A stretch of DNA of 64,000 nucleotides, taken from the NCBI RefSeq assembly GCF_019636155.1, contig NZ_JAHBYB010000005.1, positions 62,001-126,000 of the forward strand, read 5' to 3'. This DNA comes from Brevundimonas sp. (GTDB lineage: Bacteria; Pseudomonadota; Alphaproteobacteria; Caulobacterales; Caulobacteraceae). Shown piece by piece: positions 1 to 64,000 of the stretch (positions are counted from its first letter, which is position 1; each line of letters opens with the position of its first letter). The translations under genes and the position numbers were made by a program. The notes below the pieces were generated by a model. It saw only the letters and a list, made by a program, of their open reading frames with translations, was not told where the DNA came from and ran no database searches.

Positions 1-1
1 C

Positions 2-862
2 GCCGCGACCCCGGACTTCCTCGCCTCCAAGCCAAACCGCCGCTGGGCAGTCGAGTGCAAGCGCCTCGATCGATCGACTTATGCCGTCAACGAGGTGGCG
101 CAAGGAGGCCGCCTGGCGAACCCTGTTCATGACCTCCTTCGCCAGGCGGGGCCGTCACTCGTCCTGGAGGCGGTCTACAACGTCGAGCTACAGGATGTGC
201 CGGACGGCTATCTGGTCGAGCGCGTGCGTGAGGCTCTGGCGGCCAACCGGGGCGGCTGGGCAGACGCAACAGCGATCGGGCGGCTTCGCCCTCCCGATGC
301 GGCGGGACTGCTGCAGGTCATGGCGCACGACGACATCTATTACGGCTCCCGACGCATGATCCAACTCACGGCGGGCGTGCTGCAGGCGGAGTGGGACTAC
401 AGTTTCTCGGGTCAGTGGACGCCCGCGGAGGGGCGACCGTTCTATGCGACGGATCTGCACCACGCGAGCGTGATCGGGTGGACTTGTCGGGCCCCCCGCG
501 CTTTGGAGATGAAGTCAGGTCACTTCCGTCGGACGCTCGTCCGCGCGGAGCGTCAGCTTCCTGCCGATCGCCCCGGGGTGGTCCACATCGGAATTGAAGC
601 GACGGGAGAGGGGCAGGTCGATCGGGGACGCTACATGGCCAATCTGATCGAGACGTGGGTTTACCGACCGGCGAACCGGCGGTTCAGGTGGGCCAACGTC
701 AACTATTTCCGATCGGAGGTCTCGCTGGAGCGGGACACCAACTGGGACTTCGACGAAACCTTCGCTCCGCTGAAGATCGGGCGACATACGACGCCGCAAC
801 CGGTGCCTCTTCAGGCCTTGGTCGCAACCGACGGCCCCGTTCAGCCCGGCGCTTTCTTCTGA
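2..862 (+). CDS. Hypothetical protein, 5' end outside window
   Basis: The reading frame is open from the first bases of the window to a TGA at 860-862, so the start codon lies upstream and only the last 286 residues are visible. Near the visible N-terminus there is a WAVECKRLD stretch, which resembles the E-x-K half of a PD-(D/E)XK nuclease motif; the preceding Asp would lie at or before the window edge, so this is only a hint. The rest is a soluble mixed alpha/beta-looking protein with no signal peptide or membrane segment. It is followed after about 95 bases by an MNT-HEPN gene on the same strand, in a region rich in defence-type genes. No family is recognised. Confidence 0.6.
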   Translation, partial: AATPDFLASKPNRRWAVECKRLDRSTYAVNEVAQGGRLANPVHDLLRQAGPSLVLEAVYNVELQDVPDGYLVERVREALAANRGGWADATAIGRLRPPDAAGLLQVMAHDDIYYGSRRMIQLTAGVLQAEWDYSFSGQWTPAEGRPFYATDLHHASVIGWTCRAPRALEMKSGHFRRTLVRAERQLPADRPGVVHIGIEATGEGQVDRGRYMANLIETWVYRPANRRFRWANVNYFRSEVSLERDTNWDFDETFAPLKIGRHTTPQPVPLQALVATDGPVQPGAFF

Positions 863-956
863 GCGCGTCCCTCTGTCAGCGCTCATGCCGGCATCGTTCA
901 TTCCGAAAGCCGAAATCTGTCGATCATACGCACAGTTTCCGGCTAGACTCGTGTCG

Positions 957-1868
957 ATGAAATCAACCCTCGACCACCTCCCTGAACGGCAGCAGCAAGA
1001 GCTCGCGCACATCCGCTCGACCCTGCTGACGGAGTTCGAGGCGGCGCTCCGGAAAGGCGCGGGCGGCACGTCGGATTGGCGCAAGGGCGGCAAGGTCCTC
1101 AAGATCATTCTGTTCGGCAGCTACGCCCGCACCGACTGGGTGGACGAGCCGGACAACGGCTATCTGTCGGACTTCGACCTGCTGGTCATCGTCAGCCATC
1201 CCAAGCTGACGGACATCGCCGACTACTGGTGGGAGGCCGAGAACAAAATTTTGCACGACCCGTCCGTCGGCCGGATCGTCAACATCATCGTCCACGACCT
1301 CGCCGAGGTGAACCGGGCCATCGGACGCGGTGAGTACTTCTGGACCGATATCGTTCGTGACGGCGTCGTACTTTACGAACTGCCGGGTCATCCGCTGGCG
1401 GTTCCGAAACCGATGACGGCCAGTGACGCCGTTGAAATGGCAGAGCGCTATCTTGCTCACTGGCTGCCGAGGATCGACAGCATGCTTGCAGCTGCAGAGT
1501 TTCATGTGCGGCGAGACGAACGGTGCGACGCGGCGTTCTCGCTGCACCAAGCGGTCGAGAGGGCCTACGCGTGTTTCCTGCTCGTCCACACCTTCTACTT
1601 TCCCCGCTCACACAACATCAAATTCCTTCGATCCCTCGCTGAGGATGTCGACAAGCGTCTGGTCGAAGCGTGGCCGCGTGAGCAGCGTGCCGACCGTCGG
1701 CGCTTCGAGACGTTGAAGCGCGCCTATGTCGAAGCGCGTTACTCCGATCAGTACGACGTCAGCCCAGAAGACCTCGAAATGCTCGCGACGTCGGCACGCC
1801 GGCTAACCGACATCGTCGCCAGCGTCTGCCGTGAACGTATCGATCATCTGCGCGGCGCGGCGGGGTGA
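957..1868 (+). CDS. MNT nucleotidyltransferase-HEPN fusion protein
   Basis: This 303-residue protein joins two domains that usually form a toxin-antitoxin pair. The N-terminal half carries a minimal nucleotidyltransferase signature, GSYAR at residues 54-58 and SDFDLLV at 71-77. The C-terminal half looks like a PF05168-type HEPN domain (LHQAVERAYACFLL and HNIKFLRSL segments, then ETLKRAYVEARYSDQY). The usual catalytic R-x4-H of toxic HEPN RNases is not visible, so it may be non-nucleolytic or regulated by the fused MNT domain. The ATG at 957 is chosen because the frame upstream of it codes for unlikely sequence; a start at 885 is possible. By family, MNT domains can AMPylate partner HEPN toxins; that activity here is inference. 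Confidence 0.8.
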   Translation: MKSTLDHLPERQQQELAHIRSTLLTEFEAALRKGAGGTSDWRKGGKVLKIILFGSYARTDWVDEPDNGYLSDFDLLVIVSHPKLTDIADYWWEAENKILHDPSVGRIVNIIVHDLAEVNRAIGRGEYFWTDIVRDGVVLYELPGHPLAVPKPMTASDAVEMAERYLAHWLPRIDSMLAAAEFHVRRDERCDAAFSLHQAVERAYACFLLVHTFYFPRSHNIKFLRSLAEDVDKRLVEAWPREQRADRRRFETLKRAYVEARYSDQYDVSPEDLEMLATSARRLTDIVASVCRERIDHLRGAAG

Positions 1869-1886
1869 CATCGCCGCGGCGGGATC

Positions 1887-4800
1887 TCAGTGCCAGCTCC
1901 GCTCCTCGACCTCGTCGTCTTCGCGCTTCGCCCGACCGTCGTAGATATCGGCGATGTGATTCAGTAGCCGGGCGGTGACGGGGTATTCTGACGCCATCGC
2001 CTTCGCATGGTCTCTGTAGCGACCAGACAGCGTCCGCTCCTTGCGGCCTCCTTCCCTCAGATCCCGCGTGATCACGCCCCGTGACGAGTACGCCCCCGAG
2101 ACGAATGCGTCCTCGAGCGTCTCCGATCCTGCGCTCTCGAGAACCTCGCGAATGGCGACGGGAGGCCAAACCTCGCCTGGCGGTTTTGCGCTCATCCCGA
2201 GGATGCGGCCGATCCGGAGGTCAGCCGGCAGGCTGCGTCCCAGCTCCGACGCGCGGCGGCGCACTTCCGTGACCCACCGCTCAAGTTCGGCGCCGTCGAT
2301 CCGCCCCTTGTCATCTGCGCCCGGGATGCGGTTCCAGGCTTCCAGCACATCGTAGCCGTGCCGGGCCATGGCGGCCCGCTGCTCCGGCGTTGCGGGTGCG
2401 CCGGGGAGGTCTTCGTCTGCGCCGCCGTCGTCGTCCTCTCGCAGGAAGGCCATGGTTAGCACCTGGAGGAAGAAATCCGGGCTCCGGGCTAGTTCGCGAT
2501 GGAGCACGGGGCTGGGTCGCTCGGAGTACCGCAGCATGCGGAAGTAGGACCACTCGAGGAGGACCACGACGTCGTCCCCCACGTCCGGATGGGCTTCGAG
2601 GTGGGCGAGGATGCGCGTCAGATAGTGAAGCCGCATCACGGGCTCGTTGGTGTCTTCGCTCGCCTCATGCACGGTCTTCAGCGCGAGGTGGAGCGTTTCG
2701 ACGATCAGCTTCGGGTCCAGATCGACTTCAAGGCGGCTCCCGATCAACTGGAGAGAGGCCGGGGCGCGATCGGCGGCGTTGAAGCGCCGGATCGCATGTT
2801 CGGTCTCCTCCTTGTTCTCGGCCACCGCCCACCCCGCGAGATTCCGCCAGTAGCGATCCTCGAACGAGGGGCCATAGGTCTCGACAGCCGACCACGTCTC
2901 GGGGGCTGCTGGGAGGAAGTGGAGCAGGCGTCCGACCGCCCGTTCGTCCAGTTGGGGGCCAGGAGCCAGCAGCAGGCCGTTGACGAAATCGGCGCCGCCT
3001 TCCTTCGCGCGCAATAGGCCGATCACTTCGGCGGCGGCCGTCCAGAGGGGACCGTCATCCGACGCCAGTCCGCGTTCAATGAAGTCTGACCGCCAGGACG
3101 CTGCAGCGGAGGACTGCGCAACCGCCTCTCCCACCCAGCGGGGCTGATCGCATCGGTCGAGGAGGGCCAAGGCGCCTTCGATGCCGTGCACCTCGACGAT
3201 CTCGTCGAAGGCCTTGGCGCGGGCGGCGGTCGCTTCGTCCAGCGACTGACGCCACTCGCGCACGGATCCCATCCAGCCGGTGCCATTGGAAAACAGCCAG
3301 GCATGCCTCCAGAGGACATCCTCGGGTTCGAACTGCTCGAGGGCGGTCTGGAACACCGTCAGTTCATCCGCCGGGATCGACCAGTCCGCGTCCTGGAATT
3401 CCAGGTGGCGAGCCAGGACCTTCCGAAGGGCCGTGCGCGTGAAGTCGCGGTCCTCTTCGCCGGTGATCGTCTGCTCCGCCTCCAGCAACTTCTGGCCGAT
3501 CGCAGCCCGAGCGTCGGGCAGAAGGAGCTCCATGGCCTTCAGCAGGGCCTTCCAGCGCTTTGGCCGATTGCCGACATCCTCGATCAGCCGGTCTGAGACC
3601 TCTACGACGCAGTCGTGGACGACCGTCTCAGGCGACGCCTCGCGGTCGGTTGGCGCGGCCTTGCGCCAATGCGGAGACGACGTCGGCATCGTGATCGCGT
3701 GCGAGCGCGGCAGGAGTGAGATCATGAGATCCCAGGCGATGTCTCCATGTCGTTTGCGCAGGCCGTCGATGACGGCCAGCCGCTGTTTCAGCGTCGCGTG
3801 GGTTTGAGGAGACCACGACAGGAAGATCGTGGTGAGCACCTGCTTCGGACGGGCGACGTTCTTGCCGCCCCCATCCAGTGCATCGAGCCGCGCCAGGACG
3901 TCGGAGACGCGAGGCAGAAGAGCCGGATCCCAGGCCAGTCTTTCCAGGGCCCACATCAGCTGTGGGAGCCGCGTGACGGTGTGGGTAGAGGCCTCCGGCT
4001 CGAAGAAGGCAATCAGCGGGCTGGGCGTCTGTCCGAGCGCACGTTCGATGCCGCCGAGGAAGGCCGAAGGCGCGACCTCCGCCATCTTCGGCAGGACGGG
4101 TCCAAGCGACCACCAGATCGCCTCCGTTGCACCGTCAAGGATGGTCGTCAGGGTCCTGGCGACTTTCGCCTCGACGCCGTCCACCAGACCCGCCCGGTCG
4201 CCATACAGCGACAGAAGCGCCATCGTTTCCGTCATCGACTGTTTCAGGAGCGCCGAGAAGCGCGGATGGATGTTCCGAACGTTCGCTAGCCAGCGGTCGT
4301 CCGGCGCCATGTCCCAGGTCGGATCAATCTCGGCGCAGACTTCGCAATAGACGGACAGGAAGCGGTCGATGTCCTGAGGCGTCAGACCGTGCGCGAGGAG
4401 GGCCCAGGCGTCGCGAGGCGATTTCAGTCGCCACGCGTCCTCGCGCTTTCGCAGAGGTCCATCCAGGACGGTGGCGTACGGCCCGAGCGCTCTGACGGCC
4501 TCCTCGTACGGGATGCCGGCCAATTGTTCGATGACGGCCTTGTCGCCGTCCAGCGTCTCGAGCCATCCGCCGGCGAGAAGCGCAGTGAGCATCGGACGAG
4601 GCGGCTGCGGGATCGACCAGGATGGACGACTGCCCGGAGCCGCAGGCATGAGACGGCGAAGGACGGCGAGGCTGCGGCCGGCGTCGAGAGAAAGATTCTG
4701 CGCCTGGCCGTACTCGAGGCCCATCCGCACGAGCACTTGATGCAACTGGCTCCGGGTTGGCTTCGCCAGCCGTCGCGCTGAGTCCGGCGCCTCCGAGTTC

Positions 4801-5939
4801 GAACCCAGGGCGACGTAGATGTGATGGCCCTTTCGAGAGAGCCTCTGAGCGACGCCGGCTTCCGTCTCGTTCAGGATGAGAATGAGCGGCGTCAGCCCGT
4901 CGGCAAGACCCGCCGCCGCTGCGGATGTCTCCGGCGCCAAGACGCGGGCTTCCATGGCGCGGTAGTACCGATCAGGCAACATCTCGATCGTCGCATGGAA
5001 AAAGGCCGCCGCCTCTTCGACGGACTCGGCCTGAACAAACAGCGGCTCTGAGGCGGGATCCGATAGCCACCGCAGGACGACCGCCGCATCCTCGTCGCGT
5101 CCGATGCGGGTCAGCTCTCCGCTCAATGGAACCTGGGTCGCGTCCGACCAATCCGCCCAGAGATCCGCAAGTGACTTCAGACCTGCCGGGCGCTTGCCGA
5201 GGCGGACGGCGAGCCACTGGCCGACGCCGGGGTGACATTCGATCCAGTCCACCAGATCGTCGGCGTCATAGGCCAGGACGTCCTTCCAGATGCGCTTGGC
5301 GCGCTGCGCCTTGGCCCAGACATCCTTCTGCTTTCCCCAACGACGGGGCGTCACAAAGATGAAGGTCGTATTCGCCGGCTCGAGGTCGCCGTAGTCTGTC
5401 GTCCGGGCCCTTATATCTCCATCGGCTTTTGACTTCTTCTTCTGGTCGGTCCCGGTTTCCCAACCCGACTGGCCATCCGGAATTCTGACCGACGCGCCGA
5501 CAACGCGGACCTCGCCGTCCCAGCCATGTTGAGCGACGCTGTCGCCGGAAGGGAACCGAACGCTGGCGGCGACCCCGCGCTCGGCGCGGATCAATCGGCT
5601 CAGAAGCTCGGGCATGCCAGCCTGGCCGTCGCGGCTGTCGGCCCAGACGACAAGGTCGGAAGCCTCGATCAAGCGAGTCGAGTTACCGCCGGAGAATGGG
5701 GCCGGCGCAGCGGGATCTTCGGTGAGGCGAAGGCCCTGATCGTCGTTCCAGACGCCGGCGTCCTCGATCGCCGCAGTCATGGCCTCGACGGCGGTAGAGC
5801 TGACCTCGCGCCAATCAAGCTCGAAGTCAGCGACCTCACTCGGGTGAATATTTGCCGCCTTGGCCAGATCGGCTTGCGACCACGCCAGCAAGGCGCGGGC
5901 GGCGACCATGTCCTTCGCGCTGAAACCTGGCTGCGTCAT
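1887..5939 (-). CDS. Giant HTH-containing protein (1350 aa), putative defence protein
   Basis: A 1350-residue protein with a small XRE-type helix-turn-helix at about residues 8-45 ([20 protein letters not shown]). Next come a segment that may be nuclease-like or sensory ([20 protein letters not shown], then [11 protein letters not shown] and [12 protein letters not shown]) and a very long alpha-helical region without clear catalytic motifs. The segment around [19 protein letters not shown] sits where STAND-type proteins carry a P-loop, but no intact Walker A is seen. The ATG at 5939 has a GGGGAGGG ribosome-binding stretch upstream; the longer TTG/ATG alternatives run toward the divergent gene. 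It is transcribed divergently from the 6038 operon. Its size, neighbours and layout suggest a defence or sensor role, but no function is established. Confidence 0.6.
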
Positions 5940-6037
5940 CCCGTTGGATATTCCCTCCCCGTGCGCCTTGGGCGCAAATCCTAGGTAGGGAGAGACGCGC
6001 CTTGCCTTCAAGGCGGGACGACCGTGTTATCCGCAGC

Positions 6038-6865
6038 ATGACGACTTTCAACGAAACAGGTTTTCTCTCGACGGCGATCTCGGACCGCATCCAAGCCCGG
6101 CGCAACAGCAACGCCCTCCCGTTCGAACTCGTCGAAGCCCTCAACACCTGCCTTCAGAAAGCCGCCACTACGGCCTGCGAAAGCGTGCGGGGCATGCCGT
6201 TCGATCGCGAACCTATGGCCCTGCTTCTCCTGCATCGGTCCTGCGCCCTGTTGCAGGGCGCGGTGCTAATGGCGGAGCGCGGAATGGATGTTGAGGCTCG
6301 TACGCTGGCGCGCGGACTGCTGGAGAACACCCTGCTGATGGCCGCGCTTCACGACAATCCGGACAAGGCGCGCGCGGTCATGATCGAGGATGCCGCCGCC
6401 GCCAAGAAGGGGCAGGCGAAAACGATCCTCCGCAGCGGCATGTCCGCGGACGCCGCGATGCTTCAGGAGGTCGTGGACAACATCGGATCCGTGTCGAGCC
6501 TGAACATCTCGAAGCTTTCGGAGCTCGGTCCGCTGAAGCATCTGTACCTCCTCTACCGCGTGATGTCGGACGATGCGGTTCACCCCTCCGGCAAGTCCCT
6601 GCAGCGGCACATGAGGATGGCTGACGACGGTCAGAGCTGGAACGGCTATCTGGTCGGTCCCGAGGATCCCCAGCGGATCGCCGACACACTCGATCGCATC
6701 CTGATGATCGGGATCGCCCTGGGCGTCGCCTTCACGCAGATCGTCGGCGATGAGGAGAGCAACACGCGCCTTGGCGAGATCTCCGCTGACTACGGACCTT
6801 TCAGGGCTTCACAGGATGCGGCTGCCGAAGTGCGCATCGCACGCAAGCGCGAGACGATCGGATGA
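6038..6865 (+). CDS. DUF5677-like helical protein
   Basis: A 275-residue, largely helical protein. The segment around residues 75-100, with a RTLARGLLENTLLMAALHD core, followed later by AVHPSGKSL, resembles DUF5677-type proteins often found in defence islands and thought to be HEPN-like. It has no membrane segment. The ATG at 6038 (MTTFNETG) is preferred over one at 6002, which would extend into the divergent promoter region. Its stop overlaps the start of the next gene (ATGA), and that gene overlaps the third in the same way, so the three are probably one operon whose products act together. Biochemical function is unknown. Confidence 0.6.
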   Translation: MTTFNETGFLSTAISDRIQARRNSNALPFELVEALNTCLQKAATTACESVRGMPFDREPMALLLLHRSCALLQGAVLMAERGMDVEARTLARGLLENTLLMAALHDNPDKARAVMIEDAAAAKKGQAKTILRSGMSADAAMLQEVVDNIGSVSSLNISKLSELGPLKHLYLLYRVMSDDAVHPSGKSLQRHMRMADDGQSWNGYLVGPEDPQRIADTLDRILMIGIALGVAFTQIVGDEESNTRLGEISADYGPFRASQDAAAEVRIARKRETIG

Positions 6866-7383
6866 AGGGTCTTACCTCGTCTGACGTGATCGCCATCGCG
6901 ACCGGTCTCGTCTCCCTCGCCGCCTTTGTCGTCGCGATGCTGAGCTGGATCACGGCGCACCGCGCTCAGCGACTGGCGGAGCGGCAGGAAGCCCGTCGCG
7001 CGCCCCGGCTGGATCTTCGCCTCATCAACTCCAAGGTTGCCGACATCGAAGGGAAGCGAACGTTCGTCATCCATCTCCAGATCGCCAACCCAACCGACAC
7101 AGCCAACAGCGTCGCGGCGCTCGAACTGTGCATCCGGCACCGCCGCGAGATTCCGTTGACCTTGTTGGCACCGGCGGTCCCCAATGCCGACGAGAGCATC
7201 CCGGTGCTCCAGATGCCGTTGCGCATTGACGCCCATCACACCGTCGAAGGTTGGGTGCGTTTTGCGGTCGCCGCCGACCTTCTGAAGGGTTCGACCATCG
7301 AAGGGTACGAGTTGGTCGCGACTGATACGCACCAGGAGAAGACGACGCTCGAAACCCAAGTGCTAAGCTGGAGCCTCCGATGA
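6862..7383 (+). CDS. Small membrane-anchored hypothetical protein
   Basis: A 173-residue protein with one N-terminal transmembrane helix (about residues 8-31, AIATGLVSLAAFVVAMLSWI), a short basic linker (HRAQRLAERQEARRAPR) and a soluble C-terminal domain that looks beta-rich (VIHLQIANPTDTANS and VEGWVRFAV). This layout, a single helix plus an immunoglobulin-like or C2-like soluble domain, is common in small proteins of unknown function. It overlaps the genes on both sides by 4 bases, so it is translationally coupled in the 6038-7970 operon. No family name is recognised; the membrane anchor may place the operon's products at the inner membrane. Confidence 0.55.
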   Translation: MKGLTSSDVIAIATGLVSLAAFVVAMLSWITAHRAQRLAERQEARRAPRLDLRLINSKVADIEGKRTFVIHLQIANPTDTANSVAALELCIRHRREIPLTLLAPAVPNADESIPVLQMPLRIDAHHTVEGWVRFAVAADLLKGSTIEGYELVATDTHQEKTTLETQVLSWSLR

Positions 7384-7970
7384 TGGGAGCGTTCCGCAAA
7401 GCGATGATCGCCTTGAACCATAGTCATGAAAAGCTGATTGCGCCGATCGTCGCTGACGGATCGATAGCCACCGTGGGGGTCGGCGATGGTCGGATGTTTC
7501 CCCTGGTTATCCTCGACACCACAGAGCGCCCCGATATCGACGCGGTGATCGCAGCTCACGACCATGGGCCGCCGGGCGACGTCCGGGTCCAGTGGGGCAG
7601 GCTCCCGCACCGTGAGGAGACGGTGACCCTCATTCTGACCCTTCTTCGACCAGTAGAAGCGGTGGTGATGGTGGAGTTCGATCTAAACAAGAACCATGGG
7701 GTCATCGTTGAGCAGATCCTCCAGAACCGCGGTCTCTACGTGCAACCGGGTAGGCCGGGGGATCGTCTCAAGGATGATCCGCAGCGGCCGAAGATCATCG
7801 TCGAGGTGGCGGACACCGGTTTCAAGGCGACCTGGGACAGGCTGTTCCTCGCCCATACCGCTCTCATGCTGCGCCGAAGGGGAATGGGGCGGGGCGAGGC
7901 CAAGCGAGCGGCAAAGGAGGTGACCGGGACGATCAGGAAGATCGCATCGACGCGACCTTTCACCGCCTGA
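7380..7970 (+). CDS. Hypothetical protein, third gene of coupled operon
   Basis: A 196-residue soluble protein, starting at an ATG that overlaps the stop of the preceding gene. It has an N-terminal alpha/beta part (FPLVILDTTERPDIDAVI, VRVQWGRLP, VTLILTLLRPVEAVVMVEFD) and a basic helical C-terminus (RRRGMGRGEAKRAAKEV). No catalytic motif is recognised. Tight coupling to the membrane-anchored protein and the DUF5677-like protein suggests a three-component system of unknown function, possibly defensive given the neighbours on both sides. Confidence 0.55.
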   Translation: MMGAFRKAMIALNHSHEKLIAPIVADGSIATVGVGDGRMFPLVILDTTERPDIDAVIAAHDHGPPGDVRVQWGRLPHREETVTLILTLLRPVEAVVMVEFDLNKNHGVIVEQILQNRGLYVQPGRPGDRLKDDPQRPKIIVEVADTGFKATWDRLFLAHTALMLRRRGMGRGEAKRAAKEVTGTIRKIASTRPFTA

Positions 7971-8426
7971 AGACCGCAGTTCTGGATGCCCCGGCCGGGC
8001 GCCAGAATCTGCCGGTCGGCGCCACAGTTTCTCTCCTCCTGCGGTGATCGGCGTCCGGCGCTAGGCTTTAGGATATGAGCTGCCCAATGCAATCGACGCC
8101 ATGGGGACTGAGGGCTGCGGATCGGGGCTCCTAGCCGCACTGCTTGTGTCCCGACAGCGGGGATTTGGTGATCACGGGCCCGTCTCACGCACCGCCGCTT
8201 GCAAACCCCGTCGCCATGATTCAAGCTTTGAGTGCGTCGTCTTCGGGCGGCGCCGAGGCGTGAGAACCTCGCTTGAGACGATCATTCTACATCTTCGCTC
8301 CGCGGCAGCGGTGTGGCTGGCGCGTATGTCCAGGCCTTCGGGCTAAAGGCGTCGGCGCATGCCTCAAGCATGGTCTCAACACCCGGTGCTTCGGCCGGGC
8401 TCGCCTCATCATCTGGAGGCGAGCCC
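7971..8426. other. Intergenic region upstream of lasso cluster
   Basis: About 456 bases between the three-gene operon and the ECF sigma gene. No open frame here has convincing protein character, and no RNA gene or repeat was recognised. It must contain the promoter of the sigma/FecR/receptor/isopeptidase operon. A GGAGG ribosome-binding site at about 8415-8419 belongs to the GTG start at 8427. Confidence 0.4.
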
Positions 8427-8927
8427 GTGTCGGATCGAACTGGAGGTGTGGGAGACAAGGAGGCCGATCACGGCCTTCACGATCTCTATCGCACCTATTC
8501 CGGTTGGCTTACGGCGCGGCTGAGGCGGCGCTTCGGCGACGAGACCGAAGACCTGGTGCAGGAGGCCTGGATCAGGGCCGCACCATACAGTCGCAAGGGC
8601 CTGATCGAACACCCGAAGGCGTTGCTTCTGAAGATCGTCGACAACCTGGTCATCGACCGGGCCAGGCGGCAAGGGCCTGCCCCCCTGGCCTCCAGCGACA
8701 AGCTGGATCCGAATCCGCTGGTGGATCCCGCGTCGCAGATCGACATGGTCCTTCTCAAGCAGATCATTCTGACGATGCCGCCCCGCCTGCGCGACGTGTT
8801 CGTCTTGAGCCGTTTCGCGCATCTGGAGTATCAAGAGATAGGCGAGCGGCTGAACATCCCCGTGACCACGGTCCAATGGCGGATGATCAAGGCGCTCGAG
8901 TACTGCGCAGCCCAGTTGCGGCTGTAG
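8427..8927 (+). CDS. ECF sigma factor, FecI type
   Basis: A 166-residue extracytoplasmic-function sigma factor. Region 2 is seen at about residues 18-80 (HDLYRTYSGWLTARLRRRF, DETEDLVQEAWIRA, KIVDNLVIDRARRQ), and region 4 at about 110-160 (LPPRLRDVF-like MPPRLRDVFVLSRF and YQEIGERLNIPVTTVQWR). The GTG at 8427 is chosen as the start because GGAGG lies 8 bases upstream and the length then fits the family; a start at 8313 would add a low-complexity tail. The FecR gene follows after 3 bases, and an STN-bearing TonB receptor comes next. This is the arrangement of FecI/FecR/FecA signalling, in which an outer-membrane ligand activates the sigma factor. The natural ligand here is presumably the lasso peptide or a molecule it carries. 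Confidence 0.88.
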   Translation: MSDRTGGVGDKEADHGLHDLYRTYSGWLTARLRRRFGDETEDLVQEAWIRAAPYSRKGLIEHPKALLLKIVDNLVIDRARRQGPAPLASSDKLDPNPLVDPASQIDMVLLKQIILTMPPRLRDVFVLSRFAHLEYQEIGERLNIPVTTVQWRMIKALEYCAAQLRL

Positions 8928-8930
8928 CCG

Positions 8931-9926
8931 ATGGGGAACGCCATGAGCGACCCGCAGAGCGCGACGGGCGTTGCGGACCGTGAAGCGGCCGAGTGGCATG
9001 TCCGGCTCGGGGAACGCCCCGTGTCCGCAGACACGCTCCATGCCTTCAAGATTTGGCGCGAGACTGCTGGCAACGCAGAGGCCTATCGCAGGGTCGAGCG
9101 ACTTTGGCGAAGCACGGGATCCCTCTCATCGGATGGCGATATCCAGAACCTGACACAAGCCACGCTGCGGACCTCGCGGTCGGGGACGAAACGCGCCTGG
9201 CCGCGACGCTTCTTCCCGGCCGTTGCGGTCCTCGTCCCCGTGGCTGCCGTGGCTCTGGCGCTGGTCCTCTGGTTGCCCTCGCGAGGCCTTTACGAGACAG
9301 AGATCGGTGGTCAGCGGGTCGTCGCGCTCGACGACGGAACACAGGTCAGGCTGGATACGGACACACGGATACGGGTCCGCTTCGCCTCGGGCGAACGTCG
9401 TATCGTGCTGGAACAGGGCCAAGCGCTGTTCACCGTGGCGCATGACGCCGCGCGGCCTTTCCGCGTGGAAGCCGGCGCGACGGAGGTGACGGCCCTCGGC
9501 ACCGTCTTCGATGTCCGGCGCGAAACCACGGGCGCGCGTGTGACCCTCGTCGAGGGATCGGTCGCGGTCACCGATGTCCAGGCCGAGACCCGCAACTGGC
9601 GGCTGGCGGCGGGACAGCAGGTACAAACCGCAGGCCGTGATCCTGCGCCGGTCGCAGTCGACGCGATCCTCGAGACGAGTTGGACCCAGGGTCACCTCGT
9701 TTTCAAGGGCACGCCGCTTCGCGAAGCCGTCGCCGAGGTCAATCGCTACCTGCCGGACAAGATCGTTCTGGCCGCCGGCCCCGCATCAGAGGTCGCGGTC
9801 AACGGAACCTTCGCCACGGGCGACCGTGACGCCTTCGTGGCGGCCGTCTCGGATCTCTTCGATCTGAGCGCCCAGCCGCAGGCCGACGGCGGCGTTCGCC
9901 TCACCGCGCGATCCGTCGGCGGATAA
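8931..9926 (+). CDS. FecR-type anti-sigma/signal transducer
   Basis: A 331-residue inner-membrane regulator. An N-terminal cytoplasmic domain (DREAAEWHVRL, AFKIWRETAGNAEAYRRVE, typical of DUF4880) binds the sigma factor. One transmembrane helix lies at about residues 95-115 (FFPAVAVLVPVAAVALALVL). The periplasmic FecR domain follows (VVALDDGTQVRLDTDTRIRV, ALGTVFDVRRE, VTLVEGSVAVTD). A C-terminal STN-like domain (GTPLREAVAEVNRYL to the end) is where FecR proteins contact the receptor's signalling domain. The start may be ATG 8931 or ATG 8943. It is coupled to the sigma gene upstream and lies 82 bases before the receptor gene. Confidence 0.88.
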   Translation: MGNAMSDPQSATGVADREAAEWHVRLGERPVSADTLHAFKIWRETAGNAEAYRRVERLWRSTGSLSSDGDIQNLTQATLRTSRSGTKRAWPRRFFPAVAVLVPVAAVALALVLWLPSRGLYETEIGGQRVVALDDGTQVRLDTDTRIRVRFASGERRIVLEQGQALFTVAHDAARPFRVEAGATEVTALGTVFDVRRETTGARVTLVEGSVAVTDVQAETRNWRLAAGQQVQTAGRDPAPVAVDAILETSWTQGHLVFKGTPLREAVAEVNRYLPDKIVLAAGPASEVAVNGTFATGDRDAFVAAVSDLFDLSAQPQADGGVRLTARSVGG

Positions 9927-10008
9927 AAATTTCGGGTCCCCACTCAGATCAGGTGACGCCCCATCGTCTCCTGTTCGACGCGCCCTTGCGTCGGAGGGGA
10001 CTGACCAC

Positions 10009-12960
10009 ATGACTATCTGCACCCGAAGCCTGCTCGCCGGCGTCGCGCTCGTGCCTATCGCCGCCGTGGCCTTCGCCACTGACGCACAGGCCCAGACGGC
10101 CCGCGAGTTCAACATTTCCGGCGGTTCGTTGGACGCGGCGCTGATCGCCTATGCCAGGCAGGCGGATGTGCAGATGCTCTACACCGCCGACCTCGTCGCG
10201 GGCCTTCGCACGCCTGGCCTGAGCGGCCGCCATGAGCCGGACGCGGCGCTCGATCGCCTGCTCGCGGGGAGCGGTGTCGTCTGGTCTCGCAGTCGGCCTG
10301 GGGTGATCGTCCTGCGTCGTGCCGGCAGCCAGCAGGCAGCGATGGCAGACGCGACGCAGATCGACGACATCATCGTCACGGGGTCTCTTCTGCGCGGCCC
10401 GGGAGAGTCGCCGTCGCCCGTGACCGTGATCTCACGGGCAGACCTAGACCGGCGCGGAGACGCCACGGTCGCCGACGCCCTCGTCCGGCTGCCCCAGTCC
10501 TATTCGGGGAACGCGACACCCAACAGTCTGCTGCTGGGCGCGGACTCGCTCGGGAGCAACACCTCGACGGCCATGGGTGTGAACCTGCGAGGCCTCGGGG
10601 CGGACGCGACCCTCGTTCTGGTCAACGGACGACGTCTTGCAGGGACCGGGATGAAGGGGGAGTTCGCCGATGTCTCGGCCATTCCCGGCGGCGCGGTGGA
10701 GCGCGTCGACGTGCTGCTCGACGGTGCCTCCGCTCTGTACGGATCGGACGCCGTGGCCGGGGTGGTGAACGTCATCCTTCGACGGAGCTACGAGGGCCAG
10801 GAAACGCGATTGCGAGCGTCCGCGGCCGAAGGCGGCGGCGAAGACCTTCTGGCGTCCCATCTTTTCGGCACGCGGTGGGAGACCGGCTCGGCGCTCCTGT
10901 CCTACGAATATCAGCACCAGTCGGCGCTGAACTCGGCGGACCGCGACTACACCGCCACGGGCGATCTAAGGCCCTGGGGCGGCACGGATCGCCGCAGCTT
11001 CTACGGGCCGCCCGGCAGCATCGTCGTATTCGACGCGTCTCGCGGCGCCTATCGCAGCACCTATGCGATCCGGCCCGGTCCCGACGGCACGGCGCGCACG
11101 CCGTCGGACTTCGAGGCGGGCGGCGCCAACCTCGGCAATCGTCGGGCCGACGTCGACATCCTCCCGCTCCAGGAGCGCCACAGCGCCTATGCGAGCGTCC
11201 GCCAAGAATTCGGTTCGCACATCGAAGTGTCCGCCGACGCCCGCTTCAGCCGGCGGACGTTCGAGTACGCCAACCTCGCGCCCGTGAGCATTCTGACGGT
11301 CGGACGCAGCAACCCCTTCTTCGTCTCTCCGACCGGTTCGGCTTCCCATCTGATCGCCTACAACTTCATCGGCGACCTCGGTCCGACCGAGAGTTACGGA
11401 ATGTCGCGCAGCCTCGGCGGGACCGCCGGGATCGAGATCGCGCTTCCGAGGGACTGGACGCTGGAAGCCTACGGCGCCTTCGCCGAGGAGCTCAGCGAAG
11501 GCGGGACGAACAACCAGCTCAACAGCACCTTCCTCGCCGAAGCGCTGGGCAACGCCGTCGACAATCCGGCGACCTCTTACAGCGCCCTCCGGGACGGATA
11601 CTTCAATCCCTTCGGGTCGGGCGGGGCCAACGGCGACGCGGTTCTGGATTTCATCTCGCAGGGCTACACCTGGTCCCGCTACCGCAGCCGTATCAGCTCC
11701 GCCAATCTGATGCTGGACGGCTCGCTCCTGAGCCTGCCGGGCGGCGAGCTCCGGATTGCGGTCGGCGCTTCGTTCCGGCGCGAGGAGTTCAACCGTCGCA
11801 GCCAGAACTTCGCTTCGGGCCTAGCGCCGGTCATCACCATCGGCGACCCCCAGGTCCGCGACATCGGCGCCGTCTTCATGGAAGTGCGAGCGCCGCTGGT
11901 GGGCGAAGGCAATGCGCTGCCCGGGATCAAGCGTCTGGAGCTCACCCTGGCCGGGCGTGCGGAGGACTATGACGACGTCGGCACGACCTCCAATCCCAAG
12001 GTCGGCCTGATTTGGCAGCCCTCGGACCCGTTTACGGTTCGCGCCAGCTGGGGGACGTCCTTTCGCGCCCCCGCCCTCACCGAAGTGTTCGATCGGGTCC
12101 AGCTCGGTCCCCTGACGGTGTCGGACTCCGGGGTCAGCCGCGTGGCGATCCTGCAGTCCGGCGGCAACACCGACCTCGAACCGGAAACGGCCGAAAGCCT
12201 CACCTTCGGAGTGGAATGGGCGCCCCGGCCCGGCATGCGCTTCAGCGCGGGCTATTTCGACATCCGCTTCGAGAACAAGATCGGTCGACCGGCGCTGGAG
12301 AACATCACCAGCATCCTCGTCGATCCGAGCCTGTCGCCCTTCGTCACCCGTCTCACGCCGGGGAATGCGGCCGATCTGGCCCGCGTCCAGGCCTTCCTCG
12401 CCGACCCGCGTTTCGTCTCGCCGACCCTCTATCCGGCCTCGTCCTACTCGGTGATCCTCGACGGCCGATGGGCCAACACCGGCGAACTGAACGTCGAAGG
12501 CATCGATCTGGCGGGCAGCTACGATTTCGACGTCGGCGACAACAGCTTCGGCCTCTCCCTGTCAGCCTCCTACCTCCTCGATTACAGCCGTCGGGTGACC
12601 CCGGTGGCCGTTCGCGAGGACGTTCTCGGGCTGGTCGGCTTCCCCGTCGATCTCCGCGCCCAGGCCGCAGCGACCTGGACGCGCGGGGACTGGTCGACGC
12701 GGATCGGCGTCAACCATGCCTCCGATTACCGCGACGCGGCGGGGCGGACCATCGACGCCTTCACGACCGCCGATCTTCAGCTGCGCTGGGCGGGGGGCGG
12801 GACCGGATTGGCCGAGGGCGTCGAGGTCGCCCTGACGATCCAGAACGTCTTCGACGCGAATCCGCCGTTCTACGACTCCCCTCAGGGCTTCGGCTTCGAC
12901 CCGGGGCAGGCGGGTCCGCTTGGCCGGGTCGCGGCATTCCAGCTCATCAAGCGCTGGTAG
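10009..12960 (+). CDS. TonB-dependent outer-membrane receptor with STN signalling domain
   Basis: A 983-residue receptor. It has a signal peptide (residues 1 to about 29, ending ATDAQAQ) and then an STN domain at about 33-105 (EFNISGGSLDAALIAYARQA, RLLAGSGVVW). The TonB box/plug region follows (DDIIVTGSLLRGPGESPSPV, VADALVRLPQ, NLRGLGADATLVLVNGRRL, IERVDVL-like AVERVDVLLDGASALYGSDA). The rest is a 22-strand-type barrel ending in an aromatic residue (QLIKRW), as expected for outer-membrane proteins. In isopeptidase-type lasso clusters such receptors are thought to import the lasso peptide, since these clusters lack an ABC exporter; this is established by context in related clusters and inferred here. 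The STN domain couples it to the FecR/sigma pair just upstream. The isopeptidase gene follows 6 bases later. Confidence 0.9.
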   Translation: MTICTRSLLAGVALVPIAAVAFATDAQAQTAREFNISGGSLDAALIAYARQADVQMLYTADLVAGLRTPGLSGRHEPDAALDRLLAGSGVVWSRSRPGVIVLRRAGSQQAAMADATQIDDIIVTGSLLRGPGESPSPVTVISRADLDRRGDATVADALVRLPQSYSGNATPNSLLLGADSLGSNTSTAMGVNLRGLGADATLVLVNGRRLAGTGMKGEFADVSAIPGGAVERVDVLLDGASALYGSDAVAGVVNVILRRSYEGQETRLRASAAEGGGEDLLASHLFGTRWETGSALLSYEYQHQSALNSADRDYTATGDLRPWGGTDRRSFYGPPGSIVVFDASRGAYRSTYAIRPGPDGTARTPSDFEAGGANLGNRRADVDILPLQERHSAYASVRQEFGSHIEVSADARFSRRTFEYANLAPVSILTVGRSNPFFVSPTGSASHLIAYNFIGDLGPTESYGMSRSLGGTAGIEIALPRDWTLEAYGAFAEELSEGGTNNQLNSTFLAEALGNAVDNPATSYSALRDGYFNPFGSGGANGDAVLDFISQGYTWSRYRSRISSANLMLDGSLLSLPGGELRIAVGASFRREEFNRRSQNFASGLAPVITIGDPQVRDIGAVFMEVRAPLVGEGNALPGIKRLELTLAGRAEDYDDVGTTSNPKVGLIWQPSDPFTVRASWGTSFRAPALTEVFDRVQLGPLTVSDSGVSRVAILQSGGNTDLEPETAESLTFGVEWAPRPGMRFSAGYFDIRFENKIGRPALENITSILVDPSLSPFVTRLTPGNAADLARVQAFLADPRFVSPTLYPASSYSVILDGRWANTGELNVEGIDLAGSYDFDVGDNSFGLSLSASYLLDYSRRVTPVAVREDVLGLVGFPVDLRAQAAATWTRGDWSTRIGVNHASDYRDAAGRTIDAFTTADLQLRWAGGGTGLAEGVEVALTIQNVFDANPPFYDSPQGFGFDPGQAGPLGRVAAFQLIKRW

Positions 12961-12966
12961 GACGCC

Positions 12967-15570
12967 ATGTCACAAGCCGCTTCGAGCGGACGCCAGAGGG
13001 CGTCCGCGGGACGCCGTGCGCGCTCGCGCGTCCTCGTGGCCGCCTCGGCCTTCGCCCTGATGTCGGGCGCGGGTTGGGGCGCCGCCGCGCAGGTCCCGCA
13101 AAACGCTCTGACGGGCGCTGACGCCGCCACCGGGTCCCGCTCGCTCGTGATACACGGTCGTCCATACCGAACGGACGACATGCTCGCGGCGGAGTCCTTC
13201 GGCAACGCCACCATCGATCCGACGGGGCGGTGGGCGGTGTTCGAACAACGCGCGCCTTACGACCAGGCGACGTCGTTCGAGTTCGGACTTCGCAATCCGT
13301 GGACGGTGAGCCGCCTGAGAGTGGTGGATCTCGCCTCGGACCGGCCCGCTGAGAACCTGCTGCGGCCCGAGGAGAGGGAGGGCCACGTCCTTGGACCCTG
13401 GTCGCCGTCTGGGCGCAGACTCCTGATCTTCCGCCTCAGAGATCACCGATGGCAAGCCGGGGTCATCGAGATGGCGGATCGCACGGTCCGCTGGTTTCCC
13501 CTGTCGCCCGAGCTCTCTGTCTTCGGGGAGGCGGCGCAGTGGCGTTCCGACGATGAGCTCGTGCTGCTGGTGAGACCCGACGGATCGTTGCCGCAATGGC
13601 TGGCCAGCGGCGGGCGAGGCCGACGGGCGCTTGAGGCGCGCTGGCGTGCCACGGACCTCGGTGGACCGGCGCAACGAACCACCCTCGGCAGCGGCGCCTT
13701 CGCCGAGGACATGCCCCGGCCTCCCCAGAACGAGGCGATCAGACTCGATGTTCGTTCCGGCATCGCCACCCCGCTTGCCGCGGGCTGGTTCTACGACCTC
13801 GAGCTCTCCCCGGACGGAGATCACCTGGCGCTGGTCGAGACCACCACAGCGGCGACATTCGATCCGACAACAGCGTTCGAGCCGCAGGCCATCGATCGAG
13901 AGCGAAGGCTTCGGGTCGCCGACCTGCGGACGGGCGCCGTGACCTCGCCGCTGGGCGAGGCCGATGTCGCGCCGAGCCTGCTGACCTGGTCACCGGCCTC
14001 GGACCGCCTGCTGGTGTGGGCGCGCGGCGCCGAAGGATGGGAGGCCGGTGACCTTCTCGGCGTCGACCCGGACGGTGAAGCCGCGCAGCGCTACGATCTC
14101 GACGGCCTCAGGCCCTACACCGGCGGCGGGGTGGCTGCATTCAACAGCGTCTATGCGGACTGGCTGGGCGACCGGCCTGTCCTCTTCGCCCACGCCCCGA
14201 CGGGCGAACGTAACGACTGGCACCGGCTCGGACGCGAGGGCGCCGTCAACCTGACGGCGGCGCTCGGTCCGCCGTCCGTCGATATCGGGGCCATCGATGG
14301 GGAGCGGCTGTTGCTGGTCGCGGGAGGCCGCCCCTGGGCCGTGACCGTCTCCGGCGAAGCCGTGCCGATGGTCGCTCCACCCGGCGTCGTCACCGGCTTC
14401 GACGGCGCGGGCTATCTGGAGTCGCAGCGACGCCAGCGGAACTCTCCACCCCGGCGGGGCTGGATGGCGGTACGCCTGTCCAGTGGGGCGATCGTCCGCC
14501 CGGACCTCGATCCTGACGTGACAGCGACGGGCGACGCCATCGTCTCCGGCGTCTACGCCGGCGCCGACGGCGTCATCGTGCGCACCGTGAACAACGGGGT
14601 CCAGACCTTGCGCCTTCAGCAGCCGGGTCGGCCTGACCGGACGATGTCGACGATCAACGACTGGATGGGAGAGATCGACTTCCCCGAGCCCGAACGGGTC
14701 CGCCATCGGGGGGCGGACGGCGTAGAGCGGATCAGTTGGCTCTATCGCCCCCGGCAGTGGCGAGGGGAGAAGACGCCTCTGGTCGTTCTCTCCTATCCAG
14801 GCGGCCCTGCGGCCGCGCCGTCGGAGCCCGCCGCGCTGAACGCCTGGGCCAACCCCCAGCTTGTCGTCTCCGGCGGATATGCGGTGCTGATCCCGATCTT
14901 GCCCCTCGACCGGCAGAAGGAGCCTGCGGAGGACTACGCCGAGGACGTCCTGGCGGTGGTCGACGTCGCCCTCGCCCAGTACCCGGATCTGGACCCGGAC
15001 CGCGTCGCGCACTGGGGACACAGTTTCGGCGGCTATGTCGGGTTGGTCGCCGCCACGCAGACGGACCGGTTCAAGGCCATCATCTCCGTTGCGGGCCTGT
15101 CTGATCTTGCGACCGCCTGGGGCGAGTTCTCACCCGCCAACCGGGACAATCCGGAGTTCGGACTCTCCCTACGTCAGCGCATCGGTTGGGCCGAGGAAAG
15201 CCAGGGGCGAATGCGCGCGCCGCCCTGGACCGCGCCGGACCGCTATGTCCGGAACAGCCCCCTGTTCGCCGCAAACCGGATCTCGGCGCCGGTACTCCTC
15301 GTTCACGGTGACCGCGATCTTCTGCCGAGCACCCAGTCCGAGATCATGTTCTCGGCGCTCTGGCGGCAGAACAAGGATGTGCGGCTTCTCACCTACTGGG
15401 GTGAAGGCCATCACCTCTGGAGCCCGGACAATATCCGGGATCTCTACGCGGAGATCCTGGCCTTCCTCGACCGCACCCTCGGCTCGGGCGAAGCCCCGCC
15501 GGTCCTCAGACCCCAGCCCCGATCGCCTCCCAGCGCCGGACCCAGCTCTCCGTCACGGCCGCCATCGTGA
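12967..15570 (+). CDS. Lasso peptide isopeptidase, S9 prolyl oligopeptidase family
   Basis: An 867-residue secreted serine hydrolase of the AtxE type. A basic N-terminus and hydrophobic stretch (VLVAASAFALMSGAGWGAAA) form a signal peptide of about 41 residues. An N-terminal beta-propeller follows, then a C-terminal alpha/beta-hydrolase domain. The nucleophile is Ser686 in GHSFGGYVG, the acid is probably Asp784 in HGDRDLLPS, and the base is His815 or His816 in GEGHHLW. Family enzymes cut the isopeptide bond of the cognate lasso peptide and linearise it. The gene sits directly behind the receptor, so import followed by linearisation is the expected pathway. Its last 65 bases overlap, tail to tail, the cyclase gene on the other strand; the proline/serine-rich C-terminal tail is the overlapping part. 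Confidence 0.9.
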   Translation: MSQAASSGRQRASAGRRARSRVLVAASAFALMSGAGWGAAAQVPQNALTGADAATGSRSLVIHGRPYRTDDMLAAESFGNATIDPTGRWAVFEQRAPYDQATSFEFGLRNPWTVSRLRVVDLASDRPAENLLRPEEREGHVLGPWSPSGRRLLIFRLRDHRWQAGVIEMADRTVRWFPLSPELSVFGEAAQWRSDDELVLLVRPDGSLPQWLASGGRGRRALEARWRATDLGGPAQRTTLGSGAFAEDMPRPPQNEAIRLDVRSGIATPLAAGWFYDLELSPDGDHLALVETTTAATFDPTTAFEPQAIDRERRLRVADLRTGAVTSPLGEADVAPSLLTWSPASDRLLVWARGAEGWEAGDLLGVDPDGEAAQRYDLDGLRPYTGGGVAAFNSVYADWLGDRPVLFAHAPTGERNDWHRLGREGAVNLTAALGPPSVDIGAIDGERLLLVAGGRPWAVTVSGEAVPMVAPPGVVTGFDGAGYLESQRRQRNSPPRRGWMAVRLSSGAIVRPDLDPDVTATGDAIVSGVYAGADGVIVRTVNNGVQTLRLQQPGRPDRTMSTINDWMGEIDFPEPERVRHRGADGVERISWLYRPRQWRGEKTPLVVLSYPGGPAAAPSEPAALNAWANPQLVVSGGYAVLIPILPLDRQKEPAEDYAEDVLAVVDVALAQYPDLDPDRVAHWGHSFGGYVGLVAATQTDRFKAIISVAGLSDLATAWGEFSPANRDNPEFGLSLRQRIGWAEESQGRMRAPPWTAPDRYVRNSPLFAANRISAPVLLVHGDRDLLPSTQSEIMFSALWRQNKDVRLLTYWGEGHHLWSPDNIRDLYAEILAFLDRTLGSGEAPPVLRPQPRSPPSAGPSSPSRPPS

Positions 15571-17266
15571 AGTCCGGTACGCTGCCTTTCCAGAGCAGAC
15601 GGTCAGGGTCAAGGAGGGCTTCCGTGCGACTGCGGTCGATAAGGCCGCGCGCGGCGAGGCGCCCCTCCAGCAGGTGGTCTCGCAGAAAAGGGATGCTCGC
15701 CGCCGCCTGACGGCCGAAGTAGGCGGTCATCTCGCCCTTGGATCGCCTATGCAGGATTTCGGGCGGCAGCCTGTCGGCGAAGGCGGCGCGGGCCAGCCTG
15801 CGGTCGGCCCGGCCGTCGTCGGTGAGGAGGGGGACGGACAATCCGAGCGCCAGTTCGACGACGGGCTGGGCGAGAAGCGGATGGATCAGGTCGGCAACCT
15901 CCGTCCGGCGGCACTGGCCTTGATAGGCCAGGCCCGCCGCCACGGACTCGATCTGCAGACGTTTGGCCGGCGGGATCGTCTCCAGTCCGCGCAGCCACGG
16001 ATGCAGAGCCGCTTCTGCATCGTGCGCAATGCTCTCCGGATTGAAGATCGACAGCATCCGCGCCGACCGGTCGAGCGGAGCACGTCGCGGCGTGCTCAGG
16101 GCGGTACGCAGAAGGGACCAGGTCGATCGGCGTGTCCAGCGCGCCAGTTGTGGCAATGCGGGGCTGAAGACGGCGCCGAGGCCGCGCTCGCGAAGGACGT
16201 CGGTGAAAATTTCCGGGACTCCCATCTGGAAGAAGACCCCGTCGCCGCCCTTCCCGGTCAGGAGGGCGTCGACGCCGGCCTCCCGGCAGGCGTCCGCGAC
16301 TGCCGTGTCGAATGAGTAGTCCCTGCCGTTCACCCCGGTTCTGGGACCTCGGGCGGTGACGTCGAAGCCTTCGGTCGTCATCGGCCTGATCGCCCGCTGG
16401 ACGCAGTGCGGTTCGAAGCCGAGACGATCCCCGAGGGCTCGAACGAACCGGCGCTCGTCGCCCTCCGCGAACGGACCGAACATGTTGAACCACAGGTGCG
16501 GCGTTGCCCCGCCGGCCTGAAAGGCGCCGGCGACGATTGCGGAATCAAGCCCGCCGGACACTTCGATCCCCGGCCGCACGATGACGTCGGCGAAGCCGGC
16601 CAAGCAGCTGTCGATCCGCTCCCGCAGTCGCGCTGCGGCCTCGCGCGGATCAGAGGTGACCGAGCCGCTGAAGTCGGCTGGGCGCCAGAGCGGGGTGCTT
16701 CGTCGGGCGTTGAGGTCGGTCAGGTCGCCCGCCTCGGCGACCCGGATTCCGACCAGCGGGCTGGCCGCGGTCGCATTGATGGGGTCGCGGAGAATACCGC
16801 CCACGACGTCCCAATCGAGCTGAACGGGCGGCGCGGCCAGTTTCATAAGCCAGTCGGAAAGTTCTGACGTGACGACCTGGATCCCTTCGCGTCTCCACGC
16901 CGCACACTCGTGGGCGCCGGATGGATCGCGAAGGATCTGACGGACCTGGCCTCGCGGCGTCCGGAACATCGCGATGTACCGTCCCCAGTATCGCCGGATC
17001 AGGGCGCGGGCGCGGTCGGCGTCTTCGCCGTGCGTCGCGATAGGGGTTCGGTCGCCGTCGAGGGCATCGAACAGGTCGCCGAGGACGAGCAGATGCTCAC
17101 CGGCGGGATGGTGCATTGCCGGGGGCCTCGGACCTCGCGTGCCGAGCCACGCCTGCTCCATGACCTGGACCGGAGCGAACCCCCGCGCCTGAGCCTCGGC
17201 CACAAGACTTTCTGCGAGGTCGAGATTGCTGGTGTCCGACCAGGCGAGATGCAGAAAATGCCCCAC
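15506..17266 (-). CDS. Lasso peptide cyclase, asparagine-synthetase-like (C protein)
   Basis: A 586-residue ATP-dependent macrolactam synthetase. The PP-loop EVSGGLDSAIV (SGGLDS at residues 237-242) marks the ATP-binding domain that adenylates the acceptor Glu/Asp side chain of the core peptide. The N-terminal 200 residues are the degenerate glutaminase-like domain typical of lasso C proteins, with no N-terminal Cys. A second conserved stretch, DALLTGKGGDGVF, fits the asparagine synthetase fold. The GTG at 17266 is preferred: it begins 1 base after the stop of the B gene, so the two are translationally coupled, while upstream in-frame sequence is the shadow of B. Its product should close the ring between Gly1 and Glu9 of both precursors. 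Confidence 0.9.
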   Translation of the reverse strand: MGHFLHLAWSDTSNLDLAESLVAEAQARGFAPVQVMEQAWLGTRGPRPPAMHHPAGEHLLVLGDLFDALDGDRTPIATHGEDADRARALIRRYWGRYIAMFRTPRGQVRQILRDPSGAHECAAWRREGIQVVTSELSDWLMKLAAPPVQLDWDVVGGILRDPINATAASPLVGIRVAEAGDLTDLNARRSTPLWRPADFSGSVTSDPREAAARLRERIDSCLAGFADVIVRPGIEVSGGLDSAIVAGAFQAGGATPHLWFNMFGPFAEGDERRFVRALGDRLGFEPHCVQRAIRPMTTEGFDVTARGPRTGVNGRDYSFDTAVADACREAGVDALLTGKGGDGVFFQMGVPEIFTDVLRERGLGAVFSPALPQLARWTRRSTWSLLRTALSTPRRAPLDRSARMLSIFNPESIAHDAEAALHPWLRGLETIPPAKRLQIESVAAGLAYQGQCRRTEVADLIHPLLAQPVVELALGLSVPLLTDDGRADRRLARAAFADRLPPEILHRRSKGEMTAYFGRQAAASIPFLRDHLLEGRLAARGLIDRSRTEALLDPDRLLWKGSVPDFTMAAVTESWVRRWEAIGAGV

Positions 17267-17267
17267 C

Positions 17268-17954
17268 TCAGACCACCATGATCGGGGTGTAGACGGCGAC
17301 CCGATCCGGCTCGTCGTCCAGCACCGCGTCGCCGATCTGCAGCCAGCAGTGGGCGGAGAACGGCCAGGTGCGAACCCCGAACACCCATCGCACGTCTCCG
17401 CCCGCGTCACGGATCAAGGTTCGCAGGAGGTGCGCCCTGTAGAGGCAGGCGCCCTGTCCCGGCGCCCACGGCAGGAGGCGCACGAAAACAGCCGTCAGAC
17501 GGGCGACCTCCTCTTCGGACAGGCTCGAGGAGGGGGAGTGCCGGCGGTGCGTGGCGAGCAGTTTCGCGAGGGATCGGGATTCGAATTTCCGTCCCTCGCG
17601 CCACCAGGACCACCAGAACCTTGTGGTCGCGACCACATCCATCGCGGGCGACAGCGGCAAGGGCAGGGCTCGGGTCGGCGCCGGCGGCGCGACGGCCCGG
17701 CTATCGCCCGCAGGGCCGAGAAAGCCGCCGTCCCGAAGTTGCTCCAGAACGGGCTCGGGGGCGACGATGCGGTCGCCACAGACCTGTATCACCGCACCGG
17801 CGCCGGGCAGGCAGCTGTAGGCGTCCGTACGCTCATCGAGCACAATGACGTCCTCATCGACGACGGCGAAATGCAGATGCTCCGAAAGGTGGGCGACAGC
17901 GCCGTCCGGCCCAGAGGCGAGAGGTGCAGCGGGAGCGAAAACCTGGTTCTCCAT
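17268..17954 (-). CDS. Lasso peptide fused RRE-leader peptidase (B protein)
   Basis: A 228-residue fusion. Residues about 8-85 form a PqqD-like RiPP recognition element (HLHFAVVDEDVIVLDERTD, YSCLPGAGAV) that binds the precursor leader. Residues about 110-228 form a transglutaminase-like cysteine protease with Cys170 (GQGACLYRA), His202 (FSAHCWLQ) and Asp213 or 214 (DAVLDD) as the likely triad. It removes the leader after the conserved Thr at -2, as in other proteobacterial lasso systems. ATG 17954 (MENQVF) is chosen because it begins the RRE; the frame runs further upstream but there overlaps the precursor genes. No strong Shine-Dalgarno is visible. It lies 59 bases downstream of precursor gene 1, across a hairpin. 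Confidence 0.9.
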   Translation of the reverse strand: MENQVFAPAAPLASGPDGAVAHLSEHLHFAVVDEDVIVLDERTDAYSCLPGAGAVIQVCGDRIVAPEPVLEQLRDGGFLGPAGDSRAVAPPAPTRALPLPLSPAMDVVATTRFWWSWWREGRKFESRSLAKLLATHRRHSPSSSLSEEEVARLTAVFVRLLPWAPGQGACLYRAHLLRTLIRDAGGDVRWVFGVRTWPFSAHCWLQIGDAVLDDEPDRVAVYTPIMVV

Positions 17955-17974
17955 GGGGCACGCACGCGGCGGCT

Positions 17975-18006
17975 GGGGACGAGCGCCGCGAGAGGCGTCC
18001 GTCCCC
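17975..18006 (-). terminator. Hairpin between precursor 1 and B gene
   Basis: On the minus strand GGGGACG (18006-18000) pairs with CGTCCCC (17981-17975), with an inner CGCC/GGCG stem and a short loop. No T-run follows, so it looks like an attenuator or RNA-stabilising hairpin rather than a full terminator. It would set the excess of precursor over processing enzymes. Confidence 0.55.
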
Positions 18007-18013
18007 GAGGCCG

Positions 18014-18133
18014 TCAGGCCCCGCCGTCGTACGGCATTTCCTCGTGTTCGAGGGGCGGGCCGATCACCGCGCCCCTCGTCAGAACAGTGACGGGACCGAG
18101 GTCGATCAGTCGGATCTGAGCGATGCCAGTCAT
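18014..18133 (-). CDS. Lasso peptide precursor 1 (39 aa)
   Basis: A 39-codon gene missed by length cut-offs. ATG 18133 has TGGAGG 5 bases upstream (TGGAGGCTCTC). The leader is residues 1-20 and ends in Leu-Thr-Arg, with the conserved Thr at -2. The predicted core is GAVIGPPLEHEEMPYDGGA (19 residues): Gly1 amine joined to the Glu9 side chain gives a 9-residue ring GAVIGPPLE, followed by a 10-residue loop/tail containing Tyr15. The ring pattern GA-x-x-G-x-x-L-E recalls caulosegnin III of Caulobacter segnis as I remember it. Without Cys, it would be a class II lasso peptide. It lies upstream of, and on the same strand as, the B and C genes. Core start and ring residue are inferred from the family rule, not measured. 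Confidence 0.88.
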   Translation of the reverse strand: MTGIAQIRLIDLGPVTVLTRGAVIGPPLEHEEMPYDGGA

Positions 18134-18201
18134 GAGAGCCTCCAGGTTGTGAGGCCGCAGGATTGCGACAGCCTATGGAGCCGCTCCGAAGCCGGCGGTC
18201 G

Positions 18202-18224
18202 CAATCTATATCTGTCGTGTATTT
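18202..18224 (-). promoter_or_regulatory. Conserved promoter block of precursor 1
   Basis: A 23-bp block, identical to the one at 18531-18553, ends 69 bases from the precursor start in both cases. Read on the minus strand its core is ACACGACAGATATAGATTG. TATAGATT partly fits the Caulobacter housekeeping -10 (GCTANAWC). The -35 is less clear in this copy (CTCAAAT against TTGAAAT in the other). Confidence 0.55.
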
Positions 18225-18308
18225 GAGCCTTGTCGATCGGACAGGAGCGAATGCACAAACGTCGCCGCGACGGCTGTCGGGCGACCGGTCATCCTCAATG
18301 TGGGGCAA

Positions 18309-18334
18309 GACGAGCGCCGCGAACGACGCTCGTC
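18309..18334 (-). terminator. Hairpin downstream of precursor 2
   Basis: GACGAGCG (18309-18316) and CGCTCGTC (18327-18334) are perfect inverted repeats, forming an 8-bp stem directly after the precursor 2 stop. It is the counterpart of the hairpin after precursor 1. It lacks a clear T-run, so it may limit rather than stop transcription into precursor 1. Confidence 0.5.
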
Positions 18335-18342
18335 CCGGGCGA

Positions 18343-18462
18343 TCAGGCCACGCCGTCGAACGGCGTCTCTTCGATCTCCAGCGGCGGCCCGACGATGGCG
18401 CCCCGGGTGAGGGCGGTGACGGGTCCGAAGCCGATCAGTCGGATCTGAACGGTGCTGGTCAT
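18343..18462 (-). CDS. Lasso peptide precursor 2 (39 aa)
   Basis: A second 39-codon precursor gene. ATG 18462 has TGGAGG 5 bases upstream (TGGAGGCTACC). The leader (residues 1-20) differs from precursor 1 at few positions and also ends in Leu-Thr-Arg with Thr at -2. The predicted core is GAIVGPPLEIEETPFDGVA (19 residues), giving a Gly1-Glu9 ring GAIVGPPLE. Compared with precursor 1, ring residues 3 and 4 are swapped Val/Ile, and the tail has Ile10, Thr13, Phe15 and Val18 in place of His, Met, Tyr and Gly. It has its own copy of the promoter block and its own downstream hairpin, so it can be expressed independently. It shares the single set of B and C enzymes. Confidence 0.88.
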   Translation of the reverse strand: MTSTVQIRLIGFGPVTALTRGAIVGPPLEIEETPFDGVA

Positions 18463-18530
18463 GGTAGCCTCCATTCGCAAGTCGCCGCGGATTGCGGCAG
18501 GTCATGGAGCGCCCGCGGTGACCCCAGCGG

Positions 18531-18553
18531 CAATCTATATCTGTCGTGTATTT
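18531..18553 (-). promoter_or_regulatory. Conserved promoter block of precursor 2
   Basis: Identical 23-bp block to 18202-18224, at the same 69-base distance from its start codon. Here TTGAAAT immediately overlaps the block and, with a 10-base spacer, precedes TATAGATT, which resembles a Caulobacter sigma-73 promoter (TTGAC and GCTANAWC spaced 10-14). Confidence 0.6.
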
Positions 18554-18566
18554 CAACTGCTGCGGC

Positions 18567-19055
18567 TCAGACCTCATCTTCCGGCGGTTTGCCCGCCAGA
18601 CGGTCGCGGCCTGCGTCCAACCAGGATTCTGTCTCTTCGCTCTTGGCGCGGTTTTCCTCTTCCAGCTTGTGGAAGGTCTCGGTGAAGGCCTCGATCAGGG
18701 CGCGGGGATCGAGCGTCAAAAGCCGGTCTCCCATCTTCCGGACGAACTCGCCCAGGGCGATGAGGAAGATCAGCATGAGCTTGCTGTCGGCCGTCTGACG
18801 CGCGAACTCGATCGAGCCGAGCGAAGGGCCGAGCAAGAGCGACCACGGGTCGCAGTTCGTCGCGACGGCGAACCGGTGAACGTAGTCGAGGTTCACCCGG
18901 CCAGCGCCGGCTTCAAAGTATTCGTAGGTGCGAAGCGGCAGGTTCATGGCGGTCGCCACCTGCTGGGCGGTCATGTTTCGGGCACGCCGCACCGTCCGCG
19001 CCGCCAGACCGATCAGCCGTGCATCACTCAACTTTTCTGGTGGATCGGAAAGCAT
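18567..19055 (-). CDS. XRE-family transcriptional regulator
   Basis: A 162-residue protein with an N-terminal helix-turn-helix (about residues 12-65: LIGLAARTVRRARNMTAQQV, MNLPLRTYEYFEAGAGRVN). A helical C-terminal part (LIFLIALGEFVRKMGDRLL, FTETFHKLEEENRAKSEETE) may dimerise or sense a partner. It lies upstream of and in the same direction as the precursor genes, ending 14 bases before the precursor 2 promoter block, so it may read into or regulate the precursors. It is divergent from the GntR gene at 19302. A GATTCGAC inverted repeat just ahead of its start may be its operator. Confidence 0.75.
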   Translation of the reverse strand: MLSDPPEKLSDARLIGLAARTVRRARNMTAQQVATAMNLPLRTYEYFEAGAGRVNLDYVHRFAVATNCDPWSLLLGPSLGSIEFARQTADSKLMLIFLIALGEFVRKMGDRLLTLDPRALIEAFTETFHKLEEENRAKSEETESWLDAGRDRLAGKPPEDEV

Positions 19056-19059
19056 AGGC

Positions 19060-19106
19060 GATTCGACCTTTCACCACTGAAGGTGCTGTGTTGGGTGTGT
19101 CGAATC
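19060..19106. promoter_or_regulatory. GATTCGAC/GTCGAATC inverted repeat, candidate operator
   Basis: GATTCGAC (19060-19067) and its exact reverse complement GTCGAATC (19099-19106) flank 31 bases in the divergent region between the XRE gene (start 19055) and the GntR gene (start 19302). A regulator binding both half-sites could loop the DNA and repress the XRE gene. The assignment rests on symmetry and position only. Confidence 0.4.
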
Positions 19107-19301
19107 AATGCAGGCGTGTGCGACTTTTTTGAATGGTTCCAGAGCGAGACGAAGAACCCGCAAGAAATCGGCGGGGCGCGCGCCAGAGCATGGCGGCCTG
19201 TCCGAAGAAGATTTTCGCAGACGAACTCGCCGGTCTGGGGAACGATGCTTGGGTGGACGATCAGGGGGCGGACCGGGGTCCGAGCAGATCGGAATCTGAA
19301 C

Positions 19302-19952
19302 ATGGCGCGTAATCGCGACCCGTTCACCCAGGCGCTGTCGTCTTTGCGTGAGCGTATTCATTCGGGAGCCCTGGCCGGCGGGTCGCCGGTCATTGTTCAG
19401 GACGAGGCCCGGCGGCTGCGCCTGTCGACCACGCCGATCCGAGAGGCTCTTGCTCGGCTGAGCGGAGAAGGACTGGTCGAGCGTGCGTCGACCGGCGGTT
19501 ATGTCACCCTGCGGCTGGACGCCACCGCAGCCCGTGACCGTTGGGCGATGCATGGCCACTACGTCCGCATCGCCGTCGAGGTGAACCTGCGCGCCCTCGG
19601 AGCCGTGCGTCCGCCGGCGCCCGCTTACGAACACGGTCGTCCCATAGCGGCCGTGAACCGGCTGTTCGCGACCATCGTCTGCAGCGCCGGCAATCAGGCC
19701 TTGTGGGACGGATTTCAGAAGGTGAGCGGACAGCTCGATCTGGTGCGCCGCCATGAGGCGACCCTGTTTGACGATCTCTGTGACGAGGCGATAGGGCTCT
19801 ATACCGCCTACAATGAGGAGGCCGCGCCCGCGTTCGCTGCGACCGTCGGGCGCTACCATGACCGGCGCATCGGAGCGGCTGGCGCACTGGCCGCTCTGGT
19901 CTTCGCCGGCGTCGGGCCTCGGGAAGAGGTGGCGCGAAGTGGGACGGAGTGA
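19302..19952 (+). CDS. GntR-family transcriptional regulator 1
   Basis: A 216-residue regulator with an N-terminal winged helix-turn-helix (TQALSSLRERI, LSTTPIREALARLSGEGLVE at about residues 38-58) and a helical FCD-like effector domain that looks short. ATG 19302 (MARNRDPFTQAL) is taken as start; the open frame runs further upstream but that part is a shadow of the XRE gene. It converges on a second, related GntR gene with only 5 bases between their stops. GntR-type genes are, as I recall, often found beside isopeptidase-type lasso clusters, which supports counting it as part of this cluster. Confidence 0.75.
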   Translation: MARNRDPFTQALSSLRERIHSGALAGGSPVIVQDEARRLRLSTTPIREALARLSGEGLVERASTGGYVTLRLDATAARDRWAMHGHYVRIAVEVNLRALGAVRPPAPAYEHGRPIAAVNRLFATIVCSAGNQALWDGFQKVSGQLDLVRRHEATLFDDLCDEAIGLYTAYNEEAAPAFAATVGRYHDRRIGAAGALAALVFAGVGPREEVARSGTE

Positions 19953-19957
19953 GGGGA

Positions 19958-20560
19958 TCAGGCGGCCTCGATCACCAGGATCGTTGTGCGTGAGCAGCGG
20001 CGCTCGTGATAGGATTCCAGCAGACCCAGGAGCGCCGGGATCCGCCCGTCGACGATCACCTCCACCATGGTCCTTACGGTCGCGCCGTCAGTTTCTTCAT
20101 GGATGCGCTCGGCCTTGAGAACGGCCTTGAGCCGGTCGACGACACGTTGATGGGCCAGCACAAGCGCGGCGTTGGTCGACTGGTTGATGATCGCGTCGAA
20201 AAGGGCCTGAACGCCGTCGAGCGGATCGACCGCAACGGCCGCCTTGCGCAAAGGTGTGAGCCCGCGGGGGTAGAGGGTCAGCGCGGCGTGGAGATAGGCG
20301 AGCTGGAGTTCGAACAGGTCGATGATCTCCGCCGGGCTCAGCGACGGGTAGAAGTAGCCGCGTCCGCGTCTGCGCTCGATGAGCCCTTGTCCCGCGAGAC
20401 AGGCCAGGGCTTCCCGGACCGGCGTGGCGCTCAATCCCACCTCCGCCGCCAGCTCCGTCACCACGATCGGCTCGCCCGGAACAAACCGGCCCGCCTCGGC
20501 GAACCGCTTTAGAGCACCCAGAGCCGCTCCATAGGGGTCTCGTGGTTCGGAAGTCTGCAT
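19958..20560 (-). CDS. GntR-family transcriptional regulator 2
   Basis: A 200-residue GntR-type regulator. The winged helix lies at about residues 14-65 (FVPGEPIVVTELAAEVGLSA, VREALACLAGQGLIERRRGR). A helical effector domain follows (LQLAYLHAALTLYP, LVLAHQRVVDRLKAVLKAER). It faces the first GntR gene tail to tail and resembles it in layout, suggesting an old inverted duplication or two paired regulators. The gene has ATG 20560 as start and an AT-rich region upstream. Its likely targets are the adjacent lasso cluster or itself; this is inference. Confidence 0.75.
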   Translation of the reverse strand: MQTSEPRDPYGAALGALKRFAEAGRFVPGEPIVVTELAAEVGLSATPVREALACLAGQGLIERRRGRGYFYPSLSPAEIIDLFELQLAYLHAALTLYPRGLTPLRKAAVAVDPLDGVQALFDAIINQSTNAALVLAHQRVVDRLKAVLKAERIHEETDGATVRTMVEVIVDGRIPALLGLLESYHERRCSRTTILVIEAA

Positions 20561-20882
20561 GACGCCCTCGACTGAACAATGGGCGGACCGGGAAACGGGG
20601 GGAGGCCGATCCGATTACACAAGTTAGTGCAGATATATTTGATGCAATGCAAGGTTATATTTTGACCGCCAATAGATTGCGTGTGACCCGCAACTTTTTT
20701 GCGGACGATCACCGAACTTCTTGCGTATTGGGAGCTTCGGAGGGCGTCGTTCTACTCCGGTCGTGTGATAGTCTGTCCAGAGACAGCAACTGGGGGGCGA
20801 AGTCGGTCCTGTTCCGCGATATCTGGCGTTCGCGCGGTCGGCCCAATGCCGACCCCCGCCCATTCAAGAGGACCGCGCCCGC
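20561..20882. promoter_or_regulatory. AT-rich intergenic promoter region
   Basis: About 322 bases between the divergent GntR 2 and zinc-ribbon HEPN genes. The stretch 20617-20700 is the most AT-rich part of the neighbourhood. It contains GCAGATATATTTGATG on the plus strand, which resembles the CAGATATAGATTG core of the lasso precursor promoters, and a small CCGCAA/TTGCGG hairpin at 20688-20704. No gene is seen. Confidence 0.4.
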
Positions 20883-21725
20883 ATGACCCAACGTTTCGAG
20901 ACGCAGATCCAGTTCACATGCCCGGATTGCCACGCCCTGGCGGTCACGAGCGCGGAGGTGCCCGAGCCGGACTGGAGCGCAGCCGAAAGCATGTCGGACC
21001 TGAACTCCGAGGGCGAAACCGAGGTCGAATGCCCCCACTGCGAAACCGTCTTTGAGGCCTATGTCGTGAACAGCGCAGGCAGTTGCGAGGTCAGGCTCAA
21101 CGCCCATCCTGAGACGGCGGTTTCGGCGGATGTCGCCTTCTACTCTCCCGAGGAGGATTGGTCCGACTACGCTCTCCCGGAAAACCCGCTCTCAATCTGG
21201 GCGGAGTCGTTCGAGCAGGCGCAGGCCTATCTCGATGCCCACGGCTCGGACGACGGCGGCGCCCTGATCAATCGGATGGTCTTCTCTCAGCACGTTGCGG
21301 CTCTCGAAGCCTTCCTCGGCGACACGCTTCTCAAGGAAGTGCTGGGCGACGAGAAGCGTCTGGGGCGGCTTCTCGCCGGCGACAAGGAACTGGCGAAGGA
21401 AAGGTTCACCCTGGCGGAGATCCAGGAAAATCCCGGCCTGATCCGAGACAGGGTCGGGGCCTATCTGGCCGACATCCGCTACCACAACCTCGCGAAGGTC
21501 GACACGCTGTACCGGATCGCTCTGGAGGTCGAACTCCTCAAGGAGCAAACACAGAGGGAGAAGCTGTTTGTCGCGATTCAGCATCGTCACGACTGCGTCC
21601 ACCGAAACGGCCGCGACAAGAACAACGAGAAGCTGACGGTCTTCACCAAAGCCTATGTGACCGAAACGGCTGAACTCTTTCGGGCCCTGATCGAGAGGGT
21701 CGACCTGGCGCTCTCGCCCTTTTGA
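20883..21725 (+). CDS. Zinc-ribbon HEPN-domain protein
   Basis: A 280-residue protein. Two Cys pairs, C13-x2-C16 (FTCPDC) and C50-x2-C53 (VECPHC), form an N-terminal zinc ribbon. The C-terminal half is helical and carries the R-x4-H motif of catalytic HEPN RNases at about residues 235-240 (RHDCVHRNGRD), preceded by YRIALEVELLKEQTQREKL. HEPN proteins of this type cut RNA in abortive infection or toxin systems, and the zinc ribbon may recognise nucleic acid. It stands alone with its own promoter region and lies beside NACHT and GHKL defence-type genes. Substrate and trigger are unknown. Confidence 0.7.
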   Translation: MTQRFETQIQFTCPDCHALAVTSAEVPEPDWSAAESMSDLNSEGETEVECPHCETVFEAYVVNSAGSCEVRLNAHPETAVSADVAFYSPEEDWSDYALPENPLSIWAESFEQAQAYLDAHGSDDGGALINRMVFSQHVAALEAFLGDTLLKEVLGDEKRLGRLLAGDKELAKERFTLAEIQENPGLIRDRVGAYLADIRYHNLAKVDTLYRIALEVELLKEQTQREKLFVAIQHRHDCVHRNGRDKNNEKLTVFTKAYVTETAELFRALIERVDLALSPF

Positions 21726-21907
21726 GTGACGGCTGGGCGGCGCGCCGCTCCTGTCGGCGGTCCCGGTCCGTCGATCAGGTGCAAACGTTCGGCGCCCACG
21801 TCACCTCACCACGCACCCACGGCCTCGGTCGGCCATTCTCCGATGATCGCGCGTCGCCTGCACAACCGCGCCGCACGACGCCGGGAAGGGCTTCGCGCGA
21901 GCGGAAT

Positions 21908-24340
21908 TCAGGGCCTCCGGATTGGCCGATCCGCTGCGATCGTGCGCGGGTTACGGCGCGCGACAACGATGATGTGCCGCAGGTCGGAAAGCTTATGCAG
22001 AAACCCTTGAATCCGTGGGCGGGATGCCACCGGGATCGTCGAGAGCACGACATCGAGAGGCAGTTCGAGGGGTGGGTAACCCGAGGCTTGTTGAGGGGCG
22101 TGGGTCTTGAGGACGACGCCGTGCGCCTGGCTCGCCGCCCAGGCCCCTTCAAGCAGTCCAAGCCAGTTCATGGACACCACGCGCCCTGTGCGGCCGGCCG
22201 CGATTTCCTTTACCCCCGCGGTCGCAAGCGCACGCATGCGCTCGCCCTCTTCGCCATCGACCGAGAGCCGATCATTCTGCGGCAGCTCTCGGACGTGTCC
22301 CAGGGTTCGTTCGATCAGGACGCCGGCGATCATCGGCTCCAGCGCCTGACGGACAGTGTCTTCAGAGGCGAGAACGCCGTGAGGCTCGAGCAACTGCAGT
22401 GCGAGCGCCAGCTCGGGAACGCGAGCCTGCATCATCGCGGTCCGCAGAGGCGCCAGGTTCGACGGATCGATCTTCAACGATCCGCCGATCAGTCGGATCG
22501 GCAATGTCCAGTAGGTTGAAGGAATGTGCTGGATGAGCGGGGTTGGTCCGCCGAAAGCATCGATCAAAAGGCGGATGTAACTCGGCCGGAGCGAGCCCTG
22601 CGCCGAGACGAAGGTTTCCGCCCAGGCGCGGAGGCGGGGCTGGTTTTCGGGGGTCTGGAGAAACTCCAGAACGCCCTCCTGCGCGAGGGTCCCGTAGAGG
22701 ACATGGTCGCCTGCCTGCGGCGGGCAGCTCAACATCCGGGAGGCCACGAGGAATTCGGCGAACGACCGGTGCGGGAAATAATAGATGTCGCCGGCTTTCC
22801 GCTCCAGGAAGGCCCCGGCGAGATACTCCCGACGCTTGTGTTCGACCTCGTGCGCGTCTCCATCCGGCAAGTCCGCGAGAAGGTCCGATGGAATGACCTC
22901 CGCGACGAAGCTCGTTGCTGCGGCCCGATCTCTCCAAAGCCAAAAGGCGAGTTCGGCCAGGAAACGAAGTCGATCTTTCTCGCCGATGGGGGTGCGGGCG
23001 GGCTTCTCGGCCTCACGGCGCGCCAGCGACTGAAAGAACTCATCATAAAGCGACCAGCGCGACGGGCTTCGGCGCAGTCGGGTCAGATCCTGTTCGCGGT
23101 CCGCCGCCATTTCGGCGAGGATTTTCAGATGGACGGGGCGTCCGAAAACCGCAGGGTCCGCCGCCGCGAGTTCGGACACCTCCTGGCGACGCTTGTCGAC
23201 CCACTCCGCATCCGCACCCCCATCGCCCGAGGTTCCGGCCTGATAGGCCAGAAAGCCGGCGATGAAGAGATCGCGCTCCGCGTCGCTGAAATCGGCGAGG
23301 CGGTACTCCCTGAACTCGGGCCAGCCCGGCAGCTTGCGCCAGCGATCCTGCGCAGGGATGCGCCCTTTCAGTACATAGTGGTGTTCGGCGTCGGTGGTGA
23401 ATGCGGAGGGGCGGCCCAGCAGAACCACCTTCGCCCCCGGTGTGATGAGCTGATTGAACTGACCGACCTGCGCGCGGAACTCCGAGAAGGACATCGCGTG
23501 CTTCATCTCGTCGAAGCCGTCGAGGACGATCAGGAAACGGCCCTTGCTGTTGAAGTCCAGGAAGCGGGTGAAGTTGTATCCCCGGACATTGTGCTGACTC
23601 GTCAGCATCGCGCCGAGGAAGCCCTCCAGATCGCTGTAGCGGGACAGCCCGCCGAGCTTGATCAGGATCGGACGGCGAGCGCTGGGATCCGTCAGAGCCT
23701 GCGCCGCCTGCTGCGTCACGAGGCGTTTGGCGAAACTCGATTTGCCGGCCCCGTAACCGCCGAGGATCGCCAGCGGCGTGGGGTCTTCCGTAGCCAGCCA
23801 TGCCACGACCTCGTCGATCAGACCGACGACCTCGCCTTCGGATTCGGCCATGTCGGCATCATACGCGACCTCGGCGGCTCGGGCCTCGATGTAGAACCGG
23901 CTGAGCCCGCCCTCCTCAAAGGCGGCCGCCATCGCCTGGGTGTGAGGTCGCAGGCCCAGCACCTCGTCTTCCAGCTCCCAGATCGTGCGGTGCCGCATCG
24001 GCGGGCGGGTATCGAGATAGGCCTGTGCGCCGGGAGCCAGACCGTGACGGGAGATGACCAGAAGCTTGGCCGGCCGCACTTCATCCAGAACCGTCTCATA
24101 GTCCGACCAGATTGCTTTGAGGTCGTCCCGATGGAGGGGGCGCGCGTAGTCCTTCGCCTCAAGGATGATCGTCTCGCGGCTTCCGAAGTCGTCTCGCTCG
24201 AAAACGCCGTCGACCTTCTTTCCAGCGATCAGGATCTCGGTGCGGCCGTTTCCGTAGAGACCGCTGAGGTAGTTCGCCGCCTCGTTCCGAAGAGCGGAGC
24301 CCGGGTTCCGGTTCTCATTCTGGATTTCGAACGCCGTCAA
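21908..24340 (-). CDS. PD-(D/E)XK nuclease-NACHT NTPase, putative antiphage protein
   Basis: An 810-residue protein. The N-terminus holds a restriction-type nuclease fold: Asp44 (KKVDGVF) and Glu61-x-Lys63 (IILEAKDYA). A NACHT-type STAND NTPase follows, with Walker A GGYGAGKSS at residues 194-202 and Walker B FLIVLDGFDEM near 269-279. The helical C-terminus probably senses the trigger. In known bacterial NACHT systems, phage sensing activates an N-terminal effector; here that effector would be DNA cleavage. The start is a TTG at 24340 with a GGGGGA ribosome site. It is divergent from the GHKL-nuclease gene, with 204 bases between them, so the two may be a co-regulated pair. Confidence 0.8.
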   Translation of the reverse strand: MTAFEIQNENRNPGSALRNEAANYLSGLYGNGRTEILIAGKKVDGVFERDDFGSRETIILEAKDYARPLHRDDLKAIWSDYETVLDEVRPAKLLVISRHGLAPGAQAYLDTRPPMRHRTIWELEDEVLGLRPHTQAMAAAFEEGGLSRFYIEARAAEVAYDADMAESEGEVVGLIDEVVAWLATEDPTPLAILGGYGAGKSSFAKRLVTQQAAQALTDPSARRPILIKLGGLSRYSDLEGFLGAMLTSQHNVRGYNFTRFLDFNSKGRFLIVLDGFDEMKHAMSFSEFRAQVGQFNQLITPGAKVVLLGRPSAFTTDAEHHYVLKGRIPAQDRWRKLPGWPEFREYRLADFSDAERDLFIAGFLAYQAGTSGDGGADAEWVDKRRQEVSELAAADPAVFGRPVHLKILAEMAADREQDLTRLRRSPSRWSLYDEFFQSLARREAEKPARTPIGEKDRLRFLAELAFWLWRDRAAATSFVAEVIPSDLLADLPDGDAHEVEHKRREYLAGAFLERKAGDIYYFPHRSFAEFLVASRMLSCPPQAGDHVLYGTLAQEGVLEFLQTPENQPRLRAWAETFVSAQGSLRPSYIRLLIDAFGGPTPLIQHIPSTYWTLPIRLIGGSLKIDPSNLAPLRTAMMQARVPELALALQLLEPHGVLASEDTVRQALEPMIAGVLIERTLGHVRELPQNDRLSVDGEEGERMRALATAGVKEIAAGRTGRVVSMNWLGLLEGAWAASQAHGVVLKTHAPQQASGYPPLELPLDVVLSTIPVASRPRIQGFLHKLSDLRHIIVVARRNPRTIAADRPIRRP

Positions 24341-24544
24341 GACTTCCCCCGATCCGCCGGAGTGATTCCAGCGGCTTGAACGAGGGGCGATGATACCCGC
24401 ATTGCGCGAGTGTTCCAGAGTCGTTCGCCTGCGCCAGGTGCGGTCGCGGACGTCTCGTGGAGCGAAGAAAGTCGTCTTGACTTGCCCTCTGGGCGCTGGT
24501 CTGGAGAGGGAAGGGCGACACCTCGAAGACGGGCCGACACGACT

Positions 24545-26668
24545 ATGACGCTCGATATCCGGGGCAGCATCAAGAATACGAAGCTCAGTACGAACCCCTA
24601 TGTTGTGTTCGAGGAACTGATCTCGAATGCCATCGACTCCTACCTGATCCGGAAGGATGCCGAGCCTTCGGCGCCGGCGCTCGATGTCCGTGTGGACGTG
24701 GTGTTCAGGACGAGCGATCTGTTCGGCGAGCTCGAGGTGATGTCGGTGCGCTGTCGCGACAACGGTTGCGGGCTCGGTGACGATCAGCTGAAGGCGTTCC
24801 TCACCAAGGACACGTCATACAAGGACGACCTGCACATCGCCGGGATCGGCAAGTGTAAGGGCGCGGGGCGCATTCAGTATTTCCACTACTTCGGTTCGCT
24901 ATCGATCGAGAGCACGTTCAGGCGGGGCGGGGAGGCGATCCATCGTCGCATGGATTATGCCGAGCCGACCAAGCAGATCGATTTCGAGGACTTCTCGGAA
25001 ACGCCCGGCGCTGAGACGGTTATCGGCACGGCGCTGTCGCTCGGCGCCTTCAAGGAGACGGCGCGGCCGCGCTTCGCGGGGGCGGCCCCCAGCACGCTCT
25101 TCTCCGCTGCAGCGCTGAAGCGTCAGATGCTCATGGCCTTCCTCCAGCGTCTCGTCGGGCTGGATGAACGCCTGGGGGATTTCGGCATCGCCTTTGTGAC
25201 CCGCCATGGCGACGGCGACGCCAACACAGAAGTGCTGAAGCGGGCCGATCTTCCGAAAGTGACCGCGACACGGTCGGTAGAGGTCGAGGAGCGGAATCCG
25301 TCGACGGGCGAGGGGACCGGGGTCCATCAGACCTTCCGGCTCTCGCATTATCAGCTGGACGCCGCCGAGTTCGGCCTGCCCAGGAATGCGATCGCCTTCT
25401 GCGCCAAATCCTCTCCGGTGCAGGACATCACAGGCTATTACCTCCGTACGAAGACCGAGCAGAACAACCCTGTCGGCGGCTTTCACCACATCGTCCTCGT
25501 GGAGAGCGACTTCCTCGACCAACGGGTGAACGAACAGCGCGACGGCTTCGACGACATTCCCGCCGAGATCCCGACCACGGACCTCTTCGCCTCGGACCCC
25601 CTCTCCTACGCCGACATCCATGCCGCCATCGATCCCGTGATCGAGGAGATGGTCGTTCCGGCGGATTGGACGAAGGAGGTCGTGATCAAGGAGCTCACCG
25701 ACCAGTTCGGTGTGAGCGAAGCCATGTTGGCCGACACCTCGACGCGCATCGTCTATGGCGAGCCGGCGCAGTCCGTGGTCGAGCGCGTGCTCAAGAAGTA
25801 CCAGGAGCGGGTCATCGAGGAGACGGCGGAAATCTTCGACTTGAAGGAGGAGATCATCCGCGCCGAACCGGATTCCGAGGAGTTCCGTGCGAAGATCAAC
25901 CAGCTGGCCTGGAAGTACACCTCGTCGCTCAAGAATTTCGACATGGCGAACCTGTCCCAGCTCGTCGTTCGCCGCGCCGCCATCGTGGAAATTCTCGCCC
26001 TGGCCTGCGGCAAGAACCTCGCCATGCAGTCGTTGGCGGATGGTGTCCGCCGCAAGGACGAACGGATCATTCACAGCATTTTCTTCCCGATGCGGCGGGA
26101 CAGCACCGACGTCACCGATCACGACATCTGGCTGCTGAGCGAGGATTACCAGTACTACGACTACATCGCGTCGGATGTTCCGCTGGCCAGTATCGTCTGG
26201 GAGGGGGACGAGACCGTCTTCGAGGACGATATCGATCGCGAGTTCGCCAAGCTGTTGGTCGAGCGTTCCAATGACCATGCCGCGAAACGCCCCGATATCG
26301 CGCTCTTCAGCAAGGAGGGGTCGGCGATCATTGTCGAGTTCAAGGCGCCTGGCGTGTCGATGGACGATCACACCGGCGACCTGCGGGAGTACGCCCATCT
26401 CCTTGCGGCCAAGTCCGGCGGCAAGCTCAACCGTTTCTACTGCTATCTGATCGGCGACACGCTCAACCCGCTGCGGCTCGGCGAGACCTGGACCCAGTTT
26501 CCGACCGGCACGGGCTGGTTTTCCTCAGGTGAGCTCCGCGACCCGGTGGCCAGGCGACAACTGGGCGAGACCTATTCCGAAATCCTCTTCTACGACGACG
26601 TCGTCGCCAGGGCGAAAAAGCGCATCAGGGTCTATCAGGACAAGCTGCAGCTCTCGCTCAAGACTTGA
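24545..26668 (+). CDS. GHKL ATPase with C-terminal PD-(D/E)XK nuclease domain
   Basis: A 707-residue protein. The N-terminal GHKL (Hsp90/MutL/histidine kinase-type) ATPase shows the N box FEELISNAIDSY (Glu24, Asn28, Asp31), the DNGCGL box at about 72-77 and a G-rich lid IGKCKGAGRIQYF at about 101-113. A long middle region follows, and then near residues 583-602 a nuclease-like RPDIALFSKEGSAIIVEFKA (Asp585, Glu599-x-Lys601). ATG 24545 (MTLDIRGS) is taken because it begins the conserved ATPase; the upstream frame is promoter DNA. ATP-gated DNA cleavage is the natural reading. The architecture recalls stand-alone GHKL defence genes, but I cannot match it to a named system. A strong hairpin ends the transcript. 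Confidence 0.75.
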   Translation: MTLDIRGSIKNTKLSTNPYVVFEELISNAIDSYLIRKDAEPSAPALDVRVDVVFRTSDLFGELEVMSVRCRDNGCGLGDDQLKAFLTKDTSYKDDLHIAGIGKCKGAGRIQYFHYFGSLSIESTFRRGGEAIHRRMDYAEPTKQIDFEDFSETPGAETVIGTALSLGAFKETARPRFAGAAPSTLFSAAALKRQMLMAFLQRLVGLDERLGDFGIAFVTRHGDGDANTEVLKRADLPKVTATRSVEVEERNPSTGEGTGVHQTFRLSHYQLDAAEFGLPRNAIAFCAKSSPVQDITGYYLRTKTEQNNPVGGFHHIVLVESDFLDQRVNEQRDGFDDIPAEIPTTDLFASDPLSYADIHAAIDPVIEEMVVPADWTKEVVIKELTDQFGVSEAMLADTSTRIVYGEPAQSVVERVLKKYQERVIEETAEIFDLKEEIIRAEPDSEEFRAKINQLAWKYTSSLKNFDMANLSQLVVRRAAIVEILALACGKNLAMQSLADGVRRKDERIIHSIFFPMRRDSTDVTDHDIWLLSEDYQYYDYIASDVPLASIVWEGDETVFEDDIDREFAKLLVERSNDHAAKRPDIALFSKEGSAIIVEFKAPGVSMDDHTGDLREYAHLLAAKSGGKLNRFYCYLIGDTLNPLRLGETWTQFPTGTGWFSSGELRDPVARRQLGETYSEILFYDDVVARAKKRIRVYQDKLQLSLKT

Positions 26669-26754
26669 ACCCTTGGTGGAGCCGTGACCGATCCGGTCTC
26701 GACGCACGAGGTGGAAGGCGACGGCCTGACCGCTCGGATCGAGGCCCAAAGTAG

Positions 26755-26778
26755 AAGGGCCGCCTCGCGGCGGCCCTT
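26755..26778 (+). terminator. Strong hairpin after GHKL-nuclease gene
   Basis: AAGGGCCGCC (26755-26764) pairs perfectly with GGCGGCCCTT (26769-26778) across a 4-base TCGC loop, 87 bases after the stop codon. The downstream sequence is only moderately T-rich (GTCTGTTT), but the 10-bp stem makes a factor-independent terminator likely. Confidence 0.65.
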
Positions 26779-26916
26779 GGAAGTCTGTTTAGACTCATTC
26801 CACGCCAGCCTTGCGGCTGGTAACGAACCCACGGAACGACGTGGCTGGAGTGCCGTGAATATGAGGTTTGTTTCCCGGTTCGTCAATGCGCCGGGCTGGA
26901 GCGGGGGCGTCGGCGC

Positions 26917-27738
26917 GTGACCAAGTCTATCACAGAATCCCTGAACGCCCTCATCGACGCCCTGCCGCAGCGACCCGACCAAGCCGTAATCGACCGTCTC
27001 CGAACGGACCTGTCGGTCGTCAGCTCGCAGCTTTTGAGCGGCGCCATCCAGGAGATCGCGGCGACCGCGAAAAAGAAGCTGCCGGAAGAACCGGCTGAGG
27101 GCGATATCCGCGACGCGATCTACCGAATCTACAATCGCAAGGTCGCTGAGCACGCTCAGATGTTCCCGATGTTCCACACGGTCGAGACCGCCCTGCGCGC
27201 GAGCCTCGCCGTCGAGCTGGAGACCCACTACGGCATCCAAGGTTGGTGGAACCCTGTACTCAAAGGGCTGATGTCGAGCGCGTGGGATCCCCGGTCGGTG
27301 ACGCGCATCGGCAACGTCGACATCAACCGCGAGATTCCCTACCGAATGGGGCGAATCCTGCAGTCCCTGATCGACAAGAAGGTCGCGGTCACCAGCTTTC
27401 GCACCGGGAACGAGCTCCTGACAGCCTGCGACTTCGGACACCTCGTCTTCCTGATTGAGGACCACTGGTCGCTCTTCGCGCCCAAGTTCGTCTTCAAGGG
27501 GCAAATGGTTCCGAAGCAACTCGCGGTGACTTGGCTCGACCGCATCCGGGATGCGCGAAACGCCGTCTATCACCACCAGTCATTTGAAGGCGCGCCAGGG
27601 GCCTATGACGCGGGCGATTTCGTAACGCAATGCCTCGGTGTGAAACTCGCCAAGGTGCATCCGCTGATCGCCGGCGCGCCCTGCAAGCCGCCGCCCTACT
27701 TCCCTAAGCTGGTCGCGCCTCGACAGGCGGCGCCCTAA
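26917..27738 (+). CDS. HEPN-domain protein, Swt1-like
   Basis: A 273-residue helical protein. The segment RIRDARNAVYHHQS near residues 208-220 contains an R-x4-H HEPN motif (RNAVYH). This and the preceding long helices resemble Swt1-like and related HEPN families found in RNA-cleaving defence proteins. The GTG start at 26917 follows a purine-rich GGAGCGGGGG stretch; no ATG start fits better. It is separated from the GHKL gene by a terminator-like hairpin and has a 178-base leader. It closes the defence region. Its RNA target and partners are unknown. Confidence 0.6.
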   Translation: MTKSITESLNALIDALPQRPDQAVIDRLRTDLSVVSSQLLSGAIQEIAATAKKKLPEEPAEGDIRDAIYRIYNRKVAEHAQMFPMFHTVETALRASLAVELETHYGIQGWWNPVLKGLMSSAWDPRSVTRIGNVDINREIPYRMGRILQSLIDKKVAVTSFRTGNELLTACDFGHLVFLIEDHWSLFAPKFVFKGQMVPKQLAVTWLDRIRDARNAVYHHQSFEGAPGAYDAGDFVTQCLGVKLAKVHPLIAGAPCKPPPYFPKLVAPRQAAP

Positions 27739-28267
27739 CCGGCGCAGATCGAGACAACCACGGGTGACGCCCAATGAATATATGTCTTTTCGGCGGAGCG
27801 AATCTGACCGCTGCGCCGAAGAAGCCGGGGCACATCCTCCTGACTGCGCTCGGCGGGAGGATGACGGCATGCGCGATCAGCATATCTTGACGTCGAGTAG
27901 GGGGTCATCATGCGCGGATGGGATCGTGCGGATCAGACTTAGGGCGCCCAATTCGCAGAACGGACTTTTGGCGCAGGCTGCTGAGCGGAACTCCATGGCA
28001 ATCGCCATCAGATCGTTCGTAGCGGCGGGCTAGAAACAAGCGTGCTCCGCTCAACATCTTCCCCGCGATCGCTGCCGAGCCATTGGCGTCTCTTGGCTCC
28101 AGATCTGAGGATCGCCGGACGTTCCCCGTCGTCCGAGCGCCCGCGCGAAAGGCCCTCTATCGAAATCCCACAGCCGTGCTGGGTCGAAACCGGCGCTCAA
28201 CGCAAGACATGAGGTGTCGGTGTTCGTCCGGCGCCGAGGGCGGATGGCCCCCGGACTGCCCCGTCGG
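27739..28267. other. Gene-poor boundary between defence and respiration regions
   Basis: About 530 bases with no convincing open frame, RNA gene, repeat or integrase remnant. It separates the plus-strand HEPN gene from the end of the minus-strand P-type ATPase gene. Both flanking genes point toward it, so it should contain terminators, but no clear hairpin with a T-run was found. Confidence 0.35.
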
Positions 28268-30370
28268 TCAATCTCGCAACGCATTCAGCAGCACCAGCAG
28301 GGAACTCGCGGTCATGGCGATTGCGGCCCCCAAGGGAGAAAGCAGGCCCAAAGCCGCCAGGGGCAGGACGATGATGTTGTAGGCGAGGGCGAGGACGACA
28401 TTCTGGCGGATTTTGCGGCGTGTCTCGGCGGCCAGGCTTAGCGCCACGTCGACCTGTTCAAGACCCCCTTCGAGGATGACGATCGCCGCCGTGGCCGCGG
28501 CGGCCGGATGCGCCCGGGCCACCGAGACCCCGCAGGCGGCGGCGGTCAGGGCGGGGGCGTCGTTCACGCCGTCGCCGACGAAGAGCACAGGTCCTCTCGT
28601 GTTCCTGATCCTGTCGGCCTTGTCGGCGGGGGTGCAGCCCCAGTGGACCGCAGCGGCGTCCAGGCCGATCCGCTGCGCGACCGCCAGGGCCGGCCCGTCG
28701 GCGTCGCCGGTGGCCATGGCGACCCGCAATCCTCGCCGTTTGAGCTGCGCCACACCGTCGGCGGCGCTGGGGTCCAGCGCATCGGCGAGCAGAAGGTCGC
28801 CGACCGCGAGACCATCCACGGTGACCCGAAGACGGGTTTCTCCCTGCAAACTAGCGACGCCGCCGACATGGACGTGGGTTCCGTCCGCCAGCGTCGTCTC
28901 GGCGCCGCGATCCAGGCGTTGACCGCCGACGACGACCGCGTCGCCGATCGACGCGGCGGCGACGACGGCCTGCGCAAGGGGATGGGCGATGCCGGTCTCC
29001 GCACGCGCCGCCAGGTCCAGCACCTGCGCCACAGACCAGCCGGGGCAGGGGTCGACGGCGACCACCTCGAGGCGGCCCAGGGTCAGGGTCCCGGTCTTGT
29101 CCAGAAAGGCGGTGCGCAGCCCGGCCATGCGATCGACGACGCCGGGATCGGAAAACCGCAGACCGTGCCCGGCGGCCTTGGCCGAGAGCCGCGCCTGCGC
29201 CAGGGGCGCGGCCAGGGCCAGGGCGCAGGGGCAGGCCGCCAGGAGCACGACCAGGCCGCGCATCACCGCCTCGCCCCCGTCGGCCATAACCGCCAGCGTC
29301 GCTGCCGTCACCAGGACGGCCGCCAGGATCAGGCCCTGGGTCAGCGTGCCGGCCAGGCGCGCGATCCGGTCCTCGTCACCGCCGCGCGTCGCCAGTTCTA
29401 GGGCCACCCGTCCCCCCATCCGATCCACGTCGCGATCTCCGGCTTCGCGATCAACCGAGACTTCGATCATCCGGTCGAGATTGACGGCCCCCGCGCTGAT
29501 GCGGTCTCCCGGAGTGATGGCGCGCGGCGCGGATTCGCCGTTCAGCACGGCCGAGTTCAGGCGGCTCTTACCGGTCAAGATCAGGCCATCGACGGTCGCT
29601 ACGGCGCCGGCAGGGATCCGCACGAGATCGCCAAGACGGAGGCTGGCGCTGGGCGCCGCCTGCCAGCCGTCCGCCTCCCGCCAGACCAGGGCCGTGTCGT
29701 CGAACAAACGGCCCATCGCCACCACGCCCTGGGCGGCCCTGCGGCGGATATGGGTCTCGATCAGACGTCCGGTCAGCAGCAGGGTGATCAGCATGACCGC
29801 CGTGTCGAAGTAGACGTGGCGATCGCCGGCCCCCAGATGAACGAGCGAGGCCGCCACGGCGCCCAGAACGCCGAGCGTGACCAGGAGGTCGAGCCCGGGC
29901 GCGCGGAGACGCAGGGATCGGATCGCCATGCGGCCGATGTCCCAACCGCCATAGAGAAGCACCGGCGAGGCCAGCAGACCGCTGGCGATAGCCAGCCTCC
30001 AGCCGAGGTTCGCGCCGAGGCTCGGAGTCACATAGATCACGATCGCTGCGACCATCGCCCACATGCCGAAGGCCACCGACACGGCGAGCCTGAGCGTCAA
30101 CTGGCGGATTTGACCGTCGAACCGGTCCACCGCATCCTGAGGGTCGGCGCGCTCGATCAGGCGATAGCCGGCCTGACGGACGACGGCGCGAAGATGAGCG
30201 GTATCGCAGCGCTGTGTGTCCCATCGCACCAGGGCCGAGGCGGAAAGGTGGTGGACCCGGGCCAGGAGGACGCCGTCGGTTTCGCCAAGCCGACGCTCTA
30301 GACCGCGCGCGCACCCGCCGCAGAAGAGGCCGTCCACGGCGAACAGCTGCTGGCGGGGGTCTGCGCTCAA
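28268..30370 (-). CDS. P1B-type copper-transporting ATPase, CcoI/FixI type
   Basis: A 700-residue heavy-metal ATPase. The N-terminal metal-binding domain has C17-x2-C20 (LFCGGC). Transmembrane helices follow, then the intramembrane CPC motif (LLAACPCALALAAPL), the phosphorylation site DKTGTLT, an HP motif (AHPLAQ) and the hinge GDGVNDAPAL. CPC marks Cu+ transport. In cbb3-oxidase clusters this protein supplies copper for oxidase assembly. It starts with TTG 30370, which overlaps the stop of the diheme cytochrome gene, so it is translationally coupled to the respiratory operon. It is the last gene of that operon. No separate CcoG or CcoH was found. Confidence 0.88.
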   Translation of the reverse strand: MSADPRQQLFAVDGLFCGGCARGLERRLGETDGVLLARVHHLSASALVRWDTQRCDTAHLRAVVRQAGYRLIERADPQDAVDRFDGQIRQLTLRLAVSVAFGMWAMVAAIVIYVTPSLGANLGWRLAIASGLLASPVLLYGGWDIGRMAIRSLRLRAPGLDLLVTLGVLGAVAASLVHLGAGDRHVYFDTAVMLITLLLTGRLIETHIRRRAAQGVVAMGRLFDDTALVWREADGWQAAPSASLRLGDLVRIPAGAVATVDGLILTGKSRLNSAVLNGESAPRAITPGDRISAGAVNLDRMIEVSVDREAGDRDVDRMGGRVALELATRGGDEDRIARLAGTLTQGLILAAVLVTAATLAVMADGGEAVMRGLVVLLAACPCALALAAPLAQARLSAKAAGHGLRFSDPGVVDRMAGLRTAFLDKTGTLTLGRLEVVAVDPCPGWSVAQVLDLAARAETGIAHPLAQAVVAAASIGDAVVVGGQRLDRGAETTLADGTHVHVGGVASLQGETRLRVTVDGLAVGDLLLADALDPSAADGVAQLKRRGLRVAMATGDADGPALAVAQRIGLDAAAVHWGCTPADKADRIRNTRGPVLFVGDGVNDAPALTAAACGVSVARAHPAAAATAAIVILEGGLEQVDVALSLAAETRRKIRQNVVLALAYNIIVLPLAALGLLSPLGAAIAMTASSLLVLLNALRD

Positions 30371-31398
30371 GGCCGGGCGCGAGCGGCCGGTTCAGGCGTG
30401 CCCACCCCGATCAGACGGCCCTGGTAGGTGCGCCCGTAAAACGTCTCCTCGCCGCTGTGGTTCTTTTGGGCCGTCTCCTGCACTGTCCCGGTCTGGCGGG
30501 GATCCTTGGGGCGCTCGTGGCTGTTGATGAAGGCGGCGACGTCCCAGGCCTGCTGGTCTGTGAGACGATCGCTCTGGCCGAGCGGCATATTGGCCTTGAT
30601 GAAGCCGGCGGCGGTGTTCACCCGCGCCATGCCGGCGCCCCAGTTATAGGACCGCGGGCCCCAGAGCGCCGGGAAGACCGGCCGTCCATTCAGGTCGTAC
30701 TGCCCCTGGCCGTCCGCACCATGGCAGGTCGCGCAGTTGGCGGCGTAGACCCGGCTCCCGCGCGCCGGGTCGTAACCCGCCGCGGTCTTTTCAAGCTCCG
30801 GATAGCCGGCGCCCTCCAAGTCTTGGCCCGTCGGGGCTCCGGTGGCGAGCCAGTGCATATAGATTTGCAGGTCCTTGTAGACGTCGTGACCGGCCGGCGG
30901 CGGGCCGCCGGTCGGCGAATGCTGGGCGTTCATCGAATAGGTGAAACAGCCCTTCACCCGATCTTCCATGGTGTTGATCTGCTTATTCTTGGAACGGTAT
31001 TTGGGATAGACGGTCCAGGCGGCCCACATGGGCGCCGAGTTGGCCCGTCGACCGCCGTCGAGGTGGCAGTTCGAGCACGAAAGATTGTTGCCGACAAAAT
31101 CCGAGGCATTGGCCGAGGTGTTCATGAAGATCGCCTGGCCGCGCCGGATCGCATCGCCTTCCGGCCCGTCGGGGATGGCGCTGTCCGGCGGCGGCTGGAA
31201 CAGGGCTGCGTGGACGTTCCTGTCGCCGTCGGCCTCGCCAGCCTTGCGATCCCGCAGCCAGCCCGCGTCAAAGGCGTAGGCGGCGATGGCGAACAGGGCG
31301 AAGCCGCCGCCGACGGCATAGATCACGTCACGGGCGAACCGGCCCTTGGCGGGCCGATCCTGCGGTGCGGGAGGCGGAGCGTCGTCATCCATGGTCAT
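30367..31398 (-). CDS. Diheme cytochrome c, TsdA-like
   Basis: A 343-residue cytochrome with one N-terminal membrane anchor (about residues 24-43) and two heme sites, CSNCH (108-112) and CATCH (222-226). Features around the first heme (NLSCSNCHLDGGR, YPKYRSKNKQINTMEDRVKG, then CFTYSMN with Cys151) match the pattern of thiosulfate dehydrogenase TsdA, where such a Cys is a heme ligand. A TsdA role would oxidise thiosulfate to tetrathionate and feed electrons toward the oxidase next door. The membrane anchor is unusual for TsdA, so a role as an oxidase-linked electron carrier is also possible. It overlaps both neighbours by 4 bases. Confidence 0.7.
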   Translation of the reverse strand: MTMDDDAPPPAPQDRPAKGRFARDVIYAVGGGFALFAIAAYAFDAGWLRDRKAGEADGDRNVHAALFQPPPDSAIPDGPEGDAIRRGQAIFMNTSANASDFVGNNLSCSNCHLDGGRRANSAPMWAAWTVYPKYRSKNKQINTMEDRVKGCFTYSMNAQHSPTGGPPPAGHDVYKDLQIYMHWLATGAPTGQDLEGAGYPELEKTAAGYDPARGSRVYAANCATCHGADGQGQYDLNGRPVFPALWGPRSYNWGAGMARVNTAAGFIKANMPLGQSDRLTDQQAWDVAAFINSHERPKDPRQTGTVQETAQKNHSGEETFYGRTYQGRLIGVGTPEPAARARP

Positions 31399-32627
31399 CG
31401 CCTTTCATCATCGGAAGCGGCCGGCACCGGCGGAAGGGTCGCCAGATAGTCGGCGATCGCGCGTCGGTCCGCGTCGGACAGATTGCGTGCGACCTCGTTC
31501 ATCAGCTGGACGTCAGAGTTGTCGCGCTGCCCCCCGACCCAAGCGGCCAGCTGCGAGGCCGTATAGGCGGGATGCTGGGCCGCCAGGGAGGGGAAGTTCG
31601 GCGCCACGCCGAAGCCCGAGGGGCCATGGCAACTGAAACAGGCGGGAAGGTTCTTGGACCAGTCGCCATACAGCGCCAGCTGCTCGCCACGCTTCAGTCC
31701 GCCGCCAAGCTCCGGCCGCGCTGTGGAGGGCGTGCGCAGGGCCGAATAGTATCGCGCGAGGCCGCGTCGGTCGGCGTCGCTCAGGGCGCCGGCGACGGTC
31801 TGCATGGTCTCATTGCGACGGCGGCCCGAGACATAGTCCTGCAGCTGTTTGACGATGTAACCCTCGGGCAGACCTGCCAGTCGGGGCACGTTGGCGCCGC
31901 CCTCGCCGGCGGCGCCGTGACAGGAGGCGCAGGCCCAGGCTTCGCCTCGGCCCTCTGTGACCAGACGCATCACGCCAGGATCGTCGAAACTGAAGATCCG
32001 GACAGGTCCGACCGGAGGTTGAGGCGCCAATCCGGGATCGACGACCCGAGCCAGCTCCTCGCCTCCGCGCCAGGCCCCGCGGCCGGGGAAGCGGTCGCGC
32101 TGCGCCGTCACGAAGGCGGGCGTGATCTCTTGGTCATCGCCGCCCCAGGTCTGGCGGACATGGGTGGCGACCCGCGCCAATTGGGCGTCGGACAGCACGC
32201 TTGCGAAGCTCGGCATATGGCCGTCGAAGACCTTGCCGCCGACATCGATCGGGCCGTCGATCCCATGCAGCAGGATCTGCACGATGACGGCCGGATCGGC
32301 GGCGACGAACCGGGATCCCGCCAGCGGCGGGATGGCGCTGCGCACGCCCACGGCGTTGGGCTGATGGCAGGTCGAACACCGCGCCTCGAAGACCTGAGCG
32401 CCGCTGTTCAAGGCGAGGGCGGGGATGTCCTCGATCTGCTCGGCGCGTTCTTCTCGCCCGACGCTGACCGCCTGGGCGTTGTCCCACAAGGTGACCGCGC
32501 CCCAGATCGCCAGGGCGATGGCGATCCAGTAGACCGGCAGCGGAATGCGCCGGAATTCCTCGTAGGGTTCGAAGGCCTCGTCCGGTTCGCGGGGCCGAGG
32601 GGCGTCAGGCGGCCTTTTGCGGATCAT
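31395..32627 (-). CDS. Membrane-anchored triheme cytochrome c, CcoP-position subunit
   Basis: A 410-residue protein with a single N-terminal helix (LPVYWIAIALAIWGAVTL) after an acidic EPDEAFEPYEEFRRI segment like that of CcoP. Three heme c sites follow: CSTCH (84-88), CASCH and CFSCH. Ordinary CcoP/FixP carries two. It occupies the ccoP position, overlapping ccoO by 4 bases upstream and the diheme cytochrome by 4 bases downstream, so it probably serves as the electron-entry subunit of this oxidase. The ATG 32627 start is well placed by the overlap; a longer frame upstream is the shadow of ccoO. Confidence 0.75.
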   Translation of the reverse strand: MIRKRPPDAPRPREPDEAFEPYEEFRRIPLPVYWIAIALAIWGAVTLWDNAQAVSVGREERAEQIEDIPALALNSGAQVFEARCSTCHQPNAVGVRSAIPPLAGSRFVAADPAVIVQILLHGIDGPIDVGGKVFDGHMPSFASVLSDAQLARVATHVRQTWGGDDQEITPAFVTAQRDRFPGRGAWRGGEELARVVDPGLAPQPPVGPVRIFSFDDPGVMRLVTEGRGEAWACASCHGAAGEGGANVPRLAGLPEGYIVKQLQDYVSGRRRNETMQTVAGALSDADRRGLARYYSALRTPSTARPELGGGLKRGEQLALYGDWSKNLPACFSCHGPSGFGVAPNFPSLAAQHPAYTASQLAAWVGGQRDNSDVQLMNEVARNLSDADRRAIADYLATLPPVPAASDDERR

Positions 32628-33244
32628 TTCGGCTCGCCCTTTTCGCTGTATCCGTCGTCGCGGACGGCCGTGGGCGGGGCAGGGAAGGTCCGGTCCAGGC
32701 TGCGCAGATAGGCCACGAGGTCGCGCGCCTGCGGTCTGGCCACGACGACCTTGCCCTTGGGCGCATAGCGTTCCGGCAGCGCAACGACAACGTCGCCCGG
32801 CGCCGCCTTGTCCTTGACCTCGAACAGATAAGGATAGGCCGGCATGATGCTCCAGTCGTAGATCGCGCGCGGCTGATAGAGGTGGGTCATGTGCCAGGCT
32901 TCGCTCGGCAGTCGCGCGCCCACATTCTGGAGATCCGGCCCGGTGCGCATGGTGCCCAGTTGATGGGGCTGGTCGTAGAAATAGTCGGAGGCCACCGCGG
33001 CCCGGCCCCAGCCGCGTTCGCTGTCCGGCGCCTGGTCCAGGGCGCGGGGCTGCTGGCTGTGACAATAGACGCAGCCTTCGGAGACATAGGCCGCCCGTCC
33101 CCGAAGCTCCGCCTCCGTGTAGGGCAGCAGACCCGGCGTGGGCGCTTGCTCGCGGATCTGGATGCCGGGAAGGATGACCAGCATCAGGGTGGCGAAGGCC
33201 AGGATGGCGAGGGCGAGGACGCCCAGAGGAATGACGCGGTTCAT
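32624..33244 (-). CDS. ccoO: cbb3-type cytochrome oxidase, monoheme subunit II
   Basis: A 206-residue membrane-anchored cytochrome c with an N-terminal helix (IPLGVLALAILAFATLMLVI) and the heme site CVYCH at residues 58-62, followed by RTGPDLQNVGAR and HLYQPRAIYDWSIMPAYPYL, which are diagnostic of CcoO. It relays electrons to the catalytic subunit. It overlaps ccoN upstream and the triheme gene downstream by 4 bases each, giving a strictly coupled oxidase operon. Confidence 0.9.
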   Translation of the reverse strand: MNRVIPLGVLALAILAFATLMLVILPGIQIREQAPTPGLLPYTEAELRGRAAYVSEGCVYCHSQQPRALDQAPDSERGWGRAAVASDYFYDQPHQLGTMRTGPDLQNVGARLPSEAWHMTHLYQPRAIYDWSIMPAYPYLFEVKDKAAPGDVVVALPERYAPKGKVVVARPQARDLVAYLRSLDRTFPAPPTAVRDDGYSEKGEPK

Positions 33245-34845
33245 GCTGTGGTCGCCGGAACGGTGTCGGTGGGGACGGCCCCGGCCTGGGGCGCGCGGCC
33301 CTTGGCCAGCAGGGCTATGAAATGGCCCGCGAAGATGAGGTGACCCAGGGTCATCAGCCCGCCGCCGACAGACCGGGCCTCAAGATAGGGCGCCAGGACG
33401 GTGACGCTGTCGGCGAAGGGGCGCGTCGCGTCCAGCATGGCCAGACCCTGCAGCACGCCGCCGATGGTCAGGGCGAAGAAGTAGATGGCGAAGCCGATGA
33501 CCACGAGCCAGAAATGGGCCTTGATCAGGGCCGGTTCGGGCCACTGCCGTCCCGTCAGTCGCGGGCCCATGTGGTAGACCGCGCCGAACAGTATGAAGGA
33601 CACAAAACCATAGGCGCCGAGATGGGCGTGCCCGACCGTGTATTGGGTGAAGTGGGTCACGGTATTGATCGTGCGCAAGGCTTCGATCGACCCCTGGAAG
33701 GACGCCAGGGTATACATGACCGCCCCCAGCGAGATGAACCGCAGAGGGACCGAGGCCTTGAAGGCCCACAGGTTGCGGGCGACCGTGACGTGCTGGTTGA
33801 TGGCCACGGCGATCACCGGAACGAACATCATCACACTGTGGACGATCGACAGGGTCACCACCCAGGTCGGCACCGGACCGCCGATCAGATGGTGGATGCC
33901 GACCTGACTGTAGAACAAGGCGAGCGCCCAGAAGCCGAGCAGCGACAGGCTGTAGGAGTAGATGGGTTTGCCGATGATCTTGGGAATGAAATAATAGGCC
34001 GCGCCAACGCCCAGCGGGGTCAGCCAGAGCCCCAGGACATTGTGGGCGAACCACCAGTTGACCGTCGCCTCCTGCACGCCCGAATGGATGCCCGGCAGAT
34101 TGGCGATGAAGAACAGAATGGGGAACCAGCACAGCGCCCCGAGATAGTACCAACCGGTCACATAGATGTGGTCCACGTTGCGCCGTAGTGCTGTGTGGAG
34201 AAGCGGCCAGACGAAGAAGGCCCCGGCCAGGGCCAACAGCCCATCGATCTGCCAGGGGATCTCCAGCCATTCCTCGCCATCCGTCCAGCCCGAGGCGATC
34301 GCCAGAGCGCCGCAGGCCACGGCGATGTTCCAGAGCACGGCCCCGATCACAGGCAGTCGGGGATGTCGCAGCTCCGTATGAAAGATGCGCGGGGCGATCC
34401 AGAGCGCCACGCCGATGCCGGTCATCGACAGCCAGCCATAGATCACGAGATTCAGATGAAGCGTGCGGACCCGGCCAAAGGTCAGCGGCGCGACGTCCGT
34501 CAGCCAGTCCGGCCAGTGCAGCTTCAGCGAGGCCATCAGGCCGAAAATGGAGCCGATGACCAGCCAGGTGATGCCGCTGCCGATCAGGATCATCACGGGG
34601 CGGCGCGAGACCGCATCGATGCCCTCGCGCTCGGTGTCATAGTGATGCGGCCCGACGGACTGGGTGTCCTCGCCGGCCATCGTCGCATCGTCGGGCGTGC
34701 CCGCCTCGCCGGGCGTGAAGACGGTGTAGGCCTGGCCCTGGTGTAGTTGGAGCTGCCGGTTCGTCACCGCCCAGATCAGAAAGGCGAGGGCCAGCAAGGA
34801 CACGAGGAAGCTGAGCGCCAGCAGGAGGCCGATGGTCAGCGACAT
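33241..34845 (-). CDS. ccoN: cbb3-type cytochrome oxidase catalytic subunit I, CcoS-like N-terminus
   Basis: A 534-residue heme-copper oxidase subunit with about 13 transmembrane helices. The heme/copper ligand regions are visible: FGRVRTLHLNLVIYGWLSM, NWWFAHNVLGLWLTP, YSQVGIHHLIGGPVP and THFTQYTVGHAHLGAYGF. The first 50 residues (one helix then IWAVTNRQLQLHQGQAYTVF) resemble the small assembly protein CcoS, apparently fused to CcoN. It catalyses O2 reduction at low oxygen. The ATG at 34845 lies 15 bases after the disrupted porin gene, so both probably share one promoter, about 1.4 kb upstream, with a CTTAAG box. Confidence 0.88.
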   Translation of the reverse strand: MSLTIGLLLALSFLVSLLALAFLIWAVTNRQLQLHQGQAYTVFTPGEAGTPDDATMAGEDTQSVGPHHYDTEREGIDAVSRRPVMILIGSGITWLVIGSIFGLMASLKLHWPDWLTDVAPLTFGRVRTLHLNLVIYGWLSMTGIGVALWIAPRIFHTELRHPRLPVIGAVLWNIAVACGALAIASGWTDGEEWLEIPWQIDGLLALAGAFFVWPLLHTALRRNVDHIYVTGWYYLGALCWFPILFFIANLPGIHSGVQEATVNWWFAHNVLGLWLTPLGVGAAYYFIPKIIGKPIYSYSLSLLGFWALALFYSQVGIHHLIGGPVPTWVVTLSIVHSVMMFVPVIAVAINQHVTVARNLWAFKASVPLRFISLGAVMYTLASFQGSIEALRTINTVTHFTQYTVGHAHLGAYGFVSFILFGAVYHMGPRLTGRQWPEPALIKAHFWLVVIGFAIYFFALTIGGVLQGLAMLDATRPFADSVTVLAPYLEARSVGGGLMTLGHLIFAGHFIALLAKGRAPQAGAVPTDTVPATTA

Positions 34846-34860
34846 GGGGCGAGGACTCTG

Positions 34861-36219
34861 TCAGAAGGCATAGGTCACGTCCACATAGCCGTAGGTGGTG
34901 TCGGCGGTCGCCGGCGCGTTCGGGGCATCGGTCAGGGCGCCGCCCTTGAAGAGCCGGGCGCCGCCGGTCTCCAGAGTGACGTCGGGGGTCAGCTTGTAGC
35001 GGACCCGCGCCTCGATCTGAGTTCCGCCAAAGCGGCCGCTGTCGCTCGACGGGTCGATGACCCCCGTCGCGCCCAGACTGTCGCGCGCGTCTTCCAACCA
35101 CAGGCCCCGCACCGCGACGAAGCCGTCCAGCTTGCGGTCGGGCTTTACCTCGAGGCGAACGCCGGGCGACACGAGGTTGGCGCGCGAGACCGGGCCGTAG
35201 AGACCGGCGGGGCCGAACTCGAAGCGGCGTGCGCCGTACAGGGTGTCGAACCGGCCATAGTCGCCCCGTCCCCCATCGCCCGTGACATTGTCGAACTGGG
35301 CGGCGAGTCTCGGCGACCAGTCGTGGGCGAAGGTACGTCCCGCCTCCAGATGAATGAAGCCCGCCCTGACATCCACATCCTGGGTGTCTGCGGGCGAGGC
35401 CGAGCGCCGGACCTGACCGACCTGGGCCGCCGCCTCGACCTCGACATCCCACGCCCCGGCCGCCGGCGAATGGCGCCAACGGACGCCGGGCGTCGCCAGC
35501 CGGCGGTTTCGGGTCTGCTGGTCCGCGTCATCGCTTTCGGTCAGGCCGTAGACATAGAGGTCGAGCGACCGCCGCTGGCCGAGGTCGCGAGTCCAAAACA
35601 GGCCGGCGAACTGCAGGTTGGAACTCTCTCGATCCCACGCGATCCGATTGTCCTCGATGGCGGCCCTGTCGTCCGGCAACCGCACCTGCGGCATGACCCA
35701 GAAGGCCGTCAGCGCGCCGTCGGCCAGGGGCGTGTCGAAACGGGCGCCGGTATAGGCGTTGGTGGTGTTGCGAAAATTCTGGCGAGAAACGAAACGCTTG
35801 GAACCCAGATCCATGGTGAAGCGGCCGAGTTTCAGTGTCCGCTCACGTCGCGCGCCGAGACGGATCTTGGCGTAGGCCTGAACCAACTCCAGCGCATTGA
35901 CCTCGCCAACGCCGACCGACGACAGCGGACCTTGCCCGAACGCCCGCGAATCGAACACCTCGCCCGAACGTCACGTGACCCACATCCCGCTCGACGGCCA
36001 GCGTCAGCCGCGTCGTCAGGACGGCGTCGCTTGGCTCCGCCATCGGACAAAACTGGCCTGACAGCGTCTCTCCCCGCGCGCGCGCCGATCCGGAGACGCG
36101 CCAGCTATCCTGGGCGTCCGTGGGTTGCCCGGCGGCGGCGATCGCACCGCTCATGAGGAGGCCCATCAGCACCGGACAAGCGTTCCCGTGGTTGGCGCGG
36201 GCCTCTTGATGTCTCCCAT
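34861..36219 (-). pseudogene. Alginate-export-family outer-membrane porin, frameshifted
   Basis: Two reading frames join to a typical AlgE/alginate-export barrel. The upstream piece supplies the signal peptide (MGLLMSGAIAAAGQPTDAQ) and the first strands (SWRVSGSARARGETLSGQF, LTTRLTLAVERDVGHVTFG). The downstream piece, from EVFDSRAFG, continues to the C-terminal aromatic (YVDVTYAF). The frame breaks near 35961-35968, where TTC-GGG-C-GAG should read through as Gly-Glu. A second break is likely near 36175, because the ATG with the best ribosome site (36219, after AGGAAACGACG) is in another frame from the signal peptide; otherwise ATG 36166 is the start. Two breaks favour real decay over a sequencing error. 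Confidence 0.75.
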
Positions 36220-36261
36220 CGTCGTTTCCTGCTGCGTTTTGTCGCAACAGGCCGGGCCAAG

Positions 36262-36278
36262 CTTAAGCCAGCCTTAAG
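36262..36278. promoter_or_regulatory. CTTAAG-N5-CTTAAG box, copy 1
   Basis: CTTAAG at 36262-36267 and 36273-36278, separated by CCAGC. It overlaps the TAA stop of the methyltransferase gene and lies upstream of the porin/cbb3 operon on the minus strand. Two direct hexamers one helical turn apart are the form of a PmrA/QseB-type response-regulator site. Confidence 0.75.
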
Positions 36279-36759
36279 GTGATTGCGACGGCATCCGCCG
36301 CCCAAACCAGCGGTCCACGCGATCGGCGTAGGCGGACCAGGCTGGCCCGAAGAGGGCCGTCAGGTGTCGTTCCTCGCGCCGGATGGCGAGGCGGTCGGTG
36401 GCGAAGGCGGCGACGGGGGCGGCCACGAAGAACCAGGCGTTGTCGAACAGGCCGCCGAGGCCGAGCAGCAGCAGGCCGTTGGCGAGATAGATCGGGTTGC
36501 GGCTCCAGGCGAACGGACCGGTCGTGACCAGAGCGGTCGCCGCCCGGTGCGGCAGGATGTTGGCGCGCCACCGCCGCATCACCAGCATGGCCCAGAGGTC
36601 CAAACCAAGGGCGAGCCCGACCAGGAGGCCGCCAGCGGCGAAGGCGCCGGGGAAGAGAGCGGGCGGGGACCACAGACGCGCCGTGATGAGCGCGACAAGG
36701 ACGGCGCCGCCCGTGATGAGCGGCGGCCAGGGCCAGCGGTTCGGCGCCTGCGGGCTCAC
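36274..36759 (-). CDS. Isoprenylcysteine-methyltransferase-like membrane protein
   Basis: A 161-residue membrane protein with several hydrophobic helices. It carries the signature GPFAWSRNPIYLANGLLLLG and the later C-terminal region REERHLTALFGPAWSAYADRV. This belongs to the PEMT/ICMT-like small methyltransferase superfamily that modifies lipids or thiols. The GTG start at 36759 overlaps the stop of the DUF2474 gene (GTGA), making it the last gene of the long sulfide/bd-oxidase operon. The substrate is unknown; methylation of sulfide or thiols is a tempting reading from context but not supported by sequence alone. Confidence 0.65.
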   Translation of the reverse strand: MSPQAPNRWPWPPLITGGAVLVALITARLWSPPALFPGAFAAGGLLVGLALGLDLWAMLVMRRWRANILPHRAATALVTTGPFAWSRNPIYLANGLLLLGLGGLFDNAWFFVAAPVAAFATDRLAIRREERHLTALFGPAWSAYADRVDRWFGRRMPSQSP

Positions 36760-36884
36760 CCCCCGGCCAGCTTGAGAACGCCGCGCAGCAGATAGGCGAC
36801 GATGCCCAGGACGCCCACGCCCAGCGCCCAGAGCGCGACGAACCAGAGGCCCTGCCGGAGCCCGTTTGTGGAGCCGCGACGCAT
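36756..36884 (-). CDS. DUF2474 small membrane protein, cytochrome bd-associated
   Basis: A 42-residue protein below most length cut-offs. It is a short basic N-terminus and a single helix (GLWFVALWALGVGVLGIVAY) followed by LLRGVLKLAGG. Single-helix DUF2474/CydX-like proteins directly follow cydB and stabilise the oxidase. The ATG at 36884 overlaps the cydB stop (ATGA), and its own stop overlaps the next start, so expression is coupled. Confidence 0.75.
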   Translation of the reverse strand: MRRGSTNGLRQGLWFVALWALGVGVLGIVAYLLRGVLKLAGG

Positions 36885-37885
36885 CAGTGGTAACCGTCGT
36901 CGCCGACCTTGCCGCGGAACACCCAGTAGGCGTAGGCGGTGTAGGCTAGGATGATCGGGATCAGGATCAGGGCGCCGACCAGCATGAACAGCTGGCTGGA
37001 GGCGGGAGCTGCGGCCTGCCAGAGGGTGATCTCGTCGGGTACGGCGTAAGGGAAGACGCTGACGCCCAGCCCGGCGAAGGTCACCGCGAACAGGCCCAGC
37101 GACAGCAGGAAGGGCCAGACCTCACGCTTCTGACGCATGGTCCAGAAGAAGGCGGCCGCGACGATCAGGACGAGCAACGGCACCTGGGCCGTCAGAAGCA
37201 CGCCGGGCCAGTCGAACCACCGGCGGGCGTATTCGCCGTCGAGGAACGGGGTGGCCAGGCTGACCGCGCCGATCATCAGCAAGGTCGCCGGCCCCAACTT
37301 CCAGGCCTGGGACCGGGCGTGGGTCTGGAGCGCGCCATCCGTCTTCATGTTCAGCCAGGTGGCGCCGAGAAGGGCGTAGCCGACGACGACGGCCACACCG
37401 GTCAGCAGGCTGAAGGGGCTGAGCCAGTCCCACCAGCCGCCGCCATAGGCGCGACCGGACACTTCGACCCCCTGCAGGATGGCCCCCAGGGTGACGCCCT
37501 GGGAGAAGGCGGCCAGGAGGGAGCCGCCGAAGAAGGCGACATCCCAGACGGGCTTGGCCCGCACGGTGCGCCAGCGGTATTCAAAGGCGACGCCCCGGAA
37601 GACCAGCCCCAGCAGCATGGCGATGATCGGCGTGTAGACCGCCGGCATCAGGACCGCATAGGCGAGGGGGAAGGCCGCGAACAGGCCGCCACCGCCCAGG
37701 ATCAGCCAGGTCTCGTTGCCGTCCCACACCGGGGCGATCGAGTTCATCGCCTTGTCGCGCTGATCGCCGGCCTTCAGTGTCGGGAACAGGATGCCGACAC
37801 CCAGGTCGAACCCGTCCATGACGATGTAGGCGAAGACGGCGAAGGCCAGCAGACCGGCCCAGACCAGGGTCAGATCAACGCTCAT
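36884..37885 (-). CDS. cydB: Cytochrome bd oxidase subunit II
   Basis: A 333-residue, multi-helix membrane protein. FAYIVMDGFDLGVGILFP, NSIAPVWDGNETWLILGGGG and FRGVAFEYRWR are hallmarks of CydB. ATG 37885 (MSVDLTLVWAG) is chosen because it starts the first helix; the frame upstream is the shadow of cydA. It overlaps cydA by 11 bases. With CydA it forms a quinol oxidase that resists sulfide, which explains its place in an operon with SQR. Confidence 0.93.
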   Translation of the reverse strand: MSVDLTLVWAGLLAFAVFAYIVMDGFDLGVGILFPTLKAGDQRDKAMNSIAPVWDGNETWLILGGGGLFAAFPLAYAVLMPAVYTPIIAMLLGLVFRGVAFEYRWRTVRAKPVWDVAFFGGSLLAAFSQGVTLGAILQGVEVSGRAYGGGWWDWLSPFSLLTGVAVVVGYALLGATWLNMKTDGALQTHARSQAWKLGPATLLMIGAVSLATPFLDGEYARRWFDWPGVLLTAQVPLLVLIVAAAFFWTMRQKREVWPFLLSLGLFAVTFAGLGVSVFPYAVPDEITLWQAAAPASSQLFMLVGALILIPIILAYTAYAYWVFRGKVGDDGYH

Positions 37886-39302
37886 GATCAGTCTCCTCGC
37901 CAGTCGGGATGGGACGGTCGGGGTCGATGGCGGGGGCAGGCGTGATGCCCGCCGTGCGGATCGGCGTTTCCGCCACGCCCGGCTCGCCGCGATGAGGCGC
38001 ATGGCTCATCAGACGCAGGATGTAGAAGACCCCGGCGCCGAAGACGGTGAAATAGACCACGGCGAAAGCGGCCAAGGAAGTCGCGACGGCAGGCGCCGCC
38101 AGAGGCGCGGCGCTGTCGGCGGTGCGCAGCAGGCCGTAGACGGTCCAGGGCTGGCGGCCGACCTCCGTGGTGATCCAGCCCGCCAGCACGGCGACGAACC
38201 CCATCGGTCCCATGATCAGGGCGAAGCGGTGCAGCCAGGGGGCGTCATAGAGGCGGCTGCGCAGGCGGGCGTACAACCCCCATAGCCCCAGCAGCAGCAT
38301 GGCCATGCCCAGTCCCACCATGACGCGGAAGGACCAGAAGACGATCTCCACCGGCGGCCAGTCGGCGCGGGCGACGGTGTCGAGACCGGCCAGAGGCGCG
38401 TTTGGATCATGCTTCAGGATCAGGGACGACAGCTTCGGAACCTCGACCGCGCCATGGACGGTGGCGGCCTCGCGATCGGGCAGGCCGAACAGGATCAGCG
38501 GCGCCCCGTCCGGGTGGCTTTCGAAGTGGCCTTCCATCGCCATGACCTTGGCGGGCTGGTGCTCCAGGGTGTTCAACCCGTGCATGTCGCCGATGAAGAT
38601 CTGCACCGGAGCGGCGACCAGGATCATGCCCATGGCCATGGCGAACATCTTGCGCGCGCCCTTGTTGGTCCGCTCCTTCATGAGGTGCCAGGCGCCGACC
38701 GCGCCGACCACCAGACCGGTCGTCAGGTAGGCCGCCAGCAGCATGTGGGCGAGGCGATAGGGGAAGGACGGGTTGAAGACGATCTTGAACCAGTCGGCCG
38801 GGATGAACTGGCCGACCTCGTTGATGGCGTAGCCTTGCGGCGTCTGCATCCAGCTGTTGACGGACAGGATCCAGAAGGCCGAGGCGAAGGTGCCGATGGC
38901 GACCATCAGGGTGGCCAGGAAGTGCAGCTTCTTGCCGACCCGGTTCAGGCCGAACAGCATCACGCCCAGGAAGCCCGCCTCGAGGAAGAAGGCGCTGAGC
39001 ACCTCATAGGCCATCAGGGGGCCGATGACGGGTCCGGCCTTGTCGGAGAAGACCGACCAGTTGGTGCCGAACTGATAGGACATCACCAGACCCGAGACGA
39101 CGCCCATGCCGAAGGCGACGGCGAAGATCTTCAGCCAGTATTTGAAAAGGTTCAGATAGAGCTCGCGCCCTGTCTTCAGCCACAGGGCCTCCAGCACGGC
39201 CAGATAGCTGGCCAGGCCGATAGAGAAGGCCGGGAAGACGATGTGGAAGGCGACGGTGAAGGCGAACTGCATCCGAGCCAGGATCAGGGCGTCAAGTTCC
39301 AT
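37875..39302 (-). CDS. cydA: Cytochrome bd oxidase subunit I
   Basis: A 475-residue heme-bearing subunit. The N-terminal helix MQFAFTVAFHIVFPAFSIGL carries the His ligand region. The Q-loop is short, as in the CIO-type branch found in many alphaproteobacteria, with GDMHGLNTLEHQPAKVMAME and EMGRQPW-like EVGRQPWTVYGLLRT. The mature protein oxidises quinol and reduces oxygen without a copper site, so it is less sensitive to sulfide and cyanide than heme-copper oxidases. It lies 9 bases after the TauE gene and overlaps cydB. Confidence 0.93.
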   Translation of the reverse strand: MELDALILARMQFAFTVAFHIVFPAFSIGLASYLAVLEALWLKTGRELYLNLFKYWLKIFAVAFGMGVVSGLVMSYQFGTNWSVFSDKAGPVIGPLMAYEVLSAFFLEAGFLGVMLFGLNRVGKKLHFLATLMVAIGTFASAFWILSVNSWMQTPQGYAINEVGQFIPADWFKIVFNPSFPYRLAHMLLAAYLTTGLVVGAVGAWHLMKERTNKGARKMFAMAMGMILVAAPVQIFIGDMHGLNTLEHQPAKVMAMEGHFESHPDGAPLILFGLPDREAATVHGAVEVPKLSSLILKHDPNAPLAGLDTVARADWPPVEIVFWSFRVMVGLGMAMLLLGLWGLYARLRSRLYDAPWLHRFALIMGPMGFVAVLAGWITTEVGRQPWTVYGLLRTADSAAPLAAPAVATSLAAFAVVYFTVFGAGVFYILRLMSHAPHRGEPGVAETPIRTAGITPAPAIDPDRPIPTGEETDHER

Positions 39303-39311
39303 GGAAGCGTT

Positions 39312-40106
39312 TCAACCGATCAAGCCGAGCGCGCCGGCGCTGCGGTAAAGCATATATAAGGCGACGACGAAGATCAGCCCCGCGAAGACGGTATTCAAGA
39401 CGCCTTTCTGTCCCGACAGGGCCTTGGCGAGCCGTGCGCCGACCAGACCGCCCAGCACGCCGCCGCCGATGAAGACGGCCGCCAGGGGCCAGTCGACCCA
39501 GCCATCAAGGGCGTAGTTGAAGGCCGTGGTCAGGCCGAAGGCGGTGACGCCGACCAAGGAAGAGCCGACGGCATAGTAGATCGGCATGCGGGTCGAGAAC
39601 ATCAGGCTGGGCACGATAAGGAAGCCGCCGCCGATGCCGAAGAAGCCCGACATCACGCCCGTGGCCAGGCCCGTGCCGACGAGCTTGGGTGCATTGCGCC
39701 GATCAAGCTGGACGTTCGGGTCTCCGCCGGCGGAGCGGCCCCGCAACATCAGTACGCCGACGACCAGCATCAGGACGGCGAAAAGGGCCAGCAGCTTCTG
39801 ACCATCCACGGCCTTGCCCAGGCTCGAACCCAGAAAGGCTCCGAGCACCCCGGCGACCGCGAACAGACTGGCAATTTTCCATTTCACCGTGCCGTGGCGG
39901 GCATGATTGATCACATTGGCGAAGGCGTTGGCGGCCACGGCGAAGGCGCTGGTGCCGATCGCCAGGTGCGGCTCCTTGACCCCGACCAGATAGACGATCA
40001 GCGGCACGGCCAGGATGGACCCGCCGCCGCCGACCAGGCCCAGGGTGAAGCCGACGAGCGAGCCGGCGCCGGCGCCGAGGCCGTACTGCAGCGGAGACAG
40101 GTCCAT
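39312..40106 (-). CDS. TauE/SafE-family sulfite/anion exporter
   Basis: A 264-residue membrane protein with two internally repeated halves. Each has the family's glycine-rich loop: LGLVGGGGSILAVPLIVYL near residue 25 and SGFFGIGGGFLIVPSL in the second half. Such proteins export sulfite or organosulfonates. In this operon it should carry away sulfite made from persulfide oxidation. ATG 40106 (MDLSPLQYG) is chosen as start; the longer frame is the shadow of SQR. It lies 8 bases after the SQR stop. Confidence 0.88.
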   Translation of the reverse strand: MDLSPLQYGLGAGAGSLVGFTLGLVGGGGSILAVPLIVYLVGVKEPHLAIGTSAFAVAANAFANVINHARHGTVKWKIASLFAVAGVLGAFLGSSLGKAVDGQKLLALFAVLMLVVGVLMLRGRSAGGDPNVQLDRRNAPKLVGTGLATGVMSGFFGIGGGFLIVPSLMFSTRMPIYYAVGSSLVGVTAFGLTTAFNYALDGWVDWPLAAVFIGGGVLGGLVGARLAKALSGQKGVLNTVFAGLIFVVALYMLYRSAGALGLIG

Positions 40107-40114
40107 GATCAGGC

Positions 40115-41392
40115 TCAGGCGACAGCAGGGCGAAGCTGGGGGGCGGGTTCGATGTGGTGGGGGCCGGCCAGCCATTCGCGACCGCGCAACATCCCAAGCC
40201 AGTAGATTTCGGGCAGGGCCTGGGCCTTCAGATGCCAGGCCAGACGGGTCGGCTTGGTCCCGTCGAGCATCCATTTCGGGAAGCTGGGCAGGAGCTTGCC
40301 GCCATAGCCGAACTCGGCCAGCACGATCTTGCCGCGCTCGACCGTGAGCGGACATGAGCCATAGCCGTCATAGACCGCCCGCATCGGCTGGCCGTCCAGC
40401 AGCGACAGGATGTTCTCGGCCACCACGGGCGCCTGTTTGCGGGCGGCCGCAGCAGTCTTGGCGTTGGGTGCCGAACAGGCGTCGCCCAGACCGAAGACGT
40501 TTTCGAACCGCTTGTGGCGCAAGGTGGCGTCATCCACCTCGATCCAGCCGCTTTCGGCGGCCAGCGGACTTTCGCGAATGAAGTCCGGCGCCGTCTGCGG
40601 CGGGCAGACGTGCAGGAAGTCGAACTCGCGCCGAACCTGGCGAACTTCACCGTCCGCACCGGTCACGGCGAAGGTCGCGATCCGCGCCGGGCCGTCCACC
40701 GCCACCAGTTTCGATCCGAAGTTCAGGTCGATGCGGTATTTGCTGACATATTCCATCAGGGCCGGAACGTAGTCCTTGACCCCGAACAGCACCGGGCCGG
40801 CGTTGTGGAATTCGATCTCGATGTCGTTTCGACCGTGGTCGCGCCAGTGATCGGCCGACAGATACATGGCCTTCTGCGGGGCGCCGGCGCATTTGATCGG
40901 CATGGGCGGCTGGGTGAAGATCGCCCGACCGCTCTGCATCGCCTGGACCAGCTTCCAGGTGTAGGGCGCGGTCTCATAGCCGTAGTTGGAGGTGACGTTG
41001 TTGCGCCCGAGCGTTTCCGCCAGGCCCGGAATGGCGCCCCAGTCCAGCTTCAGTCCCGGCGCCGCGACCAGCATGCGATAGCCGATCCAGCGGCCGTCGG
41101 TCAGTTCGACGCGATCGTGGATGGGGTCGAAAGCCGCGACCGAGCCGCGCACCCACTGGGCGCCTTGGGGGATCAGGTCCTCGGTGCGGCGCCGGGTCCG
41201 CTCGGGCGTGAAGACGCCGGCGCCGACCATGGTCCAGCCGGGCTGATAGTAGTGATGTTCGGATGGCTCGACGATGCGGACATCAAGGTCGGGGCGACGA
41301 CGCAGGAGGCTGGCGGCTGTGGCGATGCCGGCGGATCCGCCGCCGACGATCAGGACATCGCAGGACTCCAGGGGGGCGTACTGGGCGCTCAT
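40115..41392 (-). CDS. sqr: Sulfide:quinone oxidoreductase, SQOR/type II-like
   Basis: A 425-residue FAD enzyme. The N-terminal dinucleotide fold is VLIVGGGSAGIATAASLL (GGGSAG at residues 17-22). The PIKCAGAPQKAMYL segment is highly characteristic of the mitochondrial SQOR-type enzymes, and its Cys is one of the catalytic pair. A second Cys lies in FDFLHVCPPQ. A FAD-binding NVFGLGDACSAPNAKTAAAA follows, then a C-terminal amphipathic membrane-binding helix region (PEIYWLGMLRGREWL). It oxidises H2S to persulfide and passes electrons to quinone and hence to the bd oxidase encoded downstream. It overlaps the DUF442 gene by 4 bases. Confidence 0.92.
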   Translation of the reverse strand: MSAQYAPLESCDVLIVGGGSAGIATAASLLRRRPDLDVRIVEPSEHHYYQPGWTMVGAGVFTPERTRRRTEDLIPQGAQWVRGSVAAFDPIHDRVELTDGRWIGYRMLVAAPGLKLDWGAIPGLAETLGRNNVTSNYGYETAPYTWKLVQAMQSGRAIFTQPPMPIKCAGAPQKAMYLSADHWRDHGRNDIEIEFHNAGPVLFGVKDYVPALMEYVSKYRIDLNFGSKLVAVDGPARIATFAVTGADGEVRQVRREFDFLHVCPPQTAPDFIRESPLAAESGWIEVDDATLRHKRFENVFGLGDACSAPNAKTAAAARKQAPVVAENILSLLDGQPMRAVYDGYGSCPLTVERGKIVLAEFGYGGKLLPSFPKWMLDGTKPTRLAWHLKAQALPEIYWLGMLRGREWLAGPHHIEPAPQLRPAVA

Positions 41393-41811
41393 GACGCGGC
41401 TCCTTCGAGACGGGGACGCAGGGCGCCGAGGTCGTAGCCGGCGCTCTTGGCGCGTGCGATCAGATCGTCAGCGCTTATCGAGGCGACGTTCGCCAGCGCC
41501 CACAGGGTGGTCGTGCGCGTGCCGGTGCGGCAGAAGCCGAACACAGGCTGGGGCAGGTTGGCCAGAGCCTCGCGGAAGTCCGCCACGTCCTGGTCGGAGA
41601 TTGCGCCGCCGACCACGGGAACATGGGCGAAAGCCAGTCCCGCAGCCTCGGCGGCCTGGCGCAGATCTTCGGAGCTGGGCTGGCCGGGCTCTTCGCCGTC
41701 GGGTCGGTTGGAGATCACCGACCGGAACCCTTGGGCCGCGATGTCGGGCAGGTCTTCCGGGGCGATCTGGGGCGAGGCGGACAGGGCCTCGTCCAAAGGG
41801 CGAATATGCAT
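41389..41811 (-). CDS. DUF442/TIGR01244-family sulfurtransferase-like protein
   Basis: A 140-residue protein with a protein-tyrosine-phosphatase-like fold. The active-site loop is FCRTGTRTTTLWAL (Cys-x2-Gly-x-Arg-Thr). In other bacteria this domain is fused to a persulfide dioxygenase in the Blh protein, or encoded beside it; here it is a separate gene in the same operon. It is expected to act on persulfides made by SQR. Its start is ATG 41811, and its stop overlaps the sqr start. Confidence 0.85.
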   Translation of the reverse strand: MHIRPLDEALSASPQIAPEDLPDIAAQGFRSVISNRPDGEEPGQPSSEDLRQAAEAAGLAFAHVPVVGGAISDQDVADFREALANLPQPVFGFCRTGTRTTTLWALANVASISADDLIARAKSAGYDLGALRPRLEGAAS

Positions 41812-41840
41812 GGCTTTGTCTCCCTAGGGTCTTTTCTGGT

Positions 41841-42260
41841 TCAGGCGTTTCGGTCGAGGGTCAGGCGGAACAGCGCCATGCCGGCCGCGAGGGCGCCGAC
41901 GAAGACGAAGGCCTGCCAGGCGCCGGTCGTCAGCGCCGCAAGCGCCGGGCCGGGGCACAGGCCGACCAAGCCCCAGCCAAGGCCGAACAGGGCGGCCCCG
42001 CCGACCAGAGGGGTGTCGATGGTCCGGCCCTCGGGCACATGGAAGGTGTCGGCCGCGACCGGAGCCTCCATGCGCCGGCGGATCAGCCAGGCTATGGCGG
42101 AGGGGATCAGCGCCCCGCCCATGACGAAGGCCAGAGAGGGGTCCCAGGCGCCCGTCACATCCAGGAAGGCCAGGACGCGGGCCGGGTTGATCATGTCGGA
42201 CACCACCATGCCGGCGCCGAACAACAAGCCGCACAGGACGGCGACGATCAGCCGGCTCAC
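41841..42260 (-). CDS. YeeE/YedE-type sulfur transporter half, PmpB-like
   Basis: A 139-residue membrane protein with four helices and a FGLGWGLVGLCPGPALAALT motif carrying the conserved Cys of the YeeE/YedE family (VGLCPGPA). It pairs with the preceding PmpA-like protein, whose stop overlaps its GTG start (42260) by 4 bases. YeeE-type channels carry thiosulfate or related sulfur species. The pair probably brings persulfide or thiosulfate across the membrane. Confidence 0.85.
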   Translation of the reverse strand: MSRLIVAVLCGLLFGAGMVVSDMINPARVLAFLDVTGAWDPSLAFVMGGALIPSAIAWLIRRRMEAPVAADTFHVPEGRTIDTPLVGGAALFGLGWGLVGLCPGPALAALTTGAWQAFVFVGALAAGMALFRLTLDRNA

Positions 42261-42691
42261 GCCAGGCCTCCCAACAGGTGGCGGGTGACGAAGACGGTCA
42301 GGGCCGCGACGGCCATGAAGACGCCGGTGGCGACGATGGAGCGGGGCGACAGGCGGGCCAGGCCGCAGACGCCGTGGCCGCTGGTGCAGCCCGAGCCCCA
42401 GCGGGTGCCGAAGCCGACGATCAGGCCGCCGAGCACCAGCAGCCAGACCTCCGAAGTGATCTGCACCTCGGGCCTGCGGATCAGGGCCGAGGCCAGGGCC
42501 GCGCCGCCCAGCAGGCCGGCGATGAAAAGCAGGCCCAGAATGCGCGGCGCGCCTTTTGACAGGCCGGTCGCTGCGGCGGTCAGGCCGGAAATCCCGGCCA
42601 CGCGCCCATTCAGCAACAGATAGAGACCGGCCGACAGGCCGACCAGCAGACCGCCGGCCAGCGGCCAGATGAAGGGAAGAGGCTCAAGCAT
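42257..42691 (-). CDS. YeeE/YedE-type sulfur transporter half, PmpA-like
   Basis: A 144-residue membrane protein of the DUF395 type. GLIVGFGTRWGSGCTSGHGV followed by CGLARLSPRS contains the paired Cys residues that conduct sulfur in the family. It is one half of a split YeeE transporter. The start is ATG 42691, 12 bases after the MBL gene stop, and it overlaps the PmpB-like gene. Confidence 0.85.
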   Translation of the reverse strand: MLEPLPFIWPLAGGLLVGLSAGLYLLLNGRVAGISGLTAAATGLSKGAPRILGLLFIAGLLGGAALASALIRRPEVQITSEVWLLVLGGLIVGFGTRWGSGCTSGHGVCGLARLSPRSIVATGVFMAVAALTVFVTRHLLGGLA

Positions 42692-42703
42692 CGGAGCCTC
42701 GCC

Positions 42704-43645
42704 TCACAGCGCGTTCAGCGGGACCTTGAGGTAGCGCACCCCATTGTCCTCGGGCTCGGGCGGGCGGCCGCCGTTCATGTTCACCTGAACCGACGGCAGG
42801 ATCAGCTTGGGCATGGGCAGGGTGGCGTCGCGCTGGGTGCGCATGGCCACGAACTCGTCCTCGCTGACGTCGTCGCGAATATGGATGTTGCCTGTCCGCT
42901 GGGCACCGATGGTGGTCTCCCAGGCGAACTCGGTCCGGCCCGGCGGCGCCTTGTAGTCGTGACACAGGAAGACCCGCGCCTCGTCCGGCAGGGAGGTCAG
43001 GCGATGGATCGAGCGGTACAGGGTCCGGGCGTCGCCGCCGGGGAAGTCGCAGCGCGCCGTACCATAGTCGGGCATGAACATGGTATCGCCGGGGAAGACG
43101 GCGTCGCCGATGACATAGGCCAGACAGGCCGGGGTGTGGCCGGGCACGTGCAGGACCGTGGCCTTCAGACCACCGATCTCAAACCGGTCGCCGTCGTTGA
43201 ACAGATGGTCGAACTGGCTGCCGTCGCGGCGGAAGTCGGTCCCTTCGTTGAAGATCTTGCCGAAGACCGCCTGGACGGTGAGGATTTCATGGCCAATCGC
43301 CAGCTGACCGCCGAGCTTTTCCTGGAGATAGGGCGCCGCCGACAGGTGATCGGCATGGGCGTGCGTCTCGAGCAGCCACTGAACCGTGAGACCTTCGGAT
43401 TTCACGTAATCAATGAGCGCATCGGCCGAAGCGTGCGTGGTGCGGCCCGACGCCGGATCGTAGTCCAGCACGCTGTCAATGATGGCGCAGACGTCGGAGC
43501 CGGGATCGCGCACGACGTGGCTGACGGTGAAGGTGGCTTCGTCGAAGAACGATTTCACGACAGGGCGTTGGCGAGGATCGCCCAGCGCGGCGCGCACGAT
43601 GTCGGCGGCGTGGTCGCGGGCGGGGTCGGGTGTGGGCGAGGACAT
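42704..43645 (-). CDS. Metallo-beta-lactamase-fold persulfide dioxygenase-like protein 1
   Basis: A 313-residue MBL-fold enzyme. The metal motif is THAHADHLSAA, with later FPGDTMF/DYGTARCDFPGGD and LCHDYKAPPG supplying further ligands. This pattern is that of ETHE1/Blh persulfide dioxygenases, which oxidise glutathione persulfide to sulfite with a mononuclear iron. It is the first gene of a ten-gene operon down to the methyltransferase at 36274. ATG 43645 is chosen because it follows the promoter region most closely; a second start at 43684 lies inside the shared operator. A paralogue is encoded at 47552-48451. Confidence 0.88.
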   Translation of the reverse strand: MSSPTPDPARDHAADIVRAALGDPRQRPVVKSFFDEATFTVSHVVRDPGSDVCAIIDSVLDYDPASGRTTHASADALIDYVKSEGLTVQWLLETHAHADHLSAAPYLQEKLGGQLAIGHEILTVQAVFGKIFNEGTDFRRDGSQFDHLFNDGDRFEIGGLKATVLHVPGHTPACLAYVIGDAVFPGDTMFMPDYGTARCDFPGGDARTLYRSIHRLTSLPDEARVFLCHDYKAPPGRTEFAWETTIGAQRTGNIHIRDDVSEDEFVAMRTQRDATLPMPKLILPSVQVNMNGGRPPEPEDNGVRYLKVPLNAL

Positions 43646-43687
43646 GACGTGTCTCCGTTTCGGTGACTCAACACATATACTCATTCA

Positions 43688-43706
43688 TAGTTCGTGCAAG
43701 TATGTA
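43688..43706. promoter_or_regulatory. Shared 19-bp operator candidate, copy 1
   Basis: Read on the minus strand TACATACTTGCACGAACTA. It sits in the 104-base divergent region between the MBL operon and the peroxiredoxin/arsR-type genes. It matches the copy at 49205-49223 in 16 of 19 positions, and an ArsR-type sulfide sensor is encoded next door. Confidence 0.7.
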
Positions 43707-43749
43707 TTTTAATGTAGCGGAAACGGTGGGATGCGCTTAGCTTGCGGCT

Positions 43750-44409
43750 ATGGACACGATCGACACCGGGCCAGCCGTCTATCCCCCCGCAATGCGCGCC
43801 CTGCGCATCAACGATACGGCGCCGGACTTCACGGCGCGCACGACTCAGGGCGAAAGGCGCCTCAGCGACTACCGTGGACGCTGGCTGGTGCTGTTCTCGC
43901 ATCCGGCGGACTTCACGCCGGTCTGCACCAGCGAGTTCGTGGCCCTGGCCCGGCAGGCCGACGCCTTCGCGGCGATCGACTGCGATCTGATGGCCCTGTC
44001 GGTGGACAGTCTGTATTCGCACCTGGCCTGGCTGAAGGACATCTTCCGCCGCTTCGGCGTGAAGGTGCCGTTCCCGATCATCGAAGATCCCTCCATGGCC
44101 ATCGGCCACGCCTTTGGCATGGTGGACGCCGGCTCGAGCGACAGCGCCACGGTGCGCGCGACCTTCGTGATCGATCCCGAAGGCGTGGTGCGCGCCATCA
44201 GCTGGTACCCGATGAACATCGGCCGCTCGGTTGATGAGTTGCTGCGTCTCGTCACCGCCCTGCAGACCTCGGACCGTGAGGCGGCCTCCACGCCGGCGGG
44301 CTGGACGCCCGGCGACGCACTGCTGGAGCCGGCCGCCACCACACTGGACGCCGCCATCGCCGACGGTGACGGCGATGCACCCTGGTACTATCGCGAGCGC
44401 AGCGCATGA
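43750..44409 (+). CDS. Peroxiredoxin, Prx6 type, copy 1
   Basis: A 219-residue peroxiredoxin. The peroxidatic Cys is Cys59 in HPADFTPVCTSEF. The Prx6-like features continue with DSLYSHLAWLKDI and FPIIEDPSMAIGHAFGMV. It reduces peroxides and possibly persulfides. It lies divergent from the MBL operon across the 43688 operator, and its stop overlaps the ArsR-type gene by 4 bases, so sensor and enzyme are coupled. A close paralogue is at 48516-49166. Confidence 0.9.
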   Translation: MDTIDTGPAVYPPAMRALRINDTAPDFTARTTQGERRLSDYRGRWLVLFSHPADFTPVCTSEFVALARQADAFAAIDCDLMALSVDSLYSHLAWLKDIFRRFGVKVPFPIIEDPSMAIGHAFGMVDAGSSDSATVRATFVIDPEGVVRAISWYPMNIGRSVDELLRLVTALQTSDREAASTPAGWTPGDALLEPAATTLDAAIADGDGDAPWYYRERSA

Positions 44410-44825
44410 CCGACGATCAAGCGGCCGCGATGGAGCGGTTGAAGGAAAAGGCGCCGGAGGCCGCAGAGCTGTTGCGCCAGCTGGCCAACGCCAACCGGCT
44501 GCTGATCCTGTGTCATATCGCCGAAGAGGAGCGCTCGGTGGGCCAGCTCGAGGCGGACCTCGGCATCAAGCAGCCGGCGCTATCCCAGCAACTGGCAGAG
44601 CTGCGCCAGTATGGCCTGGTCAAGACCCGCCGTCAGTCCCGCTCGATCTTCTATTCGATCGCCGACGAGCGCGCCCAGGCGGTCATGGGGATGCTCTACG
44701 AAATCTTCTGCGGCGATGCGAAGGCGGTCGGCGCGCGAGCCGCCGCCCCGGCGCCCCGCACATCGACGCCGGCGCGCGGCGACACAGCTCAGTTCGCCCG
44801 CATCACCGCCGTCGCACGTCGCTGA
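44406..44825 (+). CDS. ArsR-family persulfide sensor, BigR/SqrR-like
   Basis: A 139-residue winged-helix repressor (QLANANRLLILCHIAEEE, then KQPALSQQLAELRQYGLVKT). Two Cys residues, Cys36 and Cys102 (YEIFCGD), are 66 residues apart. That is the same spacing as the Cys42/Cys108 pair in BigR, which forms a polysulfide bridge and releases DNA when persulfide rises. The tail after about residue 105 is Ala/Pro-rich and poorly conserved. It probably represses the divergent sulfide operon and the two peroxiredoxins through the repeated 19-bp site. It is coupled to prx upstream. Confidence 0.87.
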   Translation: MTDDQAAAMERLKEKAPEAAELLRQLANANRLLILCHIAEEERSVGQLEADLGIKQPALSQQLAELRQYGLVKTRRQSRSIFYSIADERAQAVMGMLYEIFCGDAKAVGARAAAPAPRTSTPARGDTAQFARITAVARR

Positions 44826-44850
44826 CGGCAAACCCGCACAGGAGACTCTA

Positions 44851-45246
44851 GTGAAGGGCTTCATCGACAATATCGAACGTCTGACGGAAGAGAACACAGA
44901 CTTTCGCCGCGTTCTGTACACCGGCCACAATCTGCAGCTCGTCCTCATGGCCATTCCGCACGGCCAGGAGATCGGCGAAGAGGTCCACGACGACCGCGAC
45001 CAGTTCTTCCGCATCGAGGCGGGCGAGGGCGAAATCTGGATCGACGGCGTTCGTCACGCCGTGAAGGCGGATGACGGGGTCATCGTCCCTCAGGGCGCCC
45101 GCCACAATGTGGTCAGCACGGGGTCCGAGCCGCTTCGGCTCTACACCCTTTATGGTCCGCCGGAGCATCGCGACGGTACGGTTCACGCCACGGTGGAAGA
45201 GGCCTCCGCCGACCACGAGCATTTCGACGGCCGCACGACCGAATAA
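44851..45246 (+). CDS. Small cupin-domain protein
   Basis: A 131-residue single-domain cupin. Metal ligands are seen in EEVHDDRDQFFRIEAGEGEI (first His/Glu) and GVIVPQGARHNVVSTGS (last His). The GTG at 44851 is preceded by AGGAGA at 6-base spacing. It is the third gene of the plus-strand prx/sensor unit. Possible roles are thiol or persulfide chemistry, but no substrate can be read from sequence. Confidence 0.8.
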   Translation: MKGFIDNIERLTEENTDFRRVLYTGHNLQLVLMAIPHGQEIGEEVHDDRDQFFRIEAGEGEIWIDGVRHAVKADDGVIVPQGARHNVVSTGSEPLRLYTLYGPPEHRDGTVHATVEEASADHEHFDGRTTE

Positions 45247-45249
45247 CCG

Positions 45250-46743
45250 TCAGGGGCCGACGTCGTCCGCATCGGCGCGCCGGTCGTCGGGCCGCGGCAG
45301 GTGCAGGTCGATACCCAACGCCTCCGCCAGACGGGTGTCGCGACGATAGATGTCATCGCGAAAGGCGACGCGGCCCTGGCCGTCCAGAAAGGCCGTCCAA
45401 TAAAGCAGGCGCACGTCGATCGGCCGACCGGTCGCCACCCGGACGGTCTCGCCGCTGTCCAGCGCGGCGTCGAATCGGGCGAGCCTCGCGGGGTCGGGCG
45501 CAAGCAGCAGCCGAGCGAAGCCGACCGCGTCCTGCACCCGCACGCAGCCGTGGCTGAGATGGCGGAAGCTCCGGTCGAACGCACCCCGCGACGGGGTGTC
45601 GTGCAGGAAGATGGCGTAGCTGTCCTGAAGTTCGAACTTGACCTGGCCCAGGGCGGCGTTCGGGCCAGCGCGCTGAACCACCATGCCATTCTGAATCGTC
45701 ATGTTGTTCGCCCGCATATAGGCGGCGCCGCGTGGCAGGATCTCGCGCTGGGCGATGGAAGTCGGCACCGTCCAGGGCGGATTGGCGACCACCGAGGCGA
45801 AGGGCCGTTCGAGGCTGGGCGTCGCATTGTCGGCGTCACCCGTCACGACCCGCATCGAATGCACGGGCCGACCGTCCTTCCAGTAGACCATGATGGAGGC
45901 GGCGGTGTTCACCTCGATCCGTTCCGGGGCGACGTCTCTCTTCAGCCAACGGCGGCGTTCCAAATTCAGCGCGATCTGGCGAGCGCGGGCCTCGGCCGAA
46001 ATCGAGAGCGCCCGCTGTGTCGCCGGGCCGATGCGGGCGTCCGCTTCAAGACCGTGGCGCACCTGGAACGCCCGAACGGCCTCTTGCACAATGGATCCGT
46101 ATTCACCGCCAGACGGGCCGACCATCGCGGCGGCGGCTTCGCTTAAATCGCCTTCCACCCGAAGGCGCGGCAGGAGGGCGGGAAGGCGCGGGTCGGACGC
46201 AAATGGTTCGATCGTCGCGCCCAGGGCAAAGGGCGGCCAACCGCCGCGGTCGGCGATGGCGCGATAGCGGAGGAAGCCGTCGCACAGGCCCTGATAGCCG
46301 CGGTCCTGGGGTGCGAGGCCGGCCATCGTCGCCGCAAGTGTTCCGTCGTCGACCGCCTTTGCGAGGAGAGGCGGCGTGTCGACTTGGTTGCGATCCATCT
46401 CCCAGAGCGTCTCGACGGATGCTGGATCGACCCGGCCATGGGCGAGCGCCTCAGCCAGGATCAGGACGGCCTGGGTCAGTTCTGCTTCGCTAAGGGCGAG
46501 ACCGTCGGGCGCCGACAGCCCGTGGCGGTCCGCCAGAGCTAGGGCGTCCATGGCTTGCCGGCGCGCGGACCCCGCCCAGGCGGGGCGACCGCCGCGGGCG
46601 GCGTAGAAGGCTGTAGTCAGAACAGTGATGTCAAAGGCGGCGGGCGCGGGTGCTGCTCGCGCCGCCGTAGAGACCCAGAGCGGCGCCGCTGCGGCCGCCA
46701 GCAGGTGTCGGCGGTTCAGGATTGAGGAGCGACGATCAACCAT
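45250..46743 (-). CDS. L,D-transpeptidase, YcbB type
   Basis: A 497-residue secreted enzyme. A twin-Arg signal (NRRHLLAAAAAPLWVSTAARA) is followed by a long N-terminal domain, a peptidoglycan-binding domain (IVQEAVRAFQVRHGLEADAR, IGPATQRAL) and a C-terminal catalytic domain with FLHDTPSRGAF and HLSHGCVRVQD, where Cys is the nucleophile. It makes 3-3 cross-links in peptidoglycan. The start ATG 46743 lies 23 bases downstream of a CTTAAG-N5-CTTAAG box on the same strand, so the two-component system at 55 kb probably controls it. Confidence 0.88.
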   Translation of the reverse strand: MVDRRSSILNRRHLLAAAAAPLWVSTAARAAPAPAAFDITVLTTAFYAARGGRPAWAGSARRQAMDALALADRHGLSAPDGLALSEAELTQAVLILAEALAHGRVDPASVETLWEMDRNQVDTPPLLAKAVDDGTLAATMAGLAPQDRGYQGLCDGFLRYRAIADRGGWPPFALGATIEPFASDPRLPALLPRLRVEGDLSEAAAAMVGPSGGEYGSIVQEAVRAFQVRHGLEADARIGPATQRALSISAEARARQIALNLERRRWLKRDVAPERIEVNTAASIMVYWKDGRPVHSMRVVTGDADNATPSLERPFASVVANPPWTVPTSIAQREILPRGAAYMRANNMTIQNGMVVQRAGPNAALGQVKFELQDSYAIFLHDTPSRGAFDRSFRHLSHGCVRVQDAVGFARLLLAPDPARLARFDAALDSGETVRVATGRPIDVRLLYWTAFLDGQGRVAFRDDIYRRDTRLAEALGIDLHLPRPDDRRADADDVGP

Positions 46744-46766
46744 GCCGCCGACACCGCAGGGTTCAC

Positions 46767-46783
46767 CTTAAGGCAGGCTTAAG
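46767..46783. promoter_or_regulatory. CTTAAG-N5-CTTAAG box, copy 2
   Basis: CTTAAG at 46767-46772 and 46778-46783 with spacer GCAGG. It overlaps the TAA stop of the solute-binding protein gene, as copy 1 overlaps a TAA stop, and lies just upstream of the L,D-transpeptidase gene. Confidence 0.8.
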
Positions 46784-47552
46784 GTTGGCCGGTCCGCCAG
46801 CCCCACCGCGCGAAGATGGCGGCCCCCTCGTCGGACTTCAGAAAGTCGAGGAACGGCTGGGCGTCGGCGTCCTGGCGGCCGGTCTCTGTCACAACGGCGC
46901 CGGCGTCGCGGTAGATGCGGTAGGGCTCTTCGACCTCGACCACATCAGCGAGGTCCGGATTGGCGACCTGCCAGATGCCCCAGATGATCCAGGCGTCCAG
47001 CGTCGGGTCGTCGATCCAGGCTTGTCGGGCCTCGGCGCTGTTGCGGGCGTAGACGACGATGTTACGACGCAGGGCGCGCACCTTGGCGATGTCGCCGGTG
47101 CGACCGGCCATGTCCTCCCACAGGCCGTTCTGGCCCGCGCCGTTGACAACCAAGACCCGGCGATCGGGCTGGAAAAGATCCTCAAGGCCGCCGATGCCGT
47201 CCGGATTTCCCGGCCGAACGAGGATGGAGGCGGTGCGCAGATAGAGCGGCTCGACCGCCTCGGCGCGGATGCGGCCCTCCAGGGCGCTGACGAAGTCGGT
47301 CATCATCGTCTCGGAGCCTGAGAAGATCAGGTCGCCATCCGCCTTGGCCTGGTCCAGCCATTGGGGCGTGGGTCCGGCGACGACGGCCACGGCGCGACCG
47401 GTGCGCGCCTCATAGGCCTTCGCGGCGTCGCGCATGGCGGGGGAGGGGCCGCCGGGACCGTAGACATGAAGTGGATCGGCGGGCGTCTGGGCGTGGGCGG
47501 CCAGGGCCGTTGCGCTCAGGAGGGCGGCCAGCGTCAGTGCGGACGGGCGCAT
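46779..47552 (-). CDS. Extracellular solute-binding protein
   Basis: A 257-residue periplasmic binding protein with a signal peptide ending AALAAHAQ. It has the two-lobe fold of oxyanion-type binders (LHVYGPGGPSPAMRDAAKAY, GDLIFSGSETMMTDFV, TASILVRPGNPDGIGGLEDL). No ABC permease is encoded nearby. Ligand could be sulfate, molybdate, tungstate or thiosulfate; the sulfur context favours a sulfur oxyanion, but this is inference. ATG 47552 is taken as start because it overlaps the MBL stop (ATGA). Confidence 0.75.
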   Translation of the reverse strand: MRPSALTLAALLSATALAAHAQTPADPLHVYGPGGPSPAMRDAAKAYEARTGRAVAVVAGPTPQWLDQAKADGDLIFSGSETMMTDFVSALEGRIRAEAVEPLYLRTASILVRPGNPDGIGGLEDLFQPDRRVLVVNGAGQNGLWEDMAGRTGDIAKVRALRRNIVVYARNSAEARQAWIDDPTLDAWIIWGIWQVANPDLADVVEVEEPYRIYRDAGAVVTETGRQDADAQPFLDFLKSDEGAAIFARWGWRTGQP

Positions 47553-48451
47553 CAAGAATTCTCCTGGGGTGGGGCGAAGTGATTGGCGGGAATCTTGAAA
47601 TAGACGCGCCCGTCCGGCGCGGCCGGCGGCAGCACCCCGCCGCGGATGTTCACCTGAAGCGCGTAGAGCATCAGATTCGGCAAGGGCAGGGTGGCGTCCC
47701 GATCGTCGCGGAGCCGCACGAAATCCGCCTCGCCGCGTCCGCCGCCGACATGGATGTTGTCCGCCTTCTGCTCTCTCACGGTGCTGAAGCAGGCGGGCTC
47801 GCGGCCATCCGGGCCATAGTCGTGGCCAACGAAGACGGCGGTCTCTTCAGGCAGGGCCAGGATGTCCTGGATGCTTCGGAAGAGAGTCTTCGAGTCGCCG
47901 CCCGGAAAGTCGGCGCGCGAGGTGCCGGCATAGGGCATCATCAGGGTGTCGTGGACGAAGGCGTTGCCGCCAATCACATAGGTGATGGAGGCCATGGTGT
48001 GCCCCGGTGAGAACATCACCCGCGCCGGCAGGTCGCCAACAGCGAACGTGTCGCCAGCCTTGAAGAGTCGGTCCCACTGGCGACCATCGGCCGGAAAGTC
48101 GTCGTCCAGGCCGTAGATGTCCTTCCACAGCTTCTGGACGCCGATGACCTTTTCGCCGATGGCGGTCGGCGCGCCCAGTTTCTCGTTGAGGAAGGGCGCG
48201 GCGGAGAAGTGGTCGGCGTGGGGATGGGTGTCCAGCAGCCACTCGACGGTCAGGCCCTCCGCCTTGACGTAGTCCAGGATGGCGTCGGCGTTGCGGGTCG
48301 AGGTCGCCGCCGCCTTCTCGTCGAAATCCCAGACCGGATCGATGATCGCGCATTTGCGGCTGACCGGGTCGGAGACGACATACTGCCAACTGCCGGTCTT
48401 CTTGTCGTGGAGCGCCGCGATGCGCGCTCCGCCGTGGTCGATGATCTGCAT
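47552..48451 (-). CDS. Metallo-beta-lactamase-fold persulfide dioxygenase-like protein 2
   Basis: A 299-residue paralogue of the MBL enzyme at 42704. The metal site is THPHADHFSAA, followed by VHDTLMMPYAGTSRADFPGG and FVGHDYGPDG. The same PNLMLYALQVNIRGGVLPP C-terminal pattern is present in both. It is likely a persulfide dioxygenase. ATG 48451 is chosen because it begins the conserved IDHGGARIAALHDKKTGSWQ. It starts 64 bases after the prx stop, across a terminator-like hairpin, and is coupled to the solute-binding protein gene. Confidence 0.85.
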   Translation of the reverse strand: MQIIDHGGARIAALHDKKTGSWQYVVSDPVSRKCAIIDPVWDFDEKAAATSTRNADAILDYVKAEGLTVEWLLDTHPHADHFSAAPFLNEKLGAPTAIGEKVIGVQKLWKDIYGLDDDFPADGRQWDRLFKAGDTFAVGDLPARVMFSPGHTMASITYVIGGNAFVHDTLMMPYAGTSRADFPGGDSKTLFRSIQDILALPEETAVFVGHDYGPDGREPACFSTVREQKADNIHVGGGRGEADFVRLRDDRDATLPLPNLMLYALQVNIRGGVLPPAAPDGRVYFKIPANHFAPPQENS

Positions 48452-48475
48452 GAAGGCTCCGTTTGGTTTGCGAAG

Positions 48476-48506
48476 AAAAAGGCCGGACCGCTTGCGAGGT
48501 CCGGCC
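48476..48506 (-). terminator. Rho-independent terminator after peroxiredoxin 2
   Basis: GGCCGGACC and GGTCCGGCC (48481-48489, 48498-48506) form a 9-bp perfect stem with an 8-base loop. On the minus strand the stem is followed directly by TTTTTCTTCG. It ends the peroxiredoxin transcript just before the MBL gene, so that gene may need its own promoter or read-through. Confidence 0.85.
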
Positions 48507-48515
48507 GGAATCCGA

Positions 48516-49166
48516 TCAGGCGGCTTTCGGGGCGTCGGGGAGGTCGCGCGTCGAGAAATACCAGTCGGTGTAGACGTAACCCTCGGAAGCGCGAGCCTCG
48601 GCCGCCTCGGCGGTCTTGGGCGGGGGGACGATGGCCGGTTGGCCAGGGCGCCAGTTCTCAGGCGTCGCGACCCCGTTGGCGTCGGAAGCCTGGAGCGCGG
48701 TGAGCAGCCGAACGAACTCTTCGATGCTGCGGCCATTGCTCATGGGATAGTAGACCATGGCGCGCAGCTTGCCTTCCGGATCGATCAGGAAGGTGGCGCG
48801 AACAGCCGAGGTGTCGGCCGCCCCGGGGTGGATCATTCCGTAGGCCTGGGCCACCTCCATCTTCAGATCCTCGATGATGGGGAAGGGGATTTCGACGCCG
48901 AACTTCTCCTTGATGTTCCGGGTCCAGGCTAGGTGCGAGAAGATGCTGTCTATCGAGAGGCCCAGGAGCTCGCAGTTCATGGCGGCGAACTCATTCGCAT
49001 GCTTGGCGAACCCGATGAACTCGGTCGTGCAGACCGGGGTGAAGTCCGACGGGTGCGAGAAGAGGATCAGCCATTTGCCGCGGTAATCGGCCAAGCTGCG
49101 ATCCCCGTGCGTGGTGCGGGCGTGAAAGTCGGGGGCGGGTTCGTTGAGGCGGGGCAGTCCGGTCAT
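48516..49166 (-). CDS. Peroxiredoxin, Prx6 type, copy 2
   Basis: A 216-residue peroxiredoxin, paralogous to the one at 43750. The peroxidatic Cys is Cys46 (HPSDFTPVCTTEF), with DSIFSHLAWTRNI and FPIIEDLKMEVAQAYGM downstream. ATG 49166 has AGGAG at 8-base spacing (AGGAGATATCGAC). The 19-bp operator lies 39-57 bases upstream, so it should be controlled by the same persulfide sensor as copy 1. It is a single-gene transcript ended by a clear terminator. Confidence 0.92.
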   Translation of the reverse strand: MTGLPRLNEPAPDFHARTTHGDRSLADYRGKWLILFSHPSDFTPVCTTEFIGFAKHANEFAAMNCELLGLSIDSIFSHLAWTRNIKEKFGVEIPFPIIEDLKMEVAQAYGMIHPGAADTSAVRATFLIDPEGKLRAMVYYPMSNGRSIEEFVRLLTALQASDANGVATPENWRPGQPAIVPPPKTAEAAEARASEGYVYTDWYFSTRDLPDAPKAA

Positions 49167-49204
49167 GTCGATATCTCCTTCAGACGCCCCAATGAACAAT
49201 TACA

Positions 49205-49223
49205 TACATACTTACGCAAACTA
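49205..49223. promoter_or_regulatory. Shared 19-bp operator candidate, copy 2
   Basis: TACATACTTACGCAAACTA on the plus strand, 16 of 19 identical to the copy at 43688-43706. It lies in the short AT-rich gap upstream of peroxiredoxin 2 and just beyond the end of the DsrE gene. Confidence 0.7.
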
Positions 49224-49265
49224 ATAGTTCTTATGCCCAGGAAAGGTTCCGCCTATGCCGAGCCG

Positions 49266-49790
49266 TCAGTTCACAACCAGGGCGTATCCGGCCTGTTGAA
49301 GGTGGATGACCGTCATCAGGGCGGCGAGATCAACGCTCACGCCCGCTTCGAGATCGGCTTGCGCGATGCCGTTCCCCGCCATGGCCTGGCCGCACAGTCG
49401 AACCTGGACGCCGGCGGCGATGAGGGCGCGGATCAGGGCGCTGTTGGGGTTGGCGTCGCCCTTGCCGCGCGCGGTCCAGGCGGCGTCGGAGAGAACTGCA
49501 GGGGTGGCGGCGCCGTGCAGGACGACCACGATCTGACGGTGGTCGGCGTCCACGCCGCCCGCCGCCAGCATATTCACCAGCCGCGCGACGCGATCCAATC
49601 CCTTCAGCGGCCTGTCGTCCGCACCGCCCTGGGACACGTCGAAGATGACCCGATAGATGCGCGACGGATCCGGCTGTTCGCCGGCCTCGGGCAGGGGCTT
49701 GAAGCCGCCGAAGCCTGAGACAGCCTGGGCGAAGCTCGGGGAGGCCGCCAGGGAGGCGGCCAAGGACAGGGCGATCACGAGGGTTTTCAT
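49266..49790 (-). CDS. Periplasmic DsrE/DsrF-family protein
   Basis: A 174-residue secreted protein. The signal peptide is MKTLVIALSLAASLAASPSFA. The mature part shows the DsrE fold (YRVIFDVSQGGADDRPLKGL, VARLVNMLAAGGV, IVVVLHGAATPAVLSDAAW) and a conserved Cys in VRLCGQAMAGNGI. DsrE proteins transfer sulfane sulfur between Cys residues. It is the last gene of the run that begins with dsbD, and it would link periplasmic thiol redox with persulfide handling. Confidence 0.82.
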   Translation of the reverse strand: MKTLVIALSLAASLAASPSFAQAVSGFGGFKPLPEAGEQPDPSRIYRVIFDVSQGGADDRPLKGLDRVARLVNMLAAGGVDADHRQIVVVLHGAATPAVLSDAAWTARGKGDANPNSALIRALIAAGVQVRLCGQAMAGNGIAQADLEAGVSVDLAALMTVIHLQQAGYALVVN

Positions 49791-49819
49791 GGCGGGTTCC
49801 GGTGTGCGGGCGCTGGGGG

Positions 49820-50437
49820 TCAGGGACGGCGGGCGATGAGATCGATCAGGGCGGACCGGCCGCTGTGGCCGGCGCCTTCGGAGACGTCGCTGTCGTGGCT
49901 TTTCAGATGCAGGATGTCGAAGTCGGCGAAGGCGTCGCGGAGCAGCGCCTCGGTGTAGAGGTTCTCGACCTGCCCCGGACCGCCGGTGCCATAGGCGATC
50001 TGTTCCGGCCGATAGCCCTGCAACAGGACCAGGCCGCCAGGCTTCACGGCCGCCTTCATACGCTCGAAAAGTCGGTCGCGCTGGGGAGGCGGGGCGAACT
50101 GAATGAAGACGGCGACCACGACGTCGAACGCACCCTGCGGCCAGCCCCAGGTCTCGAAGTCCGCCACCTGGGCGTCCAGTGTGACGCCACGTCGCTCGGC
50201 CAGGGCGAGGGCCTTCTCGACCGCGCGCGGGGCGATATCCGTGGTGGTGACGGCCAGGCCCTGTTCGGCGAGCCACACGCCGTTTCGGCCCTCGCCGTCG
50301 GCGACCGCCAGAGCGGTCATGCCGGGCTGGAGCCGCGCGATCTGAGCGGCCAGGAAGGCGTTGGGCGTCTCGCCGAACAGATAGTCCTGGCGGTCATAGC
50401 GGCTGTTCCAGAAGTCGCGGGCGGCGACGGAGTCCAT
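49820..50437 (-). CDS. Class I SAM-dependent methyltransferase
   Basis: A 205-residue methyltransferase with the SAM-binding motif ALAVADGEGRNGVWLAEQG and the later FDVVVAVFIQFAPPPQRDRL. WNSRYDRQDYLFGETPNAFL at the N-terminus is typical of the TehB/thiopurine-type subfamily, which methylates small sulfur, selenium or tellurium compounds. The context supports a thiol or sulfide substrate. ATG 50437, 11 bases from the nucleotidase stop. Confidence 0.8.
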   Translation of the reverse strand: MDSVAARDFWNSRYDRQDYLFGETPNAFLAAQIARLQPGMTALAVADGEGRNGVWLAEQGLAVTTTDIAPRAVEKALALAERRGVTLDAQVADFETWGWPQGAFDVVVAVFIQFAPPPQRDRLFERMKAAVKPGGLVLLQGYRPEQIAYGTGGPGQVENLYTEALLRDAFADFDILHLKSHDSDVSEGAGHSGRSALIDLIARRP

Positions 50438-50448
50438 AAGGTGTTCCT

Positions 50449-51876
50449 TCAGATGATGAGGACGCTGACGGGCAGATCGGTCTCGCCAGGCGTATGGTCG
50501 GCGAACCAGGATTCAAGCGCGCCCACAGTGTCGATGTCGAGCGTCCGGCGGTCTCGCCCGTAATGTTCGGGCACCCCTTGGGCGGTGACGAAGGCCACCA
50601 GATAGTCCGCCTCCGGCTCGACAGGGCGGTCTCCGACCAGCAGGCGGTCGAGGCGCTGCCCCTTGGGATTCTCAAGCTTCACGAAGGCCGTGAGACCCCG
50701 GCAACGTTTGATGTAGCCGCCCATCTGCTCATACGGGTCGGCGGCGAAGGTGCGCTCCAGATTTTCTTCCAGCATCGCTTGCAACTCGGCCCCGGTCAGC
50801 GTCGTGCGTGAGATCGGCGGATTCATCGGCGCCATATTGTAGAGGTCGCCCAGAGTGACCGGACCCGGCGCGACGGGCGCGCCGTAGCGCCAGCCGTTGG
50901 AGAAGGCGATGTCCACGCCCGCCGCCTGCGCCGCCGCCGCCAGCAGGACGTCGTCCATCGGCGCGCTGGCCATGGCGTAGCGGTGAAGGGGGATGGCGGT
51001 GCGGCCGACGATGCGCGCCAGACGCTCGCGCTCGGGCGCCAGGGCCATCTCCACCAAGCCGGCGACTTGATCGTCTTCGGGGCCAGCGTCCACGGCTATG
51101 AGCCGATGGCGCCGCAGGCACACGCGGCCCTCTGCAATCTCCAGATCCAGCCGGCCGATATAGGCGCCGTGGCAGCCGGACTGGATGATCAGGGTGTCGC
51201 CGACGCGGGCCGGTTCGTGCAGGCGGTTATGGGTATGACCGCTCAGGATCACGTCGATGCCCGGCGTTTCGGCGGCCAGCTTCAGATCCTGCGGAAAGCC
51301 CAGGTGCGACAGCAGGACGACCAGATCGACCTTTTCCTCGCGGAGCTGGTGCAGCTGCTCGCGGGCTTCGGCCACACCCATTTCAAACCGCACGCCTTCA
51401 GAGAAGGCGGGGGGCATCGTCTTGTCGATGATGGGGCAGGCCAGGCCGATCACGCCGATCCTCAGACCGCCGCGCTCGAACACCCACCGCCCGTCGAACT
51501 CCGGCGCGCCGTCATCCTTGCGGAAGACATTGGCGGCCAGGACGGGATAATCCAGTCCCGCCGCCAACGCCTTGAACCCCGCCGGGCCATAGGCGAACTC
51601 CCAGTGCGCCGTCATGGCGTCGATCTTCAGGGCGTTCATGATCGGAACCAGCGCCTCGCCCCGGCTGGCGACGGCGACCCGCGTGCCATGGAAGGTGTCG
51701 CCGTTGTCCAGGGTCAGGCATGCACCTTCGGCGCGCGCCTCTTCGAAGAGGCGCGCGATGCGGGCGACCCCGCCCAGCCGTTCGAACCGCCAGCCGCCTT
51801 CGGTGCGCACCAGTTCGGGATGCGGCTCGAGATAGCCGTGGAGGTCGTTCAGCTGGAGCAGGGTCAGGGTGGTCAT
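50449..51876 (-). CDS. 5'-nucleotidase-type metallophosphatase
   Basis: A 475-residue calcineurin-type phosphoesterase. Metal motifs LLQLNDLHGYLE, LDNGDTFHGTRVA, GLACPI and SGHTHNRLHEP are clear, with the usual C-terminal substrate domain (FSNGWRYGAPVAPGPVTLGD). The fold also includes SoxB thiosulfohydrolase, but no signal peptide is seen, so a cytoplasmic nucleotidase/phosphatase is preferred. It lies between the DsbA-type and methyltransferase genes with very short gaps, so it belongs to the same operon. Confidence 0.75.
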   Translation of the reverse strand: MTTLTLLQLNDLHGYLEPHPELVRTEGGWRFERLGGVARIARLFEEARAEGACLTLDNGDTFHGTRVAVASRGEALVPIMNALKIDAMTAHWEFAYGPAGFKALAAGLDYPVLAANVFRKDDGAPEFDGRWVFERGGLRIGVIGLACPIIDKTMPPAFSEGVRFEMGVAEAREQLHQLREEKVDLVVLLSHLGFPQDLKLAAETPGIDVILSGHTHNRLHEPARVGDTLIIQSGCHGAYIGRLDLEIAEGRVCLRRHRLIAVDAGPEDDQVAGLVEMALAPERERLARIVGRTAIPLHRYAMASAPMDDVLLAAAAQAAGVDIAFSNGWRYGAPVAPGPVTLGDLYNMAPMNPPISRTTLTGAELQAMLEENLERTFAADPYEQMGGYIKRCRGLTAFVKLENPKGQRLDRLLVGDRPVEPEADYLVAFVTAQGVPEHYGRDRRTLDIDTVGALESWFADHTPGETDLPVSVLII

Positions 51877-51884
51877 GGTCGGCT

Positions 51885-52559
51885 TCAGCGCAGCGGTTGT
51901 CCGGAGCGGATACGACCGATCACCGCTTCGAGTTGCGCCTGGGGCATGCCGCCGGGGATCAGATTGCCGTTGATGATAAAGGCGGGCGTGCCCTGCAGGG
52001 CCAGGGCCGCCGCTTCTCGACCATTTCGGTCCAGCACCGCGTCGATGTCTGCGCGGTGTTCGGCCAGGTCCTGATTCAGGCGCGCCATGTCCACGCCGGC
52101 CGACTGGACCAGACGGGTGATGTCCGCCTGGTCGCCGATGCGCGACGGCGACAGCATGAAGGCGTTATGGACGGCCTCGTACTTGCCCTGATAGGCGGCG
52201 GCGAGGGCGGTCCGGGCGGCGGTCTCCGAGACGTCGCCGAAGATCGGCCAATCCTTGTACAGGACGCGCACCTTGGTGTCCGCCTTCAGCAGGCCGTCGA
52301 TCTCAGGCTGCATCTTCTTGCAGTAGGGGCAGTTGTAATCGACGAAGCCGATGATGGTCACATCGGCGTTCTCGGCGCCGATGAAGGGCGCTGCGGGATC
52401 GCGCAGCAGGTCATTGAAGCCGACCTGGGCGATGGGCGGCATGTCTTGTCCGGAGGCGGCGGAAGGGCTGGCGGGCGCCGCGCCGTTGTCGGCGTCGGCC
52501 GGGCCGCAGGCGGCGAGCGCCAGGACGGCGGCGAAGGCAGGGGCGAAGGTGCGGTTCAT
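51885..52559 (-). CDS. DsbA-family thioredoxin-fold lipoprotein
   Basis: A 224-residue thioredoxin-fold protein. A lipobox (LALAACG) indicates membrane anchoring as a lipoprotein. The active site is CPYC (FVDYNCPYCKKM), with a cis-Pro loop QGTPAFIINGNLIPGG. It fits disulfide exchange in the periplasm and may receive electrons from, or compete with, the DsbD encoded upstream. The gap to the TlpA-type gene is 23 bases. Confidence 0.85.
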   Translation of the reverse strand: MNRTFAPAFAAVLALAACGPADADNGAAPASPSAASGQDMPPIAQVGFNDLLRDPAAPFIGAENADVTIIGFVDYNCPYCKKMQPEIDGLLKADTKVRVLYKDWPIFGDVSETAARTALAAAYQGKYEAVHNAFMLSPSRIGDQADITRLVQSAGVDMARLNQDLAEHRADIDAVLDRNGREAAALALQGTPAFIINGNLIPGGMPQAQLEAVIGRIRSGQPLR

Positions 52560-52582
52560 GGAAGCTCCGTGAGGCGAGGGGG

Positions 52583-53377
52583 TCAGTGCAGACGCGCGAT
52601 TTCGGTCGCGATCTGTTCGGGGGCGATTTCCCCCATGTGGGCCTTGGCCAGACGGCCGTCGGCGTGGAGGAACAGGGTCACCGGAATGCCGGCCGTACCG
52701 TAGTGGCGGGGCAGCGCCATGGCCTCGTCGAACAGCACATGGTCGAGGGCCAGCCCCTGGCTCTGCAGAAAGGCCCGAACGCCGGCTTCGCCCTCGCCCT
52801 GGTTGACGAAGAGGAAGCGCACATTCGGATGGGCTTTTTCGGCCTGGGCCAAAGCCGGCATCTCGCGCCGGCAGGGCGGGCACCAGGTGGCCCAGAGATT
52901 GATCACCGTAGGCCGATCGATCGGCGCCGAAAGGTCGATCGCCGGTGCGTCCATCGCGGCCAGCGTCAGGGCGGGCGGCGCCATGGGCTGCGTCGCCGAG
53001 GCCAACTGATGGGCGGTGGTCCAAACCAAGGCGCTGGCCAGCACAGGCGCAATGGCCCAGGCGCGTTCGCGCGTCGTGCGCAGCAGCAGAATGGTGGCCA
53101 GGATCACGACCGGCGCGACCCAGATCCAACTGAATCCGCCCTGCCAGACCGCGAGCGCCCGCCACGGGTCAGCCCCGAAATACTCCCAGTGCGTCGCCAC
53201 GTGACCGAGGCGGGCGACCGCCAGACCGCCGAAGACTAGGACCGTGCTCCACAGGTTGAAGCGCGGGCTGACCCGGCTGGCCAACAGCCCGACGCCGATC
53301 ATGAAGACGAACACGCCGGCGATGATGGCGAACCGCTCGCCCGACAGGACGAGCGGGCCCAGGGTGATGGCGTTCAT
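52583..53377 (-). CDS. Membrane protein fused to TlpA-type thioredoxin domain
   Basis: A 264-residue protein. Several N-terminal helices (FAIIAGVFVFMIGVGLLASR, FSWIWVAPVVILATILLL) resemble part of the Lgt-like fold. The C-terminal thioredoxin-like domain has the WCPPC site (NLWATWCPPCRREMPALAQA) and a cis-Pro (GTAGIPVTLFLHADG). It reduces periplasmic disulfides, possibly for cytochrome c maturation, which fits the many cytochromes encoded nearby. It overlaps dsbD by 4 bases. Confidence 0.85.
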   Translation of the reverse strand: MNAITLGPLVLSGERFAIIAGVFVFMIGVGLLASRVSPRFNLWSTVLVFGGLAVARLGHVATHWEYFGADPWRALAVWQGGFSWIWVAPVVILATILLLRTTRERAWAIAPVLASALVWTTAHQLASATQPMAPPALTLAAMDAPAIDLSAPIDRPTVINLWATWCPPCRREMPALAQAEKAHPNVRFLFVNQGEGEAGVRAFLQSQGLALDHVLFDEAMALPRHYGTAGIPVTLFLHADGRLAKAHMGEIAPEQIATEIARLH

Positions 53378-55278
53378 GCGGCGGCTCCGGCGCTCTGCAG
53401 GGCGGAGGCGACGTCTTGGGCCGACATCTCTCCGATCAGTCGGCTGCCCGGCGCTTCGGTCGCCGAGGGCGACAGGAAGATCATCGTCGGCGGTCCGATC
53501 ACTCCGTGCCGCTCAAGAAGCGCGCGCGCCTCGGGCGTGCTGCGCGTGACGTCGACCTTGATGAGGTCGGTGTTCGAAAGGCCGGCGATGACCGCGGGGT
53601 CCTCGAACACCGTCCGCTCGATCACCTTGCAGCTGACGCACCAGTCGGCGGTGAAATAGACCAGGGCGGGACGTTCGCGCGCGGCGGCATCGGCGACGGC
53701 GCGGTCGAGCGCCGTCTGATCCAGCACGACCGCTGCGGTTTCGACCGGCGCGGCGGCTGAGATTCCAGCGGGCCGCGCCAGGGGCTCAAGCGGACGCCAC
53801 GGGTCGTCCGCCCCGAGACTGAGGCCGACCAGCAGCAACAGGCCCCAGGTCGCGGCCGCCAGGCCAGCGACACGTGCGACGCCGTTTCTCAGATTCGGGC
53901 TCAGCGGCTGGAACAGGCCGAGAGCCGCCGCCAGACCGAGCGCCAGCGCCGCGCCGAAAGCCAGCGTCGCGCTCGGCGGCAGGATGCGGCCGGCCAGCCA
54001 CCAGGCCATGCCCAGGAAGATGAAGCCGAACAGCATCTTCACCCGGTCCATCCACGGCCCAGCCTTGGGCAGGAAGCGCGCGCCGACCGTGCCGAACACG
54101 ATCAAGGGCACCCCCTTGCCCAGGCCCAGGAAGAACAGGGCCGCCGCGCCCAGCCCAACGTCGCCGGTCTGTGCGATATAGAGCAGGGCACCCGCCAAGG
54201 GCGCGGTGACGCAAGGGCCCACGATGAGGGCGGAGACGAAGCCCAGACCTGCGGCTGAGGGCAGGGACCGCCGTCCGTCACCGCTGTCGCGGGACAGGCG
54301 GCTGGTCCAGGCCGAGGGCAGTTGCAACTCGAAGCCGCCGAACATGGACGCGGCGAGAACGACGAAGACGACAACCAGAGCGCCGATCGCCCAAACCGAC
54401 TGGAGCGCCATCTGCAGGTTCTGTCCGGACCAGGCGGCCGCGACGCCCAGCAGGGCGAAGGCGACGGAAAGGCCCAGCACATAGGCGACCGAGAGCATCA
54501 GGCCTCGGCGCGTACCGCGCCCGTCCACGCCGCGTCCGATGACGCCGGCCAGGATCGGGTACATGGGAAAGACGCAGGGCGTGAAGGCCAGAAGCACGCC
54601 GAAACCGAAGAAGGCGAGCAGGACCCAGGTGGCCCCGCCCTGCAGCGCCAAGCGATCGACGAAGCCCGGGCTGGGGTCCGGGATGACCGCCGGCGATGGC
54701 GCGACCGGCGGAGGCGCCAACGCGCCCTCATCACTCGCGAGTGCGGGTGTGGGTGCAGCGCCCGGCGCCTGGATCGCCAGCAGAGCGGCGGCCTGAGCGG
54801 TCTGCGCATCGGCCTCCCGAGCGGCAACCTCGGACTGCGGCCGGGTCGGCACGTCCACTGTCCGCGTCATCGGCGGGTAGCAGATCGAGTCCTCGAGGCA
54901 CCCCTGGTAGGTGATGTTGACCGACGTCGGGCCGCCAACCTGCGTCAGGGTCTGCGCCGATAGGGTCGCGCGACCCTCGTCATGCCAGACGTCGACGACG
55001 CCAAAGCCCGGATCGTCCTTGGTTTCGCCGGTCGCAAGCTCCAGAGGCAGCGATGCTTTCCCGCCCGGCGTGCTGGCGACGGTGTGGTCACGATAGAGAT
55101 AATGGCCAGGCGCAATGTCCCAGGCGAAGGCCAGGTCGCCGTCAGCCTCACGCGTCACCGTCAGGGAGAAGGCCTTGTCAGGCGATAGCGGAGCCTGACC
55201 CAATGCCGAACCCGGAAGGGTGAAGGACAGGATCGCGAGAGCGGCGGGCAACAGTCGGCGGAAAAACCTCATGGCCAT
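53374..55278 (-). CDS. dsbD: Thiol:disulfide interchange protein DsbD
   Basis: A 634-residue three-domain protein. It has a signal peptide, an N-terminal periplasmic domain with CLEDSICYPP, a membrane part with LAFTPCVFPMYPILAGV and VGPCVTAPLAGALLYI (paired Cys), and a C-terminal thioredoxin domain with CVSC (ADWCVSCKVIE). It carries electrons from cytoplasmic thioredoxin to periplasmic substrates. ATG 55278 (MAMRFF) is used. It lies 56 bases from the divergent response regulator, with a CTTAAG-N5-CTTAAG box between, so it is a likely member of that regulon. Confidence 0.9.
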   Translation of the reverse strand: MAMRFFRRLLPAALAILSFTLPGSALGQAPLSPDKAFSLTVTREADGDLAFAWDIAPGHYLYRDHTVASTPGGKASLPLELATGETKDDPGFGVVDVWHDEGRATLSAQTLTQVGGPTSVNITYQGCLEDSICYPPMTRTVDVPTRPQSEVAAREADAQTAQAAALLAIQAPGAAPTPALASDEGALAPPPVAPSPAVIPDPSPGFVDRLALQGGATWVLLAFFGFGVLLAFTPCVFPMYPILAGVIGRGVDGRGTRRGLMLSVAYVLGLSVAFALLGVAAAWSGQNLQMALQSVWAIGALVVVFVVLAASMFGGFELQLPSAWTSRLSRDSGDGRRSLPSAAGLGFVSALIVGPCVTAPLAGALLYIAQTGDVGLGAAALFFLGLGKGVPLIVFGTVGARFLPKAGPWMDRVKMLFGFIFLGMAWWLAGRILPPSATLAFGAALALGLAAALGLFQPLSPNLRNGVARVAGLAAATWGLLLLVGLSLGADDPWRPLEPLARPAGISAAAPVETAAVVLDQTALDRAVADAAARERPALVYFTADWCVSCKVIERTVFEDPAVIAGLSNTDLIKVDVTRSTPEARALLERHGVIGPPTMIFLSPSATEAPGSRLIGEMSAQDVASALQSAGAAA

Positions 55279-55294
55279 CTCGTCGGCAAACGAG

Positions 55295-55311
55295 CTTAAG
55301 TCAGGCTTAAG
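55295..55311. promoter_or_regulatory. CTTAAG-N5-CTTAAG box, copy 3
   Basis: CTTAAG at 55295-55300 and 55306-55311 with spacer TCAGG, in the 56-base gap between divergent dsbD and the response-regulator gene. It can serve both, allowing autoregulation and control of the redox operon. Confidence 0.82.
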
Positions 55312-55334
55312 CCGCAACTTCCACCTCACGCCGC

Positions 55335-55988
55335 ATGAGACTGCTCGCCATAGAAGATGATCCCGTTCTCGCCGACGGCCTCCAGGTCGGGCTCAGCGCC
55401 TGCGGCTGGACGGTCGAAGTCGTCGGGCGGGTCGAGGACGCCCTCGCGGCGCTGGAAAGCTCGGCGTTCGATGCGGTCGTGCTGGATTTGGGTCTTCCTG
55501 ATGGCGACGGCCTTTCGGTGCTGCGTTTCGTTCGCGAGCGCGACATGGATGTCGGCGTGGTGGTCTTGTCGGCGCGCGATGACAGTCGGGACCGCATTGT
55601 GGGTCTGGACGCCGGCGCGGACGACTATGTCGGCAAGCCTTTCGATCTCGACGAACTGGCGGCGCGACTGCGCGCGGTGCGGCGTCGCCTGCTTGGGCGC
55701 TCGGCGCCCGCCTTGCGCCACGGCGGGGTGACCCTTGATCCCCAGTCGCGTCTGGCTTGGCGTGAAGAGGGGGACCTGCCCCTTTCGAGACGTGAGTTCG
55801 CCATCCTGGAGGCCCTGATGGAACGGCCTGCACAGGTCCTCTCGCGCAGTCAGCTAGAAGAACGCCTGTACGGTTGGCAGGAGGAGATCGGCTCTAACGC
55901 GGTGGAAGTGCACATCCACTATCTCCGGGCCAAGTTGGGAGCCGGCTTCATCCGCACCGTCCGCGGCGTAGGATACACCCTGCAATGA
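55335..55988 (+). CDS. OmpR-family response regulator, QseB/PmrA-like
   Basis: A 217-residue response regulator. The receiver has the acidic pair ED at 7-8, phospho-acceptor Asp51 (VVLDLGLPDGDGL) and Lys101 (DDYVGKPFDL). The DNA-binding domain is the OmpR winged helix (LSRREFAILEALMERPAQVL, NAVEVHIHYLRAKLGAGFIR, TVRGVGYTL). Members of this group bind two direct CTTAA-type hexamers 11 bases apart, which matches the three boxes in this window. It overlaps the kinase gene by 4 bases. Confidence 0.92.
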   Translation: MRLLAIEDDPVLADGLQVGLSACGWTVEVVGRVEDALAALESSAFDAVVLDLGLPDGDGLSVLRFVRERDMDVGVVVLSARDDSRDRIVGLDAGADDYVGKPFDLDELAARLRAVRRRLLGRSAPALRHGGVTLDPQSRLAWREEGDLPLSRREFAILEALMERPAQVLSRSQLEERLYGWQEEIGSNAVEVHIHYLRAKLGAGFIRTVRGVGYTLQ

Positions 55989-57316
55989 GCTCGATCCGCC
56001 TGCGTCTGTTCGCCACCCTCGCGCTCGTGACCGCCCTCGTCTGGGGCGGCGCGGTCGTCTGGGTCGAGATCCAGACCCGGGCCGAGGTGCAACGGGTGCT
56101 GGACCGGCGCCTGATGGAGTCGGCCCGCATGGTCTCGTCCCTGATGCAGGCCGGCAGCGTGCGCCCGGCGATGCAGGCTCCGGAAAGCGGGGCCGCCGAT
56201 GTCTACGACCGTCAGCTCTCCTGCCAGATCTGGTCGCTGGAAGGCGATCTGATTGGTCGGTCCCAAAGCGCGCCTGCGGAGCGGTTGTCGGAAGGGGGCG
56301 ACGGTTTTTCAGAACGCACGATCCGGGGCGAGCGCTGGCGCGTCTACACGGTGCATGATCGTGATGCCGGTTTCAGGGTCATGGTCGGGGACAATCTGGC
56401 CGTTCGCGAGCACCTGGTCGGCAATGTCGTCACCGCTTTGATCGGTCCGGCGGTCCTTGGTCTGCTGGTGCTTGGCGTATTGATCTGGTGGTCGGTAGGG
56501 CGGGGGCTGACCCCTATTCGACAAATGACCCGCAGCCTTGCGGTACGGGATGCGGAAGATCTGACGGCGTTGGACGTATCGCCGGACGCCCGCGAACTCC
56601 GTCCCTTCGCCCTGGCGCTGAACGACTTGATGTCACGCCTTGGCGCAGCGCGACGTCGCGAGGCCGAGTTCACGGCCGCTGCCGCGCACGAATTGCGTAC
56701 GCCTCTGGCAGGCCTGCGCGTCCAGGCGCAGATTGCGGCGTCGTCTTCGGATACGGCCGTTCGAAGACGCGCGCTGGAGCAGATCCAGACCTCTGTCGAT
56801 CGCACTGCCCGCCTCGTCACAGGTCTTCTCGTCTTGGCGCGCGAGGACGAGATGCCGGTTAGCGACGAAGATCGCCGCTGGGTGACGCTTCGGTCGCTGT
56901 TTGCAGGAGCGGAAGGCGATGATCGGGTGTCGATCGTTGAAGGTGACGCGCTGCTTAACGTGGATCCAGATCGCTTCGAGGCAGCGGCTGCCAATCTCCT
57001 CGCCAACGCGCAGGCGCATGCGGCATCCTCAGTCGTGATCAGTTACGACCCGACTTCCGGGCGTTTAATCGTCGAGGACGACGGCCCGGGCGTGGCCTTC
57101 TCGGATCTGCATCGGCTGGGTAGGCGCTTCTTCCGTGCGGCCAATGCACCTTCCGGAGGGAGCGGTCTGGGCCTCTCTATCGTCCTCGCCACAGTGAAGG
57201 CCCATGGGGGACAGGTGCAGTTCTTGCGCTCACCAGGAGGCGGTCTCCGTGTCGAGGTGATAGTTGCTATTGAGGCTTCGGGGTCGATGCATAAGCCTAG
57301 CACGCTGACCGACTAA
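55985..57316 (+). CDS. Sensor histidine kinase, QseC/PmrB-like
   Basis: A 443-residue kinase. Two transmembrane helices (about residues 6-28 and 148-170) frame a periplasmic sensor. A HAMP region follows, then HisKA with His235 (AAAAHELRTPLAGLRVQ) and HATPase (ANLLANAQAHA, VEDDGPGVAF, GGSGLGLSIVLATVKAHGG). It phosphorylates the regulator encoded just upstream. The signal is unknown; the likely targets (outer-membrane porin/cbb3 operon, L,D-transpeptidase, DsbD operon) point to envelope stress or periplasmic redox. Confidence 0.92.
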   Translation: MSSIRLRLFATLALVTALVWGGAVVWVEIQTRAEVQRVLDRRLMESARMVSSLMQAGSVRPAMQAPESGAADVYDRQLSCQIWSLEGDLIGRSQSAPAERLSEGGDGFSERTIRGERWRVYTVHDRDAGFRVMVGDNLAVREHLVGNVVTALIGPAVLGLLVLGVLIWWSVGRGLTPIRQMTRSLAVRDAEDLTALDVSPDARELRPFALALNDLMSRLGAARRREAEFTAAAAHELRTPLAGLRVQAQIAASSSDTAVRRRALEQIQTSVDRTARLVTGLLVLAREDEMPVSDEDRRWVTLRSLFAGAEGDDRVSIVEGDALLNVDPDRFEAAAANLLANAQAHAASSVVISYDPTSGRLIVEDDGPGVAFSDLHRLGRRFFRAANAPSGGSGLGLSIVLATVKAHGGQVQFLRSPGGGLRVEVIVAIEASGSMHKPSTLTD

Positions 57317-57835
57317 CAACGATCTCGGCACGCCGAAAGGGTGAGCTCGGGGCCGATCGCGGATCGGAGGCGGACATTAGATGTTCTCACCTCCAGCGTC
57401 TGCTGATGCAAACGGCTGCTGGTCGCACAGCGAGGATAGCCCGCACGCACCCCACTGCTGGCTCACTAAGTTGGGCTAGGGCTTTCGGCGGCTCAGCGGC
57501 CGCTGGTCGGGAGATTTCCGACCGGGTTTCTGCTATGGGATTTCAGGAAGTGGGTATTGATCCAGATTGCTGGCTCTTCCCCTCTTCTGGTGACCATATG
57601 GTGACCAATCGTCGCTGAGATTTCCTAAGGTCTTAGAAAAATCAGCTTTATCAATAGGATAGAACGAGAGTTCGCGGCATCGAATATCCTCTACTGGGAC
57701 ATCGAACTGGAGCCCTGATCGGCCCGGGCGGCGTTGACCGGTCGTCAACCACATCGGTTCACCGCATCCCAAGACCGGCCGGTTTACAACGGAACCGGGC
57801 GCAAAAGGCGTCCGCTGGTATCGACCGCGCCATCC
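57317..57835. other. Gene-poor, less GC-rich boundary region
   Basis: About 519 bases with no convincing gene. An AT-richer stretch lies near 57608-57690. GGTGACC occurs twice around ATAT at 57589-57606, forming GGTGACC-ATAT-GGTGACC with a CCATATGG palindrome at its centre. Codon use changes sharply after this region, so it may mark the end of the accessory island. No tRNA, integrase or complete att repeat was recognised. Confidence 0.4.
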
Positions 57836-58354
57836 ATGTTCCGTTCCGCCGTTTCCTCCGTCGCCGTCGTCGGCCTGGCCCTGGCCGCCTCGCTCAGCGT
57901 CGCCTTCTGGATGAACCGCGTCACCGGGGCCGACCAGGCCCAGGCCGCGACCCCCGTCTTCGCCGCGCCGCCGTCGCCCGCGCGCGGCGAACCGGCCCAG
58001 GTGCTGAAGGGCGCCGACGGCCATTTCTGGGCCGACGCCCGCATCGACGGCCGGGCCGTGCCGGTGATGATCGACACCGGCGCCAGCGTCGTGGCCCTGA
58101 CCCTGGACGACGCCCGCCGCCTGGGGGTCACGCCGAACGAGGCCGACTTCGTCCAGGTGGTCCGCACCGCCTCGGGCCCCGCCCCGGCCGCCGCCGTGCG
58201 CCTGGCCTCGGTGACCGTCGCCGGCGCCGAGGTGCGCGAGGTCGAGGCCCTGGTGCTGAAGGACGGCCTGCCGCATTCGCTTCTGGGCATGAGCTATCTG
58301 GGCCGGCTGTCGGGATTCGAGGCCACGCCCTCGGCCCTGACCCTGCGGCCCTGA
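57836..58354 (+). CDS. Retropepsin-like aspartic protease, TIGR02281 type
   Basis: A 172-residue protein with an N-terminal helix/signal (SAVSSVAVVGLALAASLSVA) and a periplasmic retropepsin-like domain. The catalytic motif is VPVMIDTGASVVALT, with the later HSLLGMSYLGRL flap-side segment. A homodimer would form the active protease. ATG 57836 is used because it starts the hydrophobic segment. Its codons are strongly GCC/CTG/GGC-biased compared with genes before 57.3 kb. Confidence 0.85.
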   Translation: MFRSAVSSVAVVGLALAASLSVAFWMNRVTGADQAQAATPVFAAPPSPARGEPAQVLKGADGHFWADARIDGRAVPVMIDTGASVVALTLDDARRLGVTPNEADFVQVVRTASGPAPAAAVRLASVTVAGAEVREVEALVLKDGLPHSLLGMSYLGRLSGFEATPSALTLRP

Positions 58355-58355
58355 T

Positions 58356-59180
58356 CTAAAGCGCCCGGATGGCCACCGCCGCCGCCGTCAGGGCCAGATA
58401 GGCGGCGAAGGCCCGTTTCAGCACCCGCCGGTCCAGCCGGTGCGCCAGCCGCGCGCCCAGGGGCGCGGTCAGGGCGGTCATCGCCCCCATCAGCAGGGCC
58501 GCCGGCAGGTTGACATAACCCAGGGACAGGGGCGGCCGCCCCGGCGCGTCCCAGCCGAAGACGACGAAGCCCGCCGTGGCCGCCAGGCCGATGGCCATGC
58601 CGAAGCCCGAGGCCGTGGCCACCGCCTGATGGATCGGCCGTCCGCACAGGCTCATCAGCATGCCGCCGAAACTGCCGCCGCCGACCCCCATCAGGGCCGA
58701 CAGGGCGCCGATCAGAGCGCCGGTCAGACGCCGCCCCCAGCCGTGGGGCAGGTCGCGCCACGGGGCGCGGTCGGCCGGCCAAAGACCCATCTGGGCCGCG
58801 ACCAGCGTCAGGCACAGGGCGTAGATGACGCCCAGTCCCTGCATCGACGCCAGGCCCGCCGCCGCCGCCCCGATCACGGCGCCCAGGCCGACCCAGGGGG
58901 TCCAGGTCTTCAGCACAGCCTCGTCCACCGCCCCATGCCGACGATGCGCCGCCAGCGACCGCCACGAGGTGACAACGATGGTCAGGAGCGAACTGCCCAC
59001 GGCCACATGCAGGTCGCTGGCGCCGCCGACCTTCAACACGCCGAAGGCGTAGAACAGCACCGGCACGATCACCGTGCCGCCGCCGACGCCGAACAGGCCG
59101 GCGACCAGTCCGGCGAAGATCCCCGCCCCCGCCAGGGCCGCCAGCAGCAGGGCCAGGTCCGCGGGGCTCAGGCCGTTCAC
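58356..59180 (-). CDS. TauE/SafE-family membrane protein
   Basis: A 274-residue membrane protein with two repeats of the glycine-rich TauE loop, VAGLFGVGGGTVIVPVLFY and SALMGVGGGSFGGMLMSL. The substrate may be sulfite or a related anion. The GTG at 59180 overlaps the stop of the exosortase-associated gene (GTGA). It converges on the aspartic protease gene with almost no gap (58354/58356). Confidence 0.85.
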   Translation of the reverse strand: MNGLSPADLALLLAALAGAGIFAGLVAGLFGVGGGTVIVPVLFYAFGVLKVGGASDLHVAVGSSLLTIVVTSWRSLAAHRRHGAVDEAVLKTWTPWVGLGAVIGAAAAGLASMQGLGVIYALCLTLVAAQMGLWPADRAPWRDLPHGWGRRLTGALIGALSALMGVGGGSFGGMLMSLCGRPIHQAVATASGFGMAIGLAATAGFVVFGWDAPGRPPLSLGYVNLPAALLMGAMTALTAPLGARLAHRLDRRVLKRAFAAYLALTAAAVAIRAL

Positions 59181-59854
59181 GCCCCGGCGTCCGGCGCGCC
59201 CCCGGCCGGCGTCTCGTCCAGACCGCCCAACAGGGCTTCGCGGCCCGCCGGATTCAGCACCGCCCAGGTGGTGATCGCCGCCGCCAGGGGACCGACCGAC
59301 AGGCCCAGGTAGCGGCCCAGAAGAGCGACCTGGGCGGCGACGGGGTTCAGCGGCTGGCCGACCAGGCTCGCCGCCGCGCCGGGCTCCGGCGCCAGGGCGG
59401 GGTTCAGCATGGGCGCGATCTCGCCCCAGGTCACCGCCGTCGCCGAGACCAGGAACAGCCCCGCCGTCACCAGCACCCCGACGCCCAGGGCGCGCCATGG
59501 CCGCACCGTGCGCGGCGGCGCGATCAGGAAGGCCGCCAGCAGCGGCGCCGTCAGCAGCATGCGCCGGATCATCTCATGACTGAGGGGCTGGAAATAGGGT
59601 TCGCCCGAGGCGGTCGGCAGGCGGGTTCCCATCAGCCAGCCGCCGTCCGAGGCGGTGCGGATCTCTCCGGTCAGGCCGAACAGGCGCACGAACAGGCCGG
59701 TGATCGGCCGCAGAACCGCCGCCGCCAGATCGGCCCCGACCCACCACCACAGCGGCAGCAGGACCACCAGGGCGCACAGGGCCCACAGGCCGAAGCGGCG
59801 GCGCGCCGCCTCCTCGTTGGTGCGCGCCCGCAGCATGTCGCGCCAGCCGCTCAT
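59177..59854 (-). CDS. Exosortase H-associated membrane protein
   Basis: A 225-residue multi-helix protein. Its stop overlaps the TauE gene, and its ATG 59854 overlaps the exosortase stop (ATGA). The FGLWALCALVVLLPLWWWVG helix and a large periplasmic loop (GEIRTASDGGWLMG to EPYFQPLSHEM) resemble the partner protein commonly encoded directly after exosortase H. Its job in sorting is unknown. Confidence 0.75.
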   Translation of the reverse strand: MSGWRDMLRARTNEEAARRRFGLWALCALVVLLPLWWWVGADLAAAVLRPITGLFVRLFGLTGEIRTASDGGWLMGTRLPTASGEPYFQPLSHEMIRRMLLTAPLLAAFLIAPPRTVRPWRALGVGVLVTAGLFLVSATAVTWGEIAPMLNPALAPEPGAAASLVGQPLNPVAAQVALLGRYLGLSVGPLAAAITTWAVLNPAGREALLGGLDETPAGGAPDAGA

Positions 59855-60390
59855 GACCCTTCCTCCGCGCGGGCCGCGGCCTTGCGGCCCTGGCGCTCCT
59901 GCCAGCGGGTCCAGAAGAAGAAGACCAGCAGCCCCTCCAGACCGATCATCGCGTCCCAGACATAGGCGTGGAAGAATTCGAACAGATGTTCGGACCCGCG
60001 CGACAGATACAGCAGGCTGACGATCCGGCCCAGGTTGACCACCTGCAGGGCCACGACCCCCGCCGCCGCCCCGACCAGCCCGTCGCGCAGCCGGCCGGGG
60101 AAGGCCAGGATGGCCGCGACCAGAAGGGCGCACACCTCCACCGCATTGCAGCCGGCCAGGACCTGGACCGCTCCGCGCCCGTCGCTGAACCTCAGGATGT
60201 CACCCTGGGCCAGGACGCGCGGATCGAATGGCCGGACCAGCCCGGCCGACAGATCGACCAGCCAGCGGGTGAAGGGCTGGGTGAACCCCTTGTCCGCCCA
60301 GGGCGTCGCCAGGACGCTGAACAGGGCCAGGGCCACGATGCCGAACGTCAGCAGATAGCGGACGCCCGGATTGGCCAGCAGTCGTTTCAT
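59851..60390 (-). CDS. xrtH: Exosortase H
   Basis: A 179-residue membrane protein with the exosortase catalytic residues: Cys81 (LAGCNAVEVCAL), Arg122 (LGRIVSLLYLSR) and His141 (FFHAYVWDAMIG). Exosortases recognise a C-terminal tripartite tag of exported proteins. The short H-type length and the three IPTL-CTERM substrates just upstream make XrtH the best call. ATG 60390 (MKRLLANPG). The promoter would lie in the 78 bases before it. Confidence 0.88.
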   Translation of the reverse strand: MKRLLANPGVRYLLTFGIVALALFSVLATPWADKGFTQPFTRWLVDLSAGLVRPFDPRVLAQGDILRFSDGRGAVQVLAGCNAVEVCALLVAAILAFPGRLRDGLVGAAAGVVALQVVNLGRIVSLLYLSRGSEHLFEFFHAYVWDAMIGLEGLLVFFFWTRWQERQGRKAAARAEEGS

Positions 60391-60468
60391 CGTCTTCCCC
60401 CGCAGGCCCGTCCACGCAGGCCTACGATCCTGTGCCCGCACATCGATGTCGGCGCAAGGCGCGGCCGA

Positions 60469-61560
60469 TCAGGCCGTGCGCCGCCGGTGCAGCCGCAGGG
60501 CCGCCCCACCCGCCAGCATCAGGCCGAACAGGATCATCGCCCACTCCGACAGGGTCGGCACGACTGCCGGCGCAGGCGGCGCGGCGACTATGAACTGGCC
60601 CAGGGCGGCAGGAGACGCCCCTGTGTTCACCGTGTCCGTCACCGTATTGGCGCCCGTGTCGATAATGGACACGGTGTTCGAACCGTAGTTGGCCGCATAG
60701 AGGCGCGTTCCGCTCGGCGTCAGGGACACGCCCCAGGGATAAAGGCCCACCGTTACAGTCGCGGTCACGGCAAGTGTGGCCGCATCGACGACCGCAACCG
60801 TAGAGTCCTGGCTGTTCGCCACATAGAGGCGCGCGCCGTCCGACGAAATCGCCAGGCCGCGCGGGCGATTGCCGACGAAGCCGGTGTCAATCACCGTCCG
60901 GGTGGCCGTGTCGATGACCGACAACAGGCTGGAATCGGTGCTTGCGACATAGAGGCGGCTTCCGTCGGGCGACAGGGCCAAGGCCATGGGGCCTAGGGGC
61001 ACCGCAATGGCCGCGATCCGGAGGCCGCTGGCGACATCGATCACCGACACCGTATGGGACCAGAAATCCGCGACATAGACGTAGTCGCCGGCCGGCGACA
61101 CGACGAGAGCTTGCGGCAGATCGCCCACGCCTATGGTGGCGATGACCGTATCGGAGGCGGTGTCGATCACCGATACGCTGTCGGCATCGGCGTTGGCGAC
61201 ATAGACGCGATCGCCGCTGGGCGACACCGCCACCCCCGCCGGGCCGGACCCGACGCCCACGGTCGCGGTCACCGTATTGGCGGCGGTGTCGATGATCGAG
61301 ACGCTGTTGGACTGGCTGTTGGCGACATAGGCGCGATCGCCGCTCGGCGACACCGCAACGCCGAACGGCGCCTGGCCCACGGCGATGGTCGCGATCGGCG
61401 CGCCGGTGGCGGTGTTGATGACCGAGACATTATGCGAGGCTCGATTGGTGATATAGGCGTTCTGCGCCCAGGCGGGCGTGGCGCACAGCAGGATCGCGAC
61501 CGCCAGGCCGACAAGCCTCGCCGACGTCGCCGACGCGATCCCTGGTCGATGGTTTTCCAT
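60469..61560 (-). CDS. Seven-repeat YVTN beta-propeller protein with IPTL-CTERM tail
   Basis: A 363-residue secreted protein. The signal peptide (LVGLAVAILLCATPAWAQ) is followed by about seven 42-residue YVTN repeats (for example GVAVSPSGDRAYVANSQSNS, VSIIDTAANTVTATVGVG), which would close a seven-blade propeller. The C-terminus AVVPTLSEWAMILFGLMLAG plus a basic RLHRRR end is an IPTLxxWG-CTERM sorting tag, with Ala in place of the Gly. Exosortase H should cleave and anchor it at the surface. Function is probably adhesion or surface display. Confidence 0.88.
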   Translation of the reverse strand: MENHRPGIASATSARLVGLAVAILLCATPAWAQNAYITNRASHNVSVINTATGAPIATIAVGQAPFGVAVSPSGDRAYVANSQSNSVSIIDTAANTVTATVGVGSGPAGVAVSPSGDRVYVANADADSVSVIDTASDTVIATIGVGDLPQALVVSPAGDYVYVADFWSHTVSVIDVASGLRIAAIAVPLGPMALALSPDGSRLYVASTDSSLLSVIDTATRTVIDTGFVGNRPRGLAISSDGARLYVANSQDSTVAVVDAATLAVTATVTVGLYPWGVSLTPSGTRLYAANYGSNTVSIIDTGANTVTDTVNTGASPAALGQFIVAAPPAPAVVPTLSEWAMILFGLMLAGGAALRLHRRRTA

Positions 61561-61655
61561 GACGCGCCCCCTCGTGGTCCCCGACCGGCTATCAGCAGGG
61601 ACTCTGCAAGGCGATGTCTGTGCGTCTCAATCCGCTGTGGGGCGCGCAACCAGCC

Positions 61656-62699
61656 TCAGTCGCCGGCCGACAGGGTCCTTAGCCAGGCCACGGCCTGGCC
61701 GTGGCGCATATCGCCGGACCGCGCGGCGCCCGCCTCGGGCGGGGCCACGCCCTCGTTCGGACCCACGCTGGAAGGCGTACAGCCAAAGCGGTCTCTGAAC
61801 AGGCGGCTGAAATGCGGCTGGGACGCGAAGCCGTGGGCCAGGGCCACCTCGCCGATCCGACGGGCTTCGGGGTGGGACAGCAGGTGGCGATAGGCCCGTT
61901 CCAGCCGGCGCGACTGGATGTAGCGGCCGACTCCACCCTCGGCCTCGAAGGCGCGGTACAGGCTGGCGCGCGATCCGCCGCACACTCGCGCCACCTGGTC
62001 CGGCCCCAGGTCGGGGTCCAGCAGACGCCGCTCGATCACCCGGGCGGCCCGCCAGCGCAGGCTCTGCCGCAGGGCGGTCTCGTCCTCGGGCGCCAGGGCG
62101 CGCGCGTCGCCCATGGCCCGCCCGGCCATGATCAGGGCCGCGCGCACCCCGGTCTCCAGCTGGTCCGGCGACAGGACCGAGGACAGTCTGGACAGCAGCC
62201 GGATATGGCCGCTCAGCACCCGCCCGGCCTCGCTGGCGACCGGCAGGACGCGACCATGCAGATCGGCGGCCAGGAGGGCGGGCGGCATCCTGTCGCGCGG
62301 GACCATCAGGGTGGTCAGGCAGACCCGGCGGTATCGGCCCGCACTGGGCCGCGACAGGTCCCGGAACTGCACGTCTCCCGCCCGCGCCCGCAGGGGACGA
62401 CCGTCGGAGTCGCCGAGCACCGGCGCCATGTTGACGACCAGGTTCAGTCCGTCGATCTCGGACCGCCGCGTCAGGTCGCGATTGCGGATCATGGTCTGGG
62501 CCGGGCTTTCGCCCCATCCGACCAGACCCATGGGCCCCAGGGTCATGCCGCTGCGATTGTAAAAGCGTCGCCGGGCGCGGGGCGCCACCCCTTCGATGGC
62601 GTAAAGCCCGCCCATGCCCTGGCGATAGCGCTCGAAGGCCTCGTCCCGCCCCGCGCCACGAACGGCCCAGGCGGCGTTGGTCTCCTGGACCGACCCCAT
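61656..62699 (-). CDS. AraC-family transcriptional regulator
   Basis: A 347-residue regulator with an N-terminal sensor domain (FYNRSGMTLGPMGLVGWGES) and a C-terminal AraC helix-turn-helix pair (DQVARVCGGSRASLYRAFEA, IGEVALAHGFASQPHFSRLF). The OxyR-like or OruR-type layout of about 320 residues is usual. It lies among the IPTL-CTERM genes and may control them. ATG 62699 is the start; its GC-rich third positions match the neighbouring core genes. Confidence 0.85.
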   Translation of the reverse strand: MGSVQETNAAWAVRGAGRDEAFERYRQGMGGLYAIEGVAPRARRRFYNRSGMTLGPMGLVGWGESPAQTMIRNRDLTRRSEIDGLNLVVNMAPVLGDSDGRPLRARAGDVQFRDLSRPSAGRYRRVCLTTLMVPRDRMPPALLAADLHGRVLPVASEAGRVLSGHIRLLSRLSSVLSPDQLETGVRAALIMAGRAMGDARALAPEDETALRQSLRWRAARVIERRLLDPDLGPDQVARVCGGSRASLYRAFEAEGGVGRYIQSRRLERAYRHLLSHPEARRIGEVALAHGFASQPHFSRLFRDRFGCTPSSVGPNEGVAPPEAGAARSGDMRHGQAVAWLRTLSAGD

Positions 62700-62813
62700 G
62701 ACGCTGCCCCCCGGCGGCTAAGCAACAATGGCGAACACTTTCGTGGCCCGAAAGGAGATCCGCCTCAGCGGCCAGGATCACGGCCCTGGGCGGAAAAGGC
62801 AAATTTCCCCGCC

Positions 62814-63551
62814 TCAGACCGTCCGCCGCCGCTGCAGATGCATCGCCGCGCCGCCGGCCAGCAGCAGACCGAACAGGATCATCGCCCACTCGGTCATCGT
62901 AGGCACGACGGCGACTGGGGGCGCATAGGAGACCAGGACGGGCGTGGTGGGGGCGCCGCCGCCGGTGAAGCGGCTGCTGTTGTCGATGTCACTGTCCGGG
63001 CCGCCGTTGCTGGAGCCGCAGGTTCCCGGCCCCGAAGCGGCGCTGTCGCCGCGCCGATCCAGGCAGACATAGTTGTTGCGGCCGGCGGCCGCGAAGCCGC
63101 CTTCGTAGAGGAAATAGGAGAAGCGCGCCTCCACGTCGGCGAAGTTGTTCACCGGATAGGTCGCGCCGGTTCCGTGCAGCACCTGCAGCACGAGGCGATA
63201 GCCGGTGATGTTTCCCGCCCCGTCCGTCGAGATGACGGCGTTGGCGATCCGGGCCCGGGGATCCGTCGAGTCATAGATCACCGCCCCATCGTCGATATCG
63301 AAAGCCAGCAGATCCGGGCCGAAGTCGTAGTTGGTCAGATTGGGCGCGAAGGGCGCCGGAACAGTGAAGACGCCTTGGACCCTGTCCGCCAGGGAATAGG
63401 GCGAGCACGGCCCGACGGTGCAGACGCCGCCCATGTCGTTGACGGTGGAATAGGTCCCGCTCTGAACGCTGTAGACGGCCTGGGCCGCGGCCGGCCCCGC
63501 CAGAGAGATCACGGCCGTCGCGGCGGCGGCGGCGAGCCAATGGATGGTCAT
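62814..63551 (-). CDS. Secreted protein with IPTL-CTERM tail
   Basis: A 245-residue exported protein. Signal peptide MTIHWLAAAAATAVISLAGP ends near AQA. The mature part has FAPNLTNYDFGPDLLAFDID and a Cys-containing C-terminal half, a single beta-sandwich-like domain of unknown function. The tail VVPTMTEWAMILFGLLLAGG and MHLQRRR end form an IPTL-CTERM tag. The nucleotide sequence of the tag is nearly repeated in its two neighbours. ATG 63551 is the start. It should be processed by the exosortase H encoded 2.4 kb away. Confidence 0.85.
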   Translation of the reverse strand: MTIHWLAAAAATAVISLAGPAAAQAVYSVQSGTYSTVNDMGGVCTVGPCSPYSLADRVQGVFTVPAPFAPNLTNYDFGPDLLAFDIDDGAVIYDSTDPRARIANAVISTDGAGNITGYRLVLQVLHGTGATYPVNNFADVEARFSYFLYEGGFAAAGRNNYVCLDRRGDSAASGPGTCGSSNGGPDSDIDNSSRFTGGGAPTTPVLVSYAPPVAVVPTMTEWAMILFGLLLAGGAAMHLQRRRTV

Positions 63552-63583
63552 GGGAAACGGACTCCAGAATTGGAACAGTGGGC

Positions 63584-64000
63584 TCAGGCGTTGCGGCGCC
63601 GCTGCAGATGCAGGGCGGCGCCGCCGGCCAGCAGCAGGGCGAACAGGATCATCGCCCATTCGGTCAGGGTCGGGACGACGGCGGGTGTGGGCGCGGCCAC
63701 ATAGGTGATGGTCGGCGGGCTGTTGCTGAAGGCCGTCGAGGAATGGGAATCCGCCTCAATCCAGTCGCAGGCTTCAGTCGGCCATGGAGCGGCATATCTC
63801 TGACGGCACAGGCCATTGCTGTAGGTCGAGGTCCACAGCGGAGTGACCGTGACGCCGCTGATGCGAGAGTTGGGATCATTGGGCAGATTCGCCAGATAGG
63901 GTGGTCCCGGAATGCGCTGAATCTGGAACTGGAAGTAGGTTATGACGCCAGCCGCGTCGGTGCTGACGAAGGCCATGGAAACGACGAAGCCGGGCGTGAG
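63584..64000 (-). CDS. IPTL-CTERM protein, 5' end outside window
   Basis: The frame is open to the window edge, so the start is missing and only 138 residues are visible. The end VVPTLTEWAMILFALLLAGG plus LHLQRRRNA is an IPTL-CTERM tag nearly identical to its neighbour. The visible mature part (TVTPLWTSTYSNGLCRQRYA) contains two Cys residues. It ends 33 bases before the 63551 gene, so the two are likely co-transcribed. Confidence 0.75.
   Translation of the reverse strand, partial: LTPGFVVSMAFVSTDAAGVITYFQFQIQRIPGPPYLANLPNDPNSRISGVTVTPLWTSTYSNGLCRQRYAAPWPTEACDWIEADSHSSTAFSNSPPTITYVAAPTPAVVPTLTEWAMILFALLLAGGAALHLQRRRNA

Follow-up and report, generated by a model that had tools for sequence, protein, structure and literature searches.

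Which peptides are encoded by a cluster of regulator, receptor and enzyme genes in Brevundimonas, and how its two very short precursor genes are expressed, is the question raised by this locus. In the window (the whole stretch of 64,000 nucleotides that was analysed), the cluster spans positions 8313-20560. A plus-strand arm with genes for a sigma factor, a FecR protein, an STN-TonB receptor and an S9 peptidase converges on a minus-strand arm that encodes cyclase C and protease B together with a pair of precursors of 39 amino acids. The locus is very probably a caulosegnin-type, transporter-less lasso peptide cluster, with peptide formation to ring opening proceeding as proposed below.

The plus-strand arm begins with an ECF sigma factor (8313..8927, +), which has Sigma70_r2 and Sigma70_r4 above the Pfam cut-offs and an uncertain GTG start. 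The first-pass annotation had started this gene at 8427; the plus-strand gene is real, and 8427 turned out to be a later in-frame GTG, with 8313 as the upstream alternative. A FecR anti-sigma factor (8931..9926, +; PF04773, 79.6 bits, cut-off 24) is followed by a TonB-dependent receptor with an STN signalling domain (10009..12960, +; STN, plug and barrel above cut-offs) and the S9 peptidase (12967..15570, +; PF00326, 94.8 bits), probably a lasso isopeptidase from a clade other than that of AtxE2. On the minus strand are lasso cyclase C (15506..17266, −), with a GTG start, an SGGLDS motif and 79.2 bits on PF00733 (cut-off 21), and the B protein (17268..17954, −), in which a B2 cysteine protease domain is preceded by an N-terminal part that is possibly an RRE. 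Beyond the precursors lie an XRE-like regulator (18567..19055, −; 24.7 bits on HTH_31, where the Pfam cut-off is 27), a GntR-family regulator of uncertain start (19323..19952, +; PF00392, 36.4 bits, cut-off 27) and a second GntR-family regulator (19958..20560, −; PF00392, 49.2 bits). All genes named at first pass are present; the XRE-like gene, both GntR genes and the 65-bp tail-to-tail overlap of the S9 and cyclase C genes are additional to it. This XRE-like gene type accompanies window-type clusters in the fetched loci. No ABC transporter was matched among the 17 window proteins scanned (5526 to 24376), and the earlier assignment to the isopeptidase-type clusters, with two precursors and no exporter, is supported by this and by an architecture that fits the excerpted text of PMC9266682. 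There, the architecture of such clusters is near-constant, with GntR ahead of the precursor and the TonB and sigma/anti-sigma genes positioned past the isopeptidase gene (PMC9266682, excerpts).

Precursor A1 (18014..18133, −) consists of MTGIAQIRLIDLGPVTVLTR followed by the core GAVIGPPLEHEEMPYDGGA, and precursor A2 (18343..18462, −) of MTSTVQIRLIGFGPVTALTR followed by the core GAIVGPPLEIEETPFDGVA. Both of these 39-codon twins have Thr at −2, Gly1 and Glu9, as had been claimed, and the copies share 76% identity over 136 nt. Both genes are DNA-identical in one relative (G008). Compared with their counterparts in B. huaxiensis (L095), A2 shows 4 synonymous and 1 non-synonymous codon differences, with an identical core, and A1 shows 9 synonymous and 6 non-synonymous. 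Judged by these comparisons, with codon differences that point to coding constraint, the precursor pair is more than chance. Five core fragments of A1 and A2 were absent from the open-licence literature searched. The products, which had been proposed as new, are thus undescribed as far as searched, yet the A2 core shared with B. huaxiensis means that they are not exclusive to this genome. The uniqueness claimed for Pro6-Pro7 within the ring did not hold, as the core GSFVGPPEALNPTGREIQG of Caulobacter endophyticus (L113) also has Pro6-Pro7, in a Glu8 ring. Pro5-Pro6 occurs in the rings of L131 (GDFGPPVE) and L115 (GDWGPPFE), and Pro2-Pro3 in those of L128 (GPPIGGPD) and L139 (GPPGVGHD); subterisin, as described, carries Pro2-Pro3. 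In other relatives the residue after Gly5-Pro6 is Tyr or Phe (e.g. DLLSGPYTE, DNLDGPFLE, AILMGPFTE), so that Pro7 here stands in for an aromatic residue.

The B2 protease domain of B scored 72.5 bits on NF033537 (cut-off 33), Cys170 and His202 are invariant in 28 sequences, and the structure model of B has a pLDDT of 90.3. Of the RRE-protease fusion claimed for B, the protease half stood. For the RRE half, Pfam and NCBIfam gave no match, and the fold search placed the lasso RRE TbiB1 at rank 2 with an E of 0.16, level with unrelated ribosomal chains. Cyclase C reached 70.4 of the 300 bits required by the NCBIfam cyclase models. These cut-offs are non-decisive, because the cyclase of L118 (Asticcacaulis benevestitus, the benenodin producer species) likewise falls below them (92.5 of 300). 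Of the 43 fetched loci in which a cyclase was matched, 39 (including one AtxE2-family locus, L086) have a matching S9 gene convergent within 2.5 kb, with TonB in 39/43 and B in 40/43. Four loci (L051, L059, L073, L099) have the cyclase and XRE genes with no S9 nearby, and the cluster halves therefore need not travel together. The window-type cyclases form a single clade of 25 rows with support 100, and the window-type S9 proteins form one of 25 rows with support 98 (22 rows, support 99, in a wider tree). L113 belongs to both, and by these clades the cluster sits on the caulosegnin side of the isopeptidase-type lasso clusters.

The S9 protein lies at the usual cluster place of an isopeptidase, as had been annotated; its kinship with AtxE2 was weakened by the family search. 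On NF033523, the AtxE2 family model with its cut-off of 400 bits, it scored 45.8, where AtxE2-type controls reached 798.6 (L118), 743.2 (L086) and 493 bits. By tree placement the protein belongs to a separate deep S9 clade, at the same cluster position as the AtxE2-type. Its catalytic residues are Ser686, Asp782/784 and His815, with Ser and His invariant across all aligned S9 rows, and its model has the S9 fold, a propeller plus alpha/beta-hydrolase. Triad and fold are weak evidence for AtxE2 membership, since they are common to all S9 enzymes. A branch sets all lasso-linked S9 rows apart from the generic S9 rows, which had been picked for their resemblance to the window S9 or L118; its support is 80 in one tree and 41 in the wider tree, both unrooted. 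In the wider tree L193 and L194, fetched as generic, were grouped with the AtxE2-type rows, since each aligns with L118 over the greater part of its length (29% and 27%). Two independent S9 recruitments are unsupported, with the lasso-linked rows forming one side of this branch.

Instead of opening rings, the S9 enzyme might be a general exo- or dipeptidyl-type peptidase which, once a lasso peptide has been imported, breaks it down in an already linear or unthreaded state or trims its tail. The low NF033523 score speaks for this, as do searches of solved structures. A 24-member S9 profile (profile A1) ranked AtxE2 first (8e-52) and was set aside because it contained AtxE2-family L086 (743 bits) and the deep L092. 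With a clean 9-member profile (profile A3), AtxE2 ranks 16th (2e-8), behind generic S9 enzymes, and phmmer with the single window S9 returned neither AtxE2 nor SpI-IsoP even at E ≤ 10. The nearest folds to the S9 model are an S9 carboxypeptidase and acyl-peptide hydrolases, and AtxE2 is absent among the best 50 fold-search matches listed, which is no proof of a differing fold. For three relatives of the S9 protein (L095, L063 and L048), a generic dipeptidyl-peptidase model gives the higher score. Against a general peptidase, the position of the S9 gene beside lasso cyclases is fixed, and the window-type and AtxE2-type enzymes have been swapped between cluster lineages. L092 and L122 pair a window-type S9 with AtxE2-side cyclases, mixed pairings which suggest that both S9 types do the same job. 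A general peptidase is considered unlikely, and ring opening is the preferred role. It is distinctly improbable that the peptides are mainly antibacterial, with S9 and receptor serving self-protection instead of scavenging or signalling. Linearisation could detoxify a peptide, and astexin-1 shows narrow-spectrum activity; however, in the same excerpts (PMC9266682) the remaining isopeptidase-type lasso peptides are without antimicrobial activity, and the scanned window proteins include no exporter.

Ahead of each precursor lies a leader element of about 94 nt that reaches the start codon: 18131..18224 (−) for A1, with a block at 18203-18223 and a hairpin at 18154-18169, and 18460..18553 (−) for A2, with a block at 18532-18552 and a hairpin at 18483-18499. 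The block, AATAYAC-N5-ATATAG, is found at about −91, ATATA direct repeats occur about 11 bp apart, and the hairpin starts at about −36, or some 30-42 nt ahead of the start codon across both deep cluster lineages, often with the loop AATCC or AATTCC; the loop pattern that was counted had been picked after the sequences were viewed. A first promoter search, using a 24-mer with 3 mismatches, matched only G000, G008 and G048 of 101 genomes, and the wider element became visible only once relatives were lined up. Covariance model R1 scores 59.9 bits on the A1 leader and 74.0 bits on the A2 leader, and its three whole-genome matches at E ≤ 1 are each directly 5' of a lasso precursor. No R1 match was obtained in window-type L055, L073 and L080. 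In window-type clusters, leader and precursor gene correspond almost one to one. Most of the AtxE2-type precursors examined also have a hairpin in a similar position ahead of them, though R1 itself seldom matches at these loci (3 of the 15 given to it, all weakly, E 0.011-0.049). Within 15000-21000, none of the Rfam 15 covariance models matched at E ≤ 1. A hairpin-plus-SD-plus-start regular expression proved unspecific as a precursor marker on its own: it gave 296 matches in 3.83 Mb (both strands), with 43 precursor-like rows, a loose count with alternative starts doubled and false rows in L093, L136, L141 and one in L142. Tracing the leader also revealed odd relatives, with multi-core precursors and cores that have Asp first. 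In the literature searched, with most subscription papers outside it, no description of lasso leader elements and nothing relevant on multi-core lasso precursors was found.

The leader may act at the level of DNA only, as an operator or promoter for XRE, GntR or sigma, with the hairpin being a palindromic protein site and not an RNA structure. The chance of this falls somewhat short of even. The best RNA fold of the A1 leader omits the hairpin, the A2 leader has no folding advantage over its shuffles (z −0.22), and the direct repeats resemble a protein site. RNA structure is favoured by covariation of the stem, which has 27 both-side-changed paired cells against 7.5 in shuffles (0/500) in a model-fitted alignment, and by the constant distance from hairpin to start codon across relatives. 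Further hairpins, both of repeat D4, lie just 3' of A1 and ahead of B (17975..18006, −; the 55-nt stretch folds at −30.2 kcal/mol with z −1.27, and 17/200 shuffles fold as well) and just 3' of A2 (18306..18337, −; the 51-nt stretch folds at −23.9 kcal/mol with z −2.42, and 4/200 shuffles do as well). Neither a sigma-70 promoter nor an intrinsic terminator was found at the precursors. The odds are about even that this is an undescribed cis-regulatory leader of precursor genes in alphaproteobacterial isopeptidase-type lasso clusters, with a 5'-UTR hairpin in both deep lineages, the AATAYAC-N5-ATATAG block in the Brevundimonas/Caulobacter lineage, and a role in dosage together with the 3' hairpin.

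From the observed gene content, conservation, synteny and conserved leader, we infer a course of peptide formation, export, uptake, signalling and ring opening, and a role for the leader. B would bind the LTR-ending leaders and cut ahead of Gly1, and C would close the ring between Gly1 and Glu9. Two lasso peptides of 19 residues would result, with computed [M+H]+ values of 1920.88 (A1) and 1892.96 (A2). They would be bound or imported from outside by the STN-TonB receptor, which would signal via FecR and the sigma factor. The ring would be opened by the S9 enzyme, whose signal-peptide-like beginning makes a periplasmic location probable. Each precursor would form a self-contained expression unit, flanked by a promoter-like block and 5' hairpin on one side and by a hairpin on the other, which could raise its mRNA above that of B and C. 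The cluster contributes two probably unmade Glu9-ring lasso peptides. Lasso-linked S9 enzymes comprise two deep clades, and the solved AtxE2 and SpI-IsoP are far from the window-type clade; window-type ring opening therefore rests on analogy. The role of isopeptidase-type lasso peptides is termed enigmatic in the excerpts of PMC9266682, and the leader offers a handle on their regulation. If the leader acts as proposed, leader and 3' hairpin together would adjust the dosage of precursor relative to B and C, and the leader would pinpoint precursor genes in unannotated DNA.

Among known systems, the sphingocin cluster resembles the window in being transporter-less, with isopeptidase and TonB genes adjoining A-B-C (PMC11006600, excerpts), and differs in having one precursor and being AtxE2-type. 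Its 45-aa precursor was recovered in L140, with a weak match to the leader model (22.4 bits, E 0.011). The astexin-2/-3 and benenodin-1 clusters share gene order and parts list with the window, and the enzymes of isopeptidase-type clusters are cognate-specific, according to the excerpted text of PMC9266682. L118, the stand-in for these clusters with their AtxE2/BenE isopeptidases, differs from the window in its AtxE2-family S9 (798.6 bits), another cyclase clade, the lack of an XRE match and another leader type (LG...ET). The caulosegnin I-III cluster was reportedly described in Caulobacter segnis by Hegemann in 2013, and the nearest DNA read was that of C. endophyticus L113, whose three cores we take to resemble caulosegnins. 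L113 is like the window in its S9 and cyclase clades, its XRE and GntR genes, its convergent TonB-FecR-sigma arm, its several precursors with leaders ending in LTR or LTQ, and its Gly1 with Glu8 or Glu9. The caulosegnin I cluster is counted among the isopeptidase-bearing ones in the excerpts of PMC5067487. In contrast to the caulosegnin I-III cluster, the window has different core sequences and carries two near-copies of the precursor, each with a leader element of its own.

The sigma-receptor half of the lasso peptide cluster is read from the forward strand: an ECF sigma factor gene (8313-8927) is followed by FecR (8931-9926), an STN-TonB receptor (10009-12960) and an S9 peptidase (12967-15570). 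The reverse strand carries the Asn-synthase-like cyclase C (15506-17266), the cysteine protease B (17268-17954), the precursors A1 (18014-18133) and A2 (18343-18462) and an XRE-like regulator (18567-19055). A GntR gene on the forward strand, within 19323-19952, is convergent with a second GntR gene on the reverse strand (19958-20560). No ABC exporter was found among the 17 window proteins scanned (5526-24376). The last 65 bp of the S9 reading frame (15506-15570) are shared with the 3' end of the cyclase frame, which runs convergently. Such an overlap is present in 33 of 39 other loci measured, measuring 56-68 bp in 17 of those 33, and the remaining lengths spread widely, partly due to fragments and frame breaks.

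Both precursors have 39 codons, a leader ending in L-T-R and a core with Gly1 and Glu9. Spaced 329 bp from each other, the two genes are tandem copies that share 136 nt at 76%, and their flanks are repeated as well (65 nt upstream at 75%, 28 nt downstream at 82%). In Brevundimonas huaxiensis, A2 has an unchanged core, with four synonymous codons and one non-synonymous codon, the latter in the leader, and A1 differs by nine synonymous and six non-synonymous codons. In another relative, G008, both genes are the same as the window's at the DNA level. These codon changes and this identity show that A1 and A2 are kept as proteins. The first-pass annotation had taken the twin ring prolines, Pro6-Pro7, as a distinguishing mark, which fails on comparison with the cores of relatives.

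Among the relatives, apparent multi-core precursors were seen as single ORFs with three leader-core units (...TR-core-...TR-core) in L062 (=L101), L069 and L085, and with two in L060, L061, L070, L072, L077 and L084. Any inner core would require an additional cleavage on its C-terminal side; no lasso precedent was found in the open-licence literature searched. After an LTR/LTQ/LTL end, the core begins with Asp in 12 loci (L049, L051, L052, L053, L054, L056, L058, L059, L067, L096, L099, L100) and with Leu in L050. Asp1 rings would be unusual, because the relevant passages of PMC12670498 give Gly, Cys, Ser and Ala as the first residues observed and report Asn as new.

A cyclase match occurs in 31 of 101 genomes, own genome counted, and the closest named relative by cyclase is B. 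huaxiensis 090558 (85%, best segment), which makes Brevundimonas the most likely genus of the own genome. The own genome (2.79 Mb) holds a second lasso cluster on contig C34 (L063), with Ala1 cores. In the first locus set (43 loci with a cyclase match, out of 48 fetched), 39 have a convergent S9 gene within 2.5 kb that matches the window's, the AtxE2-family L086 among them; TonB was found in 39, FecR in 37, sigma in 35, XRE in 38, GntR in 35 and B in 40. The named set, the best 50 of 65 with the 15 weakest left out, includes three contigs that also occur among the unnamed loci and has S9 in 15, TonB in 41, FecR in 38, sigma in 31, XRE in 12, GntR in 40 and B in 48. A convergent S9 matching the window's is present in 46 of 50 XRE-bearing loci. 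G013 (L086), a genome of the same genus, has two AtxE2-side clusters and one window-type cluster, so a single genus contains both lineages. Apparently split clusters were seen in G011, with the cyclase-precursor and S9-TonB-FecR-sigma halves on different contigs (L059, L087), and in G010, with these halves about 25 kb apart (L073, L094).

Each precursor is preceded by a leader element, comprising a sequence block and a hairpin near the start codon. The 24-nt block is matched in at least 15 letters at 21 of 33 aligned precursor starts, 86-96 nt upstream of the start codon, and its IUPAC pattern has two occurrences in the window, both at precursors, with 0 expected. R1, a covariance model built from 23 leaders, matched 44 of 60 sources at E<=0.05, with 52 matches in total. 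All end exactly at a start codon except one (L106), and 50 of these 51 open a recognisable lasso precursor. The ORF behind the match in L054 (13778-13871) opens as lasso precursors do, but its core is lost; it may be a decayed precursor. Outside the training set lie 29 of the 52 matches, some of them near-copies, with 28 at the start codon. Across 61 whole genomes, R1 has 24 matches, spread over 12 genomes, and every one of them falls at the start of a precursor in a lasso locus; in the own genome there are exactly three at E<=1, all lasso precursors. Of 15 AtxE2-type loci, only 3 were matched, and weakly.

Over 27 starts, after removal of six second genes without the block from the 33, the mean best-hairpin score is 15.9, against a mean of 10.8 and a maximum of 12.8 for 200 shuffles. 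In 26 of the 27, the best hairpin begins 32-41 nt upstream of the start codon. In alignment A6, which was fitted to the model, 94.3% of cells are paired and two-sided stem changes number 27 vs 7.5 when shuffled (0 of 500 shuffles). Against an RNA reading, the best fold of the A1 leader is without the hairpin, and the A2 leader folds like its own shuffles. Rfam gave no match within window 15000-21000. In a model-free count, a hairpin scoring at least 14 and beginning at -30 to -42 was found in 26 of 27 window-type precursors and, taking a single precursor from each locus, 21 of 24 AtxE2-type ones, vs 37 of 178 control genes. When the loop must also contain AT[TC]C, a pattern picked post hoc, the counts are 12 of 27, 9 of 24 and 0 of 178.

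By analogy with the family, the cluster probably works as follows. B would cleave behind T-R of the leader, C would close the Gly1-Glu9 ring, and finished peptides would reach the outside of the cell, from where the receptor would take them back and signal via FecR to the sigma factor; S9 would linearise them. Hairpins bracketing the precursors may keep the precursor mRNA short and stable and reduce read-through into B and C.

The XRE gene goes without mention in the review passages on cluster layout (PMC9266682), which describe the same layout, including GntR. The cluster itself belongs to an already known type; the parts that deserve specialist attention are the S9 clade and the leader element.
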